IMG/VR virus record: IMGVR_UViG_3300005836_000009
Span: 1 to 47,300 of that record
Origin: a virus
Direction: 5' to 3' (one strand)
Length of the DNA stretch: 47,300 nt
The translations under genes were made by a program, and so were the position numbers. Positions within the stretch are counted from its first letter, which is position 1; each line of letters opens with the position of its first letter. Shown one piece after another: positions 1-47,300 of the stretch. The notes under the pieces were generated by a model. It was not told the DNA's origin, ran no database searches, and saw nothing but the letters and a program-made list of their open reading frames with translations.

Positions 1-1
1 G

Positions 2-136
2 GAAGCACGGCTTGGTCATGTTACTACAGCAATTGCATGGCCTGTTAATACGCCAGAAGATTGGAAGATTGGTTTTACAGTCGGGCGCGACTTAAATATA
101 TTCACAGATTTTTCACCAAATGAGGAGCTTGAATAA
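2..136 (+). CDS. C-terminal end of a GT2-like glycosyltransferase (partial)
   Basis: An open frame enters from the left edge and stops at TAA 134-136, giving the last 44 residues of a protein. The end reads like the C-terminus of the next gene: both have a Leu-Gly-His-(Val/Ile) stretch, a Trp-Pro a few residues later, then Gly-Phe-x-x-Gly-x-Asp-(Leu/Phe)-Asn. So it is very probably a paralogue of the GT-A type gene at 136-810, arranged in tandem. Its stop overlaps the ATG of that gene (TAATG), which suggests translational coupling. The catalytic part lies outside the window, so glycosyltransferase activity is inferred from the similarity only. Confidence 0.75.
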   Translation, partial: EARLGHVTTAIAWPVNTPEDWKIGFTVGRDLNIFTDFSPNEELE

Positions 137-810
137 TGTCAGGAATAATTGGAATTGCGGCTAATAGTACAGGACGCTATATAGCTTTCACTATTTGTAT
201 TACATCTCTAAGAGTTCCGCCCAATACTAGTATTCAGTGGGCAATTGGATCAGATAGAGTTGTTGGTCGCAATAAACTTGTTAAAGCAGCATTGGCATCG
301 GGAGCAGAATGGTTATTCTTCTTAGATGATGATCATGCATTTGAGCCTGATATTTTGCTGAGATTATTGGCTCATGAAAAACCTATTGTTGCTTCGCTTT
401 ATCTACAAAGAATTAAACCTTTCTCGCCAATAGCATATGAGTATTATGATGATGAAAATAGAACTTATACTTCGCTTGATTTAACTAAATATGAAAAGAA
501 TGCATTAGTTCCAATTGTTGCTGCTGGAACTGGCGGAATGTTAATTAGAAGTGAGGTATTTAGAGAACTTAAAGAACCTTGGTTTGAAGTGACTGAAGGA
601 ATAGGTTCTGAAGACTTACCGTTTTGCAAAAAGGCTCTTGAAGCCGGCTTTGAAATCTTTTGTGATTTAGGAACTCCATTAGGGCATATTGATCCTGTTA
701 TTATATGGCCTTCCTATTTTGATGAAGAAAAAGAATGGGGAGTAGGTTTTAATTTAGGGGATGATTTCAATCTTTATATTCCCGTAGAAAAGCCTATTTC
801 TAAAGAATAA
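136..810 (+). CDS. GT2-like (GT-A fold) glycosyltransferase
   Basis: This 224-residue protein has the layout of short phage GT-A enzymes that transfer a sugar from a nucleotide donor. An early GRN segment is followed by the metal-binding acidic motif FFLDDDHAFEPD near residue 65, then a hydrophobic VASLY strand. A later SEDLPFCKKALEAG segment fits the usual Glu-Asp acceptor-side motif. No membrane segment or signal peptide is visible, so it should act in the cytoplasm. The ATG overlaps the upstream stop, and GAGGAG about 8 bases before it serves as Shine-Dalgarno. Structural genes follow, so a virion protein is a plausible acceptor, but the acceptor cannot be read from sequence. Confidence 0.75.
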   Translation: MSGIIGIAANSTGRYIAFTICITSLRVPPNTSIQWAIGSDRVVGRNKLVKAALASGAEWLFFLDDDHAFEPDILLRLLAHEKPIVASLYLQRIKPFSPIAYEYYDDENRTYTSLDLTKYEKNALVPIVAAGTGGMLIRSEVFRELKEPWFEVTEGIGSEDLPFCKKALEAGFEIFCDLGTPLGHIDPVIIWPSYFDEEKEWGVGFNLGDDFNLYIPVEKPISKE

Positions 811-816
811 CTTCTG

Positions 817-822
817 TATAAT
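817..822 (+). promoter_or_regulatory. possible -10 box (TATAAT) ahead of a structural gene
   Basis: A perfect TATAAT lies in the 56-base gap before the gene at 867. No convincing -35 hexamer is seen 16-18 bases upstream, and the TG of an extended -10 is one base out of place. A start near 829 would put the hairpin at 824-849 at the very 5' end of the message. Weak to moderate evidence only. Confidence 0.35.
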
Positions 823-823
823 A

Positions 824-849
824 GGCTTTAGTTAGAAAAATCTAAAGCC
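824..849 (+). promoter_or_regulatory. hairpin with 8-bp perfect stem
   Basis: GGCTTTAG (824-831) and CTAAAGCC (842-849) pair perfectly around a 10-base A-rich loop, directly before the strong ribosome site at 851-860. There is no T-tract after it, so it is not a classical terminator for the glycosyltransferase gene. It could be a 5' stabilising stem for the structural mRNA or a terminator without U-tail. Confidence 0.45.
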
Positions 850-866
850 AAAAGGAGGTTATTCGT

Positions 867-1382
867 ATGGCTGCAAAAACCTATGCTGTAACAAACGGTG
901 ACGCACCTGGAGCTGCTGCTCCTGTAGCAATTGCAACAGGCTCAGCAATTAGAACAATGCTTCAGCTAGCAACAAACACAACCACACCTTCAATTCGCGT
1001 TGTTGAGTGGTGGGCCGAGTTTGATGCTTCTGCTGCTGCTGTTCCGCTTAAGGTCGAACTTCTTCGACATACTGGTGGTCCTGCTACCACCCTTACTGCA
1101 TACACCGCTGCGATGATTGCTAAGGTAAACGATCCAAACGCATCTGCATCATCAATCCAGCTTGGTACTGCTCTATCAGGTTTCTCGAACACTACTGCTG
1201 AAGTGACGCCTACTACTGCTGTCTCTCTTGAGACTCATTATGTACCGCCAACTTCCGGCATCTATGTTCAGTTCCCTCTCGGAAGAGAGCCTGAAGTAGC
1301 TGTGTCAACGTTCCTGCGCATTAGAACCACACCATCTGGTACTGGTCCTAACTGTCTCGCAGGCGTTATGTGGGAAGAGTAA
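867..1382 (+). CDS. putative virion structural protein (alanine/threonine-rich)
   Basis: A 171-residue protein rich in Ala, Thr, Ser and Val and poor in charge, with no membrane segment or signal peptide. This composition is typical of phage head or tail surface proteins built of beta sandwiches. The ribosome site AAAGGAGGTT is nearly ideal, with 6 bases to ATG, so high expression is likely. It has its own possible promoter and 5' hairpin. A basic small gene and the long repeat gene follow, suggesting one operon of virion-surface parts. I do not recognise the family; structural role is inferred from composition, expression signals and position. Confidence 0.6.
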   Translation: MAAKTYAVTNGDAPGAAAPVAIATGSAIRTMLQLATNTTTPSIRVVEWWAEFDASAAAVPLKVELLRHTGGPATTLTAYTAAMIAKVNDPNASASSIQLGTALSGFSNTTAEVTPTTAVSLETHYVPPTSGIYVQFPLGREPEVAVSTFLRIRTTPSGTGPNCLAGVMWEE

Positions 1383-1402
1383 TTTAAGAAGGAGAGAGGC
1401 AA

Positions 1403-1678
1403 TTGTCTGCTCATTTTCGAGTAGCGTCTATGGACGCCACTAGAATAGCTCACAATCCTTATAGAACTAAAATTCTTAGGGAGCCTCTTCTCGCGCCAAA
1501 AATTACATTTAAAACACGAATTATCTCCAAAATAATCAGACTCAAAAACAAGACTATAAAAGTCTTAGCAACTTGGAAGAAGCCAACTGCTAGCCGTACA
1601 ATACGGCGCGTTGTTAAAAGATCTTCTGTCCAGGCCAAGAACAAGTCTGATCCTCACTTAGATAAGCGGGTCATTTAA
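1403..1678 (+). CDS. small basic protein of unknown function
   Basis: A 91-residue, strongly basic protein (many Lys and Arg, few acidic residues). AAGGAG at 1389-1394 sits 8 bases before a TTG at 1403, which decides the start; the first ATG is at 1430 and has no ribosome site. The stop TAA overlaps the ATG of the long repeat gene (TAATG at 1676-1680), so the two are probably coupled. The family is not recognised. Its basic character matches that of the repeat protein, so it may be an N-terminal partner, chaperone or anchor; this is a guess from position. Confidence 0.5.
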   Translation: MSAHFRVASMDATRIAHNPYRTKILREPLLAPKITFKTRIISKIIRLKNKTIKVLATWKKPTASRTIRRVVKRSSVQAKNKSDPHLDKRVI

Positions 1679-4600
1679 TGGCCCGCTTTCTAAGAGTTTC
1701 TGTTAATACTTATGCTGGCTCAAGGCCAGCACACTCGCGGCTTATGCCGCCGGTGGTCGTTGATCCTGCTTTAGTATTTATAGCACCTCCGATTGTAACG
1801 CAATTTACGGTTATGAAAAACCGTAACTTTAACCGCACTCGTTATCAGACACTAGTTCTTCCGCCTTATCCAGTTCTTATTAATCCTGCCACAGTTTGGT
1901 ATGGCCCTGGAGTTCGTCTTGCAAGTCCAGATATATCAAGAATTGGACCAAATAAACAGCAAAGACAGGTTACTGTTAGAGCTCCGTATCCAGTAGTTGT
2001 TTTTCCGCCAATTGCTTTCTCTGGGCCTAGAGTTAAACTTGTTCCATTACTTGGAAGAGTACCTAAAACTAGAAGCATACTTCGCAAGCCTATTGTAGTT
2101 GGATCGGTTGTAGTAACATTTATTGCTTCTCCAATTAGAGTTAAATTAGCCTATTCGCGCAGAGGAAGAGCTAAGAGTAGTCTTAAACCGCCAACAGTAA
2201 TTTCTAGTGCTATAACATTCCGCCCAATTGCAAAAAAACTTGTTGCTTCTCCAAAGCAAGGCAGAAAAACTAATTATAAGCTTAGAGCACCAGCAGTAAT
2301 TGGTGGAGCTACTGTATTTAGACCTCTAGAAGTTCAGCTTGCTTACTCTCGTAGAGGAAAGCCTAAGAGTAAGCTTTCGCCGCCAACAGTTATTTCTGGC
2401 GCAGTAATCTTTAGACCAATAGCAATTAAGCTTGCTCCTCAATCTAGAAGACGTGGTAAAGCAGAACTTAATCCACCAACTGTAGTTTCTGCTGCCGCTG
2501 CACCATTTATTGCTTCGCCAATTGAAGTAAAACTTGCTTATTCTCGCAGAGGAAGACCGCAATCTGTTCTTTCACATCCTGTTATTGTTGCCTTTGATTA
2601 TGGAACAGCAGAAGGTGGAATACTTGTTTCGCTTGCTCCTTCTAGACGCCCAATAACTAGATCTATTCTTAGAGTTCCTGTTGTAGTTGCTGCTGCTGCT
2701 ACACAAGTATTCTTTGGTCCTAAAACCAAGCTTGCTCTAAGTAAGAGAGGTAAGCCAACTAGTATTCTCCATTCACCAGCAGTTGTTTCAGGTGCAATTG
2801 TATTCAGACCTATTTCTACAAAACTTGCTTACTCTAAGCGCGGTAAGCCATTAAGCAGACTTGCTCCACCTGCAACAATTGCAAGTGCATTCGTTGCTAG
2901 ATCAATTGTAATTAAGCTTGCTCCTTCTAAGCGCGGAAAGCCAATTAGCAAGCTATTCTCTCCTACTGTAATAGGAGCAGCTATTGTCTTCCGTCCAATT
3001 GATGTTACATTTGCAGATGAAGCCAATGAAAATATTGCTCGAATAACTAAGCGAGCGCCTCACAGCAGACTTAAGCCTCCAACGGTAGTGGCAGGAGCAA
3101 TAGTCTTTAGACCTGTTTCTATTAAGCTTGTTGCTTCTCCGAGACTTGATCGTGTTTCTCACTTCAGACTTAAAACGCCTATCGTTGTTGCAAGCGCTAT
3201 TGAGTTCTTCGGGCCAAAGACCAAGCTTGCTCCTTCTAGACGTGGCAGACCAATTAGTGAACTTAGACCACCAACCGTAGTTGGTGCAGCAATTACATTC
3301 CGTCCTGTTGCAACAACCTTTGCTGTTGCTCCTGATGATGTTGGTCAGAAACTTTCGCGTAGAACGCCTCATTATAGACTTGCTCCTCCTGCTGTTACTG
3401 GTGCAGCAATTGTATTTGCTCCACTCAGAGTTGAACTTGCATACTCAAGACGTGGTAAGCCAACAAGCGAACTTAGACCTCCTGCGGTAGTTGCAGGAGC
3501 AATTGTATACGCTCCAATTTCAGTGAAGTTGACTCCATCAACACGCATTGATAGAACTTCACACTTTGAACTTAGACCGCCAGCAGTAGTTGGAGCAGCA
3601 ATTGTATTTGCTCCTGTTGATGTACATTTGGCTCCATCTAAGCGGGGTATTCCAAAGAGCAAGCTATTTGCTCCTGTTACTGTTGCTCCTCAGTTCTTCC
3701 AGCGTCCTGTTCAGATGCATCTTGCGTACTCACGCCGAGGTGTTCCTAAATCTAAGCTCAAGCCTCCAACAGTTATTTCTGGAGCAATCGTATTCAGACC
3801 AATTGATGTTGCATTTGCTTCACAGAAGCCTATTCAGATCAATACTAGTCGCGCAGTACACAGCGATCTTAAACCTCCTGCCGTTGTTGCAGGGGCAATT
3901 GTATTCCGCCCAATCTCAACTAAGCTCGTTGCTTCACCGCGACTTGACCGGGTTTCACACTTCCGCCTTGAATTCCCAATTGTTGTTGCAAGTGCGTTTG
4001 AATACTTCGGTCCACTCGTTAAATTGGCTCCATCTAAGAGAGGTAAGCCGTTCAGCAAGCTTAGACCACCAACAGTTGTCAGTGGAGCAGTTGTATTTAG
4101 ACCAATTGCAACGAAGCTCACTTACTCAAGACGTGGTAAGCCAAAGAGCAGACTATTTGCACCAACTGTAGTTTCTGGCGCAGTTGTATTTAGACCTGTT
4201 AAAACTACGTTTGCTGGCTCTCAGAAGCTCTCTCGCGCCCCTCATTCTAAACTTAGACCTCCTGCTAGGGTTAATGCAGCAATTGTCTTCGCTCCGCTTT
4301 CAATCAAGCTTGCACCTGCACCACGGCTTGATAGAGTCTCTCACTTCAGGCTCGAAACTCCGATTGTTATCTCGGCTGCTGTTGAATACTTCGGCCCAGT
4401 TATTAAGCTTGCACTATCGTCTAAGCTTGGAAGAATTCAACATTCTCGCTTGAAGCCACCGACAATTGTTGGCGTTGCAACAGCATTCCGTCCAATTGTA
4501 ACTAAGCTTGCTTCTTCAAGCAGACTTGCCAGAATTCCTCGCCATGTTCTTAGAGCTCCAGTAGTTATTGGTGCTGCATTTATTCCTAGACCAATTGTTG

Positions 4601-4860
4601 TAAGACTTGCTTCTTCTCATGGTGGAGTTACAACAAGCAAGCTATTTGCGCCAGCAGTTATTTCAGCAGAGTTCTTTGCTAGACCGCTTATAGTTAAGCT
4701 TGCTGCAAGTAGCAGAGGAGTACCAAAGAGTAAACTTGCGCCTCCTACTGTTGTTGAAGCTGCATTCTTTGCTAGACCAATCTCTGTAACAATTGCTAGA
4801 CAGAATCTTGTTCAAGATAGAATAACGCGCAGACAGGCTAGATTTGTTCTCGCGCCTCCT
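1678..4860 (+). repeat. coding tandem repeats, about 31 units of 93-117 bases
   Basis: Units keep the reading frame and differ by silent and conservative changes, so the array is old and under protein-level selection rather than a fresh satellite. The basic-loop length varies: the short form has SRRGKPxS, a longer form RLDRVSHF, and the longest forms 11-18 residues ending in (P/V)H(S/Y). Four-unit blocks are visible around units 13-16, 21-24 and 25-28. The first three units are more diverged than the rest. Confidence 0.85.
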
Positions 4861-5055
4861 GTTGTAACCTTTGCTGGAGCCAGAAAGGGTTATCACTCAA
4901 GAACTAAGATTAATTCACGAGAGAGTACGCTTGTGATTGTTCTCAATAAGCCAGAATTCAGAATGAATTCTAGAGAAAACGACACGTCAATAACTAAACG
5001 CGGTACTTCGCGTGATAGAATTAACGATAGAGAAAGTGATACGCATATATCATGA
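1678..5055 (+). CDS. giant basic tandem-repeat protein, probable virion fibre or surface protein
   Basis: This 1125-residue protein is almost entirely a tandem array. I count about 31 units of 31-39 residues. The common unit reads roughly L-(K/R)-P-P-(T/A)-V-V-x-(G/A)-A-I-V-F-R-P-I-x-x-K-L, then a basic loop of the type S-(R/K)-R-G-K-P-x-S. Each unit looks like two short beta strands (a PPTVV strand and an FRPIxxKL strand) joined by an Arg/Lys loop, so an elongated beta-solenoid or beads-on-string fibre is plausible. Units with RLDR(V/T)SHF recur every fourth unit (units 14, 18, 22, 26), showing a higher-order repeat of about 130 residues. The last 60 residues change to short N-S/D-R-E-containing motifs. 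Neighbours are tail or appendage genes and glycosyltransferases. The function is not known; I place it on the virion by context. Confidence 0.7.
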   Translation: MARFLRVSVNTYAGSRPAHSRLMPPVVVDPALVFIAPPIVTQFTVMKNRNFNRTRYQTLVLPPYPVLINPATVWYGPGVRLASPDISRIGPNKQQRQVTVRAPYPVVVFPPIAFSGPRVKLVPLLGRVPKTRSILRKPIVVGSVVVTFIASPIRVKLAYSRRGRAKSSLKPPTVISSAITFRPIAKKLVASPKQGRKTNYKLRAPAVIGGATVFRPLEVQLAYSRRGKPKSKLSPPTVISGAVIFRPIAIKLAPQSRRRGKAELNPPTVVSAAAAPFIASPIEVKLAYSRRGRPQSVLSHPVIVAFDYGTAEGGILVSLAPSRRPITRSILRVPVVVAAAATQVFFGPKTKLALSKRGKPTSILHSPAVVSGAIVFRPISTKLAYSKRGKPLSRLAPPATIASAFVARSIVIKLAPSKRGKPISKLFSPTVIGAAIVFRPIDVTFADEANENIARITKRAPHSRLKPPTVVAGAIVFRPVSIKLVASPRLDRVSHFRLKTPIVVASAIEFFGPKTKLAPSRRGRPISELRPPTVVGAAITFRPVATTFAVAPDDVGQKLSRRTPHYRLAPPAVTGAAIVFAPLRVELAYSRRGKPTSELRPPAVVAGAIVYAPISVKLTPSTRIDRTSHFELRPPAVVGAAIVFAPVDVHLAPSKRGIPKSKLFAPVTVAPQFFQRPVQMHLAYSRRGVPKSKLKPPTVISGAIVFRPIDVAFASQKPIQINTSRAVHSDLKPPAVVAGAIVFRPISTKLVASPRLDRVSHFRLEFPIVVASAFEYFGPLVKLAPSKRGKPFSKLRPPTVVSGAVVFRPIATKLTYSRRGKPKSRLFAPTVVSGAVVFRPVKTTFAGSQKLSRAPHSKLRPPARVNAAIVFAPLSIKLAPAPRLDRVSHFRLETPIVISAAVEYFGPVIKLALSSKLGRIQHSRLKPPTIVGVATAFRPIVTKLASSSRLARIPRHVLRAPVVIGAAFIPRPIVVRLASSHGGVTTSKLFAPAVISAEFFARPLIVKLAASSRGVPKSKLAPPTVVEAAFFARPISVTIARQNLVQDRITRRQARFVLAPPVVTFAGARKGYHSRTKINSRESTLVIVLNKPEFRMNSRENDTSITKRGTSRDRINDRESDTHIS

Positions 5056-5339
5056 GATACCCTACATTTTTTGAAGACGCCGATGTTATATTTCGTATAA
5101 CATTCTATGAAGATGAAACAAAAACGACACCAATTGATCCATTGAGTGTTATTTTTACTGTAGAAGCTCCTGACGGAACTGTATATACACCTACAGTTTT
5201 TGATGATCCAGGCACAGGTAAGTTCTCTTCTGATCATATATTTGATGTTTATGGAGATTGGCAATGGCATTGGCAAACAGAAAACCCGCGAATTATTGAT
5301 CAAGGAATTATTACTATAGTTCCAAGGAATGTGCCTTAA
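5052..5339 (+). CDS. small virion-associated protein, beta-rich
   Basis: A 95-residue acidic protein with alternating hydrophobic strands, a central PDGTVYTP turn, and a Trp-rich DWQWHWQTENP segment near the end. It looks like a compact Ig-like or jelly-roll domain as found in tail accessory proteins, with no signal peptide. The ATG overlaps the stop of the repeat gene (ATGA), and its own stop overlaps the next ATG, so it sits in a tightly coupled row. The acidic charge next to a very basic repeat protein could mean the two bind each other; that is inference only. Confidence 0.55.
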   Translation: MRYPTFFEDADVIFRITFYEDETKTTPIDPLSVIFTVEAPDGTVYTPTVFDDPGTGKFSSDHIFDVYGDWQWHWQTENPRIIDQGIITIVPRNVP

Positions 5340-5971
5340 TGCCATTAATGCCAACTACTATAATTTCTACTAGTCCTATTTATCCAACAGGACTAGTAGT
5401 TATATCAGATACAACTCTTCAAGCCGACGCCGCGAACTTTGATGTACAGAGCATTCCGTCGATGTACAAGCACTTGCGAATAGAGGCCCAGTTGCGAGGG
5501 ACCACCGCAGCAACTACGCAGCAGGCTCGCATCCGCTTCAACAACGATTCGGGTGGAAACTACTACTGGTTCTCGGTTACCGAGTACATAGGTGGCCCTG
5601 CCGCGAACGAGGGCAATGGAGAAACGTCCGCATGGGCAGGAGTTGCTGCGGCCGCCTCGGCTACTGCCACTCTGACGGGAACGCTCGGTATCGACATCCC
5701 TAACTATGCGGCCACAACGTTTGCGAAGCAGTTTCGGGGGAGCAGCGAATACTGCACTGCTGCGAGTTCGACAAACACCAGGGTAGAGGATGCAGTGGGC
5801 CTTTGGAACAGCACAGCAGCAATCGAACGCATCACCCTCTACCCACTGGCCGATAGCTTCAAAGCAGGCTCCCGCCTTACTATTTATGGCATGGGCGGTG
5901 TTCCATCAGCAGAAGCAATTGCCAACGTACAACTTACATCTAATCTACTCAACTATATATTTACGAGGTGA
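5339..5971 (+). CDS. tail or appendage protein, G+C-rich and probably recently acquired
   Basis: A 210-residue protein of a type common among phage tail-fibre proteins: a core with YKHLRIEAQLRG, an RIRFNND segment followed by GGNYYW, and a C-terminal ERITLYPLADSFKAGSRLTIYG block, which suggests a beta-sandwich appendage domain. The start ATG overlaps the previous stop. By direct count, 5401-5880 is about 57 percent G+C against about 40 percent around it, while the first 20 and last 30 codons look like the rest of the phage. So the central domain appears to have been swapped in from a G+C-richer relative, as happens in receptor-binding genes. The exact ligand is unknown. Confidence 0.65.
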   Translation: MPLMPTTIISTSPIYPTGLVVISDTTLQADAANFDVQSIPSMYKHLRIEAQLRGTTAATTQQARIRFNNDSGGNYYWFSVTEYIGGPAANEGNGETSAWAGVAAAASATATLTGTLGIDIPNYAATTFAKQFRGSSEYCTAASSTNTRVEDAVGLWNSTAAIERITLYPLADSFKAGSRLTIYGMGGVPSAEAIANVQLTSNLLNYIFTR

Positions 5972-5974
5972 ATT

Positions 5975-6367
5975 ATGGCGACTAGTCCTATTTTTGCATC
6001 TACACCAGTTTTAGGTTTTGCATCAGTTACGGCTGCTAACACCAACCGCGACGGTACAGGAACAATTGTAGATATAGTTACTTCAGGATCTTCTGGTACT
6101 CGCATTGATGAAATTGTTCTACAAGCGACTGGCAATCCTGCCGATTCAACAGTAACTATCTACATTCATGATGGCTCAAGTTATCGGCTTTTTGATGAAT
6201 TTGATATTGGCGATCCTGCCGCTGCTTCCACAACCCTTGCAGGTTATCGAGCAAGTCGCAGTTATACTAATCTTGTCTTGCCAACTGGATATAAGCTTGC
6301 AGCCGCAATTACTGTTGCGCTTACATCAGGAGCTATTAATGTTTTTGCACATGGAGCTAATTTTTAA
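5975..6367 (+). CDS. putative tail or virion protein (beta-sandwich type)
   Basis: A 130-residue protein with an Ala/Thr/Gly-rich beta pattern, including RIDEIVLQATGNPADSTVTI and a later SYTNLVLPTGYKLAAAITV segment. Similar short proteins occur beside tail fibres in many siphoviruses and usually form trimeric or oligomeric decorations. The ribosome site GAGGTGA overlaps the stop of the preceding gene, and the stop directly abuts the ATG of the lectin-like gene. The N-terminal MATSPIFASTPVLGFASV is shared in style with other structural proteins. No enzyme motif is visible; structural role is inferred. Confidence 0.6.
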   Translation: MATSPIFASTPVLGFASVTAANTNRDGTGTIVDIVTSGSSGTRIDEIVLQATGNPADSTVTIYIHDGSSYRLFDEFDIGDPAAASTTLAGYRASRSYTNLVLPTGYKLAAAITVALTSGAINVFAHGANF

Positions 6368-7156
6368 ATGAATAAAGGTTTACTTGGATACCCAAGAGGT
6401 AATGCACTATCTACTTCACTTTGGGGATTCCCTCTGGGGGAATCTGTAGATGAAAATAATCGTTTCCCAATTGCAGAGAATATGACTGCATGGTGGGATT
6501 TTTCCAATATTGGAGATATGACATTAGTAGATCTAGGGAATAGCACTTATGGTATATCAGCTATAGTTGATAGAAGTGGGAATGGATGGACATTGAGCCA
6601 AGGTACTTCAGGGTCAAGACCGACTTATGGTAGTCGCATGCTAAATAATATTTATGTTCCTTATTTTGATGGTGGAGATTCTTTAGGAAACAACTCTTTG
6701 GAGTTTGGTTGCCCATCATCTACTCCGCTGACAGTCTATGTGCCCACAGTGTTTGATTCCCTTGGGTCCTATATGGCTCCTGTTGCTGGCAACGGCAATG
6801 CTCTGGAGTTTCGCAAGGATACTGCGGATAATTTCAATGTGGTTCGCAACTCCGATGGAAATGGATCATTTCCGACGTTGCCTGTCATCCAGGCTGGTAA
6901 GCCGTACTTCCTCTGCGTGAGAGTCGCGAGCGACGGAACTACGGGAACGCTTAGGGTTGGACAACGAGCTATAGCTGGTGGCCCATTCTCTATCGCATCT
7001 CCTAGTGCTGGAATCGCACTAGGTTCTCGCGTTAGCGGGGGGATTCCAATTACAGGCGTTATTCCTGAGTGTCTTATATATGCGGCCGAACACACAGATG
7101 CTCAGATTGATTTTATGTATAGCAACTATCTTCGGCCAAAATGGGGTCTAGCGTAA
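6368..7156 (+). CDS. lectin-fold (LamG/concanavalin-like) tail protein
   Basis: A 262-residue protein. After about 38 residues it shows the typical start of phage LamG-like domains, AWWDFSNI, followed by a DRSGNGW segment. It ends with the usual C-terminal pattern GVIPECLIYAAEHTDAQID and a Pro-Lys-Trp-Gly tail. Such domains bind sugars and occur at tail tips or fibres. The central part (6721-6960) counts to about 53 percent G+C, higher than its flanks, which suggests exchange of the binding face. It lies in a coupled row with the two genes before it. Carbohydrate binding is the family expectation; the specific sugar is unknown. Confidence 0.7.
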   Translation: MNKGLLGYPRGNALSTSLWGFPLGESVDENNRFPIAENMTAWWDFSNIGDMTLVDLGNSTYGISAIVDRSGNGWTLSQGTSGSRPTYGSRMLNNIYVPYFDGGDSLGNNSLEFGCPSSTPLTVYVPTVFDSLGSYMAPVAGNGNALEFRKDTADNFNVVRNSDGNGSFPTLPVIQAGKPYFLCVRVASDGTTGTLRVGQRAIAGGPFSIASPSAGIALGSRVSGGIPITGVIPECLIYAAEHTDAQIDFMYSNYLRPKWGLA

Positions 7157-7203
7157 TGTTTTTAAGACTTATTACAATTTATATTGATAAGTGGGGATTT
7201 TAA
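7156..7203 (+). CDS. possible 15-residue coupling peptide
   Basis: An ATG overlaps the stop of the lectin-like gene (TAATG at 7154-7158) and opens a 15-codon frame ending at TAA 7201-7203, directly abutting the next ATG at 7204. It encodes a short hydrophobic peptide ending in DKWGF. It may only carry ribosomes forward to the next small gene; a real product is doubtful. Confidence 0.25.
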   Translation: MFLRLITIYIDKWGF

Positions 7204-7320
7204 ATGTTAATTCCTTCTCCTACAGTAATACAAGCAGCTAGCGAATGGACTACTATCACGAAAACAATTAGTCAATCAATAAATACTCAGACATATGCCT
7301 TCTATACAACGCATTCTTAG
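7204..7320 (+). CDS. 38-residue hypothetical protein
   Basis: A short frame starts at ATG 7204, with GGGGA at 7193-7197 as a usable ribosome site. It encodes 38 residues rich in Thr, Ser and Ile and ends at TAG 7318-7320. It overlaps the start of the zinc-ribbon gene at 7295 by 26 bases in another frame, a common phage arrangement. It has no Cys, no membrane segment and no recognisable motif. The polar Thr/Ser-rich composition resembles the other appendage proteins here, so it could be a small tail accessory. Confidence 0.35.
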   Translation: MLIPSPTVIQAASEWTTITKTISQSINTQTYAFYTTHS

Positions 7321-7588
7321 AGAAGTTACTTGCCCTCGTTGTAATGCTATAGCTCAAGAACGGTTAGAAGACAAAGATAAGTTCGTTCTGATATACTTAT
7401 GGTGTGATAAATGCAAACTAACAAGAAATATGGGGCTGACAACAAGAAAGGCGTTAAGACTAAAAAAACGTCAGACAAGATTGCGAGACTCGCTAAATCA
7501 GGCAAAAAGTCAGCGCGACCGAAGTAGAATTTTGAAGCAACTAGAATTGCTTGATAGACAAATTCATCAAGCAGAAATTGGAATCTAA
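7295..7588 (+). CDS. zinc-ribbon and coiled-coil small protein
   Basis: A 97-residue protein. Residues 12-40 hold CPRC and CDKC spaced as in a four-cysteine zinc ribbon. The C-terminal half is highly charged with many Arg, Lys, Gln and Leu and should form a basic helix or coiled coil. This fits a nucleic-acid-binding accessory or regulator. Its stop lies 10 bases before the TTG start of the glycosyltransferase, whose ribosome site overlaps the end of this gene. No clear Shine-Dalgarno precedes its own ATG, so it may depend on coupling from the upstream small frame. The exact role is unknown. Confidence 0.6.
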   Translation: MPSIQRILREVTCPRCNAIAQERLEDKDKFVLIYLWCDKCKLTRNMGLTTRKALRLKKRQTRLRDSLNQAKSQRDRSRILKQLELLDRQIHQAEIGI

Positions 7589-7598
7589 GGGAGCCATA

Positions 7599-8741
7599 TT
7601 GAGAATAGCAAATATATTAATTAGTGATGTGTGGGGCGATGTAACGCCGGAAGCATTAAATAGGGGAATCGGTGGTAGAGAAGGAGCTATGATCTATCTT
7701 TCCCGCGAATGGGCAAAGATGGGCCATGAAGTTACTAACTTCGTTAATATAGAAGAGAGTAGTAGGTTTGTTGAACCCTTAAATGAGGAAGATAACTCTT
7801 GGCAATATCAAGGGTTAAATATGAATGGCTATCACGAATATGTACCTTTAAATCTAACTCGTCCCATGCTTGCTAATTTCCCTTGGGATGTAGCTATTGC
7901 TTGGGAATGTCCTAGCACTTTTGAAGATCCACGCATTCTTGAAAATATTAAATTAAAGATTTGCGAAATGCAGGTTTGCCATCTATCTATTCGAGAAACT
8001 GAAGCCGCAAGAAAATATTGTGACTATGTTGCAACATTATCACAGTGGCATAAGAATTTTATGTTACATCAGGGGCTTGAAATGGATGAAGACAAAGTTA
8101 TAGTCCTTCCAAACGGTGTAGATATAACTAAATACCCTGAACCTGAATATGGAAGAAAGTTCGACCGGGCTCCACGTTTTGTCTATTCTTCTTCGCCAGA
8201 TAGAGGATTATGGCCGCTTTTAAAGACTTGGACCAAGGTTAGAGAAGATTTTGCTGAAGCAGAATTACTTGTAGGATATGGAGTTAAGAAATGGACCGAC
8301 CAGAATAGATGGTCGCATGGCCGACAAGGAGAAATGGCTGTAGAAATTGAACAATTAATGAAACAATCTGGCGTTAAAGATATAGGGAAGATCGGGCAAG
8401 ATGCTTTAGCTCGGCTTCAAATAAATGCTGATGCCTGGATCTATCCTCTTGATGCGATGAACTCAACAGAGTCAGGTTGTATTACTGCTGTAGAGAATGC
8501 TGCTGCTGGCAATCCTATAATTACTACAGATTGTGATTGTATGGCTACAGAATTTGGTAGTATCGGTCGAATAGTTGATATGCCCTTTGAAGAAGAGCTA
8601 TTCTATGATGCTGTCAAAGACGTATTAACAGATGATGAGTATTATACTAACTTACAACGAAAGGGACGAAAATTTGCCGAATCTAGAGACTGGTCAAAAA
8701 TTGCTAATCAGTGGACAGATTTATTTAGACAACGTGTTTGA
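7599..8741 (+). CDS. GT4-type (GT-B fold) glycosyltransferase
   Basis: This 380-residue enzyme should move a sugar from a nucleotide donor to an unknown acceptor. TTG at 7599, preceded by AAGGGAG, is the best start because the protein then begins MRIANILISDVWG, a normal first strand; the frame is open further upstream but lacks a ribosome site. An N-terminal GGREGAMIYLSREWAKMG segment matches the acceptor lobe. The donor lobe has a YSSSPDRGLWPLL segment and the E-x7-E motif ESGCITAVENAAAG. The donor lobe is clearly related to that of the fused enzyme at 37407-39719, so the two are paralogues. It ends in a 17-base convergent overlap with the minus-strand gene. Confidence 0.85.
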   Translation: MRIANILISDVWGDVTPEALNRGIGGREGAMIYLSREWAKMGHEVTNFVNIEESSRFVEPLNEEDNSWQYQGLNMNGYHEYVPLNLTRPMLANFPWDVAIAWECPSTFEDPRILENIKLKICEMQVCHLSIRETEAARKYCDYVATLSQWHKNFMLHQGLEMDEDKVIVLPNGVDITKYPEPEYGRKFDRAPRFVYSSSPDRGLWPLLKTWTKVREDFAEAELLVGYGVKKWTDQNRWSHGRQGEMAVEIEQLMKQSGVKDIGKIGQDALARLQINADAWIYPLDAMNSTESGCITAVENAAAGNPIITTDCDCMATEFGSIGRIVDMPFEEELFYDAVKDVLTDDEYYTNLQRKGRKFAESRDWSKIANQWTDLFRQRV

Positions 8742-9213
8742 GAAGCTTGCGGTCAGTTTTAAATCTTTGTTTCTGAGCCGTCGAAACTAATTGTCTTAAA
8801 TAAAGTCTCTCTTCATAAGAGAGATGTTTAAGACCGTTTCGTTGGCTCTTTATATTCTTTGGACCAATACTAATTTTCTCTTTTGGAATTTCCGAATGAG
8901 CTCGGAAGATATTTAAGAATGTTTTCTTATATATTCTTTTCCTTTTACCATTAGTCAAGTCTTTTATATATTCAACATTAAGATTAGTATCTTTAGATAC
9001 TTCACTAATATTTTTTGTCTCTAATAATTTATTTAGTAGAGGAACAAAAACATCTGCCGGAATAGTTGTAGAATTGGCCAAGGAGCGACAAGTCTTACAT
9101 CTTGATAATGGCTTGCCTTCCCTTGGCCCTGTTTTATTAACAGTAAATTCTGTAATCGGAACTAAAGCTCCGCCGGGGGGATGAAATTGCCCTCGACAAA
9201 GCTTACTCTCCAT
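8725..9213 (-). CDS. zinc-binding and helix-turn-helix-like DNA-binding protein
   Basis: A 162-residue basic protein. The N-terminal 45 residues contain a Cys, a His and a later RCKTC pair, a variant of the phage C-x2-C...CKxC zinc finger with the first pair altered to Cys-x4-His. The middle (SEVSKDTNLNVEYIKDLTNG) resembles the recognition region of an XRE-type helix-turn-helix. So it is probably a regulator or DNA-associated factor. Its ATG lies 8 bases inside the end of the upstream gene, so it is the last gene of a five-gene minus-strand unit. It is too cysteine-poor for WhiB. Target unknown. Confidence 0.55.
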   Translation of the reverse strand: MESKLCRGQFHPPGGALVPITEFTVNKTGPREGKPLSRCKTCRSLANSTTIPADVFVPLLNKLLETKNISEVSKDTNLNVEYIKDLTNGKRKRIYKKTFLNIFRAHSEIPKEKISIGPKNIKSQRNGLKHLSYEERLYLRQLVSTAQKQRFKTDRKLLKHVV

Positions 9214-9700
9214 TGGCCTCTTCCCACAAAACTAATGCTATAAGAGCATAGTTTGCTAGATCAAGAAATGAATCTCTTACAGATTCATTTTCTAGTGTTC
9301 CTGTTTTTGCATAACGCTTGATACGAACCATTTTGTCATTGCCCCTATTTATTGCACTCTTCCAAGGTTCAATACCAAATTCTTCCCCTTCACGTACATT
9401 CATAAATGGATCTTCAAATGATCCATAATCTGCTCCTTTGGCATGATGAAGCTTTTTGACTTCTGCTAAAGCGTCATAGAATTTTTGTGTAAGAGGGTGT
9501 AATGCAGCGGTTGTCATTGACAATACTGCCGCTCTTACTGTTTTATCTATATTTCTTATAACTTCTTTATCGTCTTCAACTGTACCGCCTTCATTCTCAA
9601 AAGATTCTTGTCCTTCATCTTTCGGAAATAAATTACTAATACTAAGTTTTGACACTAACACTCCGTTTCTTAAGTTTTTGTCGCATACTATGGTTTCCAA
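9203..9700 (-). CDS. DUF1599 / Nmad1-like (nucleotide modification associated) protein
   Basis: The C-terminal 90 residues match the phage DUF1599 family, also named nucleotide modification associated domain 1: KKLHHAKGADYGSFEDPF, then NRGNDKMVRIKRYAKTG, then SFLDLANYALIALVLWEE. The pattern is alpha-helical and MazG-like. The family is linked by neighbourhood to phages with altered bases or to nucleotide pool control; its chemistry is not settled. The longest frame starts at TTG 9700 without a ribosome site; a GTG at 9655 has GGAG 5 bases before it and may be the true start (150 residues). It sits beside a DnaQ-like exonuclease, consistent with DNA metabolism. Confidence 0.7.
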   Translation of the reverse strand: METIVCDKNLRNGVLVSKLSISNLFPKDEGQESFENEGGTVEDDKEVIRNIDKTVRAAVLSMTTAALHPLTQKFYDALAEVKKLHHAKGADYGSFEDPFMNVREGEEFGIEPWKSAINRGNDKMVRIKRYAKTGTLENESVRDSFLDLANYALIALVLWEEANGE

Positions 9701-10290
9701 ATTTTAATTGGAATTGATTTTTCTGACTTACATTCGCGATAAAATGTTTCAAGACCGAGAGCGCATTCAACATCAGTTAGATTATATTCTTTCATTATTG
9801 ACCATTCTTCTTTATCCCCTTGCGCAATTCTTCTCCAGTTTGGAGAACCAATTTTTGCTTTAATTGGCCAGCCAAGTCTATATGCTCTATCACATCTTTC
9901 CGCAAGTCCATTTCTAGCTGCTCCGCCCCACTTATATTTGCCCATTGTATCTAGAACAAACATCTCAGGTAATTCATAATCTGTGCCTAAATCTGGATGT
10001 TCCCCTAATAGGCCATTTAAAAGTCCTACATCATAAGAAGCATTATGAGCAACAACTACATTCTCAATAATGGCACTTCTTACTTCAAGTAAATCTCCTG
10101 CTGCAAATATCCCTGGTCTTCTATCTAATGCTTCAATATAGTGCAAATCATCATGCGTCCCATATCCAATACATAGAGCTAATTTATGTTTTGCTGCACC
10201 ATACCATGTTCCAGTTGGATCAGGTAAAGCTTCAAGATCAAGACCAATTTTTAAATCAGCAAATTTTCTCTTGGATATTTTAATTTTCAT
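9688..10290 (-). CDS. DnaQ-like 3'-5' exonuclease (DEDD, RNase H fold)
   Basis: With the ATG at 10290 the protein has 200 residues. It shows the three exonuclease motifs in order: GLDLEA (Asp and Glu that bind metal) near residue 18, VVAHNASYDVGLL for motif II, and YNLTDVECALGL for motif III with its Tyr and Asp. This fits a stand-alone DEDDy exonuclease acting in DNA repair, replication or end processing. The frame is open to a TTG at 10335, but ATG 10290 overlaps the end of the upstream gene as others do here and follows GAAGAAG. It is co-transcribed with the Nmad1-like gene. Confidence 0.8.
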   Translation of the reverse strand: MKIKISKRKFADLKIGLDLEALPDPTGTWYGAAKHKLALCIGYGTHDDLHYIEALDRRPGIFAAGDLLEVRSAIIENVVVAHNASYDVGLLNGLLGEHPDLGTDYELPEMFVLDTMGKYKWGGAARNGLAERCDRAYRLGWPIKAKIGSPNWRRIAQGDKEEWSIMKEYNLTDVECALGLETFYRECKSEKSIPIKIWKP

Positions 10291-10471
10291 CTTCTTCAAC
10301 AATGAATTCGGGGAGCTCAAGCTGTTCAGCGGCAACTAAACCTAGTTTTTCAACTTCAGGAAGAAGAATATCGAATTCCCAATCAATATCTTCTAGCCTA
10401 GTTTTGAGTCTACGTTCTGCTCTTCTAATCGCCAAAAGCTTCTTTTTAGCTCTAGCAAGTTCATTTGACAT
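10280..10471 (-). CDS. 63-residue helical hypothetical protein
   Basis: A small, highly charged protein whose first 35 residues are rich in Lys, Arg, Leu and Glu and should form one long helix or coiled coil. The end is very acidic. It overlaps its neighbours at both ends by about 11 bases, so it is translated as part of the minus-strand unit. It has no metal-binding or membrane motif. It may assist the exonuclease encoded directly after it, but this is only neighbourhood inference. Confidence 0.5.
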   Translation of the reverse strand: MSNELARAKKKLLAIRRAERRLKTRLEDIDWEFDILLPEVEKLGLVAAEQLELPEFIVEEDEN

Positions 10472-10841
10472 TCTGTAACTCCTCTAGTTGATTAATAATC
10501 TGGACCTTCATTTTTCTAAGTAAATATTTTCTTTTACTTACATAATACTTGGGAGTATTTTCATATATTTTTCTTGTTTTTTTCCCATTTTCTGTTCTTA
10601 CATATCTCTTCTGTTGTTCTCTTCTTTTTTGCTTTCCTTTTTCAGACGATCTATACTTTTTATCTCCGCGCTTTCTTCTAGCTTTCCCTGCTGGTGTCTG
10701 ATTGTATGCATTTTCAGTTTCTCTTCTTAACCTCATACAACGCCATGTACCACCCTTTTCTCTTCTTTTGTCTAATTTCCAAACTTTCTCTTCACCGCAA
10801 TGATCACAAATTGGTGGTTTTTCAGTAATTTCAGTAGTCAT
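10461..10841 (-). CDS. basic protein with zinc finger and 17-residue repeats
   Basis: First gene of the minus-strand unit, 126 residues. The N-terminus has CDHCGEEKVW and a later Cys, a probable zinc-binding site. Then come three repeats of 17 residues, each starting Y-x-x-(T/S)-x-x-G-K and continuing with Arg/Lys-rich sequence. Similar repeats occur in phage zinc-finger proteins that accompany HNH nucleases, but no HNH triad is visible here. The charge suggests DNA or RNA binding. No Shine-Dalgarno precedes the ATG, and a TANNNT-like box (TATTAT, 10855-10850) would start RNA within about 2 bases of it, so it may be leaderless. Confidence 0.55.
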   Translation of the reverse strand: MTTEITEKPPICDHCGEEKVWKLDKRREKGGTWRCMRLRRETENAYNQTPAGKARRKRGDKKYRSSEKGKQKRREQQKRYVRTENGKKTRKIYENTPKYYVSKRKYLLRKMKVQIINQLEELQNVK

Positions 10842-10889
10842 TAATGTTTATAATACTAAATGTAATCGTAACCGCACGACACAGTTTGT
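10842..10889. promoter_or_regulatory. divergent promoter region
   Basis: The 48-base gap separates the minus-strand unit from the plus-strand head operon, so it must hold promoters for both unless transcription reads through. On the plus strand TATAAT is at 10849-10854. On the minus strand TATTAT reads from 10855 to 10850. The two -10 candidates overlap, so the promoters would compete. No good -35 was seen for either. Confidence 0.5.
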
Positions 10890-11123
10890 ATGAGAGAAAA
10901 ATCAAAACTTATTAATGGTAGAAACATGACTTGTCCTCGCTGCAAAAAACAGCATGACATTCTTCAGTATACCCGTATGGTAGAGAGTCCCGAATTTCAA
11001 CACGAAACAACTCCCATATATAAGTGTCCCTCCTGTAAGTGGTTATTTGCACCAGCCGACAATTTAATTTTCGAGGTACTCAGTGAGAGACTAAAGCTCA
11101 TTGAAATCCCTGAAAGTGAGTAA
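10890..11123 (+). CDS. small zinc-ribbon protein
   Basis: A 77-residue protein with CPRC at residues 15-18 and CPSC about 30 residues later, followed by a short hydrophobic stretch; this is a four-cysteine zinc ribbon. It is the first gene of the late head operon and ends only 5 bases before the protease gene. No ribosome site precedes ATG 10890 or the internal ATG at 10926. Zinc ribbons at this place could act in late gene control or in head assembly; I cannot tell which. Confidence 0.55.
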   Translation: MREKSKLINGRNMTCPRCKKQHDILQYTRMVESPEFQHETTPIYKCPSCKWLFAPADNLIFEVLSERLKLIEIPESE

Positions 11124-11128
11124 TTTGC

Positions 11129-12985
11129 ATGTCAGAGAATATTAGCACAGAAGAGCTAGATCTGCAAGAGATTGAAGAATATCTTAACGTAGCCTTCTCA
11201 AATGGTTTCTCCAAGGGGACAGCCAATGTTTCCCCGCATGATATGAAGAAGCTTGCTCCTCTGCTCAAGCATTACGGAAAGATGGCTCATCCATTTCGAG
11301 CCTGTGTTAGAGATAATAGAAAAAGATTTGGTCCTTTAACTGAAAAATATTGTGCGGTATTAAAAGATCTTATAAAAGGAACCACCTCTTGGCGCTCAAC
11401 AGAGCGCAAAAAGAATCTTTCTGAAGTCGAAATGAATGAATTTGTTCTCCACTGGGAAGACTATCCAGATAATTATATAGATGAATTCGTTGAAAGTCTA
11501 GCAAATTTGACAGAAGAAGATGTTAAACTACTGTTAAGTAATGATGATAATGAGGAAAATATGACAGAAGTTGATTTGGCAGCAGGAGATGTAGCGTGGT
11601 CTTCTGATGGTGGCTGGAACGATATTCGCAGCCAGCTTGAAAATGAACTCAATGATCAGTCGCAAATGGGCGGCATGGATTATTGGGTAGTTGATGTTAA
11701 AGGCAATGAGGCTTTAGTTTGCGAAAAAGGTTCAGATTATTATGTTGTACCGTTTTCGGTTGACAAGAAGGGTGAAACTACTTTAAGCCAAGAATCAGAT
11801 TGGAAGCCAGTCGAAAAAGCTTGGGTAGAAAGCAATGTTAATATGAGTGATTTTTCAGAATTTGTAGCAGAACTTTACTTCACCGATAACAAGGGTAACG
11901 CTGCTGATAGTGATGGCCTTGTTTGGAAGACCTTTATGCGCGAAGGCACTTGGAAGTTTTCGCCTGGAAGCGGAAAGGTCGTTCCTAAGCCTCTTACAAT
12001 TGTGAAGAGTGGCAAGTCAGATCCTCAGAAACTTGTTATTTCAATGGCTGATATTAAAAAGAATTTTGAAACTGGAGCAATTCAGCACGTTACTGTTCCG
12101 CTAAGCCATGAAGATAAGGTCAATGAGAATACTGGTTTTGTGAAGAAGATGCGCTTTGGCAAAGATGATAAGGGTCGCACGACTCTTGAAGCGGCTATTG
12201 ATTTCACTGAACCAGATATTAAGGAAAAAATTGATCGCGGTACTATTCCAAATGTAAGTGGAGGAGTCCACTTCAACTATATTGACAAAGAATCAGGGAA
12301 AAAGTTTACTTCCGTTCTCGGGCACTTGGCATTAACGCCTAAGCCTTGGCTCGGCGGAATGGCTCCCTTTGGTGTAAAAACTTCTGAGAACCTAAACGTA
12401 GTCGGATTTTCAGAAGAACCGCAAACAACCTCAGACCTAGACATAGAAGGAGGTGTAGAGGAAACAATGACTACTATAGTCGAACAGACATTCGATGAAA
12501 CGACAGATGACAATGCCGATACTTTCCTTCAGGAGCTAGGGCTTTCTGAGGACGAGGTTAAGGCTAGACTTTCTCGCTATGATGAACTAGAGCAGGAAGC
12601 TAAGGCCAACAGAATTGATCAGAAGGTGCGTGATTGGGAAGGCGAGAAGAAGTCGCCAGCTCTTATTGCCGCAGCTAAGGATATTCTGATGGCAGACGAA
12701 GGTGCAGCAGTTCTGAATCTCTCGGAAGAGGGCAAGGAAGTTGCGCTTACCGCATCTGACATTGTAGAGCGTCTTGTTGAGGCTGCTCCTACTGTTGCTC
12801 TTGCTGATGATCCTATCACAGACAAGGATGCAGAAGGAACCGCCCCACCGGATGACGCAACAGAGGAAAATCTTTCAGACGATATTAAGTCTGAAGCTCG
12901 TAGACTTTTCCTTTATGAAAGATATTCAGAGGATGACGCAATTGCCGAGGCAGTTCGTCGTTCTGAAGAAAAGACAACCGCGTAA
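11129..12985 (+). CDS. capsid maturation protease fused to scaffold
   Basis: A 618-residue protein in three parts. Residues 1-90 hold a helical segment with KHYGKMAHPFRACVRDN, common at the start of actinophage prohead proteases. The middle (about 270-420) is the protease: VTVPLSHEDK, ending in the expected His region, and GTIPNVSGGVHF with the candidate nucleophile Ser, as in the Mu gpI-type head proteases. The last 150 residues are acidic and helical, typical of scaffold. It cleaves the scaffold and often the capsid protein inside the prohead. A decoration and a capsid gene follow directly, as expected. Active residues are inferred by motif position. Confidence 0.8.
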   Translation: MSENISTEELDLQEIEEYLNVAFSNGFSKGTANVSPHDMKKLAPLLKHYGKMAHPFRACVRDNRKRFGPLTEKYCAVLKDLIKGTTSWRSTERKKNLSEVEMNEFVLHWEDYPDNYIDEFVESLANLTEEDVKLLLSNDDNEENMTEVDLAAGDVAWSSDGGWNDIRSQLENELNDQSQMGGMDYWVVDVKGNEALVCEKGSDYYVVPFSVDKKGETTLSQESDWKPVEKAWVESNVNMSDFSEFVAELYFTDNKGNAADSDGLVWKTFMREGTWKFSPGSGKVVPKPLTIVKSGKSDPQKLVISMADIKKNFETGAIQHVTVPLSHEDKVNENTGFVKKMRFGKDDKGRTTLEAAIDFTEPDIKEKIDRGTIPNVSGGVHFNYIDKESGKKFTSVLGHLALTPKPWLGGMAPFGVKTSENLNVVGFSEEPQTTSDLDIEGGVEETMTTIVEQTFDETTDDNADTFLQELGLSEDEVKARLSRYDELEQEAKANRIDQKVRDWEGEKKSPALIAAAKDILMADEGAAVLNLSEEGKEVALTASDIVERLVEAAPTVALADDPITDKDAEGTAPPDDATEENLSDDIKSEARRLFLYERYSEDDAIAEAVRRSEEKTTA

Positions 12986-13002
12986 GGAGGAGGTGAAGAT
13001 AG

Positions 13003-13392
13003 ATGCCATTCGGAACATCAAAAAGTGCATCATACTCAGATAAAGAAATTCTGAAGTATGCAACGCCACTTGGACCTAGAAAGTCCGTCGTACTAGACGC
13101 GCAGAACTGGCCTGTAGATCCAGAAGCCACATCTGCACGTTATGTAGTACCCGCTGGAACTATTCTTAAGTTTTCAATTACCAATGCGAAAGCAATGGTG
13201 CCTTTCGACGGCTCTGGCTCAGTAAAGGGCATCTTGGCTGCGCCTATTGACCTCGTTGCGCGAGCAACTTCGGCAATGGAACCCGCAGCTATGTTTTTCC
13301 ACGGTGTAGTTTTTGCAACCAGCGCTCTTGTTGGTTTCACCAACTATGCATCAGCCGTTGTAAATACACTCAACACATGCAAGTTCGAATAA
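13003..13392 (+). CDS. head decoration protein (lambda gpD-like)
   Basis: A 129-residue protein placed between protease/scaffold and major capsid, where lambda-type gpD proteins lie. It carries an N-terminal flexible segment, then YVVPAGTILKFSITNA and a GILAAPIDL strand typical of the gpD-like beta-tulip fold. It would sit as trimers on the capsid surface and stabilise it. The ribosome site GGAGGAGGTGA (12987-12997) is as strong as possible and is repeated before the capsid gene, consistent with equal copy numbers. Like the capsid protein it begins Met-Pro-Phe. Confidence 0.8.
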   Translation: MPFGTSKSASYSDKEILKYATPLGPRKSVVLDAQNWPVDPEATSARYVVPAGTILKFSITNAKAMVPFDGSGSVKGILAAPIDLVARATSAMEPAAMFFHGVVFATSALVGFTNYASAVVNTLNTCKFE

Positions 13393-13409
13393 AGGAGGAG
13401 GTGAAGTAA

Positions 13410-14495
13410 ATGCCGTTTAAAACATTTGACGTTTGGGATCAAGCCGCTCTGACTGATGAGATTCGTCGCCCACCGGAGGGTCGTGCCCCTGGTGCAGCAG
13501 AAGACGCTTCCGTTAGACTTGGTGAGCAGATTGCTCCTAGCAAGCCAACTTATGAAACCGTAGTCAAGGTCAATGTACAGGAGATTAAGCCGTTTGGTAT
13601 TGGTCAATTCCGTGCATGGGATGCTTCAGTTCCTCTCTTCAAGCCAGAAAACGTTTGGACAGAAGTTCTCATGGAGCTCGTACTCCTTGACGAACAGGAA
13701 AGAATTAAGGAATCCGAATGGAGAAAGCTTAATTCGCCAAGCGAAGAAGAAAGAAGAAGCGCTGGTGTTCAGCTCGTTGATAAGGGTAGAATCCTTAAGC
13801 TAAGAAACGAGAGAGCAGTAGAGTGGATGCGCTGGAAGCTTTTCGCTGACCAGCTAGTTATTCCGTTCGAGAACGGAACAGAACTCCCAGTTGCCGCAGG
13901 AATTCAGGCTTCTCACAAGCCTTATGTTGCTGTTTCTTGGGCAGACACTACGAACGCCGATCCAGTAGCAGACATTCAGGCATTCTCTGAATTGCTTGCT
14001 GATGATACTGGTTTTTATGGTCGTCATGTTCACATGAACAGTAAGACCTATAACTACCTTATCTACAACAGCAAGATCAAGAATGCTATTAACTTCTACG
14101 CATCAGGCTCAAATAGTATTCTGCGCCCACGCAAGGAGGATATTCTCAACCTCTTTGAGACATTCTCACAGTCGCTCGATATCAATATCTATGATAATGG
14201 TTATCGTGTAGCTGGAGAAGCTGGCATTGGTCGTCCATCATTGACTAAGTACCTACCAGATGGTTACATTCTTGTAACTACTGACTATGTTCTTGATGGT
14301 GTGAACATTGCTGATACTCTTGACGGAGTGGTTTCCGTTTCGTCTGCTTGGAATGAAATTCAGCTCCAGCAGGGTCTACAGGCAGAAATGCTCGTTGACC
14401 ACGAATCTAAGAACCATCTTCTTAGAGTTGCAAGCGCACACATGCCTAGAATCCTTATCCCTGACGCTTTCGTTTGGGCCAAGGTAGTTCTTTAA
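13410..14495 (+). CDS. major capsid protein (gpE family)
   Basis: The 361-residue length and the pattern fit phage major capsid protein E (HK97 fold). Visible landmarks are the early helix region ending in PPEGRAPG, the long charged helix LLDEQERIKESEWRKL, a spine-helix region near AFSELLADDTG, and the C-terminal P-domain strand VSVSSAWNEIQLQQG. Order and spacing (protease-scaffold, decoration, capsid, connectors) support it strongly. The ribosome site matches the one before the decoration gene over 15 bases. It forms the icosahedral shell. No extra Ig-like domain is seen. Confidence 0.9.
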   Translation: MPFKTFDVWDQAALTDEIRRPPEGRAPGAAEDASVRLGEQIAPSKPTYETVVKVNVQEIKPFGIGQFRAWDASVPLFKPENVWTEVLMELVLLDEQERIKESEWRKLNSPSEEERRSAGVQLVDKGRILKLRNERAVEWMRWKLFADQLVIPFENGTELPVAAGIQASHKPYVAVSWADTTNADPVADIQAFSELLADDTGFYGRHVHMNSKTYNYLIYNSKIKNAINFYASGSNSILRPRKEDILNLFETFSQSLDINIYDNGYRVAGEAGIGRPSLTKYLPDGYILVTTDYVLDGVNIADTLDGVVSVSSAWNEIQLQQGLQAEMLVDHESKNHLLRVASAHMPRILIPDAFVWAKVVL

Positions 14496-14515
14496 GTAAA
14501 GGAGAATGATCAATA

Positions 14516-14845
14516 ATGGCAATAGCCGAAAAGGTAGCCTTCGCAGAAACCGCGATTACAGTTCATGTAAAACGCGCGAGCGAACCTAGCTTACTCCCCG
14601 ATGGGGAAGAAGTATGGGATGTTGAATCTAAGATAATGCTCCCTGGTGAAATAATGTCGCTCTCCGAAATGCCACCATACTTGAGTGATGCAGTTAAAGG
14701 AGGACATGTTGCGGGGTTAAAAGCTTTAACTCCGACACAAGCTAAGCAGAGAACTGAGTCCTATAACGAAATTATGGGACTCAGTTCTCCTGCTGAAGCG
14801 ACAGAACAGGAAGAAGATTCTGAATTTCCGCCAGAAGAAATTTAA
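14516..14845 (+). CDS. hypothetical head-proximal protein
   Basis: A 109-residue acidic protein between capsid and connector genes. The first 45 residues look beta-rich (ITVHVKRAS, then EVWDVESKIMLPGEIM). The end is Glu-rich and probably disordered. A good AAAGGAG site precedes the ATG. Small proteins at this place often are head fibres, minor decoration or connector helpers. There is no family-specific motif, so I leave the function open. Confidence 0.55.
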   Translation: MAIAEKVAFAETAITVHVKRASEPSLLPDGEEVWDVESKIMLPGEIMSLSEMPPYLSDAVKGGHVAGLKALTPTQAKQRTESYNEIMGLSSPAEATEQEEDSEFPPEEI

Positions 14846-14860
14846 ATAGAGAGGCCCATC

Positions 14861-15394
14861 GTGGGTACAATAGCCAACATCGTAAAACAATATGTACCCG
14901 CGAGCTATGCAGCATTAGTCGGGGCGACAAATTCATACTATGGCCCCGATGAATTGCAGAGTTTGGCTGACTATGTAAAATTTAGACTTTATAATACTGT
15001 TGTCGCAGAGGCTTCTGAGGCAGCAGTTTATAATGTTCAGGAACAAAGATTGCTTGGTATATTAACTACCTTGCAATTTATTCCTGCCGCAGTTGATTAT
15101 TGGAGCGATCAGCTTGCTTCAACTGCCACTACTGGAACTAATGAAAATGATTCATTCTTTGACCATAGACCGGATCTTTGGAAAATCTTTGATCGTCTTA
15201 CTACAGAAGCAGTAGCTCTTGGTGCTGATGTTGGCATCAATATTTATGCTGCTCGCGGAGTAGTTCCTAGAGTTTCTTACGGAGATAATGGTAGAAATAT
15301 CCTTATTACCGAAGATCCTCAGAATTGGCTAGCAATGGACGATAGAAATATTCAAGAAGATACTTCTATGATATGGAGCAATGTGATTAAGTAA
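14861..15394 (+). CDS. head-tail connector (adaptor-like) protein
   Basis: A 177-residue, mainly helical protein following the capsid gene in the normal place of the first connector (gp6/gp15-like adaptor). The segment DELQSLADYVKFRLYNTV fits the first helices of such adaptors. The start is GTG 14861 with AGAGG upstream, and the stop overlaps the ATG of the next gene (TAATGG). It would bind under the portal ring and prepare it for tail joining. The portal itself is encoded 25 kb away on the other strand. The assignment rests mostly on gene order and helical make-up. Confidence 0.6.
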   Translation: MGTIANIVKQYVPASYAALVGATNSYYGPDELQSLADYVKFRLYNTVVAEASEAAVYNVQEQRLLGILTTLQFIPAAVDYWSDQLASTATTGTNENDSFFDHRPDLWKIFDRLTTEAVALGADVGINIYAARGVVPRVSYGDNGRNILITEDPQNWLAMDDRNIQEDTSMIWSNVIK

Positions 15395-15975
15395 TGGAAC
15401 TTACAACCAGACTTGGAACAGAAGTTATTCAGAGACAAGCTCTGATTGTTCTTTTTAACTACTTAAATGACACAATTGCAGCTATGAATCAAACTTGGGC
15501 AGTTGAAGATGATGAATTTTGGGCCGCTCTTAATAGAGGAAATGAAGAATGGTTTGTAGAACCAGTTGAAGATACAAACTTTTATGCCGGAACTATTCCA
15601 TCTCTTATTAATTCATCAATAGACCATTATCCAAATGTTGCCACTATTTGTTATATAGCCAGCCCCCCAAGTTCAACTGATGATGACGGGGAGTTATATC
15701 AAAATATTTTAGCAATTGAAGTAATGGTTAAGTCTATTAATTCAGAACAAGAGGTTAATTCAAGAATTCAAAAAACTCTTGATGCAGTACATTTAACTTT
15801 TATGAATTCTCTTGAAAATAGAACGTTAAATAATACAGTTCCTAAATTAAATGCTCCCAGACAGAGTGTTGGTGATGTATTTATTAGAAGAGAAAAAACA
15901 AGCCAAGGCCCAACTTGGTATTGGCAAGGTGGGTCATTAGAATATGTTGTTTCAAAGTTCGTTGATTTTAACTAA
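15394..15975 (+). CDS. neck or tail-terminator-like protein
   Basis: A 193-residue protein directly before the major tail protein. The first half has a long helix and Trp-rich acidic loops. The second half has the strand-helix pattern ILAIEVMVKSINSEQEVNSR and then HLTFMNSL, as in tail terminator or completion proteins, which cap the tail tube and join it to the head. Translation is coupled to the connector by a one-base overlap. Head-closure function is the main alternative. Confidence comes from order and predicted fold, not from a signature motif. Confidence 0.55.
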   Translation: MELTTRLGTEVIQRQALIVLFNYLNDTIAAMNQTWAVEDDEFWAALNRGNEEWFVEPVEDTNFYAGTIPSLINSSIDHYPNVATICYIASPPSSTDDDGELYQNILAIEVMVKSINSEQEVNSRIQKTLDAVHLTFMNSLENRTLNNTVPKLNAPRQSVGDVFIRREKTSQGPTWYWQGGSLEYVVSKFVDFN

Positions 15976-15992
15976 ATCTTATGGTATTTTCA

Positions 15993-15998
15993 TATAAA
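15993..15998 (+). promoter_or_regulatory. possible -10 box before the major tail protein gene
   Basis: The 62-base gap 15976-16037 is very A+T-rich and contains TATAAA at 15993. A GAGGAGGTGT ribosome site follows at 16023. There is no good -35. Together with the terminator after the gene, this suggests the major tail protein may have its own transcript. Weak evidence. Confidence 0.3.
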
Positions 15999-16037
15999 AT
16001 AGTAAATATATTAAATAGGCCGAGAGGAGGTGTCTAA

Positions 16038-16637
16038 ATGGCCAGCAATTTCTTCCGTACTGGAATTACAGATGATAACTTTATCCGTGGTGCAGCAAGG
16101 CTACTCGTAGCAGGCACAACGATTACGTTCCCAACTGGTATTTCTGATGTTATTAACTTGTCAACGTATGATGCACAGACAGGTTGGACTGATGTTGGTG
16201 CAACAAAGACAGGCATTACTATAACAAGAAACCAAACCGAGGAAACATTTGACGTAGATCAGATTCTTGGAGACATTGACTCTCGGCCTGTGTCTTACGA
16301 GCAGACTGTTGCAACTGCGCTCGCAGAAGTAACTCTGGAAAACTTCATAATTGCTTGGGAAGGTGGTCCGATTTCTACTTCTGGATCATTCCGCACAATG
16401 GGTGTTGGTGAACCAACAGTTTATACCCGCAGACGACTTGCAGTTATCTTCCAGAAGGCTAATGACAAGCTCAGAATGCATGCATTCCACAAGGTTCAGA
16501 GAAGCGCAGCAGAGTCAGCAATCCCGTTCAACAAGACAGGAGAGCAGCAATCAATTCCTGTTGTGTTCAGAGCTCTAGCTGATACGTCAATTTCTGACGT
16601 TAACACTAGAACTCAGGTTATCTTCGATCAGGTTTAA
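16038..16637 (+). CDS. major tail protein (tail tube)
   Basis: A 199-residue protein with the features of siphovirus tube proteins: an N-terminal TGWTDVGATKTGITITRNQTEE block, typical of actinophage tube proteins, and a QTVATALAEVTLENF segment near residue 95. It has a strong ribosome site, sits before an HK97 gp10-like gene and the chaperone pair, and is followed by a terminator-like hairpin, as for many very highly expressed tube genes. Many copies stack into hexameric rings around the tape measure. Confidence 0.85.
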   Translation: MASNFFRTGITDDNFIRGAARLLVAGTTITFPTGISDVINLSTYDAQTGWTDVGATKTGITITRNQTEETFDVDQILGDIDSRPVSYEQTVATALAEVTLENFIIAWEGGPISTSGSFRTMGVGEPTVYTRRRLAVIFQKANDKLRMHAFHKVQRSAAESAIPFNKTGEQQSIPVVFRALADTSISDVNTRTQVIFDQV

Positions 16638-16711
16638 AACAATCTAGATGTGTACGCAACGCGGCACGGCTTTCATAGAAGGAGCAGAGGCACTTCACTA
16701 AAAGCAAATTT

Positions 16712-16737
16712 AACCGGCCTCTTAGTTGAGGTCGGTT
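16712..16737 (+). terminator. terminator-like hairpin after the major tail protein gene
   Basis: AACCGGCCTC (16712-16721) pairs with GAGGTCGGTT (16728-16737) over 10 positions with one G-T pair and a 6-base loop. CTTT then AAAA follow, so the T-tract is short. The stem is G+C-rich and lies 75 bases after the tube gene and 8 bases before the next ATG. It would lower downstream expression relative to the tube protein. Confidence 0.6.
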
Positions 16738-16744
16738 CTTTAAA

Positions 16745-17344
16745 ATGGCAGAATTAATTACAATAAGAATGGAAGGCGATAGCGCTCTTGTTGAGGGCAA
16801 TTTGCTTGACATGGCTAAAATGAAGCATTTGCTTCGCGATGCTCTTGATGATATTGCAGATGCAGTTGAAGATGAATCTAAAAAGTTAGCGCCAGTTGAT
16901 ACAGGAAAACTTAAAGAACATCCTGTAGATAGAGAAGACACAAGAGTAGGAATAGCTGAACCACGAGCATTTTCTTTCGGTGGAGGTATTTCTGCAAGAG
17001 GGGCTGGCGGTAGATTTACAGCAGGAAACATAGACCCTTCAGCCGCAGGGCAATTAGTGGGACGTAGCATTATTACTGTAGCGGAAGAACCATTTTATGC
17101 GAAATTTGTTCACGATGGAACTGGTTTATTCGGGCCAAAAAGAAAACCATATACAGCTAGAACAGAAGGAAAAGATATGGTATTTTATTATCATAAAGGA
17201 AGGACTAGAAAGTTTTTTAGACTAAAATTTGTTAAAGGTCAAAAACCAGAACCTTACTTAGTACGAGCTTATTTATTAGTTGATAGAGTATATGCGCCCG
17301 CAAGAATTGATTTATTGCGAGCGCAAATAGCCGCAGAAACATAA
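16745..17344 (+). CDS. HK97 gp10-like neck protein
   Basis: A 199-residue protein with the family hallmark near residue 40-60: a helix ending DESKKLAPVDTGKLKEHP, followed by beta strands with YAKFVHDGTGLFG. This matches the HK97 gp10-like proteins found between connectors and tail chaperones, which contribute to the neck or head-tail joining. No ribosome site is obvious, since the terminator-like hairpin ends 7 bases before ATG 16745; the hairpin may therefore also limit translation. Its place after rather than before the major tail protein is slightly unusual. Confidence 0.75.
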   Translation: MAELITIRMEGDSALVEGNLLDMAKMKHLLRDALDDIADAVEDESKKLAPVDTGKLKEHPVDREDTRVGIAEPRAFSFGGGISARGAGGRFTAGNIDPSAAGQLVGRSIITVAEEPFYAKFVHDGTGLFGPKRKPYTARTEGKDMVFYYHKGRTRKFFRLKFVKGQKPEPYLVRAYLLVDRVYAPARIDLLRAQIAAET

Positions 17345-17366
17345 ACAGAATAATGGAGGCAAAGCC

Positions 17367-17903
17367 ATGTCCGAAGTAACAATTGATGTAGTGGAAACCT
17401 TAGAGCCATCGGCAGAAGTGTTTTCAGTAGAAATTGGAGATAGAACCTATGTTCAGTCTCCCCTAACTTTCTTTAGAAAGATTGAATTATTTTCAGTTCT
17501 AGCTGATGCTATTGATAAAGCTCTTTCTGAAGGAGCTCTTATCTCTGAATTTCTTGATGAAATTCCAGAAGATACTTCTGATCTTAAAGAAGCAGATGTA
17601 TTTGTAAAAGCAATTGTCAAGGTTGTCAAGTTCGCGCCAGATCTTCTAAGTGATATATTTGCTATTTCTCTTAATGTTCCGCAGGGAGTACGCAAACAGT
17701 TTAAATCTGATCTAGAATTTATTGATGATGATCAAGCTATGGGTATTCTGAATCATTTCATTGATCAGAATTGGGATGCGATGATGGATTTTTTCTCAAA
17801 GCAAGTCAGCCCATTAGTGGAAAAAGTGTCAAACAAAATGCAATCACGATCAACGTCATCGAAGCCGTCGAAGGCTTCTCCTCGTCGCACGGCGAAACAA
17901 TAG
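17367..17903 (+). CDS. tail assembly chaperone, short form (G)
   Basis: A 178-residue acidic, helical protein directly upstream of the tape measure, where lambda-G-like chaperones lie. It has GGAGG before ATG. The last 20 residues become Ser/Lys/Arg-rich. A second open frame (-1) overlaps its end and continues to 18262, so a fusion is expected from ribosomal frameshifting at TTTTTTC (17789-17795). Chaperones of this kind coat the tape measure and recruit tube protein and are not in the finished virion. Recognition is by position, size and overlapping-frame architecture. Confidence 0.8.
   Translation: MSEVTIDVVETLEPSAEVFSVEIGDRTYVQSPLTFFRKIELFSVLADAIDKALSEGALISEFLDEIPEDTSDLKEADVFVKAIVKVVKFAPDLLSDIFAISLNVPQGVRKQFKSDLEFIDDDQAMGILNHFIDQNWDAMMDFFSKQVSPLVEKVSNKMQSRSTSSKPSKASPRRTAKQ
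17789..17795 (+). other. -1 ribosomal frameshift site (T TTT TTC)
   Basis: In the frame of the short chaperone this heptamer reads T-TTT-TTC, an ideal X-XXY-YYZ slippery site. Slipping back one base gives CTC AAA GCA and joins the frame that runs to 18262 without a stop. A second, weaker candidate is GGAAAAA about 30 bases later. The first is canonical; neither has been tested. Confidence 0.7.
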
Positions 17904-18262
17904 AAGAGATATTAAATTGGCCTTGGAAAAAATTTGAAGCTTTATATGAAGCATACGCTAAGAGAGAGCAATCAGAAAAAGCTTTACAAGAACGGTATGC
18001 CTATATAACAGGATTAATAGCTAATACAAATCTAGACGATGGAAAAAGCACTAAGAAACAGATGCTTGAAAATGTTGATATGGACTATGAAAATTCATTA
18101 AAAAGCATTTATAATATAGAGATAGAAGAAGAAGATGAATTTGATGCTCCATTCTTCAAGGCTATGAAAGTTCCAGGGACAGCTTATATCCCTGGAGAAG
18201 AAGATACCACCGTCCCTGACCGCACGACCGAACAACTTAAAGAAGCAGACCAAGGTGGTTAA
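17796..18262 (+). CDS. tail assembly chaperone, frameshift extension (T domain)
   Basis: The -1 frame after the slippery site adds about 155 residues. It is helical and contains ETIEEILNWPWKKFEALYEA, like the T domains of actinophage chaperones, then an acidic end. It has no credible start of its own: only a TTG at 17771 without ribosome site. So it is made as a G-T fusion with residues 1-143 of the short form in front. The T part is thought to bind tube subunits. It stops 3 bases before the tape measure ATG. Confidence 0.75.
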
Positions 18263-18265
18263 GTA

Positions 18266-21200
18266 ATGGCCGATCATCACGTTAGAGTTATTCTAGAAGC
18301 CATAACAAAGGGCGGGAATAACATTGGAAACTTTTTCAAGTCCAATGATAAAGATATCCAAAGTTTTAGAAGAACTCTGCGTGACGCTAAGAAAGAAATA
18401 GAAACTTTCCCAGGCTTTGGAGGAACCTCTACTGGTCGTGGAGAAGGCGGAAGATTTGTATCTGTTGAAAAAGATGCTAATAGAGCTGTTGTTGCTTTGC
18501 GTAAATTTAGAGATGAAGTTAAAAAATCATCAGCGGGTCAAGCTCTTGGAGGTTTTAAAAGCGGTCTACAGGAAGAAGCTCGTGTTAGAGAAGAAGTTAA
18601 TAAAAGATTAAATATCAGTGAAGAAGAAAGAATTAAAAAACTTGACGATATTAATAAAAAATCAATACAAAGAAAACTTGAAAGAATTAATGCACTTGAA
18701 CAAACCGAAGTTGGAGAAATTCGAAAAGTTATAGCAGCAGAAGAAGGAAGAGCTGCTTCTGAAATTAGAGATTTAAGATCAGAAGGAAGAATTCTTCAGA
18801 ATCAAATTCAATTAAGAGAAAAAATATTATCTGATAAGCAATTATTAAGTCAAGATGAAAGAAAAGCAGCAGCAGCAGGGTTAAAAGATTTAAGAGAAGA
18901 AAGAGATGTTATTGATGGAAATATTAGAGCAAGAGAAATTGAAAGAGATTCATTTGTAGATTCAGAAAAAAGAAAAATTGGTGCTATTCACAGTAGAGTA
19001 ACAGCAGAAGAAAATGCAACAAGAGATGCAGCTAAAAGAGCTATTACAAAAGCTTCAGCAGCCTCTCTAACACCACAGGTTAGAGAAGATTTTGCTAAGT
19101 TAGACAAAGATATAGAAAGATCTGATAATAGACTTAGACGTTTTGGACTTACTGCTGGACGCTCTTTGGGACAATTCTCAAATGGCATACGAATAGGAAA
19201 AGATGGATTAAGTGATTTTGAGAAAGATGCATTGCGTGCTTCTAGTGCAGCAGAAAGATTTGGAGCTCGTATAGGTAGTGCGACTAGTAGAATAAACCCA
19301 TTTAGAGCTAGAACATTGGCTCTTATATCTGTTCTACAAATTCTTGGAACTCTAATTGTACAATTGGGCGCAGGATTAGTTGCTCTTGCTTCTTCTGCAA
19401 TTATGGCGGCAGCGGCATTAGGAGGAGCTTTGCTAGCAGGCGTTAGTCAGCTTTTGCCTGTTGTTGGTCTTTTAGCATTAGCATTTCATCGCTTAAGTGC
19501 AGTTATAAATGCAGCTACTCTTGCTGACAAAATTGATTTAACCAAGGGTGAAGATCAGAAAACAAAGCTTGATCAAATAACACAAGCGACACAAAGACTT
19601 GCTGATGCTCGTTATACATTGAAAAAATCTGGAGAATCGGTTAAAGATTCTGAGTATGATTTGGCTCAAGCGCAGCAAGCAGTTAAAGATGCTCTTAAAG
19701 ATCAAACAAAAGCTATTACAGATCTTGCTGAAGCTCGAAAGCAAGCAGCTAGAGATATTGTTGATGCTAACTTTGCAGAAAAAGATGCTGCTCTTGCGCT
19801 TCAAGAGGCCGAACTTGGTGTTCTTGATGCTAAAAAGAGATTGCGCGAAGAAGAACAAAAGTCTCAACTTGATACTGTAAATATTGCTGATGCTCAAGCT
19901 CAGGTTAAAGAAGCACAAGCACGATTAGCTAAGGCTAGACAAGAAGGCGATCAAAATGAAATAGGCGCAGCCTTACAGCAACTATCTCAAGCTGAACAAG
20001 ACTTGCAACAAATTAAATCACAAGCCGACCAAACTGGCGCAAGTATAAAAGAAGCAAGACTTAATGTTCAACAATCACAATTGCAACAACAGGAAGCTGT
20101 TGTTAGAAACAAAAGAGCGCAAGAAGACGCCGCAAAAGCTCGCAAGAATGGTGTTGAAGGAAGTGATCAGGTTAAGTCTGCTAGAGAACAACTTGTGCAT
20201 GCTACAAGAGCTATTGCTCAGGCCGAACATCAGCAAGTTATCGCAACAAGAGGACTAAGGGACTCAGTACACGGCTTGGCTGTTGCTAGGAGAGAAGAAC
20301 GCGATGCAGAGAAAGCGCTAACAGATGTTAAGACTAAAGGAACGGCTCAGCAGCAGCAACTTCAACAAGCGCTTGGTGATTTATCTCCTGCTGAAAGAAA
20401 ACTATTTAAGTCTATACAGAATATAAAGAAAATCTATAAGGATAATTTTAGACCTATTACAGATATTATTATTACTGCTTTTTCAAAAGCAGTAGATACA
20501 ATTGCACCACTTCTAAAAGATCCTAAAATTCTAAGTGCAGCAAAAAGTCTAGCTACAGCAATAGCAGGTTCAATTGGTAAACTTGCTAACTTTACCGTTT
20601 CTCCAGAATTTAAGCGCTTCCTTGAAATTAGTTTGAAAGAAGCAGCCAAGAATGTTCCTAAAATAACTGATGGATTAATTGCTCTTTTCCATATTTTAAT
20701 AAGAATTGCAGAAGCAGCAACTCCTATCTTTGACAAATTGCTTGATAGATTTGTTAAATTCCTCGAAAAACTTGATAAGAATACTAAAGATACTTCTGGT
20801 CTAGAAAAATTCTTTAAGCTTGCAGGAGAGCATCTTGATGCATGGATTGATTTTGCCAAAGCGCTTGGTCGAGTTTTGGGTTGGCTTATTAAACTTTCTG
20901 CTCCTGCTGGCAAAGGTATTCTTGAAGATTTCACTGGCGCACTTAACCATATAGCAGATTGGATGAAAGCAAATCCAGAGAAAGTTAAAAAATTCTTTGA
21001 CAATGTAAGAGTTCAAGTACATGCTTTGGGTACAGCATTGGGCAGCGTTGCAGTTATTTTGTTTAAGGCTTTTTCTAGTGATTCGGCAAGTCAGCTTTCA
21101 ATATTTATTCTTAATACTGTAATTCCTGCATTTGCATTATTCTTGGATATACTTGGCTTAATTGCTAAATTCTTTAATATAATATTTAAAATTCCGATTG

Positions 21201-22846
21201 TAGGAACTTTTGCTAAAGATATTCTAAAAGCAGTCTTTGCTTCTCTACTCTTTATTAAGCTTGGCAAAACTTTCCTTCCATTGATTAAGGCTTTAAAGGA
21301 TGGTTTCTTAGCTCTAAAAGAAGCAGCACTCTTGACAAGAATTCAGCTTTTGGCATTAGCTGCTGCTGAAAAGATTGTTGCAGTCTTTACTCTAATTAAA
21401 AATGCAATTGTAGCTATTGGTATAGCTTCAAAAGCAGCTCTATTTACACCGCCGCTTGGAGTAATAGCAATTATTGCAGCAATTGTTCTTGCAGTTGTTT
21501 TGCTTGATCGTAAATTCCATTTCTTGATGCCAACCCTAAGAATACTTCTCAAGGTATTCCAGTTTGTGTTTAATTGGGTTAAAGATCATTGGAAGCTTCT
21601 AACTGCAATAATTCTTGGTCCATTTGGTCTTGTTATTATTGCTGTTGCTAAGTGGCATGATAAAATTATTGGTTTCTTTAAAGCAGTTGTTGATTGGGTT
21701 AAAGATCATTGGAAGCTTATTATTGCATTCTTCCTTGCGCCATTTGCAGTAATAATTTTAGGAATTATTAAATTCCACGATAAAATTCTTAAAATTATTA
21801 AGGAAATTCCTGGCCTTATTGTTAAGGCTTTTGAGGCTTTGCCTGGGCTACTTATGAAAATTTTCAATAAGATCCCTGGTTTGCTTAAAGACGCTCTTAA
21901 GGGTCTTGGCGGAATTGTTAAAAGTGCTCTTTCCCATATTCCCGTTGTTGGAAGATTCTTTGGTGATAAAAAATCTGAAGCTGATAAATTCTCTGAATTT
22001 ATTTCTGATAAAACTCTTGATAAGCAGGATAAAAAGAAAGCACAACGCTTGCATAGTCAAGGATTAAGCATTAAGGAAATTGTTGAAAAACTTCATAAAA
22101 ATGGTGGAATTACTGATTCACAGGCTGCATATTTTAAATTCCGTTATTATCAACAGGGAGGTTCAATCCCTGGCGGTGAAGGTTCTGCCGTTCCTGTTAT
22201 TGCACACGCTGGAGAATGGATTCTTAACAAAATGCAGCAAGAAAAAGTTGCGCGAAATCTTGGCATGACTATTCAACAGCTTCAAATGAATCTCTTCGGA
22301 ACTGGAGGAGCAAGTACGGCAGGAACCAAGCCTACTGCTAAAGCAACTCCATATAGTGTTCCCGGCAAATTTAATCTTGTTCCAAGAACTGATCCTGATG
22401 GTATAGTTGTATGGTTCATTGAAATGGCTGATGGAGCATTTGGACAAGTTTCTGCGCGAGATGCTAGAAGAATTATTAATAGCGGTGGAGAATTTATTCC
22501 AGGCTATGTTCGTAGAAGCTCGCATGGTTTCGCTGGCAGATTCAAGTCTGCTTCTGGTGGATTTGAAAGACAGAGAGGTAAGGTTAGACACCAATTCATC
22601 AATCCTGTTAGAGATAGAGGATGGCAAGGTTTTGCCAAGGGTGGAGTTGTTTCTAAGTTTGCAGGCCCAATGATTCAGTCATTCGCTGATGGCGGAACTG
22701 TTCTATCTCAGGCTGGATTCGGAACACCATCTGTTACGAATAACAAGAGCATTGAACAAAACTTCAATGTTAATACTCAGGGTGAAACTGATTGGAATTA
22801 TGTACTTCGACTTGGCGCACTCCATGCCCAAAATTCATATACCTAA
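18266..22846 (+). CDS. tape measure protein
   Basis: By far the longest gene (1526 residues), in the standard place after the chaperones. Residues about 40-250 and 430-690 are charged coiled coils. Hydrophobic segments lie near 350-410 and about 1040-1180. The C-terminal region has GGSIPGGEG then AVPVIAHAGEWI, the usual tape measure end motif. A 40-residue element with WVKDHWKL is duplicated near 1100-1150. It sets tail length; at about 1.5 angstrom per residue this predicts a tail near 230 nm. No peptidase or lysozyme domain was recognised. Confidence 0.9.
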   Translation: MADHHVRVILEAITKGGNNIGNFFKSNDKDIQSFRRTLRDAKKEIETFPGFGGTSTGRGEGGRFVSVEKDANRAVVALRKFRDEVKKSSAGQALGGFKSGLQEEARVREEVNKRLNISEEERIKKLDDINKKSIQRKLERINALEQTEVGEIRKVIAAEEGRAASEIRDLRSEGRILQNQIQLREKILSDKQLLSQDERKAAAAGLKDLREERDVIDGNIRAREIERDSFVDSEKRKIGAIHSRVTAEENATRDAAKRAITKASAASLTPQVREDFAKLDKDIERSDNRLRRFGLTAGRSLGQFSNGIRIGKDGLSDFEKDALRASSAAERFGARIGSATSRINPFRARTLALISVLQILGTLIVQLGAGLVALASSAIMAAAALGGALLAGVSQLLPVVGLLALAFHRLSAVINAATLADKIDLTKGEDQKTKLDQITQATQRLADARYTLKKSGESVKDSEYDLAQAQQAVKDALKDQTKAITDLAEARKQAARDIVDANFAEKDAALALQEAELGVLDAKKRLREEEQKSQLDTVNIADAQAQVKEAQARLAKARQEGDQNEIGAALQQLSQAEQDLQQIKSQADQTGASIKEARLNVQQSQLQQQEAVVRNKRAQEDAAKARKNGVEGSDQVKSAREQLVHATRAIAQAEHQQVIATRGLRDSVHGLAVARREERDAEKALTDVKTKGTAQQQQLQQALGDLSPAERKLFKSIQNIKKIYKDNFRPITDIIITAFSKAVDTIAPLLKDPKILSAAKSLATAIAGSIGKLANFTVSPEFKRFLEISLKEAAKNVPKITDGLIALFHILIRIAEAATPIFDKLLDRFVKFLEKLDKNTKDTSGLEKFFKLAGEHLDAWIDFAKALGRVLGWLIKLSAPAGKGILEDFTGALNHIADWMKANPEKVKKFFDNVRVQVHALGTALGSVAVILFKAFSSDSASQLSIFILNTVIPAFALFLDILGLIAKFFNIIFKIPIVGTFAKDILKAVFASLLFIKLGKTFLPLIKALKDGFLALKEAALLTRIQLLALAAAEKIVAVFTLIKNAIVAIGIASKAALFTPPLGVIAIIAAIVLAVVLLDRKFHFLMPTLRILLKVFQFVFNWVKDHWKLLTAIILGPFGLVIIAVAKWHDKIIGFFKAVVDWVKDHWKLIIAFFLAPFAVIILGIIKFHDKILKIIKEIPGLIVKAFEALPGLLMKIFNKIPGLLKDALKGLGGIVKSALSHIPVVGRFFGDKKSEADKFSEFISDKTLDKQDKKKAQRLHSQGLSIKEIVEKLHKNGGITDSQAAYFKFRYYQQGGSIPGGEGSAVPVIAHAGEWILNKMQQEKVARNLGMTIQQLQMNLFGTGGASTAGTKPTAKATPYSVPGKFNLVPRTDPDGIVVWFIEMADGAFGQVSARDARRIINSGGEFIPGYVRRSSHGFAGRFKSASGGFERQRGKVRHQFINPVRDRGWQGFAKGGVVSKFAGPMIQSFADGGTVLSQAGFGTPSVTNNKSIEQNFNVNTQGETDWNYVLRLGALHAQNSYT
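21573..21718 (+). repeat. duplicated 120-base element in the tape measure gene
   Basis: A 26-base sequence is identical at 21573-21598 and 21693-21718, exactly 120 bases apart, and the encoded 40-residue blocks are alike: both have WVKDHWKL, then a hydrophobic stretch, then (W/F)HDKI. Identity at DNA level inside a gene with otherwise diverged repeats suggests a recent duplication or gene conversion. Confidence 0.8.
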
Positions 22847-22856
22847 AGGTGATTAA

Positions 22857-23357
22857 ATGTTAGGACACACAATAGACTATAGAAGCACAGGAGGTTCTAG
22901 CTTCGTATTTAATAATAGAATTAATTATATGACTACATCTCCATTTTATTATATTCAAGTTGAATCTGTTGATGGACATTTTGGTGCAGATTTATCTTAT
23001 GAATCTCATCCTATTCCTAATGCAATTGGAGAAAAATCTGGGGATATATTTAGACGCGGAAAGACTCTTACATTTTCAGGAAAAATATACGGAAGAGGAC
23101 TGTCAGAAGTTTATCAAGGAGCTCATTTCTTGCAGCATATGCTTGCAGAATTAGCGTTACGCAAACTTGTGTTTAAACCTTGGGACCATAATATTGATCT
23201 TTATTACACTTGCTCTCCATATCAAGATCTTGCTGTGACTGAACAGTTTGATGCAGAGCAAGTGTTCCGTCTTGCATATGTATTTGGCCTCAGAGCAGAT
23301 GATCCTCGCAGTTATAAGTTAAGCGATAATAGTTTGTTCCCAACTTGGCAAGCCTAA
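22857..23357 (+). CDS. distal tail protein (Dit-like minor tail protein)
   Basis: The first gene after the tape measure, 166 residues, with AAAGGTGA before ATG. It contains the SGDIFRRGKTLTFSGKIYGR segment seen in actinophage Dit-like proteins, then a helix and a strand-rich end. Dit forms the hexameric ring at the tube tip and is the platform for hub and fibres. Gene order (tape measure, Dit, hub) is canonical. No extra carbohydrate-binding module is inserted, given the short length. Confidence 0.75.
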   Translation: MLGHTIDYRSTGGSSFVFNNRINYMTTSPFYYIQVESVDGHFGADLSYESHPIPNAIGEKSGDIFRRGKTLTFSGKIYGRGLSEVYQGAHFLQHMLAELALRKLVFKPWDHNIDLYYTCSPYQDLAVTEQFDAEQVFRLAYVFGLRADDPRSYKLSDNSLFPTWQA

Positions 23358-23358
23358 T

Positions 23359-24597
23359 ATGGCAAATGTAAATTGGGTAATAAAGCACTTTGATAAAAGC
23401 GGCAATGCAATAAGTGCCAACTATTCAACCTATTCTGGTTTAGGTTCTTCAAATGAAATCTATCATGCTACAGATAGAATATTAGATTTTAATTTAAATA
23501 GTATTGATACACTAGCATTCAGTCTTTATCTTGATGATCCTATGGCGGCACAAATTAAAAGACTAACAAGTTTTATTAAAGTATGGCGCAATGTTCCAGG
23601 CTATTCTGATCCTTCCAATGAACCATGCTTTGCTGGTGTAGTTAATTATCATCAGAAAAATGGAGCTGCTAATACAATGCAAGTTCAAGCTATGAGTCCT
23701 CTTTGGAGACTTAACACAAGATTCCATATTCTAAACCACTATCTAAAAACTAATCCAGACACAGGATTAGATTATAGACAATCTGAACTTATGTGGAGAT
23801 TAATTAAATTAGTTAGTGAAGCTTTCGGTACATCAGTTTCCTATATTGGAATTGATAAAGGAACATTTTATGATGTAGCTAGTGAAATAGTTGTAGCACC
23901 TTATTTCCAGCCAAAGGGAGCAAATGTTTGGACTGAAATATTTGATGGTATTATGGCAAAAGCAGCTTCCGTTGATATTATCCCGCGCTATAGTCATTCA
24001 TCTGGTAGCGGAAGATTGATGTATTTTGATACTGCTCAGAAGCGAGGATCAGATAAAAGCGGTTCTGTATCTTTTGAATTTCATACAAATACTCCGTCTA
24101 ATTGTGACGATGTAGTAGAAACTGAACAAGTCTATCCTGATAAATTTGCAAACTATGTTTGGGCTGTAGGCGCAGGAGGACCAAACTCAGGAAAGGTAGC
24201 TTTGGCTTCAGACAGCGGTGCAATTAATGAAGGCTATAATGCAATTGGAATGTATATGAAAAGAATAGATTATCAAGATGAAAAACGGCTTGGAGTATTG
24301 GTTGACCCAATTACTGGAAAACCAACTCATCTTAGAGCCAACGCTGAAAACGATTTAGCCAGAGCAATTGTTCCTGATCTTAATTATTCTGTTGATGTAT
24401 CGCCGGCTGCTAATTTATATTATGGTAGAGATTTTTCTATTGGCGATGTAGTTAATCTGAATGCAAATAAAGGAGCATTACAAGTTTCAAATGTAAAACA
24501 AAGAGTCTATGAATGTACTCTTTCTATATCTGATAATAATATGGAGAAAGTTGATCCTAAAATTGCAAAAGACTTTACCGGCAAGGTGGCCGCATAA
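23359..24597 (+). CDS. tail hub / baseplate protein (ReqiPepy6 Gp37-like)
   Basis: A 412-residue protein in the place of the tail-associated hub. Signs are an N-terminal strand pattern with RILDFNLNSIDTLAFSLYLDDP, a Trp-rich middle with SPLWRLNTRFHILN, and a beta-rich end with DFSIGDVVNLNANKGALQVSN. This fits the siphovirus Gp37-like (gp27-type) hub family. It closes the tube tip and probably opens on infection. There is no fused lysin domain; the protein stops after the hub core. Its stop overlaps the ATG of the next tail gene. Confidence 0.75.
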   Translation: MANVNWVIKHFDKSGNAISANYSTYSGLGSSNEIYHATDRILDFNLNSIDTLAFSLYLDDPMAAQIKRLTSFIKVWRNVPGYSDPSNEPCFAGVVNYHQKNGAANTMQVQAMSPLWRLNTRFHILNHYLKTNPDTGLDYRQSELMWRLIKLVSEAFGTSVSYIGIDKGTFYDVASEIVVAPYFQPKGANVWTEIFDGIMAKAASVDIIPRYSHSSGSGRLMYFDTAQKRGSDKSGSVSFEFHTNTPSNCDDVVETEQVYPDKFANYVWAVGAGGPNSGKVALASDSGAINEGYNAIGMYMKRIDYQDEKRLGVLVDPITGKPTHLRANAENDLARAIVPDLNYSVDVSPAANLYYGRDFSIGDVVNLNANKGALQVSNVKQRVYECTLSISDNNMEKVDPKIAKDFTGKVAA

Positions 24598-24980
24598 TGC
24601 CTAGCAGAGATTTAAATATTGATAGAACTATTGGTGATGTTATTCGAAGCACTCGTCGCCCTCGACTTGAACCAGAAACAGGTTGGTATAAGATTGGTGC
24701 TTCAGAAGCTTATGCAATTGCTTTTGAAAATTCTTGGGGTAATGTAGGAGTTCTTGCTGGTGTTACAAATGCGCCAGCAGGTTTCTATCTTTCTGGTGAC
24801 GGAGAAGTACGTTGCCGAGGCAAAGTAGATGGCGGTTCTGCTGGTACAAGAGTATTCGTTTTGCCCGAAGAAGTATGCCCGGAATATGCAGAAACATTCA
24901 TTTGTGCTGTTGATGGAGGCGGGAAAGCTAATGTAACAGTCCATCCTAACGGAGATGTTATAATAGATACTGTAGGTTAA
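24597..24980 (+). CDS. minor tail / fibre protein
   Basis: A 127-residue protein resembling the C-terminal beta domain of many phage tail fibres: AFENSWGNVGV, then FYLSGDGEVRCRGKVDGGSA, then VFVLPEEVCPEY and a terminal HPNGDVII. The N-terminal 25 residues may attach it to the hub. Start and stop both overlap neighbours by a single base. Such domains trimerise and often carry receptor contacts. A fairly confident family-level call. Confidence 0.7.
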   Translation: MPSRDLNIDRTIGDVIRSTRRPRLEPETGWYKIGASEAYAIAFENSWGNVGVLAGVTNAPAGFYLSGDGEVRCRGKVDGGSAGTRVFVLPEEVCPEYAETFICAVDGGGKANVTVHPNGDVIIDTVG

Positions 24981-25138
24981 TGGCGGCTATAGATTTAACA
25001 CATATTATATTCCGAGCTCATCAGTCAGGAGATGCAGATGAGCCTAAAAATATTCCCAATTCTAATGGGGGAACTACTGGTGTTAGTTTGGCCGGTATTA
25101 AATTCAGATCAAAAATATTAGGAGATACGGAGGAATAA
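24980..25138 (+). CDS. 52-residue tail-linked small protein with IxFR-GDA motif
   Basis: A short frame tightly coupled on both sides: TAATG at 24978-24982 and again at 25136-25140. It begins with an Ala-Ile-Asp-Leu-Thr-His-Ile-Ile-Phe-Arg stretch running into Gln-Ser-Gly-Asp-Ala and repeats a shorter version near its end (GIKFRSKILGDTEE). The first copy aligns with the last 17 residues of the 1398-residue tail protein at 10 identical positions. So it is probably a genuine tail-associated peptide, perhaps a docking tag. The function is unknown. Confidence 0.6.
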   Translation: MAAIDLTHIIFRAHQSGDADEPKNIPNSNGGTTGVSLAGIKFRSKILGDTEE

Positions 25139-25440
25139 TGGCAACAAGCGATCAGGTAGATGTTGGTACAGTAGCAGTAAAAGTAGTTGCAGCACGATCA
25201 GCTAATGTCGGTTTTGGCCGTCCAAATAGAGTTGCGCCGGTTAGATATGTAACAGTAAAAAATCTTGGTTCTGCGGTTGCTTATTTAGGAGGAGCAGATG
25301 TAACTACTGACAACGGGATACCTATAAATGTAAACGGAACTTTTAACTTTCAGTTGTCTGGCTTTGATGAAATTTGGGCTTGCACAGTAAATTCTACTGC
25401 AACAATTTCATATATTGAAACAGGTTCAGAACTAAATTAG
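25138..25440 (+). CDS. small tail structural protein
   Basis: A 100-residue protein, beta-rich, with PVRYVTVKNLGSAVAYLGG and a DNGIPINVNGTFNFQLSG segment. This pattern is common to short phage structural proteins that carry a single beta sandwich and sit next to fibres. There is no enzyme motif. It is coupled to the small gene before it and lies 3 bases before the receptor-binding candidate. A helper or adaptor role at the tail tip is the best guess. Confidence 0.6.
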   Translation: MATSDQVDVGTVAVKVVAARSANVGFGRPNRVAPVRYVTVKNLGSAVAYLGGADVTTDNGIPINVNGTFNFQLSGFDEIWACTVNSTATISYIETGSELN

Positions 25441-25443
25441 TTT

Positions 25444-28400
25444 ATGCCTCCGGTTAATGACAATCTCGCTAATGCGAGAGTAATTACTGCCAATATTTCT
25501 TATACTGGAGAAACCACTGTAGGAGCAACTAATGAAGGCTCACCTTCAACTCCAGGAGATGAAGCCTACGATTATGATGATGTTGCTGTTTGGTATCGTC
25601 TAGAGTGGGGAGCTACTGGTAAATGGCGCGTTAAAGTCACTAACGCTACTAACATATTTTACCCAAGCTATAATTCGTATAGTAGCTACGGCAGTAGATT
25701 ATATAACCTTACAACAGACCCCCCTAGCGATATTGGCGATCTTTCTGGAGTATATGAAGATACTCCTCGCTCTCCATATACTAGTCAAGGATATATAGGT
25801 GGCAATGATACAAGTCAAACGGCTGAACATACTGCTGGAACTGTATATTATATTAGATTTGGTGCAGCTCAATCAAACGGGTATCCATATACTCAATGGA
25901 CAGGAACTTATGATATTGAATTTGAGTTTATTACAGCTCCTTATAACCCTGGCTCTCCTGCTGCAAATGATGATATGTCTACCGCTCAATTGCTTGCTAT
26001 ACCTAGTGGGTCAATAGCAGGAACAACGCATGGAGCGCCTACTGATGTGGGTAGTGCTTGGTATAGATGGGAACCCGCTGTAGATGTAGTTTTAAAGATA
26101 ACAATAGAAGGAACAGAAAATAATGGCTGGATGCCGTATGGGGATATGTATCATTTGGACGGTGCTGATCCACCAACAAGTTATGCAGATTTGAGTAACG
26201 ATGGCTGGTATCAGTATCTAGGAGATAAAGATCCTAATACCGGAATGCCTTTAAATCCTGGCTATGCTTCATTCGCATTACAAGGCGGCGAAGTATATCT
26301 TATGGAAGTATATGATAACGATTATATTTTCAATAGTGATTTTACAATTCAGACACAATCTGGCTTAGAGCCTTCAAATGATAGAATCGAAAATGCTACA
26401 GTCATTAGCCCATCAACTAGATGGCCGCAAGTTATTAATAGCACCACTGTTAATGGCTCACAAGATTATGATGAAGTAATTAATTGGGACGGATCAATGA
26501 CGCCTTCAGTATGGTATATCCTTGATAATCAAGGACCGGGGGCAATGAACTTAAAAATAGAATCTCTCACTGATGGTTGGGATGTTATGTTTGAAACATA
26601 TTATAAAACTTCTGATCATACTCAGATGGGAGTTACTGGGATGGATCAATTAACTCAGGATGGATTCAGAACAACAAAAGACACACACTTAGGTTATTTA
26701 GATCTATCTAACTATGCGATGTATTATGGATTCGAAACAAACAATCCCGCTTCAAGCGATTACGCTTGGGACCCTTTGGTGGGCGGTGAAAAATTCTATA
26801 TCAGAGTTATAGGATATAACGGCGATGGTCAATATGATGCAGGAAGCTTTAGACTAACAGCTTTTGTTGCTCCACCAGCAGTTTGTCTTGATGCTATTGA
26901 TTATCTTAATCCAGATTCAACTACAGCGTCTATTGTTAGTGGAAATGTTAGAGAGACTCAATTTATACCGGAGGATCAGGGAGGCGTGGCTCCTCACACT
27001 CCGAAGCATTATTCAGGATGGTTGGATGAACAAGTTGCAACATTGATTATTCCGGGGGAAGATATAGCTGATAGCCCCGGACTCTACTCCGTTACTATCA
27101 AGTATAAAAACTCTACCTATGCCTATCAATGGGTGGCGGGATTCAGGCGTAATGGGCAGCCGCTAGAACCGGGAGCAGAGATGAATGCTACCCCTGATTC
27201 TACAGAGTGGATGACAATGATGGCTGGAGCTCCAAATCCAAACGAAATAGATATGCTTAGATTCTTGCCTGTACAGCCCGGAGATGAAATTCAAGTGGTT
27301 GTTTCATATAACGATTATGATAATTCCCCGACTGACCACATGGACGTATATCAAGTTTGTTTCCAGAGAATGCTTGAAGCAGTAGAAGCTCCTGCATATT
27401 CACAGCTTACTATTCCTGATTATCCTATGGGAACAACGTCGAGCGACATGGGAACAAATGATCAGCAGGGCGACTTGATGATCTACAAGGACGTAGCTCC
27501 GACCTACACAAGTCACAGGTCCACGAACGCCGACCTCGTGGTGACAGACGATGGAGTGCTGTGGTGCTTGGCTTCGTGGTCATGTGATGGATTCTCAGGC
27601 AGTCGAATCGGGCCTGTGCTCCAGAAGTGGGACCCGTCATCACCGGGATGGCAGATCGTGAACGATGATATTGGCGGGTTCGGTGTGAAGAGAGCTTATG
27701 GTGCTACCCACGACAACATGAATGGCTGGACATTATCTATTGATACTGACGGTGAAGATATTTGGGTTTGTTACAGCGTTGATGGTGGACAAAACTTTTT
27801 GCCGGATACCACTAGCTATTCGACGCATATCAAAGTACGAAAATATGATGTTAGCGGTAACTCATGGAGCGATGTAGGTAGCCCGTTCCATGGAAGTCGC
27901 AGCGATGTGGGTAGCACAAAACCGGGAGAGAATGCTATAGCTGTGGCTGGAGACTGGGGAGAGACTCCTATTATTCGTGTCTCTCCTGCTGGTGTACCTT
28001 GGGTTGTTTTTACTGATGCTTATTGTCCCGCTTCTTCTCCAGAAGATTTTGGTTTCTGGCAAATGCGTCATTATGTTGCGCGGTGGACAGGATCAACCTG
28101 GGACGTACAAGTTCTTCCAGGGCCATATGAATCTGATGATGATTATACTGTTCATAAAGTACAGGCAGAAAGCTGCTCATTAGGAGCTACTGCAAGCTCA
28201 ACAACATATTTAGGTGTATCTTGCGTTGAAGATACACAAACAACATTTGCTACTGACACAATTAGTTTTACACCAGCAGCAGGAAAGTGGTGTTTTAAAG
28301 GAAGACTAGCTTTGGATTATGTGTCTGGCGGTAGTTGTGGAATTGAAGTAGAGATGCGGAAAAATGGTAATATTGTTCCATTCGCTGGTGGCTTATTTTG

Positions 28401-29640
28401 GTACATTGCTTTGCGAAGCACAGATATGGATTGGACAAGAACATATAGATTTAACGAGCTATATGTTGATTGCAATGGATCTGATGTAATATCTATTAGA
28501 ATGAGAGTTACAGGAACAGGAGTATGTCATGCATATCTAGATGAAATTGTCTATATAGATGCTCATCGAGTAGAAGAGAATAAAGGTTTTGGTTTTAATG
28601 CTAGATTCAGTGATGATGGTCAGCCACAAGGTATGTTATACATGCATAAAATAGAAGATGTGGGTTTAGGAGAAAATCCCGGTGTTCTTTATATGACTGC
28701 TTATACACGTCCATTCCTTACTATCGCAGAGAGAAATGCCGCTACTCCTCCTTTGGGTTGGGCTTCTATGGAAGCGCTTGATGATGCTACTGTTGGAACT
28801 GACAGCATGGTTCTTCCACCAGAAACAGATGGAAATTATTTATGGAATTGGCAGACATGGATATATTCAGAGTGGGACGGTTCACAATGGGTAAAAAAAT
28901 GGGATCAACTCATTGAAGAGAATGCAAGGAATCATGTCTATGTTAAAACTGCATACGATTCAATCGCCTCAACTCCACCTCTAGGCCATGCTCAACAAGG
29001 TTTTGGTGGTTGCACAGATGGTATAAATAATTACATGACAGCCAACCTCTTTGGTGGGCAGGCTTTTGGTTTCTTTGGCGATACTATCGTTGCTCTAAAA
29101 ATTGGAGCGGAAGGGTTTGAACCATTTACTGACGGACCACCAGGGGCACTACAGGGGCCAGGCTATCCACAAGGAACTGTGTTTGGGCTTAGTGGGTTTA
29201 GTGGTTGGAGTTGGGATTCTGGTGGAAGGAGTATTCATGTTGATGTTAATGAGAATGCTTGGTTGGCATGGAATGGTACCGAGGGAGCAACGTTTAATTA
29301 TTCTGACTTCGTTGCTGTAGCGGCAAATAATAATATGACAACTCAGTTAGCCGGTTTGTCAGGTTGGTATGCCGCAGCAGATGAAAATGAATCATTAGGA
29401 CAAGATAATGCTTATATGCCCATTGGTCATGTGGTATCTTCTCCGAATGGAGACACGGTATACATCCTATTTGATACGTATATTTGGAGTGACGGCACAG
29501 GAGCCGCAGAACCATATACATTTGGTGTTTATGAATGCCCCGTTTTGCCAGATAATAAAATACCATTAATTCCAGTTTTTCTTGGAGCAGTAGATTTTAC
29601 TAGAATTAAGTTTCGCAGCTTCCAAAGAGGCGATGCTTAA
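25444..29640 (+). CDS. large modular tail protein, receptor-binding candidate
   Basis: A 1398-residue protein at the end of the tail operon. Residues 1-475 hold three related modules that start with a (N/S)-(D)-(N/R)-x-x-(N/E)-A motif and contain a later VWYRLE or AWYRWE strand, like PPC-type (bacterial pre-peptidase C-terminal) beta sandwiches. Residues about 650-900 and 1045-1380 look like beta-propeller blades with Trp- and Asp-rich turns. A Cys-containing jelly-roll-like domain (about 905-1040) seems inserted between them. The last 17 residues match the small gene at 24980. Bases 27421-27660 count to about 56 percent G+C, unlike the rest, so part of the propeller was probably exchanged. 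Sugar binding or cleavage is plausible but no catalytic set was identified. Confidence 0.65.
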   Translation: MPPVNDNLANARVITANISYTGETTVGATNEGSPSTPGDEAYDYDDVAVWYRLEWGATGKWRVKVTNATNIFYPSYNSYSSYGSRLYNLTTDPPSDIGDLSGVYEDTPRSPYTSQGYIGGNDTSQTAEHTAGTVYYIRFGAAQSNGYPYTQWTGTYDIEFEFITAPYNPGSPAANDDMSTAQLLAIPSGSIAGTTHGAPTDVGSAWYRWEPAVDVVLKITIEGTENNGWMPYGDMYHLDGADPPTSYADLSNDGWYQYLGDKDPNTGMPLNPGYASFALQGGEVYLMEVYDNDYIFNSDFTIQTQSGLEPSNDRIENATVISPSTRWPQVINSTTVNGSQDYDEVINWDGSMTPSVWYILDNQGPGAMNLKIESLTDGWDVMFETYYKTSDHTQMGVTGMDQLTQDGFRTTKDTHLGYLDLSNYAMYYGFETNNPASSDYAWDPLVGGEKFYIRVIGYNGDGQYDAGSFRLTAFVAPPAVCLDAIDYLNPDSTTASIVSGNVRETQFIPEDQGGVAPHTPKHYSGWLDEQVATLIIPGEDIADSPGLYSVTIKYKNSTYAYQWVAGFRRNGQPLEPGAEMNATPDSTEWMTMMAGAPNPNEIDMLRFLPVQPGDEIQVVVSYNDYDNSPTDHMDVYQVCFQRMLEAVEAPAYSQLTIPDYPMGTTSSDMGTNDQQGDLMIYKDVAPTYTSHRSTNADLVVTDDGVLWCLASWSCDGFSGSRIGPVLQKWDPSSPGWQIVNDDIGGFGVKRAYGATHDNMNGWTLSIDTDGEDIWVCYSVDGGQNFLPDTTSYSTHIKVRKYDVSGNSWSDVGSPFHGSRSDVGSTKPGENAIAVAGDWGETPIIRVSPAGVPWVVFTDAYCPASSPEDFGFWQMRHYVARWTGSTWDVQVLPGPYESDDDYTVHKVQAESCSLGATASSTTYLGVSCVEDTQTTFATDTISFTPAAGKWCFKGRLALDYVSGGSCGIEVEMRKNGNIVPFAGGLFWYIALRSTDMDWTRTYRFNELYVDCNGSDVISIRMRVTGTGVCHAYLDEIVYIDAHRVEENKGFGFNARFSDDGQPQGMLYMHKIEDVGLGENPGVLYMTAYTRPFLTIAERNAATPPLGWASMEALDDATVGTDSMVLPPETDGNYLWNWQTWIYSEWDGSQWVKKWDQLIEENARNHVYVKTAYDSIASTPPLGHAQQGFGGCTDGINNYMTANLFGGQAFGFFGDTIVALKIGAEGFEPFTDGPPGALQGPGYPQGTVFGLSGFSGWSWDSGGRSIHVDVNENAWLAWNGTEGATFNYSDFVAVAANNNMTTQLAGLSGWYAAADENESLGQDNAYMPIGHVVSSPNGDTVYILFDTYIWSDGTGAAEPYTFGVYECPVLPDNKIPLIPVFLGAVDFTRIKFRSFQRGDA

Positions 29641-29643
29641 CTA

Positions 29644-29652
29644 TGCTATAAT
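29644..29652 (+). promoter_or_regulatory. extended -10 promoter giving a predicted leaderless mRNA
   Basis: TGCTATAAT is a perfect extended -10 (TG at 29644, TATAAT at 29647-29652). Standard spacing puts the first RNA base at 29659, the A of the ATG of the MerR-like gene. No Shine-Dalgarno exists upstream. The same TGCTAnnnT to ATG spacing of 15 bases occurs before the helicase gene at 44330. Confidence 0.65.
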
Positions 29653-29658
29653 ATAATT

Positions 29659-29898
29659 ATGAATGAAGAAAGAATGTATTCTATCGGGGAAGTTGCCGAA
29701 GAACTCAATCGTGTTCCGCATACATTAAGAATATGGGAATACCATAACCGTCTGCCCAAAAATCTGCTACCATCTAGGGACGAAAGAGGCTGGAGATGGT
29801 GGTCAGAAAGTCAACTCAATGATCTTAAACAATGGGTTATTGACGAAGACATGCGACCGGGGAAAGGGCTAATAACAACAGGTAAAAACAAGGAGTGA
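29659..29898 (+). CDS. MerR-like helix-turn-helix regulator
   Basis: A 79-residue protein made of a single winged helix-turn-helix: MYSIGEVAEELNRVPHTLRI, then WEYHNRLP, then a wing with RGWRWWSESQL. This is the MerR/excisionase-type fold used to bind DNA. It lacks the C-terminal sensor part of full MerR proteins. It starts a short unit with the lysozyme-like gene and has its own promoter just after the long tail operon, so it may control lysis timing or late genes. No integrase is present in the window, so excisionase use is not supported. Confidence 0.75.
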   Translation: MNEERMYSIGEVAEELNRVPHTLRIWEYHNRLPKNLLPSRDERGWRWWSESQLNDLKQWVIDEDMRPGKGLITTGKNKE

Positions 29899-29902
29899 TT
29901 CT

Positions 29903-30262
29903 TTGAGAAAACTGATTGCCTCAATAGCAATTATAATCTCATCATTTTTTATAGTTAAACCAGTTACAGCAGGAAGTAATGCAGAATCAGCGAAGTTTGC
30001 AATTAATTTATATTGGTGTGGAAAAGTTAAAAAGCGCTGTCAAACAGGCGATGAAGCTTTTAGAGTGGCCGGTTGTGAAACCGGAGGAACATATAATATC
30101 TATGCCCGCAATGGACAATACTTGGGCATATTCCAGATGGGAAGTCATGAGCGAGCTCGCTTTGGGCATGGCTGGAATGTTTGGGACCAAGCAAAAGCGG
30201 CACATAAATATTATGTACTTGCAGGAGGCTGGCAACCTTGGACTTGTCGTTGGGCAGCTTAA
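29903..30262 (+). CDS. secreted lysozyme-like / transglycosylase-like protein
   Basis: A 119-residue protein. Residues 1-23 form a signal peptide (basic start, hydrophobic core, VTA before the cleavage site). The mature 96 residues resemble the Rpf/lysozyme-like fold: GCETGG with the probable catalytic Glu59, then YLGIFQMG, and a late W-x-x-W-x-C; four cysteines could form disulphides outside the membrane. It would cut cell-wall glycan. The start is TTG 29903, 7 bases after AAGGAG. Export by the host Sec system would let it act without a holin. It could be an endolysin or an accessory wall enzyme; I cannot decide. Confidence 0.7.
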   Translation: MRKLIASIAIIISSFFIVKPVTAGSNAESAKFAINLYWCGKVKKRCQTGDEAFRVAGCETGGTYNIYARNGQYLGIFQMGSHERARFGHGWNVWDQAKAAHKYYVLAGGWQPWTCRWAA

Positions 30263-30460
30263 ATGCTAAAGCAAGAAGAAGAAGTAAAAGGAATGTATCG
30301 AGCGTACATTGAACTTTGGGCTTGTAAAAATACAAATACACAAAGAGAAAAAGATATATTACATGGGGCTATTTTAGCTTATGGCCGCGTCCTTGGATTT
30401 AATGCTGTTAAAGTCTACAAGGATATGGAAATGGCTAAGAATAAATATATTACGATATAA
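30263..30460 (+). CDS. 65-residue hypothetical protein
   Basis: Begins at the base after the stop of the lysozyme-like gene. The protein is helical, with a Glu/Lys-rich start and AYGRVLGFN in the second half, one Cys and no membrane segment. An internal ATG at 30293 is an alternative start. It ends by overlapping the convergent minus-strand gene by 11 bases, so it closes the plus-strand late block. Function unknown. Confidence 0.45.
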   Translation: MLKQEEEVKGMYRAYIELWACKNTNTQREKDILHGAILAYGRVLGFNAVKVYKDMEMAKNKYITI

Positions 30461-31022
30461 CGGCCCACTTCTCTTCAAATATTTTTTGATTAACATCAAA
30501 GGCATCTTGCTCGCCAAATTGCTTCATTGTTAATCCTCCACCATCTTTGTGACAAACAAGAACTCGTTCTTGTAAGATTGTATCTCTGCCTAGAAGATCT
30601 AACCTTTTAATAAGATCATCATCTTCAAAATATCCTGGCCAAAATCTTTCATCAAAAAAATCTTCTGATTGAAATTCTTTAACTTCTTCATAAATTTTTC
30701 TAGGTATTGAGAAAAAACATCTAGGATTATTATCTCTTGGTTCTGGAGTAATTGTAGGCACACTAATATGGTCTTCAAAAAGCATATAGTCTAACTTTCC
30801 ATCAATTATTTCTGTATCGTTATTAATAACGAACATAAAATCTCCACTAGCTTGCGTTAGACCTTGATTTACTGCTGCTCCATATCCTAGTACATCCACA
30901 ATTATTATTAACTCAGCCTTCTTACTCTTAGATCTATTTATAGATTCTAGACAAGTTCGCAAAGCATCTCTTGCCCCCGGAACATCTAGATGAGGAATTA
31001 TTATACTGATTGAGCTATGCAT
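30450..31022 (-). CDS. GT2-family glycosyltransferase
   Basis: A 190-residue enzyme with the GT-A plan. The first strand reads ISIIIPHLDVPGARDALRTC, followed by GAAVNQGLTQASGDFMFVIN with the metal-binding NNDTE, and a late WPGYFEDDDLIKRL segment, the classical (E)DD catalytic or acceptor motif. No membrane segment, so cytoplasmic. It is the last gene of the minus-strand block and overlaps the stop of the methyltransferase before it. With that methyltransferase it probably acts on the same glycan. Donor and acceptor unknown. Confidence 0.8.
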   Translation of the reverse strand: MHSSISIIIPHLDVPGARDALRTCLESINRSKSKKAELIIIVDVLGYGAAVNQGLTQASGDFMFVINNDTEIIDGKLDYMLFEDHISVPTITPEPRDNNPRCFFSIPRKIYEEVKEFQSEDFFDERFWPGYFEDDDLIKRLDLLGRDTILQERVLVCHKDGGGLTMKQFGEQDAFDVNQKIFEEKWAVIS

Positions 31023-31564
31023 ATAAATTCTGGCTCGTTTCTTGTTTGTCTTTCTGCTTTGATTATTTTAAAACCTGGTGGCGATAGTTCTTCTGGTGTT
31101 TCAAACACTACATGATGAACTGAGTGTAATGTATCATCTGCTGGCACGACCGCGTAAAATAATCCTTCGGGCCTTATAACTCTTGCAATTTCTATCAATA
31201 CTTCATCTACATTAACTACATGTTCTAGACTATGGTGAGCAAACACATTATGAACACTATTATTGCTTAGAGTTCTTAGAGCAGTTAGCATATCTAATTC
31301 CCATTTAACTGCTGGCATGGGGATAGATTGTAATTTTTCATAATTAATATCTACTGCTAAAACATAAATATTATTTTCAACAAAGGCTCTTGTTGATGCT
31401 CCATCCCCACAGCCCAAATCCAAAACATGAATTGTTGTTAAATAGCCAATACAATCTAACGCTGCTTGTCTTCCCATCTCTTCAAAATCGCTACCAACCT
31501 CATAACACCATGTATCAAGATTATGGAGAATGCTTTCTTCTGGACTAATTTGCGCTTTAATCAA
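31001..31564 (-). CDS. class I SAM-dependent methyltransferase (Methyltransf_11-like)
   Basis: It shows motif I VLDLGCGDGAS, an acidic post-II strand LAVDIN, and HHSLEHVVNVDEVLIEIARV, typical of small-molecule or sugar methyltransferases. The longest frame starts at TTG 31573, but AGGAG abuts that codon; TTG at 31564 has the right 9-base gap and gives 187 residues. It lies between another methyltransferase and a GT2, so O-methylation of a sugar or a capping step on a glycan is likely. DNA methylation is unlikely since no target-recognition part or NPPY motif is present. Confidence 0.75.
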   Translation of the reverse strand: MIKAQISPEESILHNLDTWCYEVGSDFEEMGRQAALDCIGYLTTIHVLDLGCGDGASTRAFVENNIYVLAVDINYEKLQSIPMPAVKWELDMLTALRTLSNNSVHNVFAHHSLEHVVNVDEVLIEIARVIRPEGLFYAVVPADDTLHSVHHVVFETPEELSPPGFKIIKAERQTRNEPEFICIAQSV

Positions 31565-32114
31565 AGAATACAACTCCTATGCCAGATAGATCAGGCCATT
31601 TACTTTTGCCAATTATTTCTAAAGTATCGTGTTCTTCTTTAATCTCAGCCCAAAGTTTTTCCACTTCAATTGGTTGTCCATCCCAAGGCGGATGAGGAAG
31701 AATATCATGGAAGGCAACAATACCTCCTTTGTTAATCATTGGGCTATAGTTAACCCAATCCGATTTTACTCCATTGTATGAATGGTCAGCATCTATAAAT
31801 ATCCAATCATAAGGCGCAAAATCTTTTGCTTTTTGAATAGCTTCTTGTGTTTCACTATAACCATTATAAAATTCAACACGAACTTTGTTAGCCGCCCATT
31901 TTGGATACAGGTCTTTATTAACATGTTGATTATCTATTGAAACAATAGTCGCTCCATGAGAAGCTTGTGTTATCCAATGATAAAGAGTGCCGCCATTATA
32001 TGTTCCTATTTCTAAAATTCTCATAGGAGCTCGCTTCTTATACAAATCAAGAAATGCTGAAAATTCATCTTCATGTTGATTAATAGGTACAGGAGTATCT
32101 TCTATGAGGCCCAA
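31557..32114 (-). CDS. class I methyltransferase (Methyltransf_24 / TylF-like)
   Basis: A 185-residue enzyme with ILEIGTYNGGTLYHW as SAM-binding motif I, IVSIDNQH as the acidic second strand, and DWIFIDADHSYNGVKSDW, the hallmark DADH-x-Y of the Methyltransf_24 group, which includes sugar O-methyltransferases and cephalosporin hydroxylase-like proteins. A C-terminal GGIVAFHDI supports it. The start appears to be TTG 32114, with the upstream glycosyltransferase ending 10 bases inside. This again points to a decorated glycan. Confidence 0.75.
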   Translation of the reverse strand: MGLIEDTPVPINQHEDEFSAFLDLYKKRAPMRILEIGTYNGGTLYHWITQASHGATIVSIDNQHVNKDLYPKWAANKVRVEFYNGYSETQEAIQKAKDFAPYDWIFIDADHSYNGVKSDWVNYSPMINKGGIVAFHDILPHPPWDGQPIEVEKLWAEIKEEHDTLEIIGKSKWPDLSGIGVVFFD

Positions 32115-32830
32115 TTTAAATTCTTTCGTATTTCTTCAGGAGCATGCATCCTAATTGCTTTACCAAATTTAGTTGGAATAGTAGGGTGCAAATTTATGCT
32201 ATCTTCTGCCCATTTAAGCCACACATTGTTATACCAATCATCGGTATTAAATTCATGTGAATGCTCAAATGTTTCTATCTTTTTTTTCATTTGTTCATCT
32301 GTTCTTACATAAGACATATGATGCATTTCAGCATTAGTATTTATCATAGTGCCTGCATCTGGTTGTCTTTTTTCTATAAATCTTTTATTAGTTTTAATAG
32401 CTATAACTGGGTTATCATGTTGTTTTGGTGTAAGTAAAAATTCTGGTGTTTTCCAGTATACAGACATATATGGACAAACAATAATTTCATTTCTAGTTTG
32501 TTTCATTTGTCCAACAAGACGCCCGATATCAAAGGCTGTATAAAATTCATCCGCATCTACTATCAATGCCCAATCTATTTCTTCGCGCTGAAGTAATTCT
32601 AAACCAAAATTAAATTGTGTAGCTTGATCGGGCCATTCATCAATAATCGTTTCTCCATATATATTGTGTGTTCGAGCTAATGCCCAAGTATGATCCATAC
32701 TATAATTCCCGCGCCAAGGCTTTTTCGATATTAAAACAATATGAGGAAAATTAAAGCCGTCAAATTGTTTGATACAGGGAACTATAAAGTCTGGCTCATT
32801 AAAGGCTACAGTTATTATTCCAATTCTCAT
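32102..32830 (-). CDS. GT-A type glycosyltransferase (Glyco_tranf_2_4-like)
   Basis: A 242-residue protein beginning MRIGIITVAFNEPDFIVP and holding the metal-binding LIVDADEFYTAF near residue 90. A later Met-His-His-Met-Ser-Tyr stretch is typical of this class, in which a distal His helps bind metal or donor. It has no signal or membrane segment. No Shine-Dalgarno precedes the ATG; instead a stable hairpin (32836-32863) ends 5 bases before it. It lies just downstream of the collagen-like gene, so that protein is an attractive acceptor, though untested. Confidence 0.75.
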   Translation of the reverse strand: MRIGIITVAFNEPDFIVPCIKQFDGFNFPHIVLISKKPWRGNYSMDHTWALARTHNIYGETIIDEWPDQATQFNFGLELLQREEIDWALIVDADEFYTAFDIGRLVGQMKQTRNEIIVCPYMSVYWKTPEFLLTPKQHDNPVIAIKTNKRFIEKRQPDAGTMINTNAEMHHMSYVRTDEQMKKKIETFEHSHEFNTDDWYNNVWLKWAEDSINLHPTIPTKFGKAIRMHAPEEIRKNLNWAS

Positions 32831-32835
32831 GAGAT

Positions 32836-32863
32836 AGGAAGGGCACCGGCAAATGCCCTTCTT
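32836..32863 (-). terminator. hairpin between collagen-like and glycosyltransferase genes
   Basis: The arms 32836-32845 and 32854-32863 pair over 10 positions (one G-T) around an 8-base loop. There is no T-run after it on the minus strand, so it would be a terminator without U-tail, as is common in actinobacteria, or an attenuator that covers the start region of the gene at 32830. Confidence 0.5.
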
Positions 32864-32872
32864 GTTTCCTTT

Positions 32873-33430
32873 CTAACCAGAACCCTGTGGGGAACACTTG
32901 CCCGATGGATTAACTGCATATCCTGTAGGACAACCCATTAGGTAATACTTCTTGATGATTGTAACATGGACGGTACGCTTAATAACCGTAGGCTTTAACT
33001 TAATAACCTTGGTAATCGTACCAGTAAATCCTGCTACACCTCTTGGACCTTGTGGACCTATATCTCCCTTATCGCCCTTGGGACCAATTGGCCCTGCTGG
33101 ACCGGGAACAGTTGAAGCCGAACCTGCTGGCCCTGCTGGTCCCTGTGAGCCGGGATCGCCCTTGTCACCTTTTGCACCTGTTTCTCCTGCTGGACCCGCT
33201 GGCCCTGCTGGACCTTCTGCTCCTGCTGGTCCCGCTGGACCCTGTTCTCCTACAGGAACATTGATACAAAAGTTGTGCTGGTGTCCGTTGTTATTATCAC
33301 TACCGTTGCCCTCAATAGGCGGTCCAGTGACACCACACACTTGCGTTGTATCTCCTCCTGCCCCTGCAAGCGCAGGCACAATCAAAAGTGCAATAGCCGC
33401 AAGAGTAGCAGGCATGATATATCTTCTCAT
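32873..33430 (-). CDS. secreted collagen-like protein
   Basis: A 185-residue protein with a signal peptide (MRRYIM, a hydrophobic core, then Ala-Leu-Ala before the cut near residue 22). Two cysteines and an Asn/His-rich part precede 23 Gly-X-Y triplets, with one interruption after the 14th; many are GPA, and GDK triplets favour triple-helix pairing. The last 50 residues are beta-like and basic with two more cysteines, perhaps a trimerisation head. AAGGAG precedes ATG. Phage collagen repeats are usually in tail fibres without signal peptides; a Sec signal is unusual and means export to the envelope or outside. It lies amid glycosyltransferase genes. Function unknown. Confidence 0.8.
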
Positions 33431-33443
33431 TTATTCTCCTTAT

Positions 33444-34241
33444 TCATTGTGTTTTACCCCACTTATTTTCATGAGTCCAACGATTGCTATAACGTTTTAG
33501 CTGGACTTCTTCTTCTGGCCATATTTCTCTGTGGGGAATACCAATGGCCAAATTCCTTTTATCAAGTATGCATGGAGTTCCATATTCTCTCTCACATGAC
33601 TTAGCAAAGTCAATATTTTCATAAGCTATTCCTTCATCGTAAGTTAAGTCCCACCTTGCGCCGTTCCTTAGTAACTCTACAGGAATAGCGGCCCAGTTTG
33701 CTTCCCAATGCTCTGCCGCACAAGAAACAACTCCTACAGGCCCAGGATAAATATCTGATTCTCTAACATCATACCATGAAATCCCCGTAGGACGCTCTGT
33801 AAGCGGTTCAGAGAATATACTGAACAAACCATATGGATCTGCTATTGCTTGGTCAGAGGGAGCGTCTGAGAGCGATACAAGACCTGTTATGAGGCAGTTT
33901 GACCAGTTTGCGTGATCTTCCACGAACATTTCAATGCCATTATCTGGAATCCAGATATAATCCTGCAAACTGATCATTAAATCAAAGTCTCCATCAACTG
34001 CAAGATCAGCAGCATTGTTATAAGCTTGTGCTAGAGCTCGTATATTTCCGGGCTGTTTCTCACAATCAACAAAGATTGTGTCGTTTGTAAAGCCATGCTC
34101 TTCATATACTTGAATTCTTTCATTGGCAAGTTCATCAGCCATACAAAGTGTGTATGGATGAGTTTGCCTCTTCAAAGAAGAGAATAGTATATCGAGTCCC
34201 CCGAACCTATTTGTCGGTACTACTACAAGTACATTGGTCAA
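33444..34241 (-). CDS. GT2-like glycosyltransferase
   Basis: A 265-residue protein with a GT-A start (VLVVVPTNRFGGLDILFSSL), a conserved RALAQAYNNAADL helix, and LMISLQDYIWIPD where the usual DxD would be, so the metal site is altered to Gln-Asp. A late YDEGIAYENIDFAKSCE block fits the acceptor-side acidic motif. It could be a diverged active enzyme or a binding protein. It is translationally coupled to the papain-like protease (4-base overlap) and followed by the collagen-like gene. Confidence 0.65.
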   Translation of the reverse strand: MTNVLVVVPTNRFGGLDILFSSLKRQTHPYTLCMADELANERIQVYEEHGFTNDTIFVDCEKQPGNIRALAQAYNNAADLAVDGDFDLMISLQDYIWIPDNGIEMFVEDHANWSNCLITGLVSLSDAPSDQAIADPYGLFSIFSEPLTERPTGISWYDVRESDIYPGPVGVVSCAAEHWEANWAAIPVELLRNGARWDLTYDEGIAYENIDFAKSCEREYGTPCILDKRNLAIGIPHREIWPEEEVQLKRYSNRWTHENKWGKTQ

Positions 34242-35086
34242 ATAGCAAGCTCCACAGCTATCAAGGCTTCTCCATAATCAACAAATAGTTTTTCCATATC
34301 TGCTTTATACATCTTGAAATGCCCATTATCTCCCCAACCTGCGCTCCAAGAATTAATGAACAGTAGAGAATCATCTGCTGAATCATAGCCGTTGGCTACA
34401 TAGGCATGTCCTCCTGCTACTGCTCCGCGAACATCAACAAAGCCTTTAGCGTTGGGATCAAACATATTCTCTAGCCAATCTGTGCCCATAACAACTGGAC
34501 CCTTTTGCTGAATCCATGCAACAACTTCATCTACCGAAGCAGCAAATGCATAAATTCCTAATCTTCGTCTATTCTTTAACGCCTTGGCTTGTGAGCGTAG
34601 ATCGGTTCCATTTTCTTGTCCAGGCTCACCATCAATAACCTTGCATTCATAATAAATATCATGACCATCTTGATCTGTAAATTTATCATTGATAGGAAGA
34701 GTGTTACCCCACTGTGCTGCTGAGAATCCGACACAATGGTTAGTGTCAGCTTGATCTAAAATTTCTTCTGGATCAACCCACTCAGTTAAAGTAGTAGAAG
34801 GTGGCGCTGGAACAGGATTCAACGACGCCTTGGCCTGAGCAAAATAGTTCAGCGCCTTCCACCAGTGAGTTTTAGTTACATCAGGGTATGAAGTAGCCGC
34901 CCATCTAGCGAATGTAACAGACGTTAGTTTTAGTTCCGCAATGCCAAGGTTGATTAGGTCTGTCGGATCTGATAGTGAAGATGCTCTATCTACTCCTAGA
35001 CCAAGGAAGTTAGCTAGCTTATAATCTCTCTCGTCAGGAGGAGATACGTTTCTACCAAGCAAATGCGATCCAAAAACTTTAGTCAT
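34238..35086 (-). CDS. papain-like (C1 family) cysteine protease
   Basis: A 282-residue protein with the papain order of catalytic residues: Gln112 and Cys118 in DQADTNHCVGFSAA, His227 in AGGHAYVANGYD, and Asn245 in LLFINSWSAGWGDNGHF. The first 110 residues include SPPDERDYKLANFLG, as in bacterial papain-type enzymes, and may act as a propeptide or binding part. No signal peptide. AAAGGG precedes ATG. It could process a phage protein, attack a host protein or cut wall peptides after holin opening. Phage-encoded papain-like enzymes are uncommon, so the target is of interest. Confidence 0.8.
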   Translation of the reverse strand: MTKVFGSHLLGRNVSPPDERDYKLANFLGLGVDRASSLSDPTDLINLGIAELKLTSVTFARWAATSYPDVTKTHWWKALNYFAQAKASLNPVPAPPSTTLTEWVDPEEILDQADTNHCVGFSAAQWGNTLPINDKFTDQDGHDIYYECKVIDGEPGQENGTDLRSQAKALKNRRRLGIYAFAASVDEVVAWIQQKGPVVMGTDWLENMFDPNAKGFVDVRGAVAGGHAYVANGYDSADDSLLFINSWSAGWGDNGHFKMYKADMEKLFVDYGEALIAVELAI

Positions 35087-35097
35087 TTAAGCCCTTT

Positions 35098-35322
35098 CTA
35101 TACGAGGATTAATTCTCTTTCCATTTTCATTGTACCACCATGAGATGGCTTCTTGGGATATGGATGATTAAGAATTAATGAACCTCCAAGATCTTCTTCG
35201 TCATCGTCGTCATCTTCTTCTAGTTCATCCCAATAAATCATATCATCTTCGTCGTCTTCATAAAAATTATCATCAAGTTCATCTTCATCATAATCAGTTT
35301 CATCACCATAATCTCTATTCAT
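35098..35322 (-). CDS. extremely acidic small protein
   Basis: A 74-residue protein with 28 Asp/Glu among residues 4-44, including a run of eight acidic residues, plus several Tyr and Trp. The last 25 residues are normal. It starts at ATG 35322 just after the HD gene, with AGGAAG before it. The charge pattern recalls DNA-mimic proteins (Ocr-like anti-restriction) and acidic chaperones, but no fold can be claimed. The opposite strand also has a long open frame, which is a by-product of Asp/Glu codons. Confidence 0.6.
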   Translation of the reverse strand: MNRDYGDETDYDEDELDDNFYEDDEDDMIYWDELEEDDDDDEEDLGGSLILNHPYPKKPSHGGTMKMERELILV

Positions 35323-35869
35323 ATCTTCCTACTTTCACCCCTAGTTTTTCTAGACGAGTAATCATTTCAAATTTAGCTACTTGTGGCGACCACGGAACTA
35401 TTCTAGTTTCTAGTGGTTTGCTTCCATTAAAGTCTGCTGTTCGTAATTCATTCTTAGACATTAAATCCCTGTACTCGGTATTCAGCAAGATCTTGTCAAC
35501 TTTTGAAACTTCATCGGCATATGGAAAATTAAACCCATATTTCTTACCAACAAGCCGCATTAAATTATCTTCCGCCTCTCTGAAAAGGCTCATTGCATCT
35601 TGTTCTTTAACAGGTTTGGCTAAATCCATTAAATATGCCTCAGAAGCGTCATGCAAAATCCCTGCCATTCTATATTCATGGGGCAGATTATCATGAACTC
35701 TGCAAGAGTGTTCAGCAACACTATAAAAGCTAGTGGTGTGTCCAGTAAATCTGCATTGATTTCCTAATGCATGACAGATATCAAGCAAATTGATATCTTC
35801 TAGCTTTGGGTTAAGAGGCCAGAATAACCGACCTGTGTAAGTGACTATTGACCCTTTAGTATCTATCAT
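35315..35869 (-). CDS. HD-domain phosphohydrolase (YfbR-like)
   Basis: A 184-residue protein with the HD metal site: His54 in SVAEHSCRVHD, His73-Asp74 in GILHDASEAY, then DLAKPVK, as in YfbR-like 5'-nucleotidases, and a later Asp in EVSKVDKILLNTE. Such enzymes act on deoxynucleoside monophosphates and may shift the pool for phage DNA synthesis. No Shine-Dalgarno is present. TGCTAACAT with TATAAT directly after it lies just before the ATG, so the gene may start a transcript with almost no leader. Confidence 0.8.
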   Translation of the reverse strand: MIDTKGSIVTYTGRLFWPLNPKLEDINLLDICHALGNQCRFTGHTTSFYSVAEHSCRVHDNLPHEYRMAGILHDASEAYLMDLAKPVKEQDAMSLFREAEDNLMRLVGKKYGFNFPYADEVSKVDKILLNTEYRDLMSKNELRTADFNGSKPLETRIVPWSPQVAKFEMITRLEKLGVKVGRYE

Positions 35870-35878
35870 ATGATTATA

Positions 35879-35887
35879 ATGTTAGCA
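35879..35887 (-). promoter_or_regulatory. candidate extended -10 promoter (TGCTAACAT) for the HD gene unit
   Basis: On the minus strand TGCTAACAT (35887 to 35879) has the TGnTAnnnT form and predicts RNA starting about 3 bases before the ATG at 35869. A perfect TATAAT overlaps its end (35878-35873) but would start RNA inside the ATG. There is no ribosome site, matching the other SD-less first genes here. Confidence 0.5.
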
Positions 35888-35896
35888 CAAATCAAT

Positions 35897-35929
35897 GAGA
35901 GTGAGCAAATGCGGCGTTTGCTCACTCTC
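35897..35929. repeat. perfect 13-bp inverted repeat (strong hairpin)
   Basis: GAGAGTGAGCAAA (35897-35909) and TTTGCTCACTCTC (35917-35929) pair without mismatch around a 7-base G+C-rich loop. There is no U-tract on either strand. It lies between the lysis cassette and the HD gene and just upstream of the candidate promoter. It may be a terminator without U-tail ending the portal-lysis transcript, or a regulator site. Part of its arm (GAGCAAATG, 35903-35911) recurs at 35935-35943. Confidence 0.75.
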
Positions 35930-35973
35930 TACGGGAGCAAATGGCGGGGACGTTACCAAATGCTCAACCGTTC

Positions 35974-35990
35974 TCTAGGCATAGCCTAGA
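35974..35990. repeat. 17-base palindrome
   Basis: TCTAGGC-ATA-GCCTAGA is a perfect inverted repeat with a 3-base centre, 4 bases past the stop of the 77-residue gene on the minus strand. Its size suits a dimeric repressor site or a short terminator hairpin. Together with the 13-bp hairpin it makes the 124-base gap 35870-35993 the most structured non-coding stretch in the window. Confidence 0.6.
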
Positions 35991-35993
35991 TAT

Positions 35994-36227
35994 TTACAGT
36001 AATATTTTAGGTATAAGCTCGTTGGGGCATCCTTTGTCTAACAATTCCTTAACATCCCAAGGGGAGATGTGGGTATGAACTATCAACGCATCTATATACC
36101 CACAATCTACCCCTAGTAGTTCTACGAAACGCATCCTTCTATTATCAACCAATTGTTGTAACCTTTGTCGGTCCAACTTTTGTTCAACAGTTTCAGGTAC
36201 AGGTTTTTTACTCGGAGGCACTACCAA
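35994..36227 (-). CDS. 77-residue hypothetical protein after the holin
   Basis: A helical protein with a Pro/Lys-rich start and a second half containing DALIVHTHISPWDVKELLD. It starts inside the end of the holin gene, at TTG 36227 or GTG 36221; the latter is better spaced from AAGGG. It has no membrane segment or Cys pair and closes the lysis cassette before the structured gap. Function unknown; a lysis regulator or unrelated small protein are both possible. Confidence 0.45.
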   Translation of the reverse strand: MVVPPSKKPVPETVEQKLDRQRLQQLVDNRRMRFVELLGVDCGYIDALIVHTHISPWDVKELLDKGCPNELIPKILL

Positions 36228-36645
36228 AGCCCTTGCTAGGTGCAGGTGATTCTCCTGGAGTTACCAAGCCCTGGAGGGCACGGAAACCAGCCATGAGAGC
36301 TCCTACTAGTGCGGCAAGTCCCAATGACTTAGCCGTAGCCAAATCGGGAGCATTAAGAACTCCTACTATTGAAACTAAGAAAGCACCAAGTCCAGCCTGT
36401 AGAAATGCGTCTAGGTAGGCTCCAAAAGGCTGAGAAAGATAGTTGCCAAATGAAAGCTGTGGCACAAACTGCTGAAGTGCCTTTACGCCTGCTGCTACTG
36501 AAGCAAACAGGGCAGCAACACCAAGAGCATAAGCCTGACTTAAATCAGGTGCGGCAAGAATTCCTGTAGAAAGAGCTAGTGTTGAAACCGCAAAGGCTCC
36601 AATAAAAGCACGTCCTGCTGCTGAGAGTAAGTCTTTAAAATTCAT
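36208..36645 (-). CDS. holin (duplicated transmembrane unit)
   Basis: A 145-residue protein with Ala/Leu/Gly-rich membrane segments arranged as two similar halves. Each half has a hydrophobic stretch, an (A)APDL motif (AAPDLSQAYALG and NAPDLATAKSLG), a second hydrophobic stretch and a KALQ or RALQ end. This matches actinophage holins and would form the pore that starts lysis. AAGGAGGTG precedes ATG. The C-terminal tail is Pro/Ser-rich. It sits among other small membrane genes, as in actinophage lysis cassettes, but no canonical endolysin adjoins it. Confidence 0.75.
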   Translation of the reverse strand: MNFKDLLSAAGRAFIGAFAVSTLALSTGILAAPDLSQAYALGVAALFASVAAGVKALQQFVPQLSFGNYLSQPFGAYLDAFLQAGLGAFLVSIVGVLNAPDLATAKSLGLAALVGALMAGFRALQGLVTPGESPAPSKGFGSASE

Positions 36646-36656
36646 TTTTCACCTCC

Positions 36657-37076
36657 TTATGGTCTTAGAATTAATTTTTGACATTCTTTAATTGTTGGAA
36701 CATGTAATTTATCTTTGCTCAATCTTTTAACATTCTGTTCATGAACTTTTGATATAACTATTTTCCCCTGAGATATATATGTTTCACTAAGCGCTAATTC
36801 TCCAACTATATGTGCATCAACAAGATTATTGTATTTTTGAAGAGTTGATCTTGAACTGATACAGCTTGTTACCGCATTTCGGTTAATTTCATTTCTAAGT
36901 TGTTTATCGTTATTGTCAGATACTTTATAAAGTCCTGCGGTCATCCCTAATGCAAGAATTAAATATCCTAAGACAGCCCGACGTACATATTTATTCAGAG
37001 CATTAACGCGATCAGCTTCAGCCGCAACTCTTCCGTCCTCTGCAATAACTCTATCTTGTTCTGAATTTTTATCCAT
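36657..37076 (-). CDS. single-pass membrane protein of the lysis cassette
   Basis: A 139-residue protein with a charged helical N-terminus (about 33 residues), one clear membrane segment (AVLGYLILALGMTAGLYKV) and a polar, probably external, C-terminal part with two Cys. It is an N-in, C-out protein of the sort found beside actinophage holins. It could be a second holin, an antiholin or a spanin-like partner. The ATG overlaps the end of the 33-residue membrane peptide gene. Role inferred from neighbours. Confidence 0.6.
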   Translation of the reverse strand: MDKNSEQDRVIAEDGRVAAEADRVNALNKYVRRAVLGYLILALGMTAGLYKVSDNNDKQLRNEINRNAVTSCISSRSTLQKYNNLVDAHIVGELALSETYISQGKIVISKVHEQNVKRLSKDKLHVPTIKECQKLILRP

Positions 37077-37170
37077 GTATTAAACCCTGAAACTGTAAAA
37101 GCAATGCAACTACTAAAGTAATTGTAACATAGCATGCAGTAACGGGGTAGGTTTTAATCATAGTTGTCAT
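37069..37170 (-). CDS. 33-residue membrane peptide
   Basis: A short frame starting at ATG 37170, which overlaps the stop of the upstream gene as ATGA. It encodes a polar N-terminus and one hydrophobic segment (TACYVTITLVVALLLQF). The open frame continues upstream to 37386, but that part overlaps the better-supported 73-residue gene in another frame. A tiny membrane peptide beside a holin could be an antiholin or a lysis helper. Confidence 0.5.
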   Translation of the reverse strand: MTTMIKTYPVTACYVTITLVVALLLQFQGLIHG

Positions 37171-37388
37171 TTTGAATCCTTTTCGTCGGGGTTTTGTTCT
37201 TCCCCGTTTGTCTTCCCGTTCTTTCTCTTTTCCTCTGCTTTGAACACTAGAGGGAATCCCATCAGAGCTAGGGAGGCTGTGAGTAGAAACGGGCGTTCGC
37301 CTTGGTAAAATATCAATTCGTGTAGAAAGCCGAATGTCCCGATCAGGTATGCGAGTGCTTCCTTGGTTTGTCTTGAAAGAGGCCACAT
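37167..37388 (-). CDS. 73-residue actinophage-type membrane protein
   Basis: Two hydrophobic segments (AYLIGTFGFLHELIFY and PFLLTASLALMGFPLVF) separated by a short Gln/Gly/Glu/Arg loop, with a charged C-terminal tail. This layout, including the Arg-Pro before the second segment and the Gly-x-Pro near its end, is common to membrane proteins near actinophage lysins. No Shine-Dalgarno precedes the ATG; the 18-base gap before it is A+T-rich and holds TANNNT boxes, so an almost leaderless start is possible. Possible holin partner. Confidence 0.65.
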   Translation of the reverse strand: MWPLSRQTKEALAYLIGTFGFLHELIFYQGERPFLLTASLALMGFPLVFKAEEKRKNGKTNGEEQNPDEKDSK

Positions 37389-37406
37389 AGTTATATTATC
37401 TTATTG

Positions 37407-39719
37407 TTATATTAGTTTTCCGAACAAATCGTTCCATTTACTATATGAAGCCTCCCAACTATAGTTTAACGCAAAGTTGCGTCCAATTTCTCTGATTTTC
37501 TTTCTTTCACCCCCATCCATTTCAGCTAGATAGAACAATAAACTGAGCCATCTGTTTTGATAGTCAAGATTGTGTGGCCAACCTTCTACTTTTAGATCGG
37601 TAAGAGCTACTGTTTCATTTAGAGCGCCTAACTTTGAAGTAATTGGAATTACGCCGGCAGCTTGATTTTCAATAGCTGTAATACAAAATGTTTCCATAAA
37701 CTCTGTTGGATAAGCCCAATAATTAGAGCTATACATGGCTTTTGCTAATTCATTTTGATTAACTCGACCATGATTAAATATCCCGCCCTCCTCATTGCCG
37801 AGTTCATTCATCTTGCCGACGATCTGGCTCTTCATATATTCAAGATATGTACCGACAGTGTTTCTATTTCGAAGATTAGCAATAATTTTATCTATCATGT
37901 TCCAGCCATAATAAACATTTAACTCTGCTTCAGGATAATGCTCTCTTATTACGGGCCAAAGACCAAGTAATACATCTAGACCACGATCTGGCGAAGAAGA
38001 CCAAATGAATTTAAGTTCACCAGAATCATCATCTGATCTATCTTTCTTAAATCTGTCTAAATTAATACCATTTGGCAAAATGGCCATTTTATTTTCATCA
38101 ATGCCATAAAGCTTTTGTAAATGAGTTGCATGCCACTTTGTTAAACCAATGATTTTGTCTGGAACATTCTTGACAAGCTCTAAATCTTCACCGACATTAA
38201 CATCGTGCATCCAAAGAAGTTTTAATTTTGCGTTAAGATCTACTTCAAAGGGAGCAGGAGAGCGAGAGGAGACAAAAACTTTAAAAGGCTCTGTTGGCAA
38301 GAAGTCTTGCGATGGCCAATATTCTACGCCTTCGTAGACTCCTGCATATTCGCCTGGAGTTCCAAATACTACTGTTCTCCAGCCATCGGCAGCAAACCTT
38401 TTTGCCAATTCCATGACACAAATTTCTGCGCCTCCAGATCCATCTTTCTCTATTGTTTGTGGATGCCAAACTTCAGGAATTGGAGATGTATAAAAACAGA
38501 TACTTTTATCAGAACGCGACCCTCTTAACTTTTTGCGCTCATCTTTAACTTCTTCAGGAGCCTTGCCAATCTTTTTCTTTCTTAACAAAGCAATCTTGTC
38601 ATCTAATAGACCGCTATCTGGATTCCAAAACTTTTTTGCCTTTTTATAATCCTTAATCGCCTGATCATACTCACCGAGATGCTCACAAGCAAGTCCTCTC
38701 AAAAAGAAAGGATAAAAACCTGTCATCATTGGTTCAATTGAAGCAACTGTATTGGGTTTTACAATTCTAGAAGCGATATCTGCAAATGCTTTTTGGCGAC
38801 GATAATCTCCAAGTTCCATACAGCTTTTAGCTGCTCCAATATAGCCATCTGGCCAATCTGGATAGATAGCAATAGAAGTTAAATCTGATTCAATTGCCTT
38901 TCCATGTTCATTTTTCATTCTATAAAGGTCAGAAATTCTTGTATTGGCTAGATAATAGTCATCTGTAATTTCAGGAATCATTTCCTTATATTTTTCAAAT
39001 GCATGAATTGCCGCATCGACAACTTGATTTCTTTCAAGACTCGGCTCCATTGAATCTGCTTCTGCCATAGTCTCGCCAGCAAAATAAAACATATAGCGTG
39101 GCTCTTGTGGAGATTCTTTTATTGCTTTAGCAAGTATTCTTCTATTTCTTTCCCGAGCTCCTCGGTCTTCTCCGCTTTTTCGCATATGTTCAAGCCAGCA
39201 TTCATCGCGTCGGGCGAACTGTGTGCCTGGTGGCGCAGCACACACTTCATGAAGTTTATATCTCCATTCCCAAGGAAGATCTGTAGACATAATTCTTTCG
39301 CGCCATTGCTCAACTACAACTAAACCAGTTTTAGGTTCAACAGCATAGTCATATCTAATGAATATCGCTTGACTATATTCATCAAGCGATTCAAACATTC
39401 CATCAAGACCATTTGGAGCGTGGAAAATATCATCGCTATCAATCCACATCATCCAATCATATTCATCTTTCGGAACCATATCAAAAGACTGTTGACGGGC
39501 TTTCCCGAAATCGTCTTCCCACTCAAAGAGTTCTAGAGTAGATTCAATTCCTAGACCAAACAAAAGCAGGCTAAGATAATTTAATTTATCTTCATCTGTA
39601 CCATTATAGGCAATAAATATGCCTTTAACGTGAGGTTCCAGGGAGCTAAAAAGCTGCTGTAATTCCTCTTCTTTAAATGCGTCCCCTAAAATTAGGCAAG
39701 CCGCTAACCTATTCTTCAA
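37407..39719 (-). CDS. bifunctional glycosyltransferase: GT2 - TPR - GT4
   Basis: A 770-residue fusion. Residues 1-210 are a GT-A domain with the WIDSDD metal motif. Residues about 215-395 are TPR-like helical repeats with YPDWPDGYIGAAKSCMELGD and HLGEYDQAIKDYKKAKKF. Residues 410-770 are a GT-B domain with GSGGAEICVMELAKRFAADG, IWSSSPDRGL, and the E-x7-E motif in ETFCITAIENQAAG. TPRs may hold a protein acceptor, as in O-GlcNAc-type enzymes, so two sugars could be added in turn to a protein. The start is TTG 39719, 6 bases after GAGGAAG and overlapping the portal stop. Its GT4 part is a paralogue of the enzyme at 7599-8741. Confidence 0.85.
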   Translation of the reverse strand: MKNRLAACLILGDAFKEEELQQLFSSLEPHVKGIFIAYNGTDEDKLNYLSLLLFGLGIESTLELFEWEDDFGKARQQSFDMVPKDEYDWMMWIDSDDIFHAPNGLDGMFESLDEYSQAIFIRYDYAVEPKTGLVVVEQWRERIMSTDLPWEWRYKLHEVCAAPPGTQFARRDECWLEHMRKSGEDRGARERNRRILAKAIKESPQEPRYMFYFAGETMAEADSMEPSLERNQVVDAAIHAFEKYKEMIPEITDDYYLANTRISDLYRMKNEHGKAIESDLTSIAIYPDWPDGYIGAAKSCMELGDYRRQKAFADIASRIVKPNTVASIEPMMTGFYPFFLRGLACEHLGEYDQAIKDYKKAKKFWNPDSGLLDDKIALLRKKKIGKAPEEVKDERKKLRGSRSDKSICFYTSPIPEVWHPQTIEKDGSGGAEICVMELAKRFAADGWRTVVFGTPGEYAGVYEGVEYWPSQDFLPTEPFKVFVSSRSPAPFEVDLNAKLKLLWMHDVNVGEDLELVKNVPDKIIGLTKWHATHLQKLYGIDENKMAILPNGINLDRFKKDRSDDDSGELKFIWSSSPDRGLDVLLGLWPVIREHYPEAELNVYYGWNMIDKIIANLRNRNTVGTYLEYMKSQIVGKMNELGNEEGGIFNHGRVNQNELAKAMYSSNYWAYPTEFMETFCITAIENQAAGVIPITSKLGALNETVALTDLKVEGWPHNLDYQNRWLSLLFYLAEMDGGERKKIREIGRNFALNYSWEASYSKWNDLFGKLI

Positions 39720-41406
39720 TTTCTTCCTCTTCGAGTTCTATTTCATTGCTCTTGAGTATTCTATCAAAAAAGCGTCTAAGCAATCCGCGCTCATCTTCTG
39801 AGAGACTTAACTTTGCACCCTTGGGTGCTGGCGGCTTAGGAGGAGGAATTGCAGGCTGAATTTTAGCTCCAGTAACAGGATCAACTTGGTGACCCTTGAA
39901 TGCAGCTTCTTGACGGAGAGTTTCAAGCTTCTGTTGATGCTGCAAGTCTTGGTTATCAGCGATTTCCTTAAGTTTTTTCTCAATAGCGGCATGAGTAAGT
40001 TGAGGAACACCAAGTTGTCTGAGAATTTCCTGCATGTCTGCTTCAGGAACTTCACCATTTTTATTAGCAACAGCCTGGATAATAACTCTCATCGTTTCCA
40101 CGTCTTGCGGATCGAAACCAGTTGTTACTTTGGTGCAGCTTGCTCCACCCGTTCCGAAATTAGCTTCAAGAAGCTGTGGAATCATATAGCGGTTAATAAG
40201 ATTATCAATTTCTTCCATGACAACAGCTTGTGACTCATGGAAAATATCAGCGAATTCTGCTGCTACATTTCTTGAGCTAGAACCACCTTTACCTTCAACA
40301 AGAGCCTGCTCTGGAACCATAATTGAGCGAATCTTTTGAACATCAAGGTATTCAAATGAATCATTAAGTGCTGCAAAATTAGCAGTAGATTCTACTTGCT
40401 TGAAATCCCATTCGCGCACGTTGGTTGGTCTATCTTCAGCATATCCTCTGATTACTGAAGAAGGCATGGCAACGTTAGCACCAGATCTAAGCTGCTCTGC
40501 TGTTGCTAGAGCTGCTTCTCCGAAGTCAATATCATTTCCATCAGCATCCTCTACTCCTTCATCAGAAGGATGGAATACTACGAACGGAGGATCGCCCCAT
40601 TTTTCAAAGGCGCGGTCAGAGAGGCCGAACTTATACCAGTATGACCACCAATATCTATAAGCATACCCAATTCTAGGATATCCATAGAGAGAACCAAATT
40701 CAGAATCTTGTTCATTGGTAGCCCAAAGTGCCCAATCAGCAGGAATATCTGCTGGTCTTCCGCTTGCTCCAAAATATGATCCTCCGAGAACACTTCCAAA
40801 GGCAGGAGCGTTGTCAATACCTACGAAATCACCCTGTTTATTAAATCTTGGTCTAGCCTTGCGAGGATTCAAAGGAATAAAGGGCTTCCAAATAAGTGCT
40901 TTAACTCCCTTATTGGACCAAACTGGTTTTTCTGTGCCGGATTCTGGATCAATGAATGTCCAATCTGGCTCATCATACTCAAATCTCTTAACAATTGGGC
41001 TATAACCATAGTCAAGGCAGTTGAGATATGCCAAAATTAATTTGCCATAAATCTTTTGTAGACAGTTTTGTACAAAAGCTGCTCTTTGCGGATCAACTGA
41101 ATCAATTTTCCAGTGAGCTCTAATAAGAGGAACTTTTACGAACATGAGGGCAAAAGCAATCATCGGATCGCGCCGCATCTGTTCTAGTTTTGAAAGAGGA
41201 ATTCTTGTTACATTGAAAGGCTGACCAAGAAGGTCGGCCATCTCGTTCCAGTTAACCCAAGAACCAGTCTGCGACATTGAAGTTGCAAACTTTCTGTCTT
41301 GCGCTAATCTAGCCGCATACTTTTTTTGTCGCGCTACAGTTTCTCCTGTTTTTAAAGACTCTGCCAGGTTAACCATACCGCCAACATCTTTACCATTATC
41401 ATCCAT
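39709..41406 (-). CDS. portal protein
   Basis: A 565-residue protein downstream of terminase with portal features: an early RDPMIAFALMFVKVPLIRAHW region, a wing with SPIVKRFEYDEPDW, a stem-like helix after ALWATNEQDSEFGSLYGYPR, and an acidic C-terminal tail after a Pro-rich stretch. It resembles the Mu gp29-like portals. Twelve copies form the DNA gate at one capsid vertex. The gene lies on the minus strand, about 25 kb from the capsid gene on the plus strand, which is unusual since portal normally precedes protease and capsid. Confidence 0.85.
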   Translation of the reverse strand: MDDNGKDVGGMVNLAESLKTGETVARQKKYAARLAQDRKFATSMSQTGSWVNWNEMADLLGQPFNVTRIPLSKLEQMRRDPMIAFALMFVKVPLIRAHWKIDSVDPQRAAFVQNCLQKIYGKLILAYLNCLDYGYSPIVKRFEYDEPDWTFIDPESGTEKPVWSNKGVKALIWKPFIPLNPRKARPRFNKQGDFVGIDNAPAFGSVLGGSYFGASGRPADIPADWALWATNEQDSEFGSLYGYPRIGYAYRYWWSYWYKFGLSDRAFEKWGDPPFVVFHPSDEGVEDADGNDIDFGEAALATAEQLRSGANVAMPSSVIRGYAEDRPTNVREWDFKQVESTANFAALNDSFEYLDVQKIRSIMVPEQALVEGKGGSSSRNVAAEFADIFHESQAVVMEEIDNLINRYMIPQLLEANFGTGGASCTKVTTGFDPQDVETMRVIIQAVANKNGEVPEADMQEILRQLGVPQLTHAAIEKKLKEIADNQDLQHQQKLETLRQEAAFKGHQVDPVTGAKIQPAIPPPKPPAPKGAKLSLSEDERGLLRRFFDRILKSNEIELEEEEIEE

Positions 41407-41412
41407 AATTTT

Positions 41413-43215
41413 CTACCCTCTGGGCAAGTATCGAGGAGCGCTGCTTTTAGCTACATTCTTAATTATATGCTTTTTCTCACCATATTTGGGCTTGGTTTTG
41501 CCAGGAGTACGTCTTCCGATCAATTTAATATTCTCCATAGCATACCTAAAGTTAGACATACAGTGGTCAAAGTCCTTAACTGGTTCTTCTGGTTCATCAA
41601 TCATGCCCGGTCTATTTTTTCTCCAGGCCCAACTTTCAGCCTCATTACAAAACATCGGACACTTCATTGTATCTACTACAAAGTAGTCATCATTTAAATA
41701 GGTTTTGCATGTTTTTATGTGTTCTTTTACATCTCTTGTTACATAAAAGACTGTGGGAAGGGCTACTGGCTTATGCTTTGCCCAATCTAGACGGGCTGCT
41801 TTTGCTGCAATATCGGCAAATCTTCTTTTAACTCTAAATTTAGGATATTTCTTGCGCCACCCCTCTTCTTTCAAAACAACAAGATCGGCTAATTCTGAGT
41901 TACCAATTTCAGCTTTGTAAATCTCATCAAAACAGACAACGGTGCCGGCGCGAAGTCTTTTAATTGGTTCTTCTTTGCCATCTTGATCGTGACCATACAC
42001 ATAAATATCATGATCTAGGATTTGATACCAATTTACAGCATGGGGGTTAGTTCCCCCGAAGTCTGTTGAGCTATAAATATCTCCATTGTCGGGATCTGGT
42101 TCATAAAATTTAACACCATAGCGTTGCTTTGTGAACATAGGAAATACAAGCCCACCAACTTCAGGTCTAGAACATTCTTTCTGTGCTTCCCATGTATCTC
42201 TATCGTTTTCAAGAAACTTTCTATGAATATCGGTAAGAGATGTATACCCATCTGACCTAGCTAATCTGCCTTTGCATACATCACTAAATCTTCTTGGTGT
42301 TTCATCTTCCCATTCGCCCTTAACAACCTTGTGACATTGACATTTTTCTTCTTCAGGTAAATCTGGATTCGCAACTCTACAATTAGGAACATTCTCTGCT
42401 ACTTCGAATACACACCATGTATAAAGCTTATAAGCTGAACGAAAACCTTTTTGATCTGAGTCTTTAATTTCGTCAACAAGGTTCTGCATCTGACCATGCG
42501 CCCATTTTCTTGTAGAAGTAATCCAGTCCTGTGCAGGAATTTCTCTTTTTACTTCATTACCTTCTTCATCTCTTTCAAGAATAATTTTAGAAGAAGAAAT
42601 GTTCACAGCTTCTTTGAACACTTCCGGGTCCATTAGCTCTACTTCGTCCCTGTGTAGTTTTTGTCCGTGAGGTCCGTTCACAGCAGAAATAGTTCCAGGG
42701 AGAATTTCTACGCTTGAACCATTAGCAAACTGTGTTCTCTCTTTGTTTGTTCTAACAATGTCAGGATGCTTATCAATACTAGGAACTTTGCCGTGGTATT
42801 TAGCAAGCTTCTGAAGATTCTCATAAGCTCTGTTTGACTGCGCCCAAATAGCACCAACAGTAATGCTTTCGCACCCTGGTTTAAAGAGAGAATTCAAGAG
42901 ATGGATGAGTGCAGAAGCCATCGTCTTGCCACCATCTCTAGAGGCAACAGCAATGGCAGAATCTTCGCGTTCAAAATAGATATCTGCGACGAATTCAAAA
43001 GGAGATTGATGATCGTCACAAACAGAAACTCTAGGAATGTTTAAACCAAGATTATCTCTAATCCATTTATGAAGTTGATCGTCAGTTTGTGGGCCGAGAG
43101 ATTTATTCTGGGCTATCAGGAGCTTCAAGTTTTTCGCTAGTGCTACTTGCTGTTCCTTCGGCAATCTCGACAAGCTCTCCTTCGATAAACGGAAGGTCGA
43201 TTGATCCATTCTCAC
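41413..43215 (-). CDS. terminase large subunit
   Basis: A 600-residue packaging motor. Near residue 90 it has the Walker A variant VASRDGGKT. Walker B is the LHRDE segment near 188-191. The nuclease part begins with YSSTDFGGTNPH, with later acidic residues in RFADIAAKAARLDW and KDFDHCMSNFRYAM, consistent with the RNase H-like terminase nuclease. It pumps DNA through the portal encoded next. The longest start is GTG 43215, with ATG 43209 as a good alternative. It overlaps the small terminase frame by about 110 bases, which is large for this genome. Confidence 0.9.
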   Translation of the reverse strand: MRMDQSTFRLSKESLSRLPKEQQVALAKNLKLLIAQNKSLGPQTDDQLHKWIRDNLGLNIPRVSVCDDHQSPFEFVADIYFEREDSAIAVASRDGGKTMASALIHLLNSLFKPGCESITVGAIWAQSNRAYENLQKLAKYHGKVPSIDKHPDIVRTNKERTQFANGSSVEILPGTISAVNGPHGQKLHRDEVELMDPEVFKEAVNISSSKIILERDEEGNEVKREIPAQDWITSTRKWAHGQMQNLVDEIKDSDQKGFRSAYKLYTWCVFEVAENVPNCRVANPDLPEEEKCQCHKVVKGEWEDETPRRFSDVCKGRLARSDGYTSLTDIHRKFLENDRDTWEAQKECSRPEVGGLVFPMFTKQRYGVKFYEPDPDNGDIYSSTDFGGTNPHAVNWYQILDHDIYVYGHDQDGKEEPIKRLRAGTVVCFDEIYKAEIGNSELADLVVLKEEGWRKKYPKFRVKRRFADIAAKAARLDWAKHKPVALPTVFYVTRDVKEHIKTCKTYLNDDYFVVDTMKCPMFCNEAESWAWRKNRPGMIDEPEEPVKDFDHCMSNFRYAMENIKLIGRRTPGKTKPKYGEKKHIIKNVAKSSAPRYLPRG

Positions 43216-43564
43216 TCAATTCCATTAGTTGGTTATAAATTAATGCCGCAAGATCATTCCCGCGCATGTCTTCAATACTTTTCTCTTCTTCAAGCTGAAG
43301 TTTTCTCTCTTTCTCTTCAGTTTCTAGAATAGTTCTAGCAGCAGCAATAGAATCAGAATTCTTGCCGCCTCTAGTAATTTCCATAAGGCGCTCAAAGATA
43401 GCATCTCCTTCTTTAGCAGCCCTTTCAGCTACTACTTCAGAAGCACGAACAGTTCTAGGTCTACCTTGACCTCTACCTTTGCCCCCAAATTTTCCCTCTT
43501 CAACTAAACGCTTAGCAACTTCACGTTGTTTTTCACGTCGTTCTACAGACCATCCAGTTGACAT
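43103..43564 (-). CDS. terminase small subunit (probable)
   Basis: A 153-residue helical protein directly before the large terminase. It has a basic N-terminus with GKGRGQGRPRTV, a helical middle with FERLMEITRGGKNSDSIAAAR, and an acidic end, as in many small terminases, which bind the packaging signal and feed DNA to the motor. An HNH endonuclease gene precedes it, a common partner for cutting. The call rests on position and general pattern. Confidence 0.7.
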   Translation of the reverse strand: MSTGWSVERREKQREVAKRLVEEGKFGGKGRGQGRPRTVRASEVVAERAAKEGDAIFERLMEITRGGKNSDSIAAARTILETEEKERKLQLEEEKSIEDMRGNDLAALIYNQLMELSENGSIDLPFIEGELVEIAEGTASSTSEKLEAPDSPE

Positions 43565-43585
43565 ATCTCTATATTCTAACTGATT

Positions 43586-44098
43586 TTATAGGTGTTTTAA
43601 GCGCTCTTCTCTCTTCTTTTGTCTTCTTGCCTCATAGAATTCTTCTGCTCCTTTAGGAGTACCTGCTCCTCTTTTACTTTTTACATTACTTTTTTTAGTT
43701 TTAAATGGCAAAACTTTTATTTGTTGTGATTTATTTTTTTTATTATTTCTTCTTTTTCGTTTAGCAAATGCTCTTTTTTTTGTTACAGATTTAGACAACC
43801 TATAATCATCAGTTAATTTAACAATATTTTCATCTTTAACAATACCAACCAGCCTAAGTGTTTCTAGCCAAAGTCTTTTATTATTACCTTTAATCCTTTT
43901 ATGAAATTCATTATGGCATCTTTGACATAAAGAAAAAAGCCAATCTAGCGGCTCTTCAAAGTTACCTAAATAACGTCCATGATGTACTACAGTAGCAATT
44001 CTTTTACAACCGACTGCTCTACATTTATAATGATCTCTTTTGAGAACTTCTATTCTCAAAGCTTGCCATTTTGGATCAAGATAATTTTTTTTTACCAC
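43586..44098 (-). CDS. HNH endonuclease
   Basis: A 170-residue protein with an HNH domain at residues 10-65: RDHYKCRAVGC, a HHG motif (VVHHGRYLG), then LCQRCHNEFHKR with the last His and zinc Cys pair. The remaining 100 residues are strongly basic and may bind DNA. It is the first gene of the minus-strand block before the terminase genes, where HNH enzymes often aid DNA cleavage during packaging. It starts with GTG and has no ribosome site. Confidence 0.8.
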   Translation of the reverse strand: MVKKNYLDPKWQALRIEVLKRDHYKCRAVGCKRIATVVHHGRYLGNFEEPLDWLFSLCQRCHNEFHKRIKGNNKRLWLETLRLVGIVKDENIVKLTDDYRLSKSVTKKRAFAKRKRRNNKKNKSQQIKVLPFKTKKSNVKSKRGAGTPKGAEEFYEARRQKKREERLKHL

Positions 44099-44329
44099 TG
44101 TCTATATAGTCTAATATATAAGAATATTAAAAAAAATGAAAATTGTTTAATTTGTTAAGAAGATTCTTTAAACATTAGGTATTTCTTCGGATTCGTTCGT
44201 TACACTCACTCATCCTCAGAAATATATAATTGCACAAATTTTCATTTTGTCAAGTTATGGTTAGGTTAAGCTTTCTTTCCTTAAGAGTTCTTAACAAACT
44301 GTTCCTCCAAAGTTTGCTACTCTAGAGCA
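44099..44329. promoter_or_regulatory. divergent intergenic region
   Basis: A 231-base A+T-rich gap between the packaging block (minus) and the replication block (plus). It must hold the promoters for both. Seen: TATATA/TAGACT-like boxes just before the HNH gene on the minus strand, a TTGTCA at 44247-44252, a palindrome TTAAGA-GT-TCTTAA at 44281-44294, and TGCTACTCT at 44315-44323. The palindrome lies about where a repressor of the helicase promoter could bind. No open frame of note and no tRNA was found. Confidence 0.5.
44315..44323 (+). promoter_or_regulatory. candidate extended -10 (TGCTACTCT) for the helicase gene
   Basis: TG-C-TACTCT fits TGnTAnnnT, the relaxed actinobacterial -10. The predicted RNA start is 44330, the A of the ATG, so the message would be leaderless. 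The distance from TG to ATG (15 bases) equals that before the MerR-like gene at 29659. The box itself is weak against TATAAT. Confidence 0.45.
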
Positions 44330-45607
44330 ATGGATTATGAAAAAGCACTCATTTCAAGAGTAGCCCAAACCGGGCAAGTGAACGTTCTTATGGCGGAAGG
44401 AATCAGAGAGGATCATTTCTCGGACGAAAAGCTGAGGAAAATATGGAACTTCATGACTGATCATTACCGCCACTATAAGATAGCACCTACATTTGAAACT
44501 GTCTACGCGGAATTTCCTGATTTCAACTTTGAGACTACAGGAGAATCTGTCGCGTTTCTTAAAGATAAGTTTAAGAAAGAAGTAATGTATCGAGTTGGAG
44601 CCGAGGCTGTATTACGAATTTCAACTGAGCTTGCAAATAAAGACAATAAATATGATGTTGATCAGCTCTTTATGGAAGAGTCTCGTCGGCTTGCTACAAT
44701 TATGCCGACAGCAAAGCTTCATGCTTTTAAGGATATGGAGCAGCGGATTGCTGATTATGAAGCTATGGTTGAAGAAGAACCTGGCATTAAAACTGGTATT
44801 CCAGAGGTAGATAAACTTACATTTGGAATTCAGCCGCATGAATATATAACGATTTTCGGTGCAACCTCTATCGGTAAATCTACTTTGTCTCAGTGGCTTC
44901 TTTTTAATGCTTGGATGCAGAAAAAGACACCGATGTATATTTCTTTGGAGATGGAAGCTAAAGCATTGTTTAGAAAGTGGGACACAATGCTAATGCAATT
45001 TAAATATAACGATTTGAAAGGGCATACTCTTCGTGATGAAGAGATTGAAAAATGGAAGTATGAAGCAAAGAAGGTTGCGGCAAAGCCAAACGATATCATC
45101 GTAATGGATGATGTGCGCGGTTGTACCGTTGACAGAGTTTATGCAGAATTAGTGCGCTGGCAACCGGACATATTATGTCTTGACTATATTAACCTTATGA
45201 GTGTGAATAGTACATATGCTCAGAATTGGGAGAAGATTAGTTATCTCACTCAGGAGCTTAAGCAGATTTCTCGAACACTCAAGATACCTATTATCGGCGT
45301 TGGGCAGGCAAATAGAGCATCGTTCCAACAGGGGGCAACTCTAGAAAATATTGCTGGTAGTATCAGCGCAGTACAGGATGCAGATCTAGTTTTTGGTTTG
45401 CATTCAGACGATGAAATGAGAGAAGAGAAGAAAACAGAATTGAGACTATTAAAAAATAGAGATGGAATGGTAGGTAATGTCGATCTTTGGTGGGAACCAG
45501 AGACAATGACATTTGGCCCCTGGGAAGAGACTCGTTATTGGAGAAGTAGAAGACCACAAGCGCAAACAGAACCCGAAAAGAAAGAGAGTTCTTGGGAATG
45601 GATATGA
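44330..45607 (+). CDS. dnaB: DnaB-like replicative helicase
   Basis: A 425-residue RecA-fold helicase. Residues 1-130 are a helical N-terminal region like that of DnaB. Walker A is GATSIGKST at 177-185. The Walker B-type strand reads ILCLDYINL, and a later IIGVGQANRAS strand ends in a polar sensor Gln, as in DnaB. It unwinds the phage fork in the cytoplasm. No primase domain is fused. It starts the replication block and overlaps the next gene by ATGA. No loader or primase gene is seen within the window. Confidence 0.85.
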   Translation: MDYEKALISRVAQTGQVNVLMAEGIREDHFSDEKLRKIWNFMTDHYRHYKIAPTFETVYAEFPDFNFETTGESVAFLKDKFKKEVMYRVGAEAVLRISTELANKDNKYDVDQLFMEESRRLATIMPTAKLHAFKDMEQRIADYEAMVEEEPGIKTGIPEVDKLTFGIQPHEYITIFGATSIGKSTLSQWLLFNAWMQKKTPMYISLEMEAKALFRKWDTMLMQFKYNDLKGHTLRDEEIEKWKYEAKKVAAKPNDIIVMDDVRGCTVDRVYAELVRWQPDILCLDYINLMSVNSTYAQNWEKISYLTQELKQISRTLKIPIIGVGQANRASFQQGATLENIAGSISAVQDADLVFGLHSDDEMREEKKTELRLLKNRDGMVGNVDLWWEPETMTFGPWEETRYWRSRRPQAQTEPEKKESSWEWI

Positions 45608-45873
45608 TAAATATTGGTTTAAAAATATTAGTAATCGCTACTTGTTTATTTGGAATAATCGCTTCTTTAATTGTAGGAGAATATACAACAGCAGTATGGG
45701 CATTTATTGCCTTGATATATGTGGTGACTACTATTGTTGAAGAACAAAGAGCAAATGAATGGAAGAATTTATATAATGATTTAGCAAATAAAACATTCAA
45801 AGATTCTAAAGACTATGAAAAAGCATGGGACAGAATGTATGGGACAAAGTATGGGCCTCGCAAACCTAATTAG
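45604..45873 (+). CDS. small two-pass membrane protein
   Basis: The ATG at 45604 overlaps the helicase stop (ATGA), giving 89 residues. Two hydrophobic segments (ILVIATCLFGIIASLIV and AVWAFIALIYVVTTIV) are followed by a charged helix with YNDLANKTF and a basic end. It would sit in the inner membrane with the tail in the cytoplasm. Its place between helicase and ThyX may be chance, or it may anchor replication or be an early host-takeover protein. Family not recognised. Confidence 0.5.
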   Translation: MINIGLKILVIATCLFGIIASLIVGEYTTAVWAFIALIYVVTTIVEEQRANEWKNLYNDLANKTFKDSKDYEKAWDRMYGTKYGPRKPN

Positions 45874-46477
45874 TGTAACTCCAAATGCGGAAGATACTAT
45901 TGCTTATTGCGCGAGAGTATCTAGCCCTAATCAAGACAATCCAAATATCAGTGGCCTTCTCAAGTACATGATAAGAGAGGGTCACTGGTCGCCATTTGAA
46001 ATGGCAAACATGGTTGTGGAAATCACAACTTCCAGGGCTATTGCACAACAAATCTTGCGGCATCGAAGCTTCTCGTTTCAAGAATTTAGTCAGCGCTATG
46101 CAAGTGTGCGCAATTATATTCTTTATGGAGCTCGCCGTCAAGATGAAACAAATAGACAAAATTCTATTGACGATATGAATCAAGAAGACAAACAGTGGTT
46201 TGCTGCTGCTCAAACAAATGCAGCAGAGTATGCATTTGAGCTATATGAACTTGCATTAAAGAAAGGGATTGCGAAAGAGAGTGCAAGATTCATACTTCCG
46301 CTTAGTACAGAAACTAAACTTTATATGAACGGAACTTTGCGCTCATGGATTCATTATATTCAGCTAAGATCGCCAGAACACGGTACTCAGAAAGAACATG
46401 CAGATATTGTCGCAGAGATTAAAAAAATATTTGTTGAACAATTTCCAGTTATATCGGAGGCTTTAGAATGGACGTAA
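45851..46477 (+). CDS. thyX: flavin-dependent thymidylate synthase ThyX
   Basis: It carries the ThyX signature RHRSFSFQEFSQRY (RHRxxS with QExSxRY), plus ARFILPLSTETKLY and a late RSWIHYIQLRSPEHGTQKEH region for dUMP and FAD. It makes dTMP from dUMP with methylene-folate and NADPH, outside the ThyA route. The first ATG is at 45815, but the conserved start (GLANLISVTP) favours ATG 45851, giving 208 residues and overlapping the membrane gene by 23 bases. It works with the HD hydrolase and the ribonucleotide reductase in dNTP supply. Confidence 0.9.
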   Translation: MGLANLISVTPNAEDTIAYCARVSSPNQDNPNISGLLKYMIREGHWSPFEMANMVVEITTSRAIAQQILRHRSFSFQEFSQRYASVRNYILYGARRQDETNRQNSIDDMNQEDKQWFAAAQTNAAEYAFELYELALKKGIAKESARFILPLSTETKLYMNGTLRSWIHYIQLRSPEHGTQKEHADIVAEIKKIFVEQFPVISEALEWT

Positions 46478-46638
46478 CATCTGAGAAAGAAATAAAGGTT
46501 AAAGAAGAATCTAAGGCATGCGAACACCGAGACAAGGTATACCTATATACAATAGAAAATTATCAGGGCACAGAAAATATAGATGCATATCGTTGTCTTG
46601 AATGCCAACATATCATCAATGTCTATGTCGTTCGCTAA
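46468..46638 (+). CDS. 56-residue small zinc-binding protein
   Basis: A short gene with a good GGAGG 8 bases before ATG 46468, which lies inside the end of thyX. The protein has a Lys/Glu-rich start, a Cys-x-His (ACEHRDK), then RCLECQH, so it can form a C-x-H...C-x2-C zinc site. It lies between thyX and the ribonucleotide reductase and may help one of them or act in regulation. It is one of several tiny zinc proteins in this phage. Confidence 0.55.
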   Translation: MDVTSEKEIKVKEESKACEHRDKVYLYTIENYQGTENIDAYRCLECQHIINVYVVR

Positions 46639-46677
46639 ATTAATGACTCCTTAACCCTAAACGCCCTACGGGTTCAG

Positions 46678-46683
46678 TACAAT
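46678..46683 (+). promoter_or_regulatory. possible -10 box before the ribonucleotide reductase
   Basis: TACAAT at 46678 lies in the 80-base gap 46639-46718. A TTAACC at 46651 could be a -35, but the 21-base spacing is too long. The gap also has AACCC and GGGTT arms around 46654-46675. TAGGAG at 46708 is the ribosome site. Modest evidence. Confidence 0.3.
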
Positions 46684-46718
46684 TAGTGGTCTGTTGAAAA
46701 ATTCGAGTAGGAGCTAAT

Positions 46719-47300
46719 ATGGATGCCACTGTTGAAGAGGTTCAATCCTCTTTTTATTTAGATGATTTGGGCGAAGATGTTTTTAAAAGATCGTATGCAA
46801 TTGATGACAACGAGACTTGGGAGTTAGCTTCATTCCGAGTAGCAGAACATGTAGCAGCAGCAGAAAGCCCAGAGCTAAAACAAAAGTGGCTACGAAGATT
46901 TTATAGAGAAATCGCTGACAATAGATTTATGCCGGGAGGTAGGATTTGGTATGGAAGCGGTAGACCAAAAGGACAACTCCTCAACTGTTTTGTTATCCCT
47001 GCTGGAGATTCTAGAGAAGGGTGGGGAGACTTACTCAAAGAGTCTCTTATCATTAGCGGAACTGGTGGTGGTGTTGGAATTAATTTCTCAGCTATTCGCC
47101 CACGAGGTTCAGAAATTAAAGGAACAGGAGGGCATGCAACTGGCCCTGTTTCCCTAATGCGAATGGACAATGAAGTAGGGCATGAGCTTGTTGCTGGCGG
47201 AGGTCGGCGCATGGCAAAAATGTCCTGTCTCAATGTCACACACCCTGATGTTTGGGAATTTCTTAATTCAAAACTTAAAGATGGTCAGCTTTCTAATACA
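46719..47300 (+). CDS. nrdJ: adenosylcobalamin-dependent (class II) ribonucleotide reductase, N-terminal part
   Basis: An open frame runs from ATG 46719 (TAGGAG 5 bases before) to the right edge, 194 residues. It has the NrdJ-like start of the catalytic barrel: NRFMPGGRIWYGSGRPKG, then NCFVIP with the first redox Cys, then SGTGGGVGINFSAIRPRG, GTGGHATGPVSLMR and a later MSCLNVTHPDVWEF. This matches the monomeric or dimeric B12 enzymes that reduce ribonucleotides. There is no ATP-cone at the N-terminus. With thyX it supports viral dNTP synthesis independently of oxygen. The rest is outside the window. Confidence 0.85.
   Translation, partial: MDATVEEVQSSFYLDDLGEDVFKRSYAIDDNETWELASFRVAEHVAAAESPELKQKWLRRFYREIADNRFMPGGRIWYGSGRPKGQLLNCFVIPAGDSREGWGDLLKESLIISGTGGGVGINFSAIRPRGSEIKGTGGHATGPVSLMRMDNEVGHELVAGGGRRMAKMSCLNVTHPDVWEFLNSKLKDGQLSNT

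Follow-up and report, generated by a model that had tools for sequence, protein, structure and literature searches.

The repeat gene at positions 1678..5055 (+) of the window, i.e. of the 47,300 bases of the linear record of an uncultivated virus that was analysed (IMG/VR record IMGVR_UViG_3300005836_000009, positions 1-47,300), lies at a locus where, judged by sequence, the C-terminal tail and the partner gene are conserved and the repeat body in front of them is interchangeable. In two relatives, the same C-terminal tail and the same downstream partner accompany a non-homologous repeat body, which argues for such an exchange. The record belongs to a tailed phage, as indicated by capsid, tape measure, portal, terminase and DnaB genes. 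Its capsid protein is ~25% identical to those of Gordonia and Arthrobacter phages. With the capsid as query for the host, one bacterial phylum (396 genomes) gave four weak matches and another (287 genomes) gave none.

An old protein repeat with a basic unit

The frame at 1678-5055 (+) is open throughout, without internal stops, and encodes a protein of 1125 aa with a net charge of +145 and a pI of 11.97 (185 K/R versus 40 D/E). Proline makes up 11% and serine 9% of its residues. An HMM built from 28 units recovers these 28 at 28-57 bits each (residues 135-1056; 2080..4845 (+)), together with four weak terminal units, three of them degenerate units at the N-terminus and one a partial unit at the C-terminal end of the array. 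The N-terminal part (residues 1-134; 1678..2079 (+)) contains about three degenerate units and is without a homologue in the relatives, whose N-terminus differs. The original prediction of about 31 basic repeats in a 1125-residue protein is confirmed by this count of 28 HMM-significant units plus three degenerate N-terminal ones and a partial last one.

Unit lengths range from 31 to 39 aa (n = 28), with 31 aa in 12 units, 33-34 aa in another 12 and 37 or 39 aa in the remaining 4. The unit reads L-x-P-P-x-V-V-x-G-A-x-V-F-R-P-I-x-x-K-L-A and continues into a basic loop of variable length (SRRGKPxS, RLDRVSHF or longer). Its hydrophobic columns are conserved at ~75-100% over the 28 units. The loop half is basic, with a net charge of +3.5 per unit versus +0.9 for the hydrophobic strand half. 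All 28 of the 28 units have a net charge between +1 and +8 (mean +4.4), and stretches of up to 132 residues are free of D/E. In a charge-hydropathy analysis, the repeats are classed as folded and the C-terminal tail as disordered, the latter of which suits a flexible docking tail.

No sequence match to the basic unit was found in phage, viral, genome, PDB, Pfam, PHROGs, NCBIfam or PADLOC searches. Relatives were found neither by tblastn in phages nor by back-translated scans of viral and genome collections, for which both the entire protein and alignments of its units served as queries. A PDB profile search with the unit returned nothing, and the same holds for a unit profile against 396 bacterial genomes of one phylum; run on the source record as positive control, this profile does recover the array. 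A DNA pattern of three spaced units, which matches the source record twice where no match is expected, occurs at 26 loci elsewhere in the viral and genome collections, all of which failed the unit HMM. For the protein as a whole, no known family of fibre or virion proteins was matched in phage, PHROG and Pfam-type searches. Matches to PHROGs 23223, 37699 and 24704 cover 19-34 residues, disappeared when searched more closely and were rejected as chance, and a Pfam TetR_C_3 match (E 0.09) was dismissed. The unit had been suspected to lie outside the known repeat families, and a profile search against structure and virus databases had been proposed as a check. In the collections searched, this suspicion is borne out, and no known fold was matched by sequence.

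AlphaFold2 models of five units (20 rows) and of eight units (6 rows) are both all-beta, with pLDDT values of 42.6 and 46.7, respectively, and in the best part of the latter the strand set recurs every 31 residues. The pLDDT is below 50 over most of both models. AlphaFold2 favours beta-solenoids for repeats (PMC11795689), and because of this bias only the term 'beta' is taken from the models, with the predicted fold being of low confidence. The best Foldseek E-values for a low-confidence model were 0.056 in BFVD and 0.92 in PDB, and these matches were dismissed as meaningless. The sequence pattern and the all-beta character of both low-confidence models agree with the expected beta repeats. 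Since neither model reached useful confidence, the protein may or may not have the suggested new fibre architecture.

A four-unit super-repeat had likewise been put forward. The motif R[LI]DR[VT]SHF is carried by units 11, 15, 19 and 23 (protein residues 465, 599, 731 and 859; unit starts at 3070, 3472, 3868 and 4252), with a spacing of exactly four units. These were units 14, 18, 22 and 26 in the earlier numbering, the offset being due to the three degenerate N-terminal units counted there. By hand count, the chance that four marked units among 28 form any arithmetic progression is 117/20475 = 0.006. Within units 11-26 (3070..4641 (+)), the lag-4 unit identity is 0.46 versus 0.39 for shuffled order, with a p-value of 0.008 that is generous as this range was picked after the data had been seen. 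Over all 28 units, the lag-4 identity is 0.40 versus 0.37 (p = 0.07). The super-repeat is therefore supported as a local feature of the middle of the protein and not as a global one. The loops ahead of the RLDR-type units, which had been described as often ending in PHS or PHY, agree in part. PHS precedes two of the four (units 11 and 23), whereas VHS is found ahead of unit 19 and neither form ahead of unit 15, and PHY precedes another unit type.

A recent duplication behind the four-unit rhythm was ruled out, as the synonymous codon match of the RLDR-type units is 0.50 versus ~0.42 by chance. A DNA satellite or an assembly artefact was also ruled out, since the DNA copies of the units are only ~60-75% identical and Tandem Repeats Finder did not flag the array. 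The array is a repeat at the protein level. Between units, the same codon is used at 47% of matching residues versus 42% expected from codon usage, and synonymous sites are near saturation. Units 11 and 19, for example, share 30 of 33 residues (91%), with the same codon at 40% of the shared residues versus ~42% by chance. Given this near-saturation, the repeats are old, and their sequence has been held by protein-level selection over a long time. Avoidance of recombining DNA-level repeats may also contribute and is inseparable from protein selection here.

Genomic context of the repeat gene

Upstream of the repeat gene, a 171-aa protein (867..1382 (+)) without family match in PHROG/Pfam-type searches is part of the same gene run. 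It is followed by a small basic ORF (91 aa, +20; 1403..1678 (+)) with a TTG start behind AAGGAGAGAGG and a stop codon that overlaps the ATG of the repeat gene (TAATG). This ORF and the repeat gene are probably translationally coupled. The idea that the ORF is a diverged repeat unit is unsupported by the unit HMM. Downstream, the ATG of an acidic partner (95 aa, pI 4.2; 5052..5339 (+)) overlaps the TGA of the repeat gene (ATGA). A fold as a small beta sandwich is probable for this partner, which is conserved in relatives. Three further proteins (5339-5971, 5975-6367 and 6368-7156, all (+)) are without counterpart in the relatives, and the last of these, which belongs to the run of the repeat gene, matches PHROG 10356 'virion structural protein' (E 1.3e-7). 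Since every gene junction within 1403-5339 is an overlap of the type TAATG or ATGA, and two more genes follow at distances of 0-3 bases, the whole looks like one co-translated run. A small Cys-rich protein (7295-7588 (+)) and a glycosyltransferase (7551-8741 (+); Pfam Glycos_transf_1), 55-71% and 57-73% identical in relatives, respectively, form the conserved right border of a variable island. Judged by the PHROG 10356 match and by variable surface-type genes in relatives, the neighbourhood of the repeat gene is a module of virion-surface type. It is located upstream of the head genes and away from the tail-tip genes, and is therefore compatible with tail, head or non-virion use.

Several other genes of the phage deserve mention. 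Glycosyltransferase-like genes, together with two genes that are methyltransferase-like by eye, are found at 7551-8741 (+), 30450-34241 (-), 37407-39719 (-) and 136-810 (+), all within one 47-kb phage, and the gene at 7551 has relatives in ten viral contigs. A papain-type (C1) cysteine peptidase (34238-35086 (-); PHROG 16701) adjoins the glycosyltransferases. A collagen-like protein with GPAGPAG repeats and a signal-peptide-like start is encoded by the phage at 32873-33430 (-) and looks secreted. A very acidic protein of 1398 aa (25444-29640 (+); net charge -106, pI 4.2) follows the tail genes, and its weak match in relative L019 is confined to the N-terminal repeats. An ORF of 74 aa at 35098-35322 (-) is extremely acidic (net charge -25).

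Exchange of the repeat body in relatives

Relatives of the phage were collected by their capsid proteins, which are 56-92% identical. The corresponding locus is reached in two of them, IMGVR_UViG_3300025325_000973 (37.8 kb) and IMGVR_UViG_3300002124_000010 (44.4 kb), with capsids 76% and 82% identical. In both, the homologue of the partner gene is immediately preceded by a gene for another kind of repeat protein, which is built from 20-aa QVLETDLAQ units. This ETDLAQ protein consists of ~20 units of 20-22 aa (QVLETDLAQAFxxRKTKxLD) and belongs to PHROG 14065, for which no function is assigned. Its net charge is -2 over 464 residues and, in IMGVR_UViG_3300002124_000010, where it is cut by the contig end, -2 over a fragment of 317 residues. 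In relative L015, the ETDLAQ repeat protein (PHROG 14065) is encoded at 10882-12264 of the reverse complement. The alignment of the basic with the ETDLAQ repeats scores 37, compared to a shuffle mean of 38, i.e. the bodies show no homology, and PHROG 14065 has no match in the source record.

The C-terminal tail (4885..5052 (+)), composed of KGYxSRxxINSxES and subsequent degenerate NSREN/INDRES repeats, is common to the repeat protein and the ETDLAQ proteins of the two relatives. It reads RKGYHSRTKINSRES in the source phage and IKGYASRAIINSIES and IKGYASRGIINSIES in the two relatives. The local scores of 47 and 54 lie above the shuffle maxima of 42 and 40, with 0 of 2000 shuffles reaching the scores, and in the viral collection a degenerate DNA pattern of the tail matches those two relative contigs only. 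The partner is 48-55% identical in three relatives and directly follows the repeat gene in the 2 in which this is visible; the third contig (L005) starts at the partner, so the repeat body lies outside of it. The tail is present in three genomes only, and the swap rests on two relatives. In the relatives, the partner gene directly precedes the homologue of the gene at 7295, the genes at 5339-7156 are absent, and the genes at 136-1678 have no counterpart. The island to the left of the conserved glycosyltransferase is hypervariable and holds Ig-, LamG- or beta-helix-like surface proteins (labels by eye) in more distant relatives. Surface-type proteins that relatives encode at the same island (L015 reverse complement 8069-9490; L030 2896-4416; L032 5129-6982) have signal-peptide-like N-termini, which are unusual for virion parts.

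The basic and the ETDLAQ proteins thus share their genomic position, the C-terminal tail, the downstream partner, an all-repeat body and near-saturated synonymous sites (fourfold sites in the case of ETDLAQ). They differ in unit length (31 versus 20 aa), in their N-terminus and in charge (+145 versus neutral), as well as in the non-homologous bodies. The conserved tail, the conserved partner and the swap, which the original sequence-only reading could not reveal, are the features that say most about the locus. Since the occupant is neutral in two relatives, the common role of the locus needs no basic body, and the basic charge is most likely a lineage-specific property of this body and not of the locus.

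Possible roles of the repeat protein

With modest confidence, the protein is best explained as an elongated beta-structured arm that serves as shaft or adhesin on the virion surface, in the form of a tail-side or a head fibre, and that has a docking tail and an exchangeable body. This explanation builds on the repeats and the selection acting on them, on the common tail and partner, on the non-homologous body at the same site and on the tight gene run. Located on the virion, the repeats would form a rod, and the loop of each unit, carrying most of the charge, would face outward to give an Arg/Lys ladder along it. The ladder would hold acidic host-surface polymers loosely and reversibly, with specific receptor binding left to other proteins. 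Such loose holding is perhaps the most natural use of a basic ladder. Docking would most likely take place at the C-terminal tail together with the co-encoded 95-aa partner, and exchange between phages would affect the repeat body ahead of the tail. Counted against an arm are the low confidence of the models, the position of the module upstream of the head genes and, as known phage fibres usually dock by their N-terminus, the fact that the C-terminus alone is conserved.

It is conceivable, if rather doubtful, that the basic ladder is itself the function and that the protein is a low-specificity binder of polyanions (teichoic acid, acidic capsule or LPS) by which phage particles accumulate on the host. 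This would overlap with the arm, the charge rather than the shaft being the point, and the neutral version in the relatives would then serve hosts with other surfaces. The positive charge of every unit and the long acid-free stretches agree with a polyanion binder, and the fact that variation at the locus lies in the body would fit an adaptation to the host. However, the neutral occupant in the relatives indicates that the locus does not require basic charge, and acidic proteins of the phage, such as those at 5052-5339 and 25444-29640, are equally possible partners for the charge. A structural part of the particle whose charge holds such acidic proteins, as an assembly glue that does not touch the host, would account for the strongly acidic proteins in the same genome, including the directly coupled partner. 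This is unlikely, since the partner is kept where the body is neutral, so that the conserved tail is a better site for the partner contact than the basic body.

A tether that is intrinsically disordered and rich in proline and arginine would be in line with the Pro and Ser content and with the low pLDDT over most of both models, but is improbable given the conserved hydrophobic positions over 28 units and the charge-hydropathy result, which classes the repeats as folded. A pI of 12 and the many Arg/Lys residues are also what a nucleic-acid-binding or DNA-condensing phage protein, intracellular or packed with the genome, would have. The run of surface-type genes, the hydrophobic strand pattern and the neutral replacement in the relatives make this very improbable.

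For an arm on the virion surface, the closest analogy would be the repeat-shaft fibres of tailed phages and adenovirus, which have triple beta-spiral or beta-solenoid shafts. The likeness is that a long array of short, putatively beta-structured repeats is followed by an end piece of another kind, and the difference is a basic unit without sequence match or confident structural match. Actinophage minor tail proteins with beta-repeat stalks, such as gp29 of Mycobacterium phage Indlovu, also have short beta-type segments before a C-terminal domain. The tblastn resemblance of gp29 is weak and to the ETDLAQ type only (E 0.5), and is a lead rather than a result; gp29 is unlike the basic unit, and its Gly-rich C-terminal domain is absent from the repeat protein.

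Phages are known to swap entire fibre genes as well as receptor-binding tips. Here, it appears to be the repeat body itself that is exchanged, between two unrelated repeat types of different charge, and the end tail and the partner are kept. Tentatively, the protein may represent a fibre built from a basic beta unit of 31 residues that has not been described before and whose loops follow a four-unit rhythm, set on a conserved tail and partner that take unrelated shafts of either basic 31-mers or neutral 20-mers. Without relatives in any collection searched, the repeat unit is a candidate new fold. If the tail and the partner are the dock, they would constitute a small module of natural origin on which unrelated shafts can be mounted.
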